DNA from: Muricea muricata
Lineage: Eukaryota; Cnidaria; Anthozoa; Malacalcyonacea; Plexauridae
Assembly (NCBI GenBank): GCA_963855995.1
Contig: OY979718.1
Coordinates: forward strand, 45,672,059 to 45,736,058
Reading direction: 5' to 3'
Length of the DNA stretch: 64,000 bases
Shown: one piece after another, positions 1 to 64,000 of the stretch
How the letters are laid out: each line of letters opens with the position of its first letter
Position numbering within the stretch: position 1 is the first letter of the stretch
Translations under genes and position numbers: made by a program
Notes under the pieces: generated by a model
Databases searched by the model: none
Seen by the model: only the letters and a program-made list of their open reading frames with translations
Told to the model about the DNA's origin: nothing

Positions 1-135
1 GCAATATCACAAATAACAAAAATGGGTAAGGTCAAAACTTGAGCATATAGTAGGTTTCTGGTGCTACGAATTTTAAAAGCCTATATTTTTGTGAGTAATA
101 AAACATTTGAAAAATAAATGTGTGTTGAAATCAGC

Positions 136-156
136 CTTCTCTTATACTCGGAGAAG
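136..156. other. Small hairpin cttctc / gagaag in the core, left copy
   Basis: A 6-bp perfect stem around the loop ttatactcg. The same hairpin with an identical loop is in the other core copy at 1760-1780, although the surrounding sequence has diverged. It may be chance conservation of a short stretch. Confidence 0.4.
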
Positions 157-427
157 ACCTTGTAAATTCTGATCAAACATACTTTTCCAAATATAATGAC
201 CTAGCTATAGGCGTCCAATATATATATCATTGAACAAAGCAGATCACTATTTAAATCTAATTTCGAAGAACAACATTATTGCTGGAGCACTACAGAGACG
301 ATAAGTATTAAATAAATGGAAATGTGTTTCGCAGATTGCATAAATGACCACGCAAATTATATTTTGATGTTTATGATAAAACTTACACAGCACGTTAATA
401 ACAGCAGCCTATATATAGATGCATGTG

Positions 428-609
428 CGCATGGCAATAGTGCCTACCTGGTCGTAATTCAACCACAATCAGTGCAACAGCAAAGCATGACGTATATAAA
501 TACAAATCGGTCGTACTATAGTATCACCGATTTGTATTTATATACGTCATGCTTTGCTGTTGCACTAATTGTGGTTGAATTACGACCAGGTAGGCACTAT
601 TGCCATGCG
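428..609. repeat. 182-bp near-perfect palindrome (one per unit)
   Basis: Left arm 428-510 pairs with right arm 527-609 base for base, 83 positions with no gap and one mismatch (470 with 567). The central 16 bases (511-526) also fold, with mismatches only at 512/525 and 513/524, so the axis is between 518 and 519 and there is practically no loop. The other 19 units carry it at the same place, 427 bases from the unit start. On either strand a transcript would form a stem of more than 80 bp. No transposase, target-site duplication or terminal motif is visible, so a fold-back element is possible but unproven. The 98-codon plus-strand open frame at 316-612 runs through both arms and is best read as a by-product. 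Confidence 0.95.
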
Positions 610-1430
610 TGATCATTTGCTTTTCTTCTTTTAAAATATCTGCCCGTACTTAGGGGAAACAGGCAGATCTCTGGAAACAAGAAAGGCTGAACACATCAGA
701 AACGTTAAGGAACATGATAATGGTTCAAGCATCGAAAAACGTGCAACGCGAAAATCATTGACACAGGGAATTTCCGTAGTCGCCTAACTCTAGAAAGTCT
801 AGAATCATGGCATACAGCTGCCAAACACAGCAATGCTGATAACAACTCAAAACCGCTTCCTCGACAATGTACAATCTTAATAAAGAAAACATAGTATCAC
901 CTTATCGTATTTCACAGTGCACATGTATACACGTCATATCTAGCTTCATTTCACACTTTCACAGTTTACTGCAATTATTATAAATATACCCGTTGAAGGC
1001 TACAGACTGGTGGCCGAAAGCTCGTAAACAAATAAATATATTTTAGTCAGAGAACGTCTCACCCTTTTCATTTATGTCTAATTGACACATCTACGATTTT
1101 TAGTGGTTTATATTGTTTAACCATTTCTTAAAGCTCATTCAGTTAAAAACGGGTAAAATAGGGCGAGTGTAATAGCCAACGCGGTTTGGTGGTAAGGCAA
1201 AGTGGCGGTAAATAAACAACGCAGCTGAACGATAATTCCCTTGCTCTGAATTCTTTTCATGTTTTAGAATTAATTATCGGCTAGAGAAAAGCCCGCTTAA
1301 ACAATTTAAGTGGCAAGCGCGTGATAGCAAACATATATAGTCTAGTGGCCAATGCAAAATGTCTCAAGTCAACGAGTTTTTGGTCAAACCTAATTGCCCT
1401 TGTCACAAACCCCATAGGTTTTTGTCTGGG
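521..1430. repeat. Insert X of the unit (no gene seen)
   Basis: Unique to the first half-unit. It starts with the right arm of the palindrome (to 609), then AT-rich DNA with no open frame worth calling. Visible structure: a hairpin at 640-666, a short cttaaa/tttaag inverted repeat near 1297-1311, a second occurrence of aattattataaatatac at about 975-991, and a hairpin at 1409-1432 at the right border. I recognise no coding, RNA-gene or transposon sequence in 670-1400. Confidence 0.8.
640..666. other. Hairpin ctgcccgt / acaggcag in insert X
   Basis: An 8-bp stem (640-647 with 659-666) around an 11-base loop, interrupted by one C-A mismatch (645 with 661). In U15, U17 and U18 the mismatched base is T, which makes all eight pairs perfect. 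On the minus strand the common form would be a G-U pair. Confidence 0.55.
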
Positions 1431-1432
1431 GT
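1409..1432. other. Hairpin acccca / tggggt at the border of insert X
   Basis: A 6-bp stem around a 12-base loop, ending where homology with the other core copy begins (about 1431). In U9 (27936) and U16 (51127) a C to G change breaks the stem with no compensating change, which argues against a strongly required structure. Confidence 0.4.
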
Positions 1433-2139
1433 AAGAATTATTATAAATATACACGCTAGATTAAATCAAAGTTATTCGAAGCCATTCGCGAGCTTTTGTT
1501 CGCATTTCATCGAATAATATTTGCTCATACTCTGTCGAGGAAGATCTTGAAGTTGCTTTTGAGTGTAATTACATTTATATGCACAAATTTATTTCTAAAT
1601 AAATCCAATTGAGTCTTTTGCAATATCACAATAACAAAAATGAGTAAGATTACAACTTGAGCATACAGTAGGTTTCTGGTGCTACGAATTTTAAATTATT
1701 TAAAATCCCATATTTTTGTAAGTAGAACATTTGAAAGATAAATGTGTGTTGAAATCAGCCTTCTCTTATACTCGGAGAAGACCATGTAAATTCTGATCAA
1801 ACATACATTTCCAAATTTAATGACCCAGCTATATGACGTTCAATATATATCATTGAACTAAACAGATCACTATTTAAATCTAATGTCGAAGAACAATTTT
1901 ATTGCTGAGGCACTACAGACACGATAAGTATTAAATAAATGGAAATGTTTTTCGCTGATTGCATAAATGACCACGCAAATTATATTTTGATATGATAAAA
2001 CTTATACAGCACGTTAATAACAGCAGCCTATATATAGATGCATGTGCGCATGGCAATAGTGTCTACCCGGTCGTAATTCAACCACAATCACTGCAACAGC
2101 AGAGCATGAGGTATATATATACAAATCGGTGATACTATA
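1431..2139. repeat. Internal core repeat, copy C' (joins half-units 1 and 2)
   Basis: A segment of about 709 bp that aligns with 3126-3839 (end of U1 and start of U2) across its whole length, with scattered substitutions and small indels. It begins at aagaattattata and ends at actata. It is flanked by insert X on the left and insert Y on the right, which do not resemble each other. The core is therefore the older repeated element, and the 3.3-kb unit is two core copies with different inserts. Confidence 0.85.
1687..1707. other. Class A insertion site (9-bp indel in half-unit 2)
   Basis: Class A reads ttttaaattatttaaaa here, an 8-bp-arm palindrome with a 1-base centre. Class B reads ttttaaaa. 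The first half-unit of every unit also reads ttttaaaa at the equivalent place (70-77). Using that paralogue as outgroup, the 9 bp were gained in class A. The site is in U1-U4, U7, U11 and U15. Confidence 0.85.
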
Positions 2140-2173
2140 CGTTGATGGTCTGATTCGAAGATACAGGGTTTTA

Positions 2174-2184
2174 GCACTTACGGT
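2174..2184 (-). other. 5' splice-site-like sequence next to the exon-like fragment
   Basis: Minus-strand ACC followed by GTAAGTGC matches the eukaryotic donor consensus well from +1 to +6 (intron side 2181 downward). In U5 the change T to C gives GTGAGT, also a good donor. In U14 the only nearby change is just on the exon side. No convincing acceptor with a pyrimidine tract is visible to the right of the fragment, so the functional reading is weak. Confidence 0.3.
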
Positions 2185-2197
2185 CTGGGGGCCGCTT

Positions 2198-2449
2198 CTA
2201 CCCTCCCCTATATTTCGAACCAGAGGTGGTGGAGTTTATGATACAGACGGTTGAGGCAGTCAATTCGATGTCGTTGTCGAAAGGCAACCGCATTTGGTGG
2301 GCTGTCGAGGCCAATTGTGCGAAGCCACCCGTGCGCGCCATCCGTGTGCAAACTTTTATTACAATACCCCGGTCCTTTTTACCATCGTTATACATTTCCA
2401 AGGCTAATCCTTCGAAGGTAGCAGAAATCCTGACACCTTTTGGAACCTT
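2198..2449 (-). pseudogene. Possible captured host-gene fragment (exon-like, 83 codons)
   Basis: On the minus strand a frame is open for 83 codons between a TAA (2450-2452) and a TAG (2198-2200). Its first in-frame ATG is at about codon 19. The protein begins KVPKGVRISATFEGLALEM and later contains DNDIELTASTVCI. I do not recognise the family and see no signal peptide, membrane segment or repeat. Seen: the stretch is clearly richer in G+C than its surroundings, many codons end in C or G, and GTAAGT lies at 2181-2176, 17 bases past the stop. Inferred: an exon or exon piece carried into the satellite. The opposite strand is also open (2226-2453, GTG start), but its codon usage looks less gene-like. 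The frame is open in all 19 copies, with Leu to Ser in U5 and Ile to Met in U15. Since whole units are near-identical, that is not evidence of selection. Confidence 0.35.
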
Positions 2450-2756
2450 TTAATTTAAATTGATTACGCTGGCGTACAATCTCTTATGACGCTTTTCAAT
2501 AGCCCTAATGTAAGTGGTAGAGCGTAATTCTTTTCAATTATTTATTTGGGGTTTTTTCGCCAAAAAAGATGGCTCCCACCGTTAAGAAAAACTATAGCAT
2601 TTTGAGCACGGTTTTCTGTTCAATTTTTTTCGATGGTTTTTTAGAACTTTTATTTTCTCCATTTACCGAAAATTTTGCCAGTGCGGTTAACAAGGAAATA
2701 AAAATTTTTCTTTATCAGACTGTATGATAAAAAGAAGTAATTGTCAAATTGTTACG

Positions 2757-2776
2757 AATTTTTTTCTAAAAAAATT
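2757..2776. other. AT hairpin in insert Y
   Basis: aattttttt and aaaaaaatt face each other with a 2-base spacer. A T-run hairpin of this kind could slip during replication or act as a pol III stop on the minus strand only if a T run follows there. No pol III transcript is established, so no function is claimed. Confidence 0.5.
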
Positions 2777-2848
2777 TGCAAAATAGACGAAAAGATACTT
2801 TGGAAAGGGTTATTAATTCTTACACAAGACGAAAACTATTTAATGCAT

Positions 2849-2920
2849 GGCAAGGGCAGGAATTGATCCTACCCACTTTTGTAGGGTAATTTGTATTTGA
2901 CCACTGCATTACGTTGGTTA
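2849..2920 (-). other. tRNA-like segment 1 (degenerate, SINE-like)
   Basis: Read on the minus strand, 2911-2901 is TAATGCAGTGG, 10 of 11 with the pol III A-box consensus TRGYNNARNNG. 2869-2859 is GGATCAATTCC, 10 of 11 with the B-box consensus GGTTCRANNCC. They are 31 bases apart, as in a tRNA. The B box sits in a T-arm-like hairpin: GTAGG and CCTGC around a 7-base loop. The acceptor stem pairs at only about 4 of 7 positions and there is no clear anticodon arm, so this is not a working tRNA. It is more likely a tRNA-derived relic. It recurs in all 19 complete units, 651 bases to the right of the left edge of the exon-like frame (653 in U10). Confidence 0.4.
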
Positions 2921-3019
2921 TGAGGCTTCGGCAAGTTGGTTTAAGTTGTCTATACGTTCTTCTAGCCTATGCTTAATTCTTGAAACTGACGAAATCCAGA
3001 ACGATTTTTATCAAAGGTA

Positions 3020-3094
3020 GGTATTGCTCTCGGACTCAGTGATTGATTCTGAAGGGATGCACATTGTCTTTACCACTGGACTATGTTAGTTACC
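3020..3094 (-). other. tRNA-like segment 2 (degenerate, related to segment 1)
   Basis: A 75-base stretch on the minus strand with TAGTCCAGTGG at 3083-3073, a full match to the A-box consensus. GAGTCCGAGAGC at 3037-3026 resembles a B box with one extra base, at the right distance. The ends GGTA and TACC can pair. Its 5' third aligns with segment 1: TAAC, AAC, TA and CAGTGGT are shared in order, about 24 of 30 positions. The two are probably copies of one tRNA-derived sequence in tandem. The 3' part is too degraded to assign a tRNA identity. Confidence 0.35.
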
Positions 3095-3118
3095 ACTTTC
3101 TATGTTAGTTACCACTTT
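3081..3118. repeat. 19-bp tandem duplication
   Basis: ctatgttagttaccacttt occurs twice, at 3081-3099 and 3100-3118, with no difference. It includes the 5' end of tRNA-like segment 2, so the duplication copies the start of that segment. It is present in the other complete units as well, so it predates the array's amplification. Confidence 0.9.
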
Positions 3119-3125
3119 GACTGGG

Positions 3126-3839
3126 TTAAGAATTATTATAGATATACACGCTAGATTAAATCAAAGTTATTCGAAGCCATTCGCGAGCTTTTGTTCGCAT
3201 TTCATCGAATAATATTTAATCATACTCTGTCGAGGAAGACCTTGAAGTTGCTTTTGAGTGTAATTACATTTTTAAATTATGTACAAATTTATTTCTAAAT
3301 AAATCCAATTGAGTCTTTTGCAATATCACAAATAACAAAAATGGGTAAGGTCAAAACTTGAGCATATAGTAGGTTTCTGGTGCTACGAATTTTAAAAGCC
3401 TATATTTTTGTGAGTAATAAAACATTTGAAAAATAAATGTGTGTTGAAATCAGCCTTCTCTTATACTCGGAGAAGACCTTGTAAATTCTGATCAAACATA
3501 CTTTTCCAAATATAATGACCTAGCTATAGGCGTCCAATATATATATCATTGAACAAAGCAGATCACTATTTAAATCTAATTTCGAAGAACAACATTATTG
3601 CTGGAGCACTACAGAGACGATAAGTATTAAATAAATGGAAATGTGTTTCGCAGATTGCATAAATGACCACGCAAATTATATTTTGATGTTTATGATAAAA
3701 CTTACACAGCACGTTAATAACAGCAGCCTATATATAGATGCATGTGCGCATGGCAATAGTGCCTACCTGGTCGTAATTCAACCACAATCAGTGCAACAGC
3801 AAAGCATGACGTATATAAATACAAATCGGTCGTACTATA
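3126..3839. repeat. Internal core repeat, copy C (joins units U1 and U2)
   Basis: The counterpart of 1431-2139. Differences include atagatatac versus ataaatatac near the left end, aagcctat versus aatcccat in the middle, and several changes in the last 100 bases. Its right end (3747-3839) is also the left arm of the U2 palindrome; in copy C' the equivalent stretch has no inverted partner. Confidence 0.85.
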
Positions 3840-6638
3840 GTATCACCGATTTATATTTATATACGTCATGCTTTGCTGTTGCACTAATTGTGGTTGAATT
3901 ACGACCAGGTAGGCACTATTGCCATGCGTGATCATTTGCTTTTCTTCTTTTAAAATATCTGCCCGTACTTAGGGGAAACAGGCAGATCTCTGGAAACAAG
4001 AAAGGCTGAACACATCAGAAACGTTAAGGAACATGATAATGGTTCAAGCATCGAAAAACGTGCAACGCGAAAATCATTGACACAGGGAATTTCCGTAGTC
4101 GCCTAACTCTAGAAAGTCTAGAATCATGGCATACAGCTGCCAAACACAGCAATGCTGATAACAACTCAAAACCGCTTCCTCGACAATGTACAATCTTAAT
4201 AAAGAAAACATAGTATCACCTTATCGTATTTCACAGTGCACATGTATACACGTCATATCTAGCTTCATTTCACACTTTCACAGTTTACTGCAATTATTAT
4301 AAATATACCCGTTGAAGGCTACAGACTGGTGGCCGAAAGCTCGTAAACAAATAAATATATTTTAGTCAGAGAACGTCTCACCCTTTTCATTTATGTCTAA
4401 TTGACACATCTACGATTTTTAGTGGTTTATATTGTTTAACCATTTCTTAAAGCTCATTCAGTTAAAAACGGGTAAAATAGGGCGAGTGTAATAGCCAACG
4501 CGGTTTGGTGGTAAGGCAAAGTGGCGGTAAATAAACAACGCAGCTGAACGATAATTCCCTTGCTCTGAATTCTTTTCATGTTTTAGAATTAATTATCGGC
4601 TAGAGAAAAGCCCGCTTAAACAATTTAAGTGGCAAGCGCGTGATAGCAAACATATATAGTCTAGTGGCCAATGCAAAATGTCTCAAGTCAACGAGTTTTT
4701 GGTCAAACCTAATTGCCCTTGTCACAAACCCCATAGGTTTTTGTCTGGGGTAAGAATTATTATAAATATACACGCTAGATTAAATCAAAGTTATTCGAAG
4801 CCATTCGCGAGCTTTTGTTCGCATTTCATCGAATAATATTTGCTCATACTCTGTCGAGGAAGATCTTGAAGTTGCTTTTGAGTGTAATTACATTTATATG
4901 CACAAATTTATTTCTAAATAAATCCAATTGAGTCTTTTGCAATATCACAATAACAAAAATGAGTAAGATTACAACTTGAGCATACAGTAGGTTTCTGGTG
5001 CTACGAATTTTAAATTATTTAAAATCCCATATTTTTGTAAGTAGAACATTTGAAAGATAAATGTGTGTTGAAATCAGCCTTCTCTTATACTCGGAGAAGA
5101 CCATGTAAATTCTGATCAAACATACATTTCCAAATTTAATGACCCAGCTATATGACGTTCAATATATATCATTGAACTAAACAGATCACTATTTAAATCT
5201 AATGTCGAAGAACAATTTTATTGCTGAGGCACTACAGACACGATAAGTATTAAATAAATGGAAATGTTTTTCGCTGATTGCATAAATGACCACGCAAATT
5301 ATATTTTGATATGATAAAACTTATACAGCACGTTAATAACAGCAGCCTATATATAGATGCATGTGCGCATGGCAATAGTGTCTACCCGGTCGTAATTCAA
5401 CCACAATCACTGCAACAGCAGAGCATGAGGTATATATATACAAATCGGTGATACTATACGTTGATGGTCTGATTCGAAGATACAGGGTTTTAGCACTTAC
5501 GGTCTGGGGGCCGCTTCTACCCTCCCCTATATTTCGAACCAGAGGTGGTGGAGTTTATGATACAGACGGTTGAGGCAGTCAATTCGATGTCGTTGTCGAA
5601 AGGCAACCGCATTTGGTGGGCTGTCGAGGCCAATTGTGCGAAGCCACCCGTGCGCGCCATCCGTGTGCAAACTTTTATTACAATACCCCGGTCCTTTTTA
5701 CCATCGTTATACATTTCCAAGGCTAATCCTTCGAAGGTAGCAGAAATCCTGACACCTTTTGGAACCTTTTAATTTAAATTGATTACGCTGGCGTACAATC
5801 TCTTATGACGCTTTTCAATAGCCCTAATGTAAGTGGTAGAGCGTAATTCTTTTCAATTATTTATTTGGGGTTTTTTCGCCAAAAAAGATGGCTCCCACCG
5901 TTAAGAAAAACTATAGCATTTTGAGCACGGTTTTCTGTTCAATTTTTTTCGATGGTTTTTTAGAACTTTTATTTTCTCCATTTACCGAAAATTTTGCCAG
6001 TGCGGTTAACAAGGAAATAAAAATTTTTCTTTATCAGACTGTATGATAAAAAGAAGTAATTGTCAAATTGTTACGAATTTTTTTCTAAAAAAATTTGCAA
6101 AATAGACGAAAAGATACTTTGGAAAGGGTTATTAATTCTTACACAAGACGAAAACTATTTAATGCATGGCAAGGGCAGGAATTGATCCTACCCACTTTTG
6201 TAGGGTAATTTGTATTTGACCACTGCATTACGTTGGTTATGAGGCTTCGGCAAGTTGGTTTAAGTTGTCTATACGTTCTTCTAGCCTATGCTTAATTCTT
6301 GAAACTGACGAAATCCAGAACGATTTTTATCAAAGGTAGGTATTGCTCTCGGACTCAGTGATTGATTCTGAAGGGATGCACATTGTCTTTACCACTGGAC
6401 TATGTTAGTTACCACTTTCTATGTTAGTTACCACTTTGACTGGGTTAAGAATTATTATAGATATACACGCTAGATTAAATCAAAGTTATTCGAAGCCATT
6501 CGCGAGCTTTTGTTCGCATTTCATCGAATAATATTTAATCATACTCTGTCGAGGAAGACCTTGAAGTTGCTTTTGAGTGTAATTACATTTTTAAATTATG
6601 TACAAATTTATTTCTAAATAAATCCAATTGAGTCTTTT
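3320..6638. repeat. Unit U2, class A, 3319 bp
   Basis: Matches U1 almost throughout. The one change noticed is G to A at 3853 in the right arm of the palindrome (3747-3928). It adds a C-A mismatch to a plus-strand hairpin but would be a G-U pair in a minus-strand transcript. Exon-like frame 5517-5768. Confidence 0.97.
3747..3928. repeat. U2 palindrome with an extra mismatch
   Basis: Same as the U1 palindrome except G to A at 3853 in the right arm, with no matching change in the left arm. The change has not been copied across the arms. Confidence 0.93.
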
Positions 6639-9600
6639 GCAATATCACAAATAACAAAAATGGGTAAGGTCAAAACTTGAGCATATAGTAGGTTTCTGGT
6701 GCTACGAATTTTAAAAGCCTATATTTTTGTGAGTAATAAAACATTTGAAAAATAAATGTGTGTTGAAATCAGCCTTCTCTTATACTCGGAGAAGACCTTG
6801 TAAATTCTGATCAAACATACTTTTCCAAATATAATGACCTAGCTATAGGCGTCCAATATATATATCATTGAACAAAGCAGATCACTATTTAAATCTAATT
6901 TCGAAGAACAACATTATTGCTGGAGCACTACAGAGACGATAAGTATTAAATAAATGGAAATGTGTTTCGCAGATTGCATAAATGACCACGCAAATTATAT
7001 TTTGATGTTTATGATAAAACTTACACAGCACGTTAATAACAGCAGCCTATATATAGATGCATGTGCGCATGGCAATAGTGCCTACCTGGTCGTAATTCAA
7101 CCACAATCAGTGCAACAGCAAAGCATGACGTATATAAATACAAATCGGTCGTACTATAGTATCACCGATTTGTATTTATATACGTCATGCTTTGCTGTTG
7201 CACTAATTGTGGTTGAATTACGACCAGGTAGGCACTATTGCCATGCGTGATCATTTGCTTTTCTTCTTTTAAAATATCTGCCCGTACTTAGGGGAAACAG
7301 GCAGATCTCTGGAAACAAGAAAGGCTGAACACATCAGAAACGTTAAGGAACATGATAATGGTTCAAGCATCGAAAAACGTGCAACGCGAAAATCATTGAC
7401 ACAGGGAATTTCCGTAGTCGCCTAACTCTAGAAAGTCTAGAATCATGGCATACAGCTGCCAAACACAGCAATGCTGATAACAACTCAAAACCGCTTCCTC
7501 GACAATGTACAATCTTAATAAAGAAAACATAGTATCACCTTATCGTATTTCACAGTGCACATGTATACACGTCATATCTAGCTTCATTTCACACTTTCAC
7601 AGTTTACTGCAATTATTATAAATATACCCGTTGAAGGCTACAGACTGGTGGCCGAAAGCTCGTAAACAAATAAATATATTTTAGTCAGAGAACGTCTCAC
7701 CCTTTTCATTTATGTCTAATTGACACATCTACGATTTTTAGTGGTTTATATTGTTTAACCATTTCTTAAAGCTCATTCAGTTAAAAACGGGTAAAATAGG
7801 GCGAGTGTAATAGCCAACGCGGTTTGGTGGTAAGGCAAAGTGGCGGTAAATAAACAACGCAGCTGAACGATAATTCCCTTGCTCTGAATTCTTTTCATGT
7901 TTTAGAATTAATTATCGGCTAGAGAAAAGCCCGCTTAAACAATTTAAGTGGCAAGCGCGTGATAGCAAACATATATAGTCTAGTGGCCAATGCAAAATGT
8001 CTCAAGTCAACGAGTTTTTGGTCAAACCTAATTGCCCTTGTCACAAACCCCATAGGTTTTTGTCTGGGGTAAGAATTATTATAAATATACACGCTAGATT
8101 AAATCAAAGTTATTCGAAGCCATTCGCGAGCTTTTGTTCGCATTTCATCGAATAATATTTGCTCATACTCTGTCGAGGAAGATCTTGAAGTTGCTTTTGA
8201 GTGTAATTACATTTATATGCACAAATTTATTTCTAAATAAATCCAATTGAGTCTTTTGCAATATCACAATAACAAAAATGAGTAAGATTACAACTTGAGC
8301 ATACAGTAGGTTTCTGGTGCTACGAATTTTAAATTATTTAAAATCCCATATTTTTGTAAGTAGAACATTTGAAAGATAAATGTGTGTTGAAATCAGCCTT
8401 CTCTTATACTCGGAGAAGACCATGTAAATTCTGATCAAACATACATTTCCAAATTTAATGACCCAGCTATATGACGTTCAATATATATCATTGAACTAAA
8501 CAGATCACTATTTAAATCTAATGTCGAAGAACAATTTTATTGCTGAGGCACTACAGACACGATAAGTATTAAATAAATGGAAATGTTTTTCGCTGATTGC
8601 ATAAATGACCACGCAAATTATATTTTGATATGATAAAACTTATACAGCACGTTAATAACAGCAGCCTATATATAGATGCATGTGCGCATGGCAATAGTGT
8701 CTACCCGGTCGTAATTCAACCACAATCACTGCAACAGCAGAGCATGAGGTATATATATACAAATCGGTGATACTATACGTTGATGGTCTGATTCGAAGAT
8801 ACAGGGTTTTAGCACTTACGGTCTGGGGGCCGCTTCTACCCTCCCCTATATTTCGAACCAGAGGTGGTGGAGTTTATGATACAGACGGTTGAGGCAGTCA
8901 ATTCGATGTCGTTGTCGAAAGGCAACCGCATTTGGTGGGCTGTCGAGGCCAATTGTGCGAAGCCACCCGTGCGCGCCATCCGTGTGCAAACTTTTATTAC
9001 AATACCCCGGTCCTTTTTACCATCGTTATACATTTCCAAGGCTAATCCTTCGAAGGTAGCAGAAATCCTGACACCTTTTGGAACCTTTTAATTTAAATTG
9101 ATTACGCTGGCGTACAATCTCTTATGACGCTTTTCAATAGCCCTAATGTAAGTGGTAGAGCGTAATTCTTTTCAATTATTTATTTGGGGTTTTTTCGCCA
9201 AAAAAGATGGCTCCCACCGTTAAGAAAAACTATAGCATTTTGAGCACGGTTTTCTGTTCAATTTTTTTCGATGGTTTTTTAGAACTTTTATTTTCTCCAT
9301 TTACCGAAAATTTTGCCAGTGCGGTTAACAAGGAAATAAAAATTTTTCTTTATCAGACTGTATGATAAAAAGAAGTAATTGTCAAATTGTTACGAATTTT
9401 TTTCTAAAAAAATTTGCAAAATAGACGAAAAGATACTTTGGAAAGGGTTATTAATTCTTACACAAGACGAAAACTATTTAATGCATGGCAAGGGCAGGAA
9501 TTGATCCTACCCACTTTTGTAGGGTAATTTGTATTTGACCACTGCATTACGTTGGTTATGAGGCTTCGGCAAGTTGGTTTAAGTTGTCTATACGTTCTTC

Positions 9601-9957
9601 TAGCCTATGCTTAATTCTTGAAACTGACGAAATCCAGAACGATTTTTATCAAAGGTAGGTATTGCTCTCGGACTCAGTGATTGATTCTGAAGGGATGCAC
9701 ATTGTCTTTACCACTGGACTATGTTAGTTACCACTTTCTATGTTAGTTACCACTTTGACTGGGTTAAGAATTATTATAGATATACACGCTAGATTAAATC
9801 AAAGTTATTCGAAGCCATTCGCGAGCTTTTGTTCGCATTTCATCGAATAATATTTAATCATACTCTGTCGAGGAAGACCTTGAAGTTGCTTTTGAGTGTA
9901 ATTACATTTTTAAATTATGTACAAATTTATTTCTAAATAAATCCAATTGAGTCTTTT
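6639..9957. repeat. Unit U3, class A, 3319 bp
   Basis: No difference from U1 noticed by eye. Palindrome 7066-7247, exon-like frame 8836-9087. U1-U4 form the most uniform block of the window. Confidence 0.97.
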
Positions 9958-12900
9958 GCAATATCACAAATAACAAAAATGGGTAAGGTCAAAACTTGAG
10001 CATATAGTAGGTTTCTGGTGCTACGAATTTTAAAAGCCTATATTTTTGTGAGTAATAAAACATTTGAAAAATAAATGTGTGTTGAAATCAGCCTTCTCTT
10101 ATACTCGGAGAAGACCTTGTAAATTCTGATCAAACATACTTTTCCAAATATAATGACCTAGCTATAGGCGTCCAATATATATATCATTGAACAAAGCAGA
10201 TCACTATTTAAATCTAATTTCGAAGAACAACATTATTGCTGGAGCACTACAGAGACGATAAGTATTAAATAAATGGAAATGTGTTTCGCAGATTGCATAA
10301 ATGACCACGCAAATTATATTTTGATGTTTATGATAAAACTTACACAGCACGTTAATAACAGCAGCCTATATATAGATGCATGTGCGCATGGCAATAGTGC
10401 CTACCTGGTCGTAATTCAACCACAATCAGTGCAACAGCAAAGCATGACGTATATAAATACAAATCGGTCGTACTATAGTATCACCGATTTGTATTTATAT
10501 ACGTCATGCTTTGCTGTTGCACTAATTGTGGTTGAATTACGACCAGGTAGGCACTATTGCCATGCGTGATCATTTGCTTTTCTTCTTTTAAAATATCTGC
10601 CCGTACTTAGGGGAAACAGGCAGATCTCTGGAAACAAGAAAGGCTGAACACATCAGAAACGTTAAGGAACATGATAATGGTTCAAGCATCGAAAAACGTG
10701 CAACGCGAAAATCATTGACACAGGGAATTTCCGTAGTCGCCTAACTCTAGAAAGTCTAGAATCATGGCATACAGCTGCCAAACACAGCAATGCTGATAAC
10801 AACTCAAAACCGCTTCCTCGACAATGTACAATCTTAATAAAGAAAACATAGTATCACCTTATCGTATTTCACAGTGCACATGTATACACGTCATATCTAG
10901 CTTCATTTCACACTTTCACAGTTTACTGCAATTATTATAAATATACCCGTTGAAGGCTACAGACTGGTGGCCGAAAGCTCGTAAACAAATAAATATATTT
11001 TAGTCAGAGAACGTCTCACCCTTTTCATTTATGTCTAATTGACACATCTACGATTTTTAGTGGTTTATATTGTTTAACCATTTCTTAAAGCTCATTCAGT
11101 TAAAAACGGGTAAAATAGGGCGAGTGTAATAGCCAACGCGGTTTGGTGGTAAGGCAAAGTGGCGGTAAATAAACAACGCAGCTGAACGATAATTCCCTTG
11201 CTCTGAATTCTTTTCATGTTTTAGAATTAATTATCGGCTAGAGAAAAGCCCGCTTAAACAATTTAAGTGGCAAGCGCGTGATAGCAAACATATATAGTCT
11301 AGTGGCCAATGCAAAATGTCTCAAGTCAACGAGTTTTTGGTCAAACCTAATTGCCCTTGTCACAAACCCCATAGGTTTTTGTCTGGGGTAAGAATTATTA
11401 TAAATATACACGCTAGATTAAATCAAAGTTATTCGAAGCCATTCGCGAGCTTTTGTTCGCATTTCATCGAATAATATTTGCTCATACTCTGTCGAGGAAG
11501 ATCTTGAAGTTGCTTTTGAGTGTAATTACATTTATATGCACAAATTTATTTCTAAATAAATCCAATTGAGTCTTTTGCAATATCACAATAACAAAAATGA
11601 GTAAGATTACAACTTGAGCATACAGTAGGTTTCTGGTGCTACGAATTTTAAATTATTTAAAATCCCATATTTTTGTAAGTAGAACATTTGAAAGATAAAT
11701 GTGTGTTGAAATCAGCCTTCTCTTATACTCGGAGAAGACCATGTAAATTCTGATCAAACATACATTTCCAAATTTAATGACCCAGCTATATGACGTTCAA
11801 TATATATCATTGAACTAAACAGATCACTATTTAAATCTAATGTCGAAGAACAATTTTATTGCTGAGGCACTACAGACACGATAAGTATTAAATAAATGGA
11901 AATGTTTTTCGCTGATTGCATAAATGACCACGCAAATTATATTTTGATATGATAAAACTTATACAGCACGTTAATAACAGCAGCCTATATATAGATGCAT
12001 GTGCGCATGGCAATAGTGTCTACCCGGTCGTAATTCAACCACAATCACTGCAACAGCAGAGCATGAGGTATATATATACAAATCGGTGATACTATACGTT
12101 GATGGTCTGATTCGAAGATACAGGGTTTTAGCACTTACGGTCTGGGGGCCGCTTCTACCCTCCCCTATATTTCGAACCAGAGGTGGTGGAGTTTATGATA
12201 CAGACGGTTGAGGCAGTCAATTCGATGTCGTTGTCGAAAGGCAACCGCATTTGGTGGGCTGTCGAGGCCAATTGTGCGAAGCCACCCGTGCGCGCCATCC
12301 GTGTGCAAACTTTTATTACAATACCCCGGTCCTTTTTACCATCGTTATACATTTCCAAGGCTAATCCTTCGAAGGTAGCAGAAATCCTGACACCTTTTGG
12401 AACCTTTTAATTTAAATTGATTACGCTGGCGTACAATCTCTTATGACGCTTTTCAATAGCCCTAATGTAAGTGGTAGAGCGTAATTCTTTTCAATTATTT
12501 ATTTGGGGTTTTTTCGCCAAAAAAGATGGCTCCCACCGTTAAGAAAAACTATAGCATTTTGAGCACGGTTTTCTGTTCAATTTTTTTCGATGGTTTTTTA
12601 GAACTTTTATTTTCTCCATTTACCGAAAATTTTGCCAGTGCGGTTAACAAGGAAATAAAAATTTTTCTTTATCAGACTGTATGATAAAAAGAAGTAATTG
12701 TCAAATTGTTACGAATTTTTTTCTAAAAAAATTTGCAAAATAGACGAAAAGATACTTTGGAAAGGGTTATTAATTCTTACACAAGACGAAAACTATTTAA
12801 TGCATGGCAAGGGCAGGAATTGATCCTACCCACTTTTGTAGGGTAATTTGTATTTGACCACTGCATTACGTTGGTTATGAGGCTTCGGCAAGTTGGTTTA

Positions 12901-13276
12901 AGTTGTCTATACGTTCTTCTAGCCTATGCTTAATTCTTGAAACTGACGAAATCCAGAACGATTTTTATCAAAGGTAGGTATTGCTCTCGGACTCAGTGAT
13001 TGATTCTGAAGGGATGCACATTGTCTTTACCACTGGACTATGTTAGTTACCACTTTCTATGTTAGTTACCACTTTGACTGGGTTAAGAATTATTATAGAT
13101 ATACACGCTAGATTAAATCAAAGTTATTCGAAGCCATTCGCGAGCTTTTGTTCGCATTTCATCGAATAATATTTAATCATACTCTGTCGAGGAAGACCTT
13201 GAAGTTGCTTTTGAGTGTAATTACATTTTTAAATTATGTACAAATTTATTTCTAAATAAATCCAATTGAGTCTTTT
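9958..13276. repeat. Unit U4, class A, 3319 bp
   Basis: No difference from U1 noticed by eye. Palindrome 10385-10566, exon-like frame 12155-12406. This is the last of the leading class A block; the next unit switches to class B. Confidence 0.97.
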
Positions 13277-16200
13277 GCAATATCACAAATAACAAAAATG
13301 GGTAAGGTCAAAACTTGAGCATATAGTAGGTTTCTGGTGCTACGAATTTTAAAAGCCTATATTTTTGTGAGTAATAAAACATTTGAAAAATAAATGTGTG
13401 TTGAAATCAGCCTTCTCTTATACTCGGAGAAGACCTTGTAAATTCTGATCAAACATACTTTTCCAAATATAATGACCTAGCTATAGGCGTCCAATATATA
13501 TATCATTGAACAAAGCAGATCACTATTTAAATCTAATTTCGAAGAACAACATTATTGCTGGAGCACTACAGAGACGATAAGTATTAAATAAATGGAAATG
13601 TGTTTCGCAGATTGCATAAATGACCACGCAAATTATATTTTGATGTTTATGATAAAACTTACACAGCACGTTAATAACAGCAGCCTATATATAGATGCAT
13701 GTGCGCATGGCAATAGTGCCTACCTGGTCGTAATTCAACCACAATCAGTGCAACAGCAAAGCATGACGTATATAAATACAAATCGGTCGTACTATAGTAT
13801 CACCGATTTGTATTTATATACGTCATGCTTTGCTGTTGCACTAATTGTGGTTGAATTACGACCAGGTAGGCACTATTGCCATGCGTGATCATTTGCTTTT
13901 CTTCTTTTAAAATATCTGCCCGTACTTAGGGGAAACAGGCAGATCTCTGGAAACAAGAAAGGCTGAACACATCAGAAACGTTAAGGAACATGATAATGGT
14001 TCAAGCATCGAAAAACGTGCAACGCGAAAATCATTGACACAGGGAATTTCCGTAGTCGCCTAACTCTAGAAAGTCTAGAATCATGGCATACAGCTGCCAA
14101 ACACAGCAATGCTGATAACAACTCAAAACCGCTTCCTCGACAATGTACAATCTTAATAAAGAAAACATAGTATCACCTTATCGTATTTCACAGTGCACAT
14201 GTATACACGTCATATCTAGCTTCATTTCACACTTTCACAGTTTACTGCAATTATTATAAATATACCCGTTGAAGGCTACAGACTGGTGGCCGAAAGCTCG
14301 TAAACAAATAAATATATTTTAGTCAGAGAACGTCTCACCCTTTTCATTTATGTCTAATTGACACATCTACGATTTTTAGTGGTTTATATTGTTTAACCAT
14401 TTCTTAAAGCTCATTCAGTTAAAAACGGGTAAAATAGGGCGAGTGTAATAGCCAACGCGGTTTGGTGGTAAGGCAAAGTGGCGGTAAATAAACAACGCAG
14501 CTGAACGATAATTCCCTTGCTCTGAATTCTTTTCATGTTTTAGAATTAATTATAGGCTAGAGAAAAGCCCGCTTAAACAATTTAAGTGGCAAGCGCGTGA
14601 TAGCAAACATATACAGTCTAGTGGCCAATGCAAAATGTCTCAAGTCAACGAGTTTTTGGTCAAACCTAATTGCCCTTGTCACAAACCCCATAGGTTTTTG
14701 TCTGGGGTAAGAATTATTATAAATATACACGCTAGATTAAATCAAAGTTATTCGAAGCCATTCGCGAGCTTTTGTTCGCATTTCATCGAATAATATTTAC
14801 TCATACTCTGTCGAGAAAGATCTTGAAGTTGCTTTTGAGTGTAATTACATTTATATGCACAAATTTATTTCTAAATAAATCCAATTGAGTCTTTTGCAAT
14901 ATCACAATAACAAAAACGGGTAAGATCACAACTTGAGCATACAGTAGGTTTCTGGTGCTACGAATTTTAAAATCCCATATTTTTGTAAGTAGAACATTTG
15001 AAAGATAAATGTGTGTTGAAATCAGCCTTCTCTTATACTCGGAGAAGACCATGTAAATTCTGATCAAACATACATTTCCAAATTTAATGACCCAGCTATA
15101 TGACGTTCAATATATATCATTGAACAAAACAGATCACTATTTAAATCTAATGTCGAAGAACAATTTTATTGCTGAGGCACTACAGACACGATAAGTATTA
15201 AATAAATGGAAATGTTTTTCGCTGATTGCATAAATGACCACGCAAATTATATTTTGATATGATAAAACTTATACAGCACGTTAATAACAGCAGCCTATAT
15301 ATAGATGCATGTGCGCATGGCAATAGTGTCTACCCGGTCGTAATTCAACCACAATCACTGCAACAGCAGAGCATGAGGTATATATATACAAATCGGTGAT
15401 ACTATACGTTGATGGTCTGATTCGAAGATACAGGGTTTTAGCACTCACGGTCTGGGGGCCGCTTCTACCCTCCCCTATATTTCGAACCAGAGGTGGTGGA
15501 GTTTATGATACAGACGGTTGAGGCAGTCGATTCGATGTCGTTGTCGAAAGGCAACCGCATTTGGTGGGCTGTCGAGGCCAATTGTGCGAAGCCACCCGTG
15601 CGCGCCATCCGTGTGCAAACTTTTATTACAATACCCCGGTCCTTTTTACCATCGTTATACATTTCCAAGGCTAATCCTTCGAAGGTAGCAGAAATCCTGA
15701 CACCTTTTGGAACCTTTTAATTTAAATTGATTACGCTGGCGTACAATCTCTTATGACGCTTTTCAATAGCCCTAATGTAAGTGGTAGAGCGTAATTCTTT
15801 TCAATTATTTATTTGGGGTTTTTTCGCCAAAAAAGATGGCTCCCACCGTTAAGAAAAACTATAGCATTTTGAGCACGGTTTTCTGTTCAATTTTTTTCGA
15901 TGGTTTTTTAGAACTTTTATTTTCTCCATTTACCGAAAATTTTGCCAGTGCGGTTAACAAGGAAATAAAAATTGTTCTTTATCAGACTGTATGATAAAAA
16001 GAAGTAATTGTCAAATTGTTACGAATTTTTTTCTAAAAAAATTTGCAAAATAGACGAAAAGATACTTTGGAAAGGGTTATTAATTCTTACACAAGACGAA
16101 AACTATTTAATGCATGGCAAGGGCAGGAATTGATCCTACCCACTTTTGTAGGGTAATTTGTATTTGACCACTGCATTACGTTGGTTATGAGGCTTCGGCA

Positions 16201-16586
16201 AGTTGGTTTAAGTTGTCTATACGTTCTTCTAGCCTATGCTTAATTCTTGAAACTGACGAAATCCAGAACGATTTTTATCAAAGGTAGGTATTGCTCTCGG
16301 ACTCAGTGATTGATTCTGAAGGGATGCACATTGTCTTTACCACTGGACTATGTTAGTTACCACTTTCTATGTTAGTTACCACTTTGACTGGGTTAAGAAT
16401 TATTATAGATATACACGCTAGATTAAATCAAAGTTATTCGAAGCCATTCGCGAGCTTTTGTTCGCATTTCATCGAATAATATTTAATCATACTCTGTCGA
16501 GGAAGACCTTGAAGTTGCTTTTGAGTGTAATTACATTTTTAAATTATGTACAAATTTATTTCTAAATAAATCCAATTGAGTCTTTT
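13277..16586. repeat. Unit U5, class B, 3310 bp
   Basis: First class B unit: taggctag, tactcat, gagaaagatc and acgggtaagatc markers, and no 9-bp insertion. Private changes include A to G at 15530 (Leu to Ser in the minus-strand exon-like frame), cactcacgg near 15443 (donor-like site becomes GTGAGT), attgttc near 15971 and gaacaaaac near 15122. It shares atacagtcta near 14612 with U7 but not with U6. Palindrome 13704-13885, exon-like frame 15465-15716. Confidence 0.97.
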
Positions 16587-19500
16587 GCAATATCACAAAT
16601 AACAAAAATGGGTAAGGTCAAAACTTGAGCATATAGTAGGTTTCTGGTGCTACGAATTTTAAAAGCCTATATTTTTGTGAGTAATAAAACATTTGAAAAA
16701 TAAATGTGTGTTGAAATCAGCCTTCTCTTATACTCGGAGAAGACCTTGTAAATTCTGATCAAACATACTTTTCCAAATATAATGACCTAGCTATAGGCGT
16801 CCAATATATATATCATTGAACAAAGCAGATCACTATTTAAATCTAATTTCGAAGAACAACATTATTGCTGGAGCACTACAGAGACGATAAGTATTAAATA
16901 AATGGAAATGTGTTTCGCAGATTGCATAAATGACCACGCAAATTATATTTTGATGTTTATGATAAAACTTACACAGCACGTTAATAACAGCAGCCTATAT
17001 ATAGATGCATGTGCGCATGGCAATAGTGCCTACCTGGTCGTAATTCAACCACAATCAGTGCAACAGCAAAGCATGACGTATATAAATACAAATCGGTCGT
17101 ACTATAGTATCACCGATTTGTATTTATATACGTCATGCTTTGCTGTTGCACTAATTGTGGTTGAATTACGACCAGGTAGGCACTATTGCCATGCGTGATC
17201 ATTTGCTTTTCTTCTTTTAAAATATCTGCCCGTACTTAGGGGAAACAGGCAGATCTCTGGAAACAAGAAAGGCTGAACACATCAGAAACGTTAAGGAACA
17301 TGATAATGGTTCAAGCATCGAAAAACGTGCAACGCGAAAATCATTGACACAGGGAATTTCCGTAGTCGCCTAACTCTAGAAAGTCTAGAATCATGGCATA
17401 CAGCTGCCAAACACAGCAATGCTGATAACAACTCAAAACCGCTTCCTCGACAATGTACAATCTTAATAAAGAAAACATAGTATCACCTTATCGTATTTCA
17501 CAGTGCACATGTATACACGTCATATCTAGCTTCATTTCACACTTTCACAGTTTACTGCAATTATTATAAATATACCCGTTGAAGGCTACAGACTGGTGGC
17601 CGAAAGCTCGTAAACAAATAAATATATTTTAGTCAGAGAACGTCTCACCCTTTTCATTTATGTCTAATTGACACATCTACGATTTTTAGTGGTTTATATT
17701 GTTTAACCATTTCTTAAAGCTCATTCAGTTAAAAACGGGTAAAATAGGGCGAGTGTAATAGCCAACGCGGTCTGGTGGTAAGGCAAAGTGGCGGTAAATA
17801 AACAACGCAGCTGAACGATAATTCCCTTGCTCTGAATTCTTTTCATGTTTTAGAATTAATTATAGGCTAGAGAAAAGCCCGCTTAAACAATTTAAGTGGC
17901 AAGCGCGTGATAGCAAACATATATAGTCTAGTGGCCAATGCAAAATGTCTCAAGTCAACGAGTTTTTGGTCAAACCTAATTGCCCTTGTCACAAACCCCA
18001 TAGGTTTTTGTCTGGGGTAAGAATTATTATAAATATACACGCTAGATTAAATCAAAGTTATTCGAAGCCATTCGCGAGCTTTTGTTCGCATTTCATCGAA
18101 TAATATTTACTCATACTCTGTCGAGAAAGATCTTGAAGTTGCTTTTGAGTGTAATTACATTTATATGCACAAATTTATTTCTAAATAAATCCAATTGAGT
18201 CTTTTGCAATATCACAATAACAAAAACGGGTAAGATCACAACTTGAGCATACAGTAGGTTTCTGGTGCTACGAATTTTAAAATCCCATATTTTTGTAAGT
18301 AGAACATTTGAAAGATAAATGTGTGTTGAAATCAGCCTTCTCTTATACTCGGAGAAGACCATGTAAATTCTGATCAAACATACATTTCCAAATTTAATGA
18401 CCCAGCTATATGACGTTCAATATATATCATTGAACTAAACAGATCACTATTTAAATCTAATGTCGAAGAACAATTTTATTGCTGAGGCACTACAGACACG
18501 ATAAGTATTAAATAAATGGAAATGTTTTTCGCTGATTGCATAAATGACCACGCAAATTATATTTTGATATGATAAAACTTATACAGCACGTTAATAACAG
18601 CAGCCTATATATAGATGCATGTGCGCATGGCAATAGTGTCTACCCGGTCGTAATTCAACCACAATCACTGCAACAGCAGAGCATGAGGTATATATATACA
18701 AATCGGTGATACTATACGTTGATGGTCTGATTCGAAGATACAGGGTTTTAGCACTTACGGTCTGGGGGCCGCTTCTACCCTCCCCTATATTTCGAACCAG
18801 AGGTGGTGGAGTTTATGATACAGACGGTTGAGGCAGTCAATTCGATGTCGTTGTCGAAAGGCAACCGCATTTGGTGGGCTGTCGAGGCCAATTGTGCGAA
18901 GCCACCCGTGCGCGCCATCCGTGTGCAAACTTTTATTACAATACCCCGGTCCTTTTTACCATCGTTATACATTTCCAAGGCTAATCCTTCGAAGGTAGCA
19001 GAAATCCTGACACCTTTTGGAACCTTTTAGTTTAAATTGATTACGCTGGCGTACAATCTCTTATGACGCTTTTCAATAGCCCTAATGTAAGTGGTAGAGC
19101 GTAATTCTTTTCAATTATTTATTTGGGGTTTTTTCGCCAAAAAAGATGGCTCCCACCGTTAAGAAAAACTATAGCATTTTGAGCACGGTTTTCTGTTCAA
19201 TTTTTTTCGATGGTTTTTTAGAACTTTTATTTTCTCCATTTACCGAAAATTTTGCCAGTGCGGTTAACAAGGAAATAAAAATTTTTCTTTATCAGACTGT
19301 ATGATAAAAAGAAGTAATTGTCAAATTGTTACGAATTTTTTTCTAAAAAAATTTGCAAAATAGACGAAAAGATACTTTGGAAAGGGTTATTAATTCTTAC
19401 ACAAGACGAAAACTATTTAATGCATGGCAAGGGCAGGAATTGATCCTACCCACTTTTGTAGGGTAATTTGTATTTGACCACTGCATTACGTTGGTTATGA

Positions 19501-19896
19501 GGCTTCGGCAAGTTGGTTTAAGTTGTCTATACGTTCTTCTAGCCTATGCTTAATTCTTGAAACTGACGAAATCCAGAACGATTTTTATCAAAGGTAGGTA
19601 TTGCTCTCGGACTCAGTGATTGATTCTGAAGGGATGCACATTGTCTTTACCACTGGACTATGTTAGTTACCACTTTCTATGTTAGTTACCACTTTGACTG
19701 GGTTAAGAATTATTATAGATATACACGCTAGATTAAATCAAAGTTATTCGAAGCCATTCGCGAGCTTTTGTTCGCATTTCATCGAATAATATTTAATCAT
19801 ACTCTGTCGAGGAAGACCTTGAAGTTGCTTTTGAGTGTAATTACATTTTTAAATTATGTACAAATTTATTTCTAAATAAATCCAATTGAGTCTTTT
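16587..19896. repeat. Unit U6, class B, 3310 bp
   Basis: Class B markers throughout. It carries ggtctggtgg near 17769, where U1-U5 have ggtttggtgg, and ttttagttt near 19026. Palindrome 17014-17195, exon-like frame 18775-19026. Confidence 0.97.
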
Positions 19897-22800
19897 GCAA
19901 TATCACAAATAACAAAAATGGGTAAGGTCAAAACTTGAGCATATAGTAGGTTTCTGGTGCTACGAATTTTAAAAGCCTATATTTTTGTGAGTAATAAAAC
20001 ATTTGAAAAATAAATGTGTGTTGAAATCAGCCTTCTCTTATACTCGGAGAAGACCTTGTAAATTCTGATCAAACATACTTTTCCAAATATAATGACCTAG
20101 CTATAGGCGTCCAATATATATATCATTGAACAAAGCAGATCACTATTTAAATCTAATTTCGAAGAACAACATTATTGCTGGAGCACTACAGAGACGATAA
20201 GTATTAAATAAATGGAAATGTGTTTCGCAGATTGCATAAATGACCACGCAAATTATATTTTGATGTTTATGATAAAACTTACACAGCACGTTAATAACAG
20301 CAGCCTATATATAGATGCATGTGCGCATGGCAATAGTGCCTACCTGGTCGTAATTCAACCACAATCAGTGCAACAGCAAAGCATGACGTATATAAATACA
20401 AATCGGTCGTACTATAGTATCACCGATTTGTATTTATATACGTCATGCTTTGCTGTTGCACTAATTGTGGTTGAATTACGACCAGGTAGGCACTATTGCC
20501 ATGCGTGATCATTTGCTTTTCTTCTTTTAAAATATCTGCCCGTACTTAGGGGAAACAGGCAGATCTCTGGAAACAAGAAAGGCTGAACACATCAGAAACG
20601 TTAAGGAACATGATAATGGTTCAAGCATCGAAAAACGTGCAACGCGAAAATCATTGACACAGGGAATTTCCGTAGTCGCCTAACTCTAGAAAGTCTAGAA
20701 TCATGGCATACAGCTGCCAAACACAGCAATGCTGATAACAACTCAAAACCGCTTCCTCGACAATGTACAATCTTAATAAAGAAAACATAGTATCACCTTA
20801 TCGTATTTCACAGTGCACATGTATACACGTCATATCTAGCTTCATTTCACACTTTCACAGTTTACTGCAATTATTATAAATATACCCGTTGAAGGCTACA
20901 GACTGGTGGCCGAAAGCTCGTAAACAAATAAATATATTTTAGTCAGAGAACGTCTCACCCTTTTCAGTTATGTCTAATTGACACATCTACGATTTTTAGT
21001 GGTTTATATTGTTTAACCATTTCTTAAAGCTCATTCAGTTAAAAACGGGTAAAATAGGGCGAGTGTAATAGCCAACGCGGTCTGGTGGTAAGGCAAAGTG
21101 GCGGTAAATAAACAACGCAGCTGAACGATAATTCCCTTGCTCTGAATTCTTTTCATGTTTTAGAATTAATTATAGGCTAGAGAAAAGCCCGCTTAAACAA
21201 TTTAAGTGGCAAGCGCGTGATAGCAAACATATACAGTCTAGTGGCCAATGCAAAATGTCTCAAGTCAACGAGTTTTTGGTCAAACCTAATTGCCCTTGTC
21301 ACAAACCCCATAGGTTTTTGTCTGGGGTAAGAATTATTATAAATATACACGCTAGATTAAATCAAAGTTATTCGAAGCCATTCGCGAGCTTTTGTTCGCA
21401 TTTCATCGAATAATATTTACTCATACTCTGTCGAGAAAGATCTTGAAGTTGCTTTTGAGTGTAATTACATTTATATGCACAAATTTATTTCTAAATAAAT
21501 CCAATTGAGTCTTTTGCAATATCACAATAACAAAAATGAGTAAGATTACAACTTGAGCATACAGTAGGTTTCTGGTGCTACGAATTTTAAATTATTTAAA
21601 ATCCCATATTTTTGTAAGTAGAACATTTGAAAGATAAATGTGTGTTGAAATCAGCCTTCTCTTATACTCGGAGAAGACCATGTAAATTCTGATCAAACAT
21701 ACATTTCCAAATTTAATGACCCAGCTATATGACGTTCAATATATATCATTGAACTAAACAGATCACTATTTAAATCTAATGTCGAAGAACAATTTTATTG
21801 CTGAGGCACTACAGACACGATAAGTATTAAATAAATGGAAATGTTTTTCGCTGATTGCATAAATGACCACGCAAATTATATTTTGATATGATAAAACTTA
21901 TACAGCACGTTAATAACAGCAGCCTATATATAGATGCATGTGCGCATGGCAATAGTGTCTACCCGGTCGTAATTCAACCACAATCACTGCAACAGCAGAG
22001 CATGAGGTATATATATACAAATCGGTGATACTATACGTTGATGGTCTGATTCGAAGATACAGGGTTTTAGCACTTACGGTCTGGAGGCCGCTTCTACCCT
22101 CCCCTATATTTCGAACCAGAGGTGGTGGAGTTTATGATACAGACGGTTGAGGCAGTCAATTCGATGTCGTTGTCGAAAGGCAACCGCATTTGGTGGGCTG
22201 TCGAGGCCAATTGTGCGAAGCCACCCGTGCGCGCCATCCGTGTGCAAACTTTTATTACAATACCCCGGTCCTTTTTACCATCGTTATACATTTCCAAGGC
22301 TAATCCTTCGAAGGTAGCAGAAATCCTGACACCTTTTGGAACCTTTTAATTTAAATTGATTACGCTGGCGTACAATCTCTTATGACGCTTTTCAATAGCC
22401 CTAATGTAAGTGGTAGAGCGTAATTCTTTTCAATTATTTATTTGGGGTTTTTTCGCCAAAAAAGATGGCTCCCACCGTTAAGAAAAACTATAGCATTTTG
22501 AGCACGGTTTTCTGTTCAATTTTTTTCGATGGTTTTTTAGAACTTTTATTTTCTCCATTTACCGAAAATTTTGCCAGTGCGGTTAACAAGGAAATAAAAA
22601 TTTTTCTTTATCAGACTGTATGATAAAAAGAAGTAATTGTCAAATTGTTACGAATTTTTTTCTAAAAAAATTTGCAAAATAGACGAAAAGATACTTTGGA
22701 AAGGGTTATTAATTCTTACACAAGACGAAAACTATTTAATGCATGGCAAGGGCAGGAATTGATCCTACCCACTTTTGTAGGGTAATTTGTATTTGACCAC

Positions 22801-23215
22801 TGCATTACGTTGGTTATGAGGCTTCGGCAAGTTGGTTTAAGTTGTCTATACGTTCTTCTAGCCTATGCTTAATTCTTGAAACTGACGAAATCCAGAACGA
22901 TTTTTATCAAAGGTAGGTATTGCTCTCGGACTCAGTGATTGATTCTGAAGGGATGCACATTGTCTTTACCACTGGACTATGTTAGTTACCACTTTCTATG
23001 TTAGTTACCACTTTGACTGGGTTAAGAATTATTATAGATATACACGCTAGATTAAATCAAAGTTATTCGAAGCCATTCGCGAGCTTTTGTTCGCATTTCA
23101 TCGAATAATATTTAATCATACTCTGTCGAGGAAGACCTTGAAGTTGCTTTTGAGTGTAATTACATTTTTAAATTATGTACAAATTTATTTCTAAATAAAT
23201 CCAATTGAGTCTTTT
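19897..23215. repeat. Unit U7, B-to-A mosaic, 3319 bp
   Basis: The left part carries class B markers (taggctag near 21173, tactcat near 21418, gagaaag near 21433). The right part switches to class A (atgagtaagatt near 21535 and the 9-bp insertion). The exchange point lies between about 21440 and 21534. Private changes include cagtta near 20966 and ctggaggcc near 22081. Palindrome 20324-20505, exon-like frame 22094-22345. Confidence 0.97.
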
Positions 23216-26200
23216 GCAATATCACAAATAACAAAAATGGGTAAGGTCAAAACTTGAGCATATAGTAGGTTTCTGGTGCTACGAATTTTAAAAGCCTATA
23301 TTTTTGTGAGTAATAAAACATTTGAAAAATAAATGTGTGTTGAAATCAGCCTTCTCTTATACTCGGAGAAGACCTTGTAAATTCTGATCAAACATACTTT
23401 TCCAAATATAATGACCTAGCTATAGGCGTCCAATATATATATCATTGAACAAAGCAGATCACTATTTAAATCTAATTTCGAAGAACAACATCATTGCTGG
23501 AGCACTACAGAGACGATAAGTATTAAATAAATGGAAATGTGTTTCGCAGATTGCATAAATGACCACGCAAATTATATTTTGATGTTTATGATAAAACTTA
23601 CACAGCACGTTAATAACAGCAGCCTATATATAGATGCATGTGCGCATGGCAATAGTGCCTACCTGGTCGTAATTCAACCAATCCAATGCAACAGCAAAGC
23701 ATGACGTATATAAATACAAATCGGTCGTACTATAGTATCACCGATTTGTATTTATATACGTCATGCTTTGCTGTTGCACTAATTGTGGTTGAATTACGAC
23801 CAGGTAGGCACTATTGCCATGCGTGATCATTTGCTTTTCTTCTTTTAAAATATCTGCCCGTACTTAGGGGAAACAGGCAGATCTCTGGAAACAAGAAAGG
23901 CTGAACACATCAGAAACGTTAAGGAACATGATAATGGTTCAAGCATCGAAAAACGTGCAACGCGAAAATCATTGACACAGGGAATTTCCGTAGTCGCCTA
24001 ACTCTAGAAAGTCTAGAATCATGGCATACAGCTGCCAAACACAGCAATGCTGATAACAACTCAAAACCGCTTCCTCGACAATGTACAATCTTAATAAAGA
24101 AAACATAGTATCACCTTATCGTATTTCACAGTGCACATGTATACACGTCATATCTAGCTTCATTTCACACTTTCACAGTTTACTGCATTATTATAAATAT
24201 ACCCGTTGAAGGCTACAGACTGGTGGCCGAAAGCTCGTAAACAAATAAATATATTTTAGTCAGAGAACGTCTCACCCTTTTCATTTATGTCTAATTGACA
24301 CATCTACGATTTTTAGTGGTTTATATTGTTTAACCATTTCTTAAAGCTCATTCAGTTAAAAACGGGTAAAATAGGGCGAGTGTAATAGCCAACGCGGTTT
24401 GGTGGTAAGGCAAAGTGGCGGTAAATAAACAACGCAGCTGAACGATAATTCCCTTGCTCTGAATTCTTTTCATGTTTTAGAATTAATTATAGGCTAGAGA
24501 AAAGCCCGCTTAAACAATTTAAGTGGCAAGCGCGTGATAGCAAACATATATAGTCTAGTGGCCAATGCAAAATGTCTCAAGTCAACGAGTTTTTGGTCAA
24601 ACCTAATTGCCCTTGTCACAAACCCCATAGGTTTTTGTCTGGGGTAAGAATTATTATAAATATACACGCTAGATTAAATCAAAGTTATTCGAAGCCATTC
24701 GCGAGCTTTTGTTCGCATTTCATCGAATAATATTTGCTCATACTCTGTCGAGAAAGATCTTGAAGTTGCTTTTGAGTGTAATTACATTTATATGCACAAA
24801 TTTATTTCTAAATAAATCCAATTGAGTCTTTTGCAATATCACAATAACAAAAACGGGTAAGATCACAACTTGAGCATACAGTAGGTTTCTGGTGCTACGA
24901 ATTTTAAAATCCCATATTTTTGTAAGTAGAACATTTGAAAGATAAATGTGTGTTGAAATCAGCCTTCTCTTATACTCGGAGAAGACCATGTAAATTCTGA
25001 TCAAACATACATTTCCAAATTTAATGACCCAGCTATATGACGTTCAATATATATCATTGAACTAAACAGATCACTATTTAAATCTAATGTCGAAGAACAA
25101 TTTTATTGCTGAGGCACTACAGACACGATAAGTATTAAATAAATGGAAATGTTTTTCGCTGATTGCATAAATGACCACGCAAATTATATTTTGATATGAT
25201 AAAACTTATACAGCACGTTAATAACAGCAGCCTATATATAGATGCATGTGCGCATGGCAATAGTGTCTACCCGGTCGTAATTCAACCACAATCACTGCAA
25301 CAGCAGAGCATGAGGTATATATATACAAATCGGTGATACTATACGTTGATGGTCTGATTCGAAGATACAGGGTTTTAGCACTTACGGTCTGGGGGCCGCT
25401 TCTACCCTCCCCTATATTTCGAACCAGAGGTGGTGGAGTTTATGATACAGACGGTTGAGGCAGTCAATTCGATGTCGTTGTCGAAAGGCAACCGCATTTG
25501 GTGGGCTGTCGAGGCCAATTGTGCGAAGCCACCCGTGCGCGCCATCCGTGTGCAAACTTTTATTACAATACCCCGGTCCTTTTTACCATCGTTATACATT
25601 TCCAAGGCTAATCCTTCGAAGGTAGCAGAAATCCTGACACCTTTTGGAACCTTTTAATTTAAATTGATTACGCTGGCGTACAATCTCTTATGACGCTTTT
25701 CAATAGCCCTAATGTAAGTGGTAGAGCGTAATTCTTTTCAATTATTTATTTGGGGTTTTTTCGCCAAAAAAGATGGCTCCCACCGTTAAGAAAAACTATA
25801 GCATTTTGAGCACGGTTTTCTGTTCAATTTTTTTCGATGGTTTTTTAGAACTTTTATTTTCTCCATTTACCGAAAATTTTGCCAGTGCGGTTAACAAGGA
25901 AATAAAAATTTTTCTTTATCAGACTGTATGATAAAAAGAAGTAATTGTCAAATTGTTACGAATTTTTTTCTAAAAAAATTTGCAAAATAGACGAAAAGAT
26001 ACTTTGGAAAGGGTTATTAATTCTTACACAAGACGAAAACTATTTAATGCATGGCAAGGGCAGGAATTGATCCTACCCACTTTTGTAGGGTAATTTGTAT
26101 TTGACCACTGCATTACGTTGGTTATGAGGCTTCGGCAAGTTGGTTTAAGTTGTCTATACGTTCTTCTAGCCTATGCTTAATTCTTGAAACTGACGAAATC

Positions 26201-26523
26201 CAGAACGATTTTTATCAAAGGTAGGTATTGCTCTCGGACTCAGTGATTGATTCTGAAGGGATGCACATTGTCTTTACCACTGGACTATGTTAGTTACCAC
26301 TTTCTATGTTAGTTACCACTTTGACTGGGTTAAGAATTATTATAGATATACACGCTAGATTAAATCAAAGTTATTCGAAGCCATTCGCGAGCTTTTGTTC
26401 GCATTTCATCGAATAATATTTAATCATACTCTGTCGAGGAAGACCTTGAAGTTGCTTTTGAGTGTAATTACATTTTTAAATTATGTACAAATTTATTTCT
26501 AAATAAATCCAATTGAGTCTTTT
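23216..26523. repeat. Unit U8, class B, 3308 bp, damaged palindrome
   Basis: Two 1-bp losses against the 3310-bp class B length. One falls in a rewritten stretch of the palindrome's left arm around 23680-23688, the other in gcattattata near 24186. It also mixes markers: tgctcat (A-like, near 24735) is followed within 20 bases by gagaaag (B-like). Palindrome 23643-23823, exon-like frame 25402-25653. Confidence 0.97.
23643..23823. repeat. U8 palindrome with a damaged left arm
   Basis: The left arm reads accaatccaatgcaac around 23677-23692, where other units read accacaatcagtgcaac. This is a net 1-bp loss plus a local scramble. The right arm is unchanged, so the outer stem is interrupted about 37 bases in from its end. 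The shift also breaks the 98-codon frame, which is otherwise open in every unit, with no sign of other consequence. Confidence 0.93.
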
Positions 26524-29500
26524 GCAATATCACAAATAACAAAAATGGGTAAGGTCAAAACTTGAGCATATAGTAGGTTTCTGGTGCTACGAATTTTAAA
26601 AGCCTATATTTTTGTGAGTAATAAAACATTTGAAAAATAAATGTGTGTTGAAATCAGCCTTCTCTTATACTCGGAGAAGACCTTGTAAATTCTGATCAAA
26701 CATACTTTTCCAAATATAATGACCTAGCTATAGGCGTCCAATATATATATCATTGAACAAAGCAGATCACTATTTAAATCTAATTTCGAAGAACAACATT
26801 ATTGCTGGAGCACTACAGAGACGATAAGTATTAAATAAATGGAAATGTGTTTCGCAGATTGCATAAATGACCACGCAAATTATATTTTGATGTTTATGAT
26901 AAAACTTACACAGCACGTTAATAACAGCAGCCTATATATAGATGCATGTGCGCATGGCAATAGTGCCTACCTGGTCGTAATTCAACCACAATCAGTGCAA
27001 CAGCAAAGCATGACGTATATAAATACAAATCGGTCGTACTATAGTATCACCGATTTGTATTTATATACGTCATGCTTTGCTGTTGCACTAATTGTGGTTG
27101 AATTACGACCAGGTAGGCACTATTGCCATGCGTGATCATTTGCTTTTCTTCTTTTAAAATATCTGCCCGTACTTAGGGGAAACAGGCAGATCTCTGGAAA
27201 CAAGAAAGGCTGAACACATCAGAAACGTTAAGGAACATGATAATGGTTCAAGCATCGAAAAACGTGCAACGCGAAAATCATTGACACAGGGAATTTCCGT
27301 AGTCGCCTAACTCTAGAAAGTCTAGAATCATGGCATACAGCTGCCAAACACAGCAATGCTGATAACAACTCAAAACCGCTTCCTCGACAATGTACAATCT
27401 TAATAAAGAAAACATAGTATCACCTTATCGTATTTCACAGTGCACATGTATACACGTCATATCTAGCTTCATTTCACACTTTCACAGTTTACTGCAATTA
27501 TTATAAATATACCCGTTGAAGGCTACAGACTGGTGGCCGAAAGCTCGTAAACAAATAAATATATTTTAGTCAGAGAACGTCTCACCCTTTTCATTTATGT
27601 CTAATTGACACATCTACGATTTTTAGTGGTTTATATTGTTTAACCATTTCTTAAAGCTCATTCAGTTAAAAACGGGTAAAATAGGGCGAGTGTAATAGCC
27701 AACGCGGTCTGGTGGTAAGGCAAAGTGGCGGTAAATAAACAACGCAGCTGAACGATAATTCCCTTGCTCTGAATTCTTTTCATGTTTTAGAATTAATTAT
27801 AGGCTAGAGAAAAGCCCGCTTAAACAATTTAAGTGGCAAGCGCGTGATAGCAAACATATATAGTCTAGTGGCCAATGCAAAATGTCTCAAGTCAACGAGT
27901 TTTTGGTCAAACCTAATTGCCCTTGTCACAAACCCGATAGGTTTTTGTCTGGGGTAAGAATTATTATAAATATACACGCTAGATTAAATCAAAGTTATTC
28001 GAAGCCATTCGCGAGCTTTTGTTCGCATTTCATCGAATAATATTTACTCATACTCTGTCGAGAAAGATCTTGAAGTTGCTTTTGAGTGTAATTACATTTA
28101 TATGCACAAATTTATTTCTAAATAAATCCAATTGAGTCTTTTGCAATATCACAATAACAAAAACGGGTAAGATCACAACTTGAGCATACAGTAGGTTTCT
28201 GGTGCTACGAATTTTAAAATCCCATATTTTTGTAAGTAGAACATTTGAAAGATAAATGTGTGTTGAAATCAGCCTTCTCTTATACTCGGAGAAGACCATG
28301 TAAATTCTGATCAAACATACATTTCCAAATTTAATGACCCAGCTATATGACGTTCAATATATATCATTGAACTAAACAGATCACTATTTAAATCTAATGT
28401 CGAAGAACAATTTTATTGCTGAGGCACTACAGACACGATAAGTATTAAATAAATGGAAATGTTTTTCGCTGATTGCATAAATGACCACGCAAATTATATT
28501 TTGATATGATAAAACTTATACAGCACGTTAATAACAGCAGCCTATATATAGATGCATGTGCGCATGGCAATAGTGTCTACCCGGTCGTAATTCAACCACA
28601 ATCACTGCAACAGCAGAGCATGAGGTATATATATACAAATCGGTGATACTATACGTTGATGGTCTGATTCGAAGATACAGGGTTTTAGCACTTACGGTCT
28701 GGGGGCCGCTTCTACCCTCCCCTATATTTCGAACCAGAGGTGGTGGAGTTTATGATACAGACGGTTGAGGCAGTCAATTCGATGTCGTTGTCGAAAGGCA
28801 ACCGCATTTGGTGGGCTGTCGAGGCCAATTGTGCGAAGCCACCCGTGCGCGCCATCCGTGTGCAAACTTTTATTACAATACCCCGGTCCTTTTTACCATC
28901 GTTATACATTTCCAAGGCTAATCCTTCGAAGGTAGCAGAAATCCTGACACCTTTTGGAACCTTTTAATTTAAATTGATTACGCTGGCGTACAATCTCTTA
29001 TGACGCTTTTCAATAGCCCTAATGTAAGTGGTAGAGCGTAATTCTTTTCAATTATTTATTTGGGGTTTTTTCGCCAAAAAAGATGGCTCCCACCGTTAAG
29101 AAAAACTATAGCATTTTGAGCACGGTTTTCTGTTCAATTTTTTTCGATGATTTTTTAGAACTTTTATTTTCTCCATTTACCGAAAATTTTGCCAGTGCGG
29201 TTAACAAGGAAATAAAAATTTTTCTTTATCAGACTGTATGATAAAAAGAAGTAATTGTCAAATTGTTACGAATTTTTTTCTAAAAAAATTTGCAAAATAG
29301 ACGAAAAGATACTTTGGAAAGGGTTATTAATTCTTACACAAGACGAAAACTATTTAATGCATGGCAAGGGCAGGAATTGATCCTACCCACTTTTGTAGGG
29401 TAATTTGTATTTGACCACTGCATTACGTTGGTTATGAGGCTTCGGCAAGTTGGTTTAAGTTGTCTATACGTTCTTCTAGCCTATGCTTAATTCTTGAAAC

Positions 29501-29833
29501 TGACGAAATCCAGAACGATTTTTATCAAAGGTAGGTATTGCTCTCGGACTCAGTGATTGATTCTGAAGGGATGCACATTGTCTTTACCACTGGACTATGT
29601 TAGTTACCACTTTCTATGTTAGTTACCACTTTGACTGGGTTAAGAATTATTATAGATATACACGCTAGATTAAATCAAAGTTATTCGAAGCCATTCGCGA
29701 GCTTTTGTTCGCATTTCATCGAATAATATTTAATCATACTCTGTCGAGGAAGACCTTGAAGTTGCTTTTGAGTGTAATTACATTTTTAAATTATGTACAA
29801 ATTTATTTCTAAATAAATCCAATTGAGTCTTTT
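26524..29833. repeat. Unit U9, class B, 3310 bp
   Basis: Carries C to G at 27936 (shared only with U16) and G to A at 29150 (shared only with U11). Palindrome 26951-27132, exon-like frame 28712-28963. Confidence 0.97.
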
Positions 29834-32800
29834 GCAATATCACAAATAACAAAAATGGGTAAGGTCAAAACTTGAGCATATAGTAGGTTTCTGGTGCTAC
29901 GAATTTTAAAAGCCTATATTTTTGTGAGTAATAAAACATTTGAAAAATAAATGTGTGTTGAAATCAGCCTTCTCTTATACTCGGAGAAGACCTTGTAAAT
30001 TCTGATCAAACATACTTTTCCAAATATAATGACCTAGCTATAGGCGTCCAATATATATATCATTGAACAAAGCAGATCACTATTTAAATCTAATTTCGAA
30101 GAACAACATTATTGCTGGAGCACTACAGAGACGATAAGTATTAAATAAATGGAAATGTGTTTCGCAGATTGCATAAATGACCACGCAAATTATATTTTGA
30201 TGTTTATGATAAAACTTACACAGCACGTTAATAACAGCAGCCTATATATAGATGCATGTGCGCATGGCAATAGTGCCTACCTGGTCGTAATTCAACCACA
30301 ATCAGTGCAACAGCAAAGCATGACGTATATAAATACAAATCGGTCGTACTATAGTATCACCGATTTGTATTTATATACGTCATGCTTTGCTGTTGCACTA
30401 ATTGTGGTTGAATTACGACCAGGTAGGCACTATTGCCATGCGTGATCATTTGCTTTTCTTCTTTTAAAATATCTGCCCGTACTTAGGGGAAACAGGCAGA
30501 TCTCTGGAAACAAGAAAGGCTGAACACATCAGAAACGTTAAGGAACATGATAATGGTTCAAGCATCGAAAAACGTGCAACGCGAAAATCATTGACACAGG
30601 GAATTTCCGTAGTCGCCTAACTCTAGAAAGTCTAGAATCATGGCATACAGCTGCCAAACACAGCAATGCTGATAACAACTCAAAACCGCTTCCTCGACAA
30701 TGTACAATCTTAATAAAGAAAACATAGTATCACCTTATCGTATTTCACAGTGCACATGTATACACGTCATATCTAGCTTCATTTCACACTTTCACAGTTT
30801 ACTGCAATTATTATAAATATACCCGTTGAAGGCTACAGACTGGTGGCCGAAAGCTCGTAAACAAATAAATATATTTTAGTCAGAGAACGTCTCACCCTTT
30901 TCATTTATGTCTAATTGACACATCTACGATTTTTAGTGGTTTATATTGTTTAACCATTTCTTAAAGCTCATTCAGTTAAAAACGGGTAAAATAGGGCGAG
31001 TGTAATAGCCAACGCGGTCTGGTGGTAAGGCAAAGTGGCGGTAAATAAACAACGCAGCTGAACGATAATTCCCTTGCTCTGAATTCTTTTCATGTTTTAG
31101 AATTAATTATAGGCTAGAGAAAAGCCCGCTTAAACAATTTAAGTGGCAAGCGCGTGATAGCAAACATATATAGTCTAGTGGCCAATGCAAAATGTCTCAA
31201 GTCAACGAGTTTTTGGTCAAACCTAATTGCCCTTGTCACAAACCCCATAGGTTTTTGTCTGGGGTAAGAATTATTATAAATATACACGCTAGATTAAATC
31301 AAAGTTATTCGAAGCCATTCGCGAGCTTTTGTTCGCATTTCATCGAATAATATTTACTCATACTCTGTCGAGAAAGATCTTGAAGTTGCTTTTGAGTGTA
31401 ATTACATTTATATGCACAAATTTATTTCTAAATAAATCCAATTGAGTCTTTTGCAATATCACAATAACAAAAACGGGTAAGATCACAACTTGAGCATACA
31501 GTAGGTTTCTGGTGCTACGAATTTTAAAATCCCATATTTTTGTAAGTAGAACATTTGAAAGATAAATGTGTGTTGAAATCAGCCTTCTCTTATACTCGGA
31601 GAAGACCATGTAAATTCTGATCAAACATACATTTCCAAATTTAATGACCCAGCTATATGACGTTCAATATATATCATTGAACTAAACAGATCACTATTTA
31701 AATCTAATGTCGAAGAACAATTTTATTGCTGAGGCACTACAGACACGATAAGTATTAAATAAATGGAAATGTTTTTCGCTGATTGCATAAATGACCACGC
31801 AAATTATATTTTGATATGATAAAACTTATACAGCACGTTAATAACAGCAGCCTATATATAGATGCATGTGCGCATGGCAATAGTGTCTACCCGGTCGTAA
31901 TTCAACCACAATCACTGCAACAGCAGAGCATGAGGTATATATATACAAATCGGTGATACTATACGTTGATGGTCTGATTCGAAGATACAGGGTTTTAGCA
32001 CTTACGGTCTGGGGGCCGCTTCTACCCTCCCCTATATTTCGAACCAGAGGTGGTGGAGTTTATGATACAGACGGTTGAGGCAGTCAATTCGATGTCGTTG
32101 TCGAAAGGCAACCGCATTTGGTGGGCTGTCGAGGCCAATTGTGCGAAGCCACCCGTGCGCGCCATCCGTGTGCAAACTTTTATTACAATACCCCGGTCCT
32201 TTTTACCATCGTTATACATTTCCAAGGCTAATCCTTCGAAGGTAGCAGAAATCCTGACACCTTTTGGAACCTTTTAATTTAAATTGATTACGCTGGCGTA
32301 CAATCTCTTATGACGCTTTTCAATAGCCCTAATGTAAGTGGTAGAGCGTAATTCTTTTCAATTATTTATTTGGGGTTTTTTCGCCAAAAAAGATGGCTCC
32401 CACCGTTAAGAAAAACTATAGCATTTTGAGCACGGTTTTCTGTTCAATTTTTTTCGATGGTTTTTTAGAACTTTTATTTTCTCCATTTACCGAAAATTTT
32501 GCCAGTGCGGTTAACAAGGAAATAAAAATTTTTCTTTATCAGACTGTATGATAAAAAGAAGTAATTGTCAAATTGTTACGAATTTTTTTCTAAAAAAATT
32601 TGCAAAATAGACGAAAAGATACTTTGGAAAGGGTTATTATAATTCTTACACAAGACGAAAACTATTTAATGCATGGCAAGGGCAGGAATTGATCCTACCC
32701 ACTTTTGTAGGGTAATTTGTATTTGACCACTGCATTACGTTGGTTATGAGGCTTCGGCAAGTTGGTTTAAGTTGTCTATACGTTCTTCTAGCCTATGCTT

Positions 32801-33145
32801 AATTCTTGAAACTGACGAAATCCAGAACGATTTTTATCAAAGGTAGGTATTGCTCTCGGACTCAGTGATTGATTCTGAAGGGATGCACATTGTCTTTACC
32901 ACTGGACTATGTTAGTTACCACTTTCTATGTTAGTTACCACTTTGACTGGGTTAAGAATTATTATAGATATACACGCTAGATTAAATCAAAGTTATTCGA
33001 AGCCATTCGCGAGCTTTTGTTCGCATTTCATCGAATAATATTTAATCATACTCTGTCGAGGAAGACCTTGAAGTTGCTTTTGAGTGTAATTACATTTTTA
33101 AATTATGTACAAATTTATTTCTAAATAAATCCAATTGAGTCTTTT
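29834..33145. repeat. Unit U10, class B, 3312 bp
   Basis: Two bases longer than the other B units because of an extra ta in gttattataattc near 32634-32643. Palindrome 30261-30442, exon-like frame 32022-32273. Confidence 0.97.
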
Positions 33146-36100
33146 GCAATATCACAAATAACAAAAATGGGTAAGGTCAAAACTTGAGCATATAGTAGGT
33201 TTCTGGTGCTACGAATTTTAAAAGCCTATATTTTTGTGAGTAATAAAACATTTGAAAAATAAATGTGTGTTGAAATCAGCCTTCTCTTATACTCGGAGAA
33301 GACCTTGTAAATTCTGATCAAACATACTTTTCCAAATATAATGACCTAGCTATAGGCGTCCAATATATATATCATTGAACAAAGCAGATCACTATTTAAA
33401 TCTAATTTCGAAGAACAACATTATTGCTGGAGCACTACAGAGACGATAAGTATTAAATAAATGGAAATGTGTTTCGCAGATTGCATAAATGACCACGCAA
33501 ATTATATTTTGATGTTTATGATAAAACTTACACAGCACGTTAATAACAGCAGCCTATATATAGATGCATGTGCGCATGGCAATAGTGCCTACCTGGTCGT
33601 AATTCAACCACAATCAGTGCAACAGCAAAGCATGACGTATATAAATACAAATCGGTCGTACTATAGTATCACCGATTTGTATTTATATACGTCATGCTTT
33701 GCTGTTGCACTAATTGTGGTTGAATTACGACCAGGTAGGCACTATTGCCATGCGTGATCATTTGCTTTTCTTCTTTTAAAATATCTGCCCGTACTTAGGG
33801 GAAACAGGCAGATCTCTGGAAACAAGAAAGGCTGAACACATCAGAAACGTTAAGGAACATGATAATGGTTCAAGCATCGAAAAACGTGCAACGCGAAAAT
33901 CATTGACACAGGGAATTTCCGTAGTCGCCTAACTCTAGAAAGTCTAGAATCATGGCATACAGCTGCCAAACACAGCAATGCTGATAACAACTCAAAACCG
34001 CTTCCTCGACAATGTACAATCTTAATAAAGAAAACATAGTATCACCTTATCGTATTTCACAGTGCACATGTATACACGTCATATCTAGCTTCATTTCACA
34101 CTTTCACAGTTTACTGCAATTATTATAAATATACCCGTTGAAGGCTACAGACTGGTGGCCGAAAGCTCGTAAACAAATAAATATATTTTAGTCAGAGAAC
34201 GTCTCACCCTTTTCATTTATGTCTAATTGACACATCTACGATTTTTAGTGGTTTATATTGTTTAACCATTTCTTAAAGCTCATTCAGTTAAAAACGGGTA
34301 AAATAGGGCGAGTGTAATAGCCAACGCGGTTTGGTGGTAAGGCAAAGTGGCGGTAAATAAACAACGCAGCTGAACGATAATTCCCTTGCTCTGAATTCTT
34401 TTCATGTTTTAGAATTAATTATCGGCTAGAGAAAAGCCCGCTTAAACAATTTAAGTGGCAAGCGCGTGATAGCAAACATATATAGTCTAGTGGCCAATGC
34501 AAAATGTCTCAAGTCAACGAGTTTTTGGTCAAACCTAATTGCCCTTGTCACAAACCCCATAGGTTTTTGTCTGGGGTAAGAATTATTATAAATATACACG
34601 CTAGATTAAATCAAAGTTATTCGAAGCCATTCGCGAGCTTTTGTTCGCATTTCATCGAATAATATTTGCTCATACTCTGTCGAGGAAGATCTTGAAGTTG
34701 CTTTTGAGTGTAATTACATTTATATGCACAAATTTATTTCTAAATAAATCCAATTGAGTCTTTTGCAATATCACAATAACAAAAATGAGTAAGATTACAA
34801 CTTGAGCATACAGTAGGTTTCTGGTGCTACGAATTTTAAATTATTTAAAATCCCATATTTTTGTAAGTAGAACATTTGAAAGATAAATGTGTGTTGAAAT
34901 CAGCCTTCTCTTATACTCGGAGAAGACCATGTAAATTCTGATCAAACATACATTTCCAAATTTAATGACCCAGCTATATGACGTTCAATATATATCATTG
35001 AACTAAACAGATCACTATTTAAATCTAATGTCGAAGAACAATTTTATTGCTGAGGCACTACAGACACGATAAGTATTAAATAAATGGAAATGTTTTTCGC
35101 TGATTGCATAAATGACCACGCAAATTATATTTTGATATGATAAAACTTATACAGCACGTTAATAACAGCAGCCTATATATAGATGCATGTGCGCATGGCA
35201 ATAGTGTCTACCCGGTCGTAATTCAACCACAATCACTGCAACAGCAGAGCATGAGGTATATATATACAAATCGGTGATACTATACGTTGATGGTCTGATT
35301 CGAAGATACAGGGTTTTAGCACTTACGGTCTGGGGGCCGCTTCTACCCTCCCCTATATTTCGAACCAGAGGTGGTGGAGTTTATGATACAGACGGTTGAG
35401 GCAGTCAATTCGATGTCGTTGTCGAAAGGCAACCGCATTTGGTGGGCTGTCGAGGCCAATTGTGCGAAGCCACCCGTGCGCGCCATCCGTGTGCAAACTT
35501 TTATTACAATACCCCGGTCCTTTTTACCATCGTTATACATTTCCAAGGCTAATCCTTCGAAGGTAGCAGAAATCCTGACACCTTTTGGAACCTTTTAATT
35601 TAAATTGATTACGCTGGCGTACAATCTCTTATGACGCTTTTCAATAGCCCTAATGTAAGTGGTAGAGCGTAATTCTTTTCAATTATTTATTTGGGGTTTT
35701 TTCGCCAAAAAAGATGGCTCCCACCGTTAAGAAAAACTATAGCATTTTGAGCACGGTTTTCTGTTCAATTTTTTTCGATGATTTTTTAGAACTTTTATTT
35801 TCTCCATTTACCGAAAATTTTGCCAGTGCGGTTAACAAGGAAATAAAAATTTTTCTTTATCAGACTGTATGATAAAAAGAAGTAATTGTCAAATTGTTAC
35901 GAATTTTTTTCTAAAAAAATTTGCAAAATAGACGAAAAGATACTTTGGAAAGGGTTATTAATTCTTACACAAGACGAAAACTATTTAATGCATGGCAAGG
36001 GCAGGAATTGATCCTACCCACTTTTGTAGGGTAATTTGTATTTGACCACTGCATTACGTTGGTTATGAGGCTTCGGCAAGTTGGTTTAAGTTGTCTATAC

Positions 36101-36464
36101 GTTCTTCTAGCCTATGCTTAATTCTTGAAACTGACGAAATCCAGAACGATTTTTATCAAAGGTAGGTATTGCTCTCGGACTCAGTGATTGATTCTGAAGG
36201 GATGCACATTGTCTTTACCACTGGACTATGTTAGTTACCACTTTCTATGTTAGTTACCACTTTGACTGGGTTAAGAATTATTATAGATATACACGCTAGA
36301 TTAAATCAAAGTTATTCGAAGCCATTCGCGAGCTTTTGTTCGCATTTCATCGAATAATATTTAATCATACTCTGTCGAGGAAGACCTTGAAGTTGCTTTT
36401 GAGTGTAATTACATTTTTAAATTATGTACAAATTTATTTCTAAATAAATCCAATTGAGTCTTTT
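33146..36464. repeat. Unit U11, class A, 3319 bp
   Basis: A full class A unit, including tcggctag near 34421, inside a stretch of B units. It carries G to A at 35781, shared with U9. Palindrome 33573-33754, exon-like frame 35343-35594. Confidence 0.97.
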
Positions 36465-39400
36465 GCAATATCACAAATAACAAAAATGGGTAAGGTCAAA
36501 ACTTGAGCATATAGTAGGTTTCTGGTGCTACGAATTTTAAAAGCCTATATTTTTGTGAGTAATAAAACATTTGAAAAATAAATGTGTGTTGAAATCAGCC
36601 TTCTCTTATACTCGGAGAAGACCTTGTAAATTCTGATCAAACATACTTTTCCAAATATAATGACCTAGCTATAGGCGTCCAATATATATATCATTGAACA
36701 AAGCAGATCACTATTTAAATCTAATTTCGAAGAACAACATTATTGCTGGAGCACTACAGAGACGATAAGTATTAAATAAATGGAAATGTGTTTCGCAGAT
36801 TGCATAAATGACCACGCAAATTATATTTTGATGTTTATGATAAAACTTACACAGCACGTTAATAACAGCAGCCTATATATAGATGCATGTGCGCATGGCA
36901 ATAGTGCCTACCTGGTCGTAATTCAACCACAATCAGTGCAACAGCAAAGCATGACGTATATAAATACAAATCGGTCGTACTATAGTATCACCGATTTGTA
37001 TTTATATACGTCATGCTTTGCTGTTGCACTAATTGTGGTTGAATTACGACCAGGTAGGCACTATTGCCATGCGTGATCATTTGCTTTTCTTCTTTTGAAA
37101 TATCTGCCCGTACTTAGGGGAAACAGGCAGATCTCTGGAAACAAGAAAGGCTGAACACATCAGAAACGTTAAGGAACATGATAATGGTTCAAGCATCGAA
37201 AAACGTGCAACGCGAAAATCATTGACACAGGGAATTTCCGTAGTCGCCTAACTCTAGAAAGTCTAGAATCATGGCATACAGCTGCCAAACACAGCAATGC
37301 TGATAACAACTCAAAACCGCTTCCTCGACAATGTACAATCTTAATAAAGAAAACATAGTATCACCTTATCGTATTTCACAGTGCACATGTATACACGTCA
37401 TATCTAGCTTCATTTCACACTTTCACAGTTTACTGCAATTATTATAAATATACCCGTTGAAGGCTACAGACTGGTGGCCGAAAGCTCGTAAACAAATAAA
37501 TATATTTTAGTCAGAGAACGTCTCACCCTTTTCATTTATGTCTAATTGACACATCTACGATTTTTAGTGGTTTATATTGTTTAACCATTTCTTAAAGCTC
37601 ATTCAGTTAAAAACGGGTAAAATAGGGCGAGTGTAATAGCCAACGCGGTCTGGTGGTAAGGCAAAGTGGCGGTAAATAAACAACGCAGCTGAACGATAAT
37701 TCCCTTGCTCTGAATTCTTTTCATGTTTTAGAATTAATTATAGGCTAGAGAAAAGCCCGCTTAAACAATTTAAGTGGCAAGCGCGTGATAGCAAACATAT
37801 ATAGTCTAGTGGCCAATGCAAAATGTCTCAAGTCAACGAGTTTTTGGTCAAACCTAATTGCCCTTGTCACAAACCCCATAGGTTTTTGTCTGGGGTAAGA
37901 ATTATTATAAATATACACGCTAGATTAAATCAAAGTTATTCGAAGCCATTCGCGAGCTTTTGTTCGCATTTCATCGAATAATATTTACTCATACTCTGTC
38001 GAGAAAGATCTTGAAGTTGCTTTTGAGTGTAATTACATTTATATGCACAAATTTATTTCTAAATAAATCCAATTGAGTCTTTTGCAATATCACAATAACA
38101 AAAACGGGTAAGATCACAACTTGAGCATACAGTAGGTTTCTGGTGCTACGAATTTTAAAATCCCATATTTTTGTAAGTAGAACATTTGAAAGATAAATGT
38201 GTGTTGAAATCAGCCTTCTCTTATACTCGGAGAAGACCATGTAAATTCTGATCAAACATACATTTCCAAATTTAATGACCCAGCTATATGACGTTCAATA
38301 TATATCATTGAACTAAACAGATCACTATTTAAATCTAATGTCGAAGAACAATTTTATTGCTGAGGCACTACAGACACGATAAGTATTAAATAAATGGAAA
38401 TGTTTTTCGCTGATTGCATAAATGACCACGCAAATTATATTTTGATATGATAAAACTTATACAGCACGTTAATAACAGCAGCCTATATATAGATGCATGT
38501 GCGCATGGCAATAGTGTCTACCCGGTCGTAATTCAACCACAATCACTGCAACAGCAAAGCATGAGGTATATATATACAAATCGGTGATACTATACGTTGA
38601 TGGTCTGATTCGAAGATACAGGGTTTTAGCACTTACGGTCTGGGGGCCGCTTCTACCCTCCCCTATATTTCGAACCAGAGGTGGTGGAGTTTATGATACA
38701 GACGGTTGAGGCAGTCAATTCGATGTCGTTGTCGAAAGGCAACCGCATTTGGTGGGCTGTCGAGGCCAATTGTGCGAAGCCACCCGTGCGCGCCATCCGT
38801 GTGCAAACTTTTATTACAATACCCCGGTCCTTTTTACCATCGTTATACATTTCCAAGGCTAATCCTTCGAAGGTAGCAGAAATCCTGACACCTTTTGGAA
38901 CCTTTTAATTTAAATTGATTACGCTGGCGTACAATCTCTTATGACGCTTTTCAATAGCCCTAATGTAAGTGGTAGAGCGTAATTCTTTTCAATTATTTAT
39001 TTGGGGTTTTTTCGCCAAAAAAGATGGCTCCCACCGTTAAGAAAAACTATAGCATTTTGAGCACGGTTTTCTGTTCAATTTTTTTCGATGGTTTTTTAGA
39101 ACTTTTATTTTCTCCATTTACCAAAAATTTTGCCAGTGCGGTTAACAAGGAAATAAAAATTTTTCTTTATCAGACTGTATGATAAAAAGAAGTAATTGTC
39201 AAATTGTTACGAATTTTTTTCTAAAAAAATTTGCAAAATAGACGAAAAGATACTTTGGAAAGGGTTATTAATTCTTACACAAGACGAAAACTATTTAATG
39301 CATGGCAAGGGCAGGAATTGATCCTACCCACTTTTGTAGGGTAATTTGTATTTGACCACTGCATTACGTTGGTTATGAGGCTTCGGCAAGTTGGTTTAAG

Positions 39401-39774
39401 TTATCTATACGTTCTTCTAGCCTATGCTTAATTCTTGAAACTGACGAAATCCAGAACGATTTTTATCAAAGGTAGGTATTGCTCTCGGACTCAGTGATTG
39501 ATTCTGAAGGGATGCACATTGTCTTTACCACTGGACTATGTTAGTTACCACTTTCTATGTTAGTTACCACTTTGACTGGGTTAAGAATTATTATAGATAT
39601 ACACGCTAGATTAAATCAAAGTTATTCGAAGCCATTCGCGAGCTTTTGTTCGCATTTCATCGAATAATATTTAATCATACTCTGTCGAGGAAGACCTTGA
39701 AGTTGCTTTTGAGTGTAATTACATTTTTAAATTATGTACAAATTTATTTCTAAATAAATCCAATTGAGTCTTTT
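36465..39774. repeat. Unit U12, class B, 3310 bp
   Basis: Private changes: cttttgaaat near 37093, ccaaaaatttt near 39121, agttatctatac near 39400. At about 38555 the second half-unit reads cagcaaagc, the form otherwise found only in the first half-unit; this could be a point mutation or conversion between half-units. Palindrome 36892-37073, exon-like frame 38653-38904. Confidence 0.97.
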
Positions 39775-42700
39775 GCAATATCACAAATAACAAAAATGGG
39801 TAAGGTCAAAACTTGAGCATATAGTAGGTTTCTGGTGCTACGAATTTTAAAAGCCTATATTTTTGTGAGTAATAAAACATTTGAAAAATAAATGTGTGTT
39901 GAAATCAGCCTTCTCTTATACTCGGAGAAGACCTTGTAAATTCTGATCAAACATACTTTTCCAAATATAATGACCTAGCTATAGGCGTCCAATATATATA
40001 TCATTGAACAAAGCAGATCACTATTTAAATCTAATTTCGAAGAACAACATTATTGCTGGAGCACTACAGAGACGATAAGTATTAAATAAATGGAAATGTG
40101 TTTCGCAGATTGCATAAATGACCACGCAAATTATATTTTGATGTTTATGATAAAACTTACACAGCACGTTAATAACAGCAGCCTATATATAGATGCATGT
40201 GCGCATGGCAATAGTGCCTACCTGGTCGTAATTCAACCACAATCAGTGCAACAGCAAAGCATGACGTATATAAATACAAATCGGTCGTACTATAGTATCA
40301 CCGATTTGTATTTATATACGTCATGCTTTGCTGTTGCACTAATTGTGGTTGAATTACGACCAGGTAGGCACTATTGCCATGCGTGATCATTTGCTTTTCT
40401 TCTTTTAAAATATCTGCCCGTACTTAGGGGAAACAGGCAGATCTCTGGAAACAAGAAAGGCTGAACACATCAGAAACGTTAAGGAACATGATAATGGTTC
40501 AAGCATCGAAAAACGTGCAACGCGAAAATCATTGACACAGGGAATTTCCGTAGTCGCCTAACTCTAGAAAGTCTAGAATCATGGCATACAGCTGCCAAAC
40601 ACAGCAATGCTGATAACAACTCAAAACCGCTTCCTCGACAATGTACAATCTTAATAAAGAAAACATAGTATCACCTTATCGTATTTCACAGTGCACATGT
40701 ATACACGTCATATCTAGCTTCATTTCACACTTTCACAGTTTACTGCAATTATTATAAATATGCCCGTTGAAGGCTACAGACTGGTGGCCGAAAGCTCGTA
40801 AACAAATAAATATATTTTAGTCAGAGAACGTCTCACCCTTTTCATTTATGTCTAATTGACACATCTACGATTTTTAGTGGTTTATATTGTTTAACCATTT
40901 CTTAAAGCTCATTCAGTTAAAAACGGGTAAAATAGGGCGAGTGTAATAGCCAACGCGGTCTGGTGGTAAGGCAAAGTGGCGGTAAATAAACAACGCAGCT
41001 GAACGATAATTCCCTTGCTCTGAATTCTTTTCATGTTTTAGAATTAATTATAGGCTAGAGAAAAGCCCGCTTAAACAATTTAAGTGGCAAGCGCGTGATA
41101 GCAAACATATATAGTCTAGTGGCCAATGCAAAATGTCTCAAGTCAACGAGTTTTTGGTCAAACCTAATTGCCCTTGTCACAAACCCCATAGGTTTTTGTC
41201 TGGGGTAAGAATTATTATAAATATACACGCTAGATTAAATCAAAGTTATTCGAAGCCATTCGCGAGCTTTTGTTCGCATTTCATCGAATAATATTTACTC
41301 ATACTCTGTCGAGAAAGATCTTGAAGTTGCTTTTGAGTGTAATTACATTTATATGCACAAATTTATTTCTAAATAAATCCAATTGAGTCTTTTGCAATAT
41401 CACAATAACAAAAACGGGTAAGATCACAACTTGAGCATACAGTAGGTTTCTGGTGCTACGAATTTTAAAATCCCATATTTTTGTAAGTAGAACATTTGAA
41501 AGATAAATGTGTGTTGAAATCAGCCTTCTCTTATACTCGGAGAAGACCATGTAAATTCTGATCAAACATACATTTCCAAATTTAATGACCCAGCTATATG
41601 ACGTTCAATATATATCATTGAACTAAACAGATCACTATTTAAATCTAATGTCGAAGAACAATTTTATTGCTGAGGCACTACAGACACGATAAGTATTAAA
41701 TAAATGGAAATGTTTTTCGCTGATTGCATAAATGACCACGCAAATTATATTTTGATATGATAAAACTTATACAGCACGTTAATAACAGCAGCCTATATAT
41801 AGATGCATGTGCGCATGGCAATAGTGTCTACCCGGTCGTAATTCAACCACAATCACTGCAACAGCAGAGCATGAGGTATATATATACAAATCGGTGATAC
41901 TATACGTTGATGGTCTGATTCGAAGATACAGGGTTTTAGCACTTACGGTCTGGGGGCCGCTTCTACCCTCCCCTATATTTCGAACCAGAGGTGGTGGAGT
42001 TTATGATACAGACGGTTGAGGCAGTCAATTCGATGTCGTTGTCGAAAGGCAACCGCATTTGGTGGGCTGTCGAGGCCAATTGTGCGAAGCCACCCGTGCG
42101 CGCCATCCGTGTGCAAACTTTTATTACAATACCCCGGTCCTTTTTACCATCGTTATACATTTCCAAGGCTAATCCTTCGAAGGTAGCAGAAATCCTGACA
42201 CCTTTTGGAACCTTTTAATTTAAATTGATTACGCTGGCGTACAATCTCTTATGACGCTTTTCAATAGCCCTAATGTAAGTGGTAGAGCGTAATTCTTTTC
42301 AATTATTTATTTGGGGTTTTTTCGCCAAAAAAGATGGCTCCCACCGTTAAGAAAAACTATAGCATTTTGAGCACGGTTTTCTGTTCAATTTTTTTCGATG
42401 GTTTTTTAGAACTTTTATTTTCTCCATTTACCGAAAATTTTGCCAGTGCGGTTAACAAGGAAATAAAAATTTTTCTTTATCAGACTGTATGATAAAAAGA
42501 AGTAATTGTCAAATTGTTACGAATTTTTTTCTAAAAAAATTTGCAAAATAGACGAAAAGATACTTTGGAAAGGGTTATTAATTCTTACACAAGACGAAAA
42601 CTATTTAATGCATGGCAAGGGCAGGAATTGATCCTACCCACTTTTGTAGGGTAATTTGTATTTGACCACTGCATTACGTTGGTTATGAGGCTTCGGCAAG

Positions 42701-43084
42701 TTGGTTTAAGTTGTCTATACGTTCTTCTAGCCTATGCTTAATTCTTGAAACTGACGAAATCCAGAACGATTTTTATCAAAGGTAGGTATTGCTCTCGGAC
42801 TCAGTGATTGATTCTGAAGGGATGCACATTGTCTTTACCACTGGACTATGTTAGTTACCACTTTCTATGTTAGTTACCACTTTGACTGGGTTAAGAATTA
42901 TTATAGATATACACGCTAGATTAAATCAAAGTTATTCGAAGCCATTCGCGAGCTTTTGTTCGCATTTCATCGAATAATATTTAATCATACTCTGTCGAGG
43001 AAGACCTTGAAGTTGCTTTTGAGTGTAATTACATTTTTAAATTATGTACAAATTTATTTCTAAATAAATCCAATTGAGTCTTTT
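39775..43084. repeat. Unit U13, class B, 3310 bp
   Basis: Private change atgcccg near 40760. Palindrome 40202-40383, exon-like frame 41963-42214. Confidence 0.97.
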
Positions 43085-46000
43085 GCAATATCACAAATAA
43101 CAAAAATGGGTAAGGTCAAAACTTGAGCATATAGTAGGTTTCTGGTGCTACGAATTTTAAAAGCCTATATTTTTGTGAGTAATAAAACATTTGAAAAATA
43201 AATGTGTGTTGAAATCAGCCTTCTCTTATACTCGGAGAAGACCTTGTAAATTCTGATCAAACATACTTTTCCAAATATAATGACCTAGCTATAGGCGTCC
43301 AATATATATATCATTGAACAAAGCAGATCACTATTTAAATCTAATTTCGAAGAACAACATTATTGCTGGAGCACTACAGAGACGATAAGTATTAAATAAA
43401 TGGAAATGTGTTTCGCAGATTGCATAAATGACCACGCAAATTATATTTTGATGTTTATGATAAAACTTACACAGCACGTTAATAACAGCAGCCTATATAT
43501 AGATGCATGTGCGCATGGCAATAGTGCCTACCTGGTCGTAATTCAACCACAATCAGTGCAACAGCAAAGCATGACGTATATAAATACAAATCGGTCGTAC
43601 TATAGTATCACCGATTTGTATTTATATACGTCATGCTTTGCTGTTGCACTAATTGTGGTTGAATTACGACCAGGTAGGCACTATTGCCATGCGTGATCAT
43701 TTGCTTTTCTTCTTTTAAAATATCTGCCCGTACTTAGGGGAAACAGGCAGATCTCTGGAAACAAGAAAGGCTGAACACATCAGAAACGTTAAGGAACATG
43801 ATAATGGTTCAAGCATCGAAAAACGTGCAACGCGAAAATCATTGACACAGGGAATTTCCGTAGTCGCCTAACTCTAGAAAGTCTAGAATCATGGCATACA
43901 GCTGCCAAACACAGCAATGCTGATAACAACTCAAAACCGCTTCCTCGTCAATGTACAATCTTAATAAAGAAAACATAGTATCACCTTATCGTATTTCACA
44001 GTGCACATGTATACACGTCATATCTAGCTTCATTTCACACTTTCACAGTTTACTGCAATTATTATAAATATACCCGTTGAAGGCTACAGACTGGTGGCCG
44101 AAAGCTCGTAAACAAATAAATATATTTTAGTCAGAGAACGTCTCACCCTTTTCATTTATGTCTAATTGACACATCTACGATTTTTAGTGGTTTATATTGT
44201 TTAACCATTTCTTAAAGCTCATTCAGTTAAAAACGGGTAAAATAGGGCGAGTGTAATAGCCAACGCGGTTTGGTGGTAAGGCAAAGTGGCGGTAAATAAA
44301 CAACGCAGCTGAACGATAATTCCCTTGCTCTGAATTCTTTTCATGTTTTAGAATTAATTATAGGCTAGAGAAAAGCCCGCTTAAACAATTTAAGTGGCAA
44401 GCGCGTGATAGCAAACATATATAGTCTAGTGGCCAATGCAAAATGTCTCAAGTCAACGAGTTTTTGGTCAAACCTAATTGCCCTTGTCACAAACCCCATA
44501 GGTTTTTGTCTGGGGTAAGAATTATTATAAATATACACGCTAGATTAAATCAAAGTTATTCGAAGCCATTCGCGAGCTTTTGTTCGCATTTCATCGAATA
44601 ATATTTACTCATACTCTGTCGAGAAAGATCTTGAAGTTGCTTTTGAGTGTAATTACATTTATATGCACAAATTTATTTCTAAATAAATCCAATTGAGTCT
44701 TTTGCAATATCACAATAACAAAAACGGGTAAGATCACAACTTGAGCATACAGTAGGTTTCTGGTGCTACGAATTTTAAAATCCCATATTTTTGTAAGTAG
44801 AACATTTGAAAGATAAATGTGTGTTGAAATCAGCCTTCTCTTATACTCGGAGAAGACCATGTAAATTCTGATCAAACATACATTTCCAAATTTAATGACC
44901 CAGCTATATGACGTTCAATATATATTATTGAACTAAACAGATCACTATTTAAATCTCAATGTCGAAGAACAATTTTATTGCTGAGGCACTACAGACACGA
45001 TAAGTATTAAATAAATGGAAATGTTTTTCGCTGATTGCATAAATGACCACGCAAATTATATTTTGATATGATAAAACTTATACAGCACGTTAATAACAGC
45101 AGCCTATATATAGATGCATGTGCGCATGGCAATAGTGTCTACCCGGTCGTAATTCAACCACAATCACTGCAACAGCAGAGCATGAGGTATATATATACAA
45201 ATCGGTGATACTATACGTTGATGGTCTGATTCGAAGACACAGGGTTTTAGCACTTACAGTCTGGGGGCCGCTTCTACCCTCCCCTATATTTCGAACCAGA
45301 GGTGGTGGAGTTTATGATACAGACGGTTGAGGCAGTCAATTCGATGTCGTTGTCGAAAGGCAACCGCATTTGGTGGGCTGTCGAGGCCAATTGTGCGAAG
45401 CCACCCGTGCGCGCCATCCGTGTGCAAACTTTTATTACAATACCCCGGTCCTTTTTACCATCGTTATACATTTCCAAGGCTAATCCTTCGAAGGTAGCAG
45501 AAATCCTGACACCTTTTGGAACCTTTTAATTTAAATTGATTACGCTGGCGTACAATCTCTTATGACGCTTTTCAATAGCCCTAATGTAAGTGGTAGAGCG
45601 TAATTCTTTTCAATTATTTATTTGGGGTTTTTTCGCCAAAAAAGATGGCTCCCACCGTTAAGAAAAACTATAGCATTTTGAGCACGGTTTTCTGTTCAAT
45701 TTTTTTCGATGGTTTTTTAGAACTTTTATTTTCTCCATTTACCGAAAATTTTGCCAGTGCGGTTAACAAGGAAATAAAAATTTTTCTTTATCAGACTGTA
45801 TGATAAAAAGAAGTAATTGTCAAATTGTTACGAATTTTTTTCTAAAAAAATTTGCAAAATAGACGAAAAGATACTTTGGAAAGGGTTATTAATTCTTACA
45901 CAAGACGAAAACTATTTAATGCATGGCAAGGGCAGGAATTGATCCTACCCACTTTTGTAGGGTAATTTGTATTTGACCACTGCATTACGTTGGTTATGAG

Positions 46001-46395
46001 GCTTCGGCAAGTTGGTTTAAGTTGTCTATACGTTCTTCTAGCCTATGCTTAATTCTTGAAACTGACGAAATCCAGAACGATTTTTATCAAAGGTAGGTAT
46101 TGCTCTCGGACTCAGTGATTGATTCTGAAGGGATGCACATTGTCTTTACCACTGGACTATGTTAGTTACCACTTTCTATGTTAGTTACCACTTTGACTGG
46201 GTTAAGAATTATTATAGATATACACGCTAGATTAAATCAAAGTTATTCGAAGCCATTCGCGAGCTTTTGTTCGCATTTCATCGAATAATATTTAATCATA
46301 CTCTGTCGAGGAAGACCTTGAAGTTGCTTTTGAGTGTAATTACATTTTTAAATTATGTACAAATTTATTTCTAAATAAATCCAATTGAGTCTTTT
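43085..46395. repeat. Unit U14, class B, 3311 bp
   Basis: One extra base in aatctcaatgtcg near 44957, also present in U17, U18 and U19 but not in U15 or U16. Private changes: cctcgtcaatg near 43945, tatattattg near 44922, gaagacac near 45234, cttacagtc near 45254 (next to the donor-like site). Palindrome 43512-43693, exon-like frame 45274-45525. Confidence 0.97.
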
Positions 46396-49300
46396 GCAAT
46401 ATCACAAATAACAAAAATGGGTAAGGTCAAAACTTGAGCATATAGTAGGTTTCTGGTGCTACGAATTTTAAAAGCCTATATTTTTGTGAGTAATAAAACA
46501 TTTGAAAAATAAATGTGTGTTGAAATCAGCCTTCTCTTATACTCGGAGAAGACCTTGTAAATTCTGATCAAACATACTTTTCCAAATATAATGACCTAGC
46601 TATAGGCGTCCAATATATATATCATTGAACAAAGCAGATCACTATTTAAATCTAATTTCGAAGAACAACATTATTGCTGGAGCACTACAGAGACGATAAG
46701 TATTAAATAAATGGAAATGTGTTTCGCAGATTGCATAAATGACCACGCAAATTATATTTTGATGTTTATGATAAAACTTACACAGCACGTTAATAACAGC
46801 AGCCTATATATAGATGCATGTGCGCATGGCAATAGTGCCTACCTGGTCGTAATTCAACCACAATCAGTGCAACAGCAAAGCATGACGTATATAAATACAA
46901 ATCGGTCGTACTATAGTATCACCGATTTGTATTTATATACGTCATGCTTTGCTGTTGCACTAATTGTGGTTGAATTACGACCAGGTAGGCACTATTGCCA
47001 TGCGTGATCATTTGCTTTTCTTCTTTTAAAATATCTGCCTGTACTTAGGGGAAACAGGCAGATCTCTGGAAACAAGAAAGGCTGAACACATCAGAAACGT
47101 TAAGGAACATGATAATGGTTCAAGCATCGAAAAACGTGCAACGCGAAAATCATTGACACAGGGAATTTCCGTAGTCGCCTAACTCTAGAAAGTCTAGAAT
47201 CATGGCATACAGCTGCCAAACACAGCAATGCTGATAACAACTCAAAACCGCTTCCTCGACAATGTACAATCTTAATAAAGAAAACATAGTATCACCTTAT
47301 CGTATTTCACAGTGCACATGTATACACGTCATATCTAGCTTCATTTCACACTTTCACAGTTTACTGCAATTATTATAAATATACCCGTTGAAGGCTACAG
47401 ACTGGTGGCCGAAAGCTCGTAAACAAATAAATATATTTTAGTCAGAGAACGTCTCACCCTTTTCATTTATGTCTAATTGACACATCTACGATTTTTAGTG
47501 GTTTATATTGTTTAACCATTTCTTAAAGCTCATTCAGTTAAAAACGGGTAAAATAGGGCGAGTGTAATAGCCTACGCGGTTTGGTGGTAAGGCAAAGTGG
47601 CGGTAAATAAACAACGCAGCTGAACGATAATTCCCTTGCTCTGAATTCTTTTCATGTTTTAGAATTAATTATAGGCTAGAGAAAAGCCCGCTTAAACAAT
47701 TTAAGTGGCAAGCGCGTGATAGCAAACATATATAGTCTAGTGGCCAATGCAAAATGTCTCAAGTCAACGAGTTTTTGGTCAAACCTAATTGCCCTTGTCA
47801 CAAACCCCATAGGTTTTTGTCTGGGGTAAGAATTATTATAAATATACACGCTAGATTAAATCAAAGTTATTCGAAGCCATTCGCGAGCTTTTGTTCGCAT
47901 TTCATCGAATAATATTTGCTCATACTCTGTCGAGGAAGATCTTGAAGTTGCTTTTGAGTGTAATTACATTTATATGCACAAATTTATTTCTAAATAAATC
48001 CAATTGAGTCTTTTGCAATATCACAATAACAAAAATGAGTAAGATTACAACTTGAGCATACAGTAGGTTTCTGGTGCTACGAATTTTAAATTATTTAAAA
48101 TCCCATATTTTTGTAAGTAGAACATTTGAAAGATAAATGTGTGTTGAAATCAGCCTTCTCTTATACTCGGAGAAGACCATGTAAATTCTGATCAAACATA
48201 CATTTCCAAATTTAATGACCCAGCTATATGACGTTCAATATATATCATTGAACTAAACAGATCACTATTTAAATCTAATGTCGAAGAACAATTTTATTGC
48301 TGAGGCACTACAGACACGATAAGTATTAAATAAATGGAAATGTTTTTCGCTGATTGCATAAATGACCACGCAAATTATATTTTGATATGATAAAACTTAT
48401 ACAGCACGTTAATAACAGCAGCCTATATATAGATGCATGTGCGCATGGCAATAGTGTCTACCCGGTCGTAATTCAACCACAATCACTGCAACAGCAGAGC
48501 ATGAGGTATATATATACAAATCGGTGATACTATATCTTGATGGTCTGATTCGAAGATACAGGGTTTTAGCACTTACGGTCTGGGGGCCGCTTCTACCCTC
48601 CCCTATATTTCGAACCAGAGGTGGTGGAGTTCATGATACAGACGGTTGAGGCAGTCAATTCGATGTCGTTGTCGAAAGGCAACCGCATTTGGTGGGCTGT
48701 CGAGGCCAATTGTGCGAAGCCACCCGTGCGCGCCATCCGTGTGCAAACTTTTATTACAATACCCCGGTCCTTTTTACCATCGTTATACATTTCCAAGGCT
48801 AATCCTTCGAAGGTAGCAGAAATCCTGACACCTTTTGGAACCTTTTAATTTAAATTGATTACGCTGGCGTACAATCTCTTATGACGCTTTTCAATAGCCC
48901 TAATGTAAGTGGTAGAGCGTAATTCTTTTCAATTATTTATTTGGGGTTTTTTCGCCAAAAAAGATGGCTCCCACCGTTAAGAAAAACTATAGCATTTTGA
49001 GCACGGTTTTCTGTTCAATTTTTTTCGATGGTTTTTTAGAACTTTTATTTTCTCCATTTACCGAAAATTTTGCCAGTGCGGTTAACAAGGAAATAAAAAT
49101 TTTTCTTTATCAGACTGTATGATAAAAAGAAGTAATTGTCAAATTGTTACGAATTTTTTTCTAAAAAAATTTGCAAAATAGACGAAAAGATACTTTGGAA
49201 AGGGTTATTAATTCTTACACAAGACGAAAACTATTTAATGCATTACAAGGGCAGGAATTGATCCTACCCACTTTTGTAGGGTAATTTGTATTTGACCACT

Positions 49301-49714
49301 GCATTACGTTGGTTATGAGGCTTCGGCAAGTTGGTTTAAGTTGTCTATACGTTCTTCTAGCCTATGCTTAATTCTTGAAACTGACGAAATCCAGAACGAT
49401 TTTTATCAAAGGTAGGTATTGCTCTCGGACTCAGTGATTGATTCTGAAGGGATGCACATTGTCTTTACCACTGGACTATGTTAGTTACCACTTTCTATGT
49501 TAGTTACCACTTTGACTGGGTTAAGAATTATTATAGATATACACGCTAGATTAAATCAAAGTTATTCGTAGCCATTCGCGAGCTTTTGTTCGCATTTCAT
49601 CGAATAATATTTAATCATACTCTGTCGAGGAAGACCTTGAAGTTGCTTTTGAGTGTAATTACATTTTTAAATTATGTACAAATTTATTTCTAAATAAATC
49701 CAATTGAGTCTTTT
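46396..49714. repeat. Unit U15, B-to-A mosaic, 3319 bp
   Basis: Starts with B-like taggctag (near 47672) but carries A markers from tgctcat (near 47918) onward, including the 9-bp insertion. It shares tgcctgtac near 47037 with U17 and U18, and ttcgtagcc near 49566 with U17-U19. Private changes: cctacgcgg near 47571, tatatcttg near 48532, T to C at 48632 (Ile to Met in the minus-strand exon-like frame), cattacaagg near 49241. Palindrome 46823-47004, exon-like frame 48593-48844. Confidence 0.97.
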
Positions 49715-52700
49715 GCAATATCACAAATAACAAAAATGGGTAAGGTCAAAACTTGAGCATATAGTAGGTTTCTGGTGCTACGAATTTTAAAAGCCTATAT
49801 TTTTGTGAGTAATAAAACATTTGAAAAATAAATGTGTGTTGAAATCAGCCTTCTCTTATACTCGGAGAAGACCTTGTAAATTCTGATCAAACATACTTTT
49901 CCAAATATAATGACCTAGCTATAGGCGTCCAATATATATATCATTGAACAAAGCAGATCACTATTTAAATCTAATTTCGAAGAACAACATTATTGCTGGA
50001 GCACTACAGAGACGATAAGTATTAAATAAATGGAAATGTGTTTCGCAGATTGCATAAATGACCACGCAAATTATATTTTGATGTTTATGATAAAACTTAC
50101 ACAGCACGTTAATAACAGCAGCCTATATATAGATGCATGTGCGCATGGCAATAGTGCCTACCTGGTCGTAATTCAACCACAATCAGTGCAACAGCAAAGC
50201 ATGACGTATATAAATACAAATCGGTCGTACTATAGTATCACCGATTTGTATTTATATACGTCATGCTTTGCTGTTGCACTAATTGTGGTTGAATTACGAC
50301 CAGGTAGGCACTATTGCCATGCGTGATCATTTGCTTTTCTTCTTTTAAAATATCTGCCCGTACTTAGGGGAAACAGGCAGATCTCTGGAAACAAGAAAGG
50401 CTGAACACATCAGAAACGTTAAGGAACATGATAATGGTTCAAGCATCGAAAAACGTGCAACGCGAAAATCATTGACACAGGGAATTTCCGTAGTCGCCTA
50501 ACTCTAGAAAGTCTAGAATCATGGCATACAGCTGCCAAACACAGCAATGCTGATAACAACTCAAAACCGCTTCCTCGACAATGTACAATCTTAATAAAGA
50601 AAACATAGTATCACCTTATCGTATTTCACAGTGCACATGTATACACGTCATATCTAGCTTCATTTCACACTTTCACAGTTTACTGCAATTATTATAAATA
50701 TACCCGTTGAAGGCTACAGACTGGTGGCCGAAAGCTCGTAAACAAATAAATATATTTTAGTCAGAGAACGTCTCACCCTTTTCATTTATGTCTAATTGAC
50801 ACATCTACGATTTTTAGTGGTTTATATTGTTTAACCATTTCTTAAAGCTCATTCAGTTAAAAACGGGTAAAATAGGGCGAGTGTAATAGCCAACGCGGTC
50901 TGGTGGTAAGGCAAAGTGGCGGTAAGTAAACAACGCAGCTGAACGATAATTCCCTTGCTCTGAATTCTTTTCATGTTTTAGAATTAATTATAGGCTAGAG
51001 AAAAGCCCGCTTAAACAATTTAAGTGGCAAGCGCGTGATAGCAAACATATATAGTCTAGTGGCCAATGCAAAATGTCTCAAGTCAACGAGTTTTTGGTCA
51101 AACCTAATTGCCCTTGTCACAAACCCGATAGGTTTTTGTCTGGGGTAAGAATTATTATAAATATACACGCTAGATTAAATCAAAGTTATTCGAAGCCATT
51201 CGCGAGCTTTTGTTCGCATTTCATCGAATAATATTTACTCATACTCTGTCGAGAAAGATCTTGAAGTTGCTTTTGAGTGTAATTACATTTATATGCACAA
51301 ATTTATTTCTAAATAAATCCAATTGAGTCTTTTGCAATATCACAATAACAAAAACGGGTAAGATCACAACTTGAGCATACAGTAGGTTTCTGGTGCTACG
51401 AATTTTAAAATCCCATATTTTTGTAAGTAGAACATTTGAAAGATAAATGTGTGTTGAAATCAGCCTTCTCTTATACTCGGAGAAGACCATGTAAATTCTG
51501 ATCAAACATACATTTCCAAATTTAATGACCCAGCTATATGACGTTCAATATATATCATTGAACTAAACAGATCACTATTTAAATCTAATGTCGAAGAACA
51601 ATTTTATTGCTGAGGCACTACAGACACGATAAGTATTAAATAAATGGAAATGTTTTTCGCTGATTGCATAAATGACCACGCAAATTATATTTTGATATGA
51701 TAAAACTTATACAGCACGTTAATAACAGCAGCCTATATATAGATGCATGTGCGCATGGCAATAGTGTCTACCCGGTCGTAATTCAACCACAATCACTGCA
51801 ACAGCAGAGCATGAGGTATATATATACAAATCGGTGATACTATACGTTGATGGTCTGATTCGAAGATACAGGGTTTTAGCACTTACGGTCTGGGGGCCGC
51901 TTCTACCCTCCCCTATATTTCGAACCAGAGGTGGTGGAGTTTATGATACAGACGGTTGAGGCAGTCAATTCGATGTCGTTGTCGAAAGGCAACCGCATTT
52001 GGTGGGCTGTCGAGGCCAATTGTGCGAAGCCACCCGTGCGCGCCATCCGTGTGCAAACTTTTATTACAATACCCCGGTCCTTTTTACCATCGTTATACAT
52101 TTCCAAGGCTAATCCTTCGAAGGTAGCAGAAATCCTGACACCTTTTGGAACCTTTTAATTTAAATTGATTACGCTGGCGTACAATCTCTTATGACGCTTT
52201 TCAATAGCCCTAATGTAAGTGGTAGAGCGTAATTCTTTTCAATTATTTATTTGGGGTTTTTTCGCCAAAAAAGATGGCTCCCACCGTTAAGAAAAACTAT
52301 AGCATTTTGAGCACGGTTTTCTGTTCAATTTTTTTCGATGGTTTTTTAGAACTTTTATTTTCTCCATTTACCGAAAATTTTGCCAGTGCGGTTAACAAGG
52401 AAATAAAAATTTTTCTTTATCAGACTGTATGATAAAAAGAAGTAATTGTCAAATTGTTACGAATTTTTTTCTAAAAAAATTTGCAAAATAGACGAAAAGA
52501 TACTTTGGAAAGGGTTATTAATTCTTACACAAGACGAAAACTATTTAATGCATGGCAAGGGCAGGAATTGATCCTACCCACTTTTGTAGGGTAATTTGTA
52601 TTTGACCACTGCATTACGTTGGTTATGAGGCTTCGGCAAGTTGGTTTAAGTTGTCTATACGTTCTTCTAGCCTATGCTTAATTCTTGAAACTGACGAAAT

Positions 52701-53024
52701 CCAGAACGATTTTTATCAAAGGTAGGTATTGCTCTCGGACTCAGTGATTGATTCTGAAGGGATGCACATTGTCTTTACCACTGGACTATGTTAGTTACCA
52801 CTTTCTATGTTAGTTACCACTTTGACTGGGTTAAGAATTATTATAGATATACACGCTAGATTAAATCAAAGTTATTCGAAGCCATTCGCGAGCTTTTGTT
52901 CGCATTTCATCGAATAATATTTAATCATACTCTGTCGAGGAAGACCTTGAAGTTGCTTTTGAGTGTAATTACATTTTTAAATTATGTACAAATTTATTTC
53001 TAAATAAATCCAATTGAGTCTTTT
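49715..53024. repeat. Unit U16, class B, 3310 bp
   Basis: Carries C to G at 51127, shared only with U9 seven units away, and a private ggtaagtaaac near 50921. It lacks the U17-U19 marker set. Palindrome 50142-50323, exon-like frame 51903-52154. Confidence 0.97.
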
Positions 53025-56000
53025 GCAATATCACAAATAACAAAAATGGGTAAGGTCAAAACTTGAGCATATAGTAGGTTTCTGGTGCTACGAATTTTAA
53101 AAGCCTATATTTTTGTGAGTAATAAAACATTTGAAAAATAAATGTGTGTTGAAATCAGCCTTCTCTTATACTCGGAGAAGACCTTGTAAATTCTGATCAA
53201 ACATACTTTTCCAAATATAATGACCTAGCTATAGGCGTCCAATATATATATCATTGAACAAAGCAGATCACTATTTAAATCTAATTTCGAAGAACAACAT
53301 TATTGCTGGAGCACTACAGAGACGATAAGTATTAAATAAATGGAAATGTGTTTCGCAGATTGCATAAATGACCACGCAAATTATATTTTGATGTTTATGA
53401 TAAAACTTACACAGCACGTTAATAACAGCAGCCTATATATAGATGCATGTGCGCATGGCAATAGTGCCTACCTGGTCGTAATTCAACCACAATCAGTGCA
53501 ACAGCAAAGCATGACGTATATAAATACAAATCGGTCGTACTATAGTATCACCGATTTGTATTTATATACGTCATGCTTTGCTGTTGCACTAATTGTGGTT
53601 GAATTACGACCAGGTAGGCACTATTGCCATGCGTGATCATTTGCTTTTCTTCTTTTAAAATATCTGCCTGTACTTAGGGGAAACAGGCAGATCTCTGGAA
53701 ACAAGAAAGGCTGAACACATCAGAAACGTTAAGGAACATGATAATGGTTCAAGCATCGAAAAACGTGCAACGCGAAAATCATTGACACGGGGAATTTCCG
53801 TAGTCGCCTAACTCTAGAAAGTCTAGAATCATGGCATACAGCTGCCAAACACAGCAATGCTGATAACAACTCAAAACCGCTTCCTCGACAATGTACAATC
53901 TTAATAAAGAAAACATAGTATCACCTTATCGTATTTCACAGTGCACATGTATACACGTCATATCTAGCTTCATTTCACACTTTCACAGTTTACTGCAATT
54001 ATTATAAATATACCCGTTGAAGGCTACAGACTGGTGGCCGAAAGCCCGTAAACAAATAAATATATTTTAGTCAGAGAACGTCTCACCCTTTTCATTTATG
54101 TCTAATTGACACATCTACGATTTTTAGTGGTTTATATTGTTTAACCATTTCTTAAAGCTCATTCAGTTAAAAACGGGTAAAATAGGGCGAGTGTAATAGC
54201 CAACGCGGTTTGGTGGTAAGGCAAAGTGGCGGTAAATAAACAACGCAGCTGAACGATAATTCCCTTGCTCTGAATTCTTTTCATGTTTTAGAATTAATTA
54301 TAGGCTAGAGAAAAGCCCGCTTAAACAATTTAAGTGGCAAGCGCGTGATAGCAAACATATATAGTCTAGTGGCCAATGCAAAATGTCTCAAGTCAACGAG
54401 TTTTTGGTCAAACCTAATTGCCCTTGTCACAAACCCCATAGGTTTTTGTCTGGGGTAAGAATTATTATAAATATACACGCTAGATTAAATCAAAGTTATT
54501 CGAAGCCATTCGCGAGCTTTTGTTCGCATTTCATCGAATAATATTTACTCATACTCTGTCGAGAAAGATCTTGAAGTTGCTTTTGAGTGTAATTACATTT
54601 ATATGCACAAATTTATTTCTAAATAAATCCAATTGAGTCTTTTGCAATATCACAATAACAAAAACGGGTAAGATCACAACTTGAGCATGCAGTAGGTTTC
54701 TGGTGCTACGAATTTTAAAATCCCATATTTTTGTAAGTAGAACATTTGAAAGATAAATGTGTGTTGAAATCAGCCTTCTCTTATACTCGGAGAAGACCAT
54801 GTAAATTCTGATCAAACATACATTTCCAAATTTAATGACCCAGCTATATGACGTTCAATATATATCATTGAACTAAACAGATCACTATTTAAATCTCAAT
54901 GTCGAAGAACAATTTTATTGCTGAGGCACTACAGACACGATAAGTATTAAATAAATGGAAATGTTTTTCGCTGATTGCATAAATGACCACGCAAATTATA
55001 TTTTGATATGATAAAACTTATACAGCACGTTAATAACAGCAGCCTATATATAGATGCATGTGCGCATGGCAATAGTGTCTACCCGGTCGTAATTCAACCA
55101 CAATCACTGCAACAGCAGAGCATGAGGTATATATATACAAATCGGTGATACTATACGTTGATGGTCTGATTCGAAGATACAGGGTCTTAGCACTTACGGT
55201 CTGGGGGCCGCTTCTACCCTCCCCTATATTTCGAACCAGAGGTGGTGGAGTTTATGATACAGACGGTTGAGGCAGTCAATTCGATGTCGTTGTCGAAAGG
55301 CAACCGCATTTGGTGGGCTGTCGAGGCCAATTGTGCGAAGCCACCCGTGCGCGCCATCCGTGTGCAAACTTTTATTACAATACCCCGGTCCTTTTTACCA
55401 TCGTTATACATTTCCAAGGCTAATCCTTCGAAGGTAGCAGAAATCCTGACACCTTTTGGAACCTTTTAATTTAAATTGATTACGCTGGCGTACAATCTCT
55501 TATGACGCTTTTCAATAGCCCTAATGTAAGTGGTAGAGCGTAATTCTTTTCAATTATTTATTTGGGGTTTTTTCGCCAAAAAAGATGGCTCCCACCGTTA
55601 AGAAAAACTATAGCATTTTGAGCACGGTTTTCTGTTCAATTTTTTTCGATGGTTTTTTAGAACTTTTATTTTCTCCATTTACCGAAAATTTTGCCAGTGC
55701 GGTTAACAAGGAAATAAAAATTTTTCTTTATCAGACTGTATGATAAAAAGAAGTAATTGTCAAATTGTTACGAATTTTTTTCTAAAAAAATTTGCAAAAT
55801 AGACGAAAAGATACTTTGGAAAGGGTTATTAATTCTTACACAAGACGAAAACTATTTAATGCATGGCAAGGGCAGGAATTGATCCTACCCACTTTTGTAG
55901 GGTAATTTGTATTTGACCACTGCATTACGTTGGTTATGAGGCTTCGGCAAGTTGGTTTAAGTTGTCTATACGTTCTTCTAGCCTATGCTTAATTCTTGAA

Positions 56001-56335
56001 ACTGACGAAATCCAGAACGATTTTTATCAAAGGTAGGTATTGCTCTCGGACTCAGTGATTGATTCTGAAGGGATGCACATTGTCTTTACCACTGGACTAT
56101 GTTAGTTACCACTTTCTATGTTAGTTACCACTTTGACTGGGTTAAGAATTATTATAGATATACACGCTAGATTAAATCAAAGTTATTCGTAGCCATTCGC
56201 GAGCTTTTGTTCGCATTTCATCGAATAATATTTAATCATACTCTGTCGAGGAAGACCTTGAAGTTGCTTTTGAGTGTAATTACATTTTTAAATTATGTAC
56301 AAATTTATTTCTAAATAAATCCAATTGAGTCTTTT
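53025..56335. repeat. Unit U17, class B, 3311 bp
   Basis: First unit of the U17-U19 group, marked by gcatgcag near 54686, the ctcaatg insertion near 54896, gggtcttag near 55183 and ttcgtagcc near 56187. Shares tgcctgtac near 53666 with U15 and U18, and cacgggg near 53786 with U18. Private change aagcccgta near 54043. Palindrome 53452-53633, exon-like frame 55214-55465. Confidence 0.97.
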
Positions 56336-59300
56336 GCAATATCACAAATAACAAAAATGGGTAAGGTCAAAACTTGAGCATATAGTAGGTTTCTGGTGCT
56401 ACGAATTTTAAAAGCCTATATTTTTGTGAGTAATAAAACATTTGAAAAATAAATGTGTGTTGAAATCAGCCTTCTCTTATACTCGGAGAAGACCTTGTAA
56501 ATTCTGATCAAACATACTTTTCCAAATATAATGACCTAGCTATAGGCGTCCAATATATATATCATTGAACAAAGCAGATCACTATTTAAATCTAATTTCG
56601 AAGAACAACATTATTGCTGGAGCACTACAGAGACGATAAGTATTAAATAAATGGAAATGTGTTTCGCAGATTGCATAAATGACCACGCAAATTATATTTT
56701 GATGTTTATGATAAAACTTACACAGCACGTTAATAACAGCAGCCTATATATAGATGCATGTGCGCATGGCAATAGTGCCTACCTGGTCGTAATTCAACCA
56801 CAATCAGTGCAACAGCAAAGCATGACGTATATAAATACAAATCGGTCGTACTATAGTATCACCGATTTGTATTTATATACGTCATGCTTTGCTGTTGCAC
56901 TAATTGTGGTTGAATTACGACCAGGTAGGCACTATTGCCATGCGTGATCATTTGCTTTTCTTCTTTTAAAATATCTGCCTGTACTTAGGGGAAACAGGCA
57001 GATCTCTGGAAACAAGAAAGGCTGAACACATCAGAAACGTTAAGGAACATGATAATGGTTCAAGCATCGAAAAACGTGCAACGCGAAAATCATTGACACG
57101 GGGAATTTCCGTAGTCGCCTAACTCTAGAAAGTCTAGAATCATGGCATACAGCTGCCAAACACAGCAATGCTGATAACAACTCAAAACCGCTTCCTCGAC
57201 AATGTACAATCTTAATAAAGAAAACATAGTATCACCTTATCGTATTTCACAGTGCACATGTATACACGTCATATCTAGCTTCATTTCACACTTTCACAGT
57301 TTACTGCAATTATTATAAATATACCCGTTGAAGGCTACAGACTGGTGGCCGAAAGCTCGTAAACAAATAAATATATTTTAGTCAGAGAACGTCTCACCCT
57401 TTTCATTTATGTCTAATTGACACATCTACGATTTTTAGTGGTTTATATTGTTTAACCATTTCTTAAAGCTCATTCAGTTAAAAACGGGTAAAATAGGGCG
57501 AGTGTAATAGCCAACGCGGTTTGGTGGTAAGGCAAAGTGGCGGTAAACAAACAACGCAGCTGAACGATAATTCCCTTGCTCTGAATTCTTTTCATGTTTT
57601 AGAATTAATTAATTATAGGCTAGAGAAAAGCCCGCTTAAACAATTTAAGTGGCAAGCGCGTGATAGCAAACATATATAGTCTAGTGGCCAATGCAAAATG
57701 TCTCAAGTCAACGAGTTTTTGGTCAAACCTAATTGCCCTTGTCACAAACCCCATAGGTTTTTGTCTGGGGTAAGAATTATTATAAATATACACGCTAGAT
57801 TAAATCAAAGTTATTCGAAGCCATTCGCGAGCTTTTGTTCGCATTTCATCGAATAATATTTACTCATACTCTGTCGAGAAAGATCTTGAAGTTGCTTTTG
57901 AGTGTAATTACATTTATATGCACAAATTTATTTCTAAATAAATCCAATTGAGTCTTTTGCAATATCACAATAACAAAAACGGGTAAGATCACAACTTGAG
58001 CATGCAGTAGGTTTCTGGTGCTACGAATTTTAAAATCCCATATTTTTGTAAGTAGAACATTTGAAAGATAAATGTGTGTTGAAATCAGCCTTCTCTTATA
58101 CTCGGAGAAGACCATGTAAATTCTGATCAAACATACATTTCCAAATTTAATGACCCAGCTATATGACGTTCAATATATATCATTGAACTAAACAGATCAC
58201 TATTTAAATCTCAATGTCGAAGAACAATTTTATTGCTGAGGCACTACAGACACGATAAGTATTAAATAAATGGAAATGTTTTTCGCTGATTGCATAAATG
58301 ACCACGCAAATTATATTTTGATATGATAAAACTTATACAGCACGTTAATAACAGCAGCCTATATATAGATGCATGTGCGCATGGCAATAGTGTCTACCCG
58401 GTCGTAATTCAACCACAATCACTGCAACAGCAGAGCATGAGGTATATATATACAAATCGGTGATACTATACGTTGATGGTCTGATTCGAAGATACAGGGT
58501 CTTAGCACTTACGGTCTGGGGGCCGCTTCTACCCTCCCCTATATTTCGAACCAGAGGTGGTGGAGTTTATGATACAGACGGTTGAGGCAGTCAATTCGAT
58601 GTCGTTGTCGAAAGGCAACCGCATTTGGTGGGCTGTCGAGGCCAATTGTGCGAAGCCACCCGTGCGCGCCATCCGTGTGCAAACTTTTATTACAATACCC
58701 CGGTCCTTTTTACCATCGTTATACATTTCCAAGGCTAATCCTTCGAAGGTAGCAGAAATCCTGACACCTTTTGGAACCTTTTAATTTAAATTGATTACGC
58801 TGGCGTACAATCTCTTATGACGCTTTTCAATAGCCCTAATGTAAGTGGTAGAGCGTAATTCTTTTCAATTATTTATTTGGGGTTTTTTCGCCAAAAAAGA
58901 TGGCTCCCACCGTTAAGAAAAACTATAGCATTTTGAGCACGGTTTTCTGTTCAATTTTTTTCGATGGTTTTTTAGAACTTTTATTTTCTCCATTTACCGA
59001 AAATTTTGCCAGTGCGGTTAACAAGGAAATAAAAATTTTTCTTTATCAGACTGTATGATAAAAAGAAGTAATTGTCAAATTGTTACGAATTTTTTTCTAA
59101 AAAAATTTGCAAAATAGACGAAAAGATACTTTGGAAAGGGTTATTAATTCTTACACAAGACGAAAACTATTTAATGCATGGCAAGGGCAGGAATTGATCC
59201 TACCCACTTTTGTAGGGTAATTTGTATTTGACCACTGCATTACGTTGGTTATGAGGCTTCGGCAAGTTGGTTTAAGTTGTCTATACGTTCTTCTAGCCTA

Positions 59301-59650
59301 TGCTTAATTCTTGAAACTGACGAAATCCAGAACGATTTTTATCAAAGGTAGGTATTGCTCTCGGACTCAGTGATTGATTCTGAAGGGATGCACATTGTCT
59401 TTACCACTGGACTATGTTAGTTACCACTTTCTATGTTAGTTACCACTTTGACTGGGTTAAGAATTATTATAGATATACACGCTAGATTAAATCAAAGTTA
59501 TTCGTAGCCATTCGCGAGCTTTTGTTCGCATTTCATCGAATAATATTTAATCATACTCTGTCGAGGAAGACCTTGAAGTTGCTTTTGAGTGTAATTACAT
59601 TTTTAAATTATGTACAAATTTATTTCTAAATAAATCCAATTGAGTCTTTT
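56336..59650. repeat. Unit U18, class B, 3315 bp
   Basis: Five bases longer than the basic B unit: a 4-bp slippage (attaattaatta near 57604-57615) plus the ctcaatg insertion near 58210. Carries the U17-U19 marker set. Private change ggtaaacaaac near 57542. Palindrome 56763-56944, exon-like frame 58529-58780. Confidence 0.97.
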
Positions 59651-62600
59651 GCAATATCACAAATAACAAAAATGGGTAAGGTCAAAACTTGAGCATATAG
59701 TAGGTTTCTGGTGCTACGAATTTTAAAAGCCTATATTTTTGTGAGTAATAAAACATTTGAAAAATAAATGTGTGTTGAAATCAGCCTTCTCTTATACTCG
59801 GAGAAGACCTTGTAAATTCTGATCAAACATACTTTTCCAAATATAATGACCTAGCTATAGGCGTCCAATATATATATCATTGAACAAAGCAGATCACTAT
59901 TTAAATCTAATTTCGAAGAACAACATTATTGCTGGAGCACTACAGAGACGATAAGTATTAAATAAATGGAAATGTGTTTCGCAGATTGCATAAATGACCA
60001 CGCAAATTATATTTTGATGTTTATGATAAAACTTACACAGCACGTTAATAACAGCAGCCTATATATAGATGCATGTGCGCATGGCAATAGTGCCTACCTG
60101 GTCGTAATTCAACCACAATCAGTGCAACAGCAAAGCATGACGTATATAAATACAAATCGGTCGTACTATAGTATCACCGATTTGTATTTATATACGTCAT
60201 GCTTTGCTGTTGCACTAATTGTGGTTGAATTACGACCAGGTAGGCACTATTGCCATGCGTGATCATTTGCTTTTCTTCTTTTAAAATATCTGCCCGTACT
60301 TAGGGGAAACAGGCAGATCTCTGGAAACAAGAAAGGCTGAACACATCAGAAACGTTAAGGAACATGATAATGGTTCAAGCATCGAAAAACGTGCAACGCG
60401 AAAATCATTGACACAGGGAATTTCCGTAGTCGCCTAACTCTAGAAAGTCTAGAATCATGGCATACAGCTGCCAAACACAGCAATGCTGATAACAACTCAA
60501 AACCGCTTCCTCGACAATGTACAATCTTAATAAAGAAAACATAGTATCACCTTATCGTATTTCACAGTGCACATGTATACACGTCATATCTAGCTTCATT
60601 TCACACTTTCACAGTTTACTGCAATTATTATAAATATACCCGTTGAAGGCTACAGACTGGTGGCCGAAAGCTCGTAAACAAATAAATATATTTTAGTCAG
60701 AGAACGTCTCACCCTTTTCATTTATGTCTAATTGACACATCTACGATTTTTAGTGGTTTATATTGTTTAACCATTTCTTAAAGCTCATTCAGTTAAAAAC
60801 GGGTAAAATAGGGCGAGTGTAATAGCCAACGCGGTCTGGCGGTAAGGCAAAGTGGCGGTAAATAAACAACGCAGCTGAACGATAATTCCCTTGCTCTGAA
60901 TTCTTTTCATGTTTTAGAATTAATTATAGGCTAGAGAAAAGCCCGCTTAAACAATTTAAGTGGCAAGCGCGTGATAGCAAACATATATAGTCTAGTGGCC
61001 AATGCAAAATGTCTCAAGTCAACGAGTTTTTGGTCAAACCTAATTGCCCTTGTCACAAACCCCATAGGTTTTTGTCTGGGGTAAGAATTATTATAAATAT
61101 ACACGCTAGATTAAATCAAAGTTATTCGAAGCCATTCGCGAGCTTTTGTTCGCATTTCATCGAATAATATTTACTCATACTCTGTGGAGAAAGATCTTGA
61201 AGTTGCTTTTGAGTGTAATTACATTTATATGCACAAATTTATTTCTAAATAAATCCAATTGAGTCTTTTGCAATATCACAATAACAAAAACGGGTAAGAT
61301 CACAACTTGAGCATGCAGTAGGTTTCTGGTGCTACGAATTTTAAAATCCCATATTTTTGTAAGTAGAACATTTGAAAGATAAATGTGTGTTGAAATCAGC
61401 CTTCTCTTATACTCGGAGAAGACCATGTAAATTCTGATCAAACATACATTTCCAAATTTAATGACCCAGCTATATGACGTTCAATATATATCATTGAACT
61501 AAACAGATCACTATTTAAATCTCAATGTCGAAGAACAATTTTATTGCTGAGGCACTACAGACACGATAAGTATTAAATAAATGGAAATGTTTTTCGCTGA
61601 TTGCATAAATGACCACGCAAATTATATTTTGATATGATAAAACTTATACAGCACGTTAATAACAGCAGCCTATATATAGATGCATGTGCGCATGGCAATA
61701 GTGTCTACCCGGTCGTAATTCAACCACAATCACTGCAACAGCAGAGCATGAGGTATATATATACAAATCGGTGATACTATACGTTGATGGTCTGATTCGA
61801 AGATAGAGGGTCTTAGCACTTACGGTCTGGGGGCCGCTTCTACCCTCCCCTATATTTCGAACCAGAGGTGGTGGAGTTTATGATACAGACGGTTGAGGCA
61901 GTCAATTCGATGTCGTTGTCGAAAGGCAACCGCATTTGGTGGGCTGTCGAGGCCAATTGTGCGAAGCCACCCGTGCGCGCCATCCGTGTGCAAACTTTTA
62001 TTACAATACCCCGGTCCTTTTTACCATCGTTATACATTTCCAAGGCTAATCCTTCGAAGGTAGCAGAAATCCTGACACCTTTTGGAACCTTTTAATTTAA
62101 ATTGATTACGCTGGCGTACAATCTCTTATGACGCTTTTCAATAGCCCTAATGTAAGTGGTAGAGCGTAATTCTTTTCAATTATTTATTTGGGGTTTTTTC
62201 GCCAAAAAAGATGGCTCCCACCGTTAAGAAAAACTATAGCATTTTTAGCACGGTTTTCTGTTCAATTTTTTTCGATGGTTTTTTAGAACTTTTATTTTCT
62301 CCATTTACCGAAAATTTTGCCAGTGCGGTTAACAAGGAAATAAAAATTTTTCTTTATCAGACTGTATGATAAAAAGAAGTAATTGTCAAATTGTTACGAA
62401 TTTTTTTCTAAAAAAATTTGCAAAATAGACGAAAAGATACTTTGGAAAGGGTTATTAATTCTTACACAAGACGAAAACTATTTAATGCATGGCAAGGGCA
62501 GGAATTGATCCTACCCACTTTTGTAGGGTAATTTGTATTTGACCACTGCATTACGTTGGTTATGAGGCTTCGGCAAGTTGGTTTAAGTTGTCTATACGTT

Positions 62601-62961
62601 CTTCTAGCCTATGCTTAATTCTTGAAACTGACGAAATCCAGAACGATTTTTATCAAAGGTAGGTATTGCTCTCGGACTCAGTGATTGATTCTGAAGGGAT
62701 GCACATTGTCTTTACCACTGGACTATGTTAGTTACCACTTTCTATGTTAGTTACCACTTTGACTGGGTTAAGAATTATTATAGATATACACGCTAGATTA
62801 AATCAAAGTTATTCGTAGCCATTCGCGAGCTTTTGTTCGCATTTCATCGAATAATATTTAATCATACTCTGTCGAGGAAGACCTTGAAGTTGCTTTTGAG
62901 TGTAATTACATTTTTAAATTATGTACAAATTTATTTCTAAATAAATCCAATTGAGTCTTTT
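59651..62961. repeat. Unit U19, class B, 3311 bp
   Basis: Carries the U17-U19 markers in the second half-unit but has tgcccgtac in the first half, unlike U17 and U18. Private changes: gtctggcgg near 60834, ctgtggag near 61182 (changes one residue of an 88-codon minus-strand frame), gatagaggg near 61803, tttttagcac near 62241. Palindrome 60078-60259, exon-like frame 61840-62091. Confidence 0.97.
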
Positions 62962-64000
62962 GCAATATCACAAATAACAAAAATGGGTAAGGTCAAAACT
63001 TGAGCATATAGTAGGTTTCTGGTGCTACGAATTTTAAAAGCCTATATTTTTGTGAGTAATAAAACATTTGAAAAATAAATGTGTGTTGAAATCAGCCTTC
63101 TCTTATACTCGGAGAAGACCTTGTAAATTCTGATCAAACATACTTTTCCAAATATAATGACCTAGCTATAGGCGTCCAATATATATATCATTGAACAAAG
63201 CAGATCACTATTTAAATCTAATTTCGAAGAACAACATTATTGCTGGAGCACTACAGAGACGATAAGTATTAAATAAATGGAAATGTGTTTCGCAGATTGC
63301 ATAAATGACCACGCAAATTATATTTTGATGTTTATGATAAAACTTACACAGCACGTTAATAACAGCAGCCTATATATAGATGCATGTGCGCATGGCAATA
63401 GTGCCTACCTGGTCGTAATTCAACCACAATCAGTGCAACAGCAAAGCATGACGTATATAAATACAAATCGGTCGTACTATAGTATCACCGATTTGTATTT
63501 ATATACGTCATGCTTTGCTGTTGCACTAATTGTGGTTGAATTACGACCAGGTAGGCACTATTGCCATGCGTGATCATTTGCTTTTCTTCTTTTAAAATAT
63601 CTGCCCGTACTTAGGGGAAACAGGCAGATCTCTGGAAACAAGAAAGGCTGAACACATCAGAAACGTTAAGGAACATGATAATGGTTCAAGCATCGAAAAA
63701 CGTGCAACGCGAAAATCATTGACACAGGGAATTTCCGTAGTCGCCTAACTCTAGAAAGTCTAGAATCATGGCATACAGCTGCCAAACACAGCAATGCTGA
63801 TAACAACTCAAAACCGCTTCCTCGACAATGTACAATCTTAATAAAGAAAACATAGTATCACCTTATCGTATTTCACAGTGCACATGTATACACGTCATAT
63901 CTAGCTTCATTTCACACTTTCACAGTTTACTGCAATTATTATAAATATACCCGTTGAAGGCTACAGACTGGTGGCCGAAAGCTCGTAAACAAATAAATAC
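62962..64000. repeat. Unit U20, partial (first 1039 bp)
   Basis: The window ends inside the first half-unit, in insert X. Class cannot be assigned because every diagnostic site lies further right. Palindrome 63389-63570, apparently intact. Confidence 0.97.

Follow-up and report, generated by a model that had tools for sequence, protein, structure and literature searches.

The 64,000-bp stretch of Muricea muricata DNA analysed here (the window) is made up of a satellite in which the same core sequence ends plainly in one monomer and folds back on itself at that very point in the other, so that the axis of the resulting palindrome would record the point of a strand switch or break. The reading that we prefer, with a probability of about 0.5, is that the palindrome is a fold-back junction, formed by a template switch at a DNA end and a jump into the sequence named linker A, and then amplified, reshuffled and spread. 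The earlier note on this DNA had placed the axis of the palindrome at the end of the homology between two half-units; that observation is correct, precise and not a matter of chance. Its interpretation, that a broken end folded back or switched template, fits the position of the axis and the likeness of the two arms and is reasonable on the sequence, the direction of change (an arm gained, not lost) being unproven.

The units of the array run head to tail, are nearly identical to one another (99.2-100% identity of the 19 whole units in the window to unit 1) and alternate two related monomers, as in a satellite with dimeric higher-order units (Table 1). The monomers have the core in common and differ in their linkers: in the first, core 1 is followed by an inverted copy of its last 91 bp and then by linker A, whereas in the second, core 2 passes directly into linker B. 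The two cores form one block of homology (1421-2139 against 3116-3839), in which the 709 aligned columns contain 43 substitutions; there are also 7 gap events. Alignment of linker A with linker B gave no likeness beyond that of shuffled sequence on the plus strand (score 24; maximum of 31 in 40 shuffles) and a score of 29, equal to the highest of 40 shuffles, on the minus strand; between the core and linker B, a short match gave a plus-strand score of 29, which exceeds that of all 30 shuffles (maximum 26). The half-unit homology described earlier does end at 520 and 2139, and begins about 200 bp before the half-unit starts that had been chosen, a misplacement that arose because the unit start was set inside the core.

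Table 1. Features of the satellite unit in the window, and arrays elsewhere in the genome that were seen at both ends (L, R and H2 denote the three arms)
Feature	Position	Strand	Remarks
Satellite array	1..64000	+	Whole window; 19 complete units (3308-3319 bp each) plus a partial twentieth
Left arm (L)	428..518	+	Last 91 bp of core 1; in 20/20 units
Palindrome tip	509..528		Asymmetric at 512-513/524-525
Right arm (R)	519..609	-	Inverted copy of the core end
Linker A	610..1420	+	After the right arm
Core 2, including its arm	1421..2139	+	About 720 bp common to both monomers
Single arm (H2)	2047..2137	+	End of core 2, running into linker B
Linker B	2140..3115	+	After the single arm
Core 1, including its arm and 2 bp beyond the axis	3116..3839	+	First complete copy in the window
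Array at C2:17.3 Mb	L012 3516-6833		One unit, 3318 bp; opening point inside the core; ends share 5 bp
Array at C2:29.4 Mb	L022 2558 to L023 5831		Four units; opening point in linker B; 3 bp missing
Array at C3:34.7 Mb	L024 2511 to L025 3672		Length of about ten units; opening point in linker A; ends share 5 bp
Array at C3:37.6 Mb	L026 1101 to L027 2752		Length of about seven monomers; opening point in the core; ends share 7 bp

Core 2 occurs in two forms along the window (1641-1698 and equivalent positions): seven of the 19 units (1-4, 7, 11 and 15) carry a 9-bp insertion together with three linked changes, and the remainder agree with core 1 at these positions, a pattern suggestive of conversion between the cores. 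A TATA-like stretch, TTATAAATATACMCG, lies in linker A (973-992) and again at the start of the core (1436-1455). A search for tRNA genes found none, and searches of IMG/VR, GTDB contigs, phages and plasmids for relatives gave no usable match, only one phage at E = 3 and two pattern matches in GTDB contigs that were not supported by tblastn.

The palindrome (428-609) consists of 2 x 91 bp with no spacer and has its axis at 518/519. Aligned with its own reverse complement, the 182-bp stretch is identical in 96.7% of columns, the six mismatched columns being three mismatched pairs of 91. A chance palindrome is ruled out by its score, 79, since 200 dinucleotide shuffles of the unit reach no more than 10. 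All 20 units of the window possess it. The homology of the cores extends 2 bp beyond the axis because TATA is present there in both copies; the axis and the half-unit boundary therefore coincide to within 2 bp, and half-unit 2 has one arm, as the earlier note had stated. The inverted copy directly adjoins its source, and its axis lies where the paralogue homology ends, as is expected of a template-switch inverted duplication. On the other side, no microhomology was identified at the end of the right arm, a point against the fold-back reading. The left arm of unit 8 (unit start 23216) contains three substitutions and a 1-bp deletion at about 23681-23687 that are absent from its right arm.

Copies were sought throughout the genome (453 Mb in 74 contigs, the window being C3:45.67-45.74 Mb). 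The palindrome search yielded 829 candidate places, of which 40 were scored; with the window, these fall by our grouping into eight places (C3 at 45.7, 40.5, 37.6 and 34.7 Mb; C2 at 29.4, 17.3, 10.7 and 6.1 Mb), from which 13 stretches of sequence and nine more were sampled. Among the forward arms lying whole in the pieces from the window and the first 21 loci (L003-L023), 105 in all, 45 lead into an inverted arm and 60 into linker B, with no other continuation; the inverted arm is always accompanied by linker A (45) and the single arm always by linker B (60). The type of arm tracks the linker that follows it without exception, which indicates that arm and linker were joined as one junction. 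A further search with window positions 2000-2240 (40 scored of 1208 candidates) retrieved only near-identical copies of the window's array and no older copy. An assembly or read fold-back artefact is rejected on two grounds: the same three sites of difference between L and R recur in nearly all copies (arms identical within their own type in 43 of 45 cases for L and 42 of 45 for R), and linker A then follows the palindrome in all eight places.

Comparison of the three arms over 91 bp finds eight differences between L and H2, seven between R and H2, and three between L and R. By pattern, L and R agree against H2 at six sites, L and H2 against R at one, and R and H2 against L at two adjacent sites 6-7 bp from the axis. 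Two remarks of the earlier note, that the half-units differ at about six positions of 83 within the arm and that the right arm follows half-unit 2 near the axis ('ggtgatac'), are right in substance. L and R are the nearest to each other of the three arms, which is all that an unrooted comparison conveys. The fold-back reading is favoured because the axis and the boundary agree within 2 bp and because L and R agree against H2 at six sites as opposed to one, and the available text of PMC8794818 describes the creation of hairpin stems by template switching. Counting against it, six sites against one gives only p = 0.06 (one-sided sign test), and exchange between the arms could imitate young arms. 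The L-R distance is not significantly lower than the core-wide distance (P = 0.20; P = 0.09 when the two adjacent sites are counted as a single change). The similarity of the arms thus weakly favours gain of an arm, and the proposed timing of that gain, after the half-units diverged, is plausible, with these figures lending it slight weight.

Exchange between the arms is visible at the tip of the palindrome. At C2:6.1 Mb, three of seven palindromes have the tip in the opposite orientation, the left arm there carrying GGTGATAC, whereas none of the 48 palindromes elsewhere does. In the one of the three inverted copies that was inspected over its full length, the outer difference between L and R (470/567) is not swapped, so the inverted stretch of that copy reaches less than 48 bp to either side of the axis. 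The inversion shows arm-to-arm copying and explains why the right arm follows half-unit 2 near the axis; the flipped tips mean that the hairpin still served as a template after it had formed. According to the accessible portion of PMC8604942, template switching between arms causes both homogenization of the arms and inversion of the spacer. Later homogenization, which the earlier note had offered as an alternative to a young inverted copy, gains weight from this exchange. Arm similarity is not a simple clock, and old arms could look young.

The main rival to fold-back is loss of an arm, a tentative reading that we consider possible and rather less than probable. It supposes that both monomers were at first palindromic, that the second lost its right arm by a break at the hairpin tip, where linker B was joined, and that the arms have since been homogenized. 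A break at the centre of a palindrome would likewise put the boundary of homology on the axis, the exchange that this reading calls for can be seen at the tip, and the arms differ little between arrays. However, closeness of L and R along the whole arm would need exchange over most of its length, and the sequence beyond the axis of H2 bears no trace of a right arm, its similarity to R (score 12) falling below that reached by shuffles (up to 20).

Monomers with one arm, which the earlier note had suggested seeking in related genomes, are plentiful in the same genome (60 of the 105 arms), although most of those in tandem do not bear on the direction of change. In the array at C2:10.7 Mb, monomers designated by their linkers occur in orders such as A-B-B and, once, A-A. 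Judged by the 60 sites that separate core 1 from core 2, 17 of 20 BB cores, which have linker B on either side, are at first like core 1 and then like core 2, and the sole AA core (n = 1), with linker A on either side, is the reverse mosaic with the same breakpoint; the two kinds resemble reciprocal products of unequal crossing-over in which one core of the dimer pairs with the other. Because 17 of the 20 BB cores appear to be crossover products, BB monomers are no outgroup and do not root the tree of arms, and for these 17 their candidacy as the ancestral one-arm form is rejected. The remaining three are like core 1 throughout with an arm of the H2 type, as could result from a crossover immediately ahead of the arm.

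Other irregularities were observed in these arrays. One AB core at C2:29.4 Mb (L022, 4406) is an irregular mixture of core 1 and core 2 states and is perhaps of an older lineage. In the same locus (L022 3584-5038), one A monomer and the core that follows it are far more diverged than their neighbours, with 46 substitutions in 811 bp of linker A and 37 in 626 bp of core, whereas neither of the flanking arms has changed. In the array at C2:10.7 Mb, the A monomers contain a 615-bp MITE-like insert at unit position 1439/1440 (L014 5132-5746; also L013 and L015-L021), with ends CAGTTGAACC and GGTTCAACTG, beside TA.

Four arrays were seen at both ends, and all four fit whole numbers of monomers with permuted ends and four different opening points (Table 1); those at C3:34.7 and C3:37.6 Mb were counted by length only, their interiors being sampled in part, and the other four places, including the window's own, showed one end or none in the sample and were left out of the count. 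Permuted whole-number arrays are the expected trace of circles integrating at short homologies, and circles are therefore the probable vehicle. Spread of satellites by extrachromosomal circles was reportedly described in Drosophila by Sproul et al. The flanks of two arrays (L026 left of 1101; L030 left of 2259) end in the same ten bases, TACGCCTATG, beside a nearly identical core position, the arrays being oppositely oriented.

The arms vary less between arrays than the rest of the unit does. When ten units (some partial) from the seven other places were compared with one window unit, variation was seen at 3 of 273 arm sites, with tip inversion left out, and at 220 of 3046 sites in the rest of the unit (Fisher p = 7e-6), with p = 0.014 against core 1 alone and p = 0.002 when the most divergent unit was omitted (3 against 145), all of these values being too sharp because the arrays are related and recombine. 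Retention of the palindrome for a function, whether as a hairpin RNA or as a structure in the DNA that serves the circle or array, could account for this constancy and for the great predicted stability of the hairpin (positions 418-619: -104 kcal/mol as DNA, -159.9 kcal/mol as RNA, z = -26). We consider it unlikely: the contrast was weaker in a count that used a different reference unit and retained the tip sites (6/273 against 189/3046, p = 0.004), the single H2 arm is equally invariant without being palindromic, and homogenization among related arrays that recombine in their cores could produce the same constancy and may explain it better than constraint. Nor does the palindrome qualify as a microRNA precursor, the Rfam microRNA matches all being under their gathering scores and driven by the hairpin.

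Two reading-frame pieces in positions 635-894 of linker A resemble, in our judgement, the end of a Penelope-like GIY-YIG protein. Searches of the linker A fragment against Pfam, NCBIfam and PHROGs gave no significant match, and so no GIY-YIG or reverse transcriptase domain was recognized; searches of the pieces against PDB and IMG/VR returned nothing, and no hammerhead ribozyme was among the 15 Rfam matches up to E = 5 in window positions 1-7000. Penelope elements with palindromes at inverted junctions, attributed to self-priming, are reported in PMC3846280, and this suggests a retrotransposon route in which a Penelope-like element inserted at the axis, the target strand being primed by fold-back at the truncated 5' end and half-unit 2 representing the empty site. 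That route is improbable: the element is without profile or database support, the palindromes in the consulted part of PMC3846280 sit at the element's own repeats rather than at those of the target, and the sequence beyond the axis of H2 does not recur after linker A, which leaves half-unit 2 unsupported as an empty site. Least probable, and very unlikely in our estimation, is that the palindrome has a function within a mobile satellite borne on circles, its arms constant across arrays and its tip switching orientation; if so, it would be retained because the hairpin helps the circle to replicate or yields a hairpin RNA acting on both types of core.

Under the fold-back reading, synthesis or end repair in one copy of the core would have reached the present positions 518-520 (ACTATA) and met a DNA end or a stalled fork, then switched onto its own new strand or that of its sister and copied back 91 bases. 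From there, copying would have run on into unrelated DNA, the present linker A, before returning to the array close to where the next core begins. Amplification of the dimer so produced (core, inverted arm, A, core, B) would have followed, with reshuffling by crossovers from one of its cores to the other and transfer to further sites, probably in circular form; in some copies, the tip would later have been turned round by copying from arm to arm. Long palindromes are commonly regarded as unstable. Contrary to that expectation, a repeat with a 182-bp palindrome has been copied and moved here, and none of the A monomers examined has lost it.

The processes invoked are already known, and the value of this satellite is as an unusually clear example, to which the inversion of the tip and the permuted arrays are added. 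It resembles Penelope-like elements in that the palindrome stands beside sequence that looks Penelope-like. It differs from them in that the palindrome is of the core and not of an element's own repeat, as in the Penelope cases covered by the available text of PMC3846280, and in that the profiles are unsupportive. The template-switch hairpins and spacer inversions described in the available portions of PMC8794818 and PMC8604942 share with it an inverted copy beside its source and, in some copies, an inverted tip, and here too the arms are more alike than either is to the paralogue; however, the arms are of 91 bp, where the patterns mentioned in the accessible text of PMC8794818 are of up to 59 bp, and the copy lies at a junction to unrelated DNA and has been amplified in a satellite. 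The foldback junctions of breakage-replication/fusion, as the consulted part of PMC12807874 presents them, likewise have their axis at a DNA end and join the foldback to other sequence, but they concern disease genomes and cell models at a larger scale, whereas the event here is old and its DNA end is reconstructed. Satellites related to transposable elements or foldbacks, such as Tetris of Drosophila virilis (PMC4079207, in the part available), are similar in having inverted repeats inside DNA that became a tandem array; in contrast, no foldback transposon boundaries were identified here, and the palindrome is an internal junction. The spread of satellites by extrachromosomal circles, discussed in the accessible text of PMC10264360, is matched here by permuted whole-number arrays at several sites, with 5-7 bp shared at the array ends in three of four cases, although in this genome it is from the ends of arrays alone that circles are deduced.
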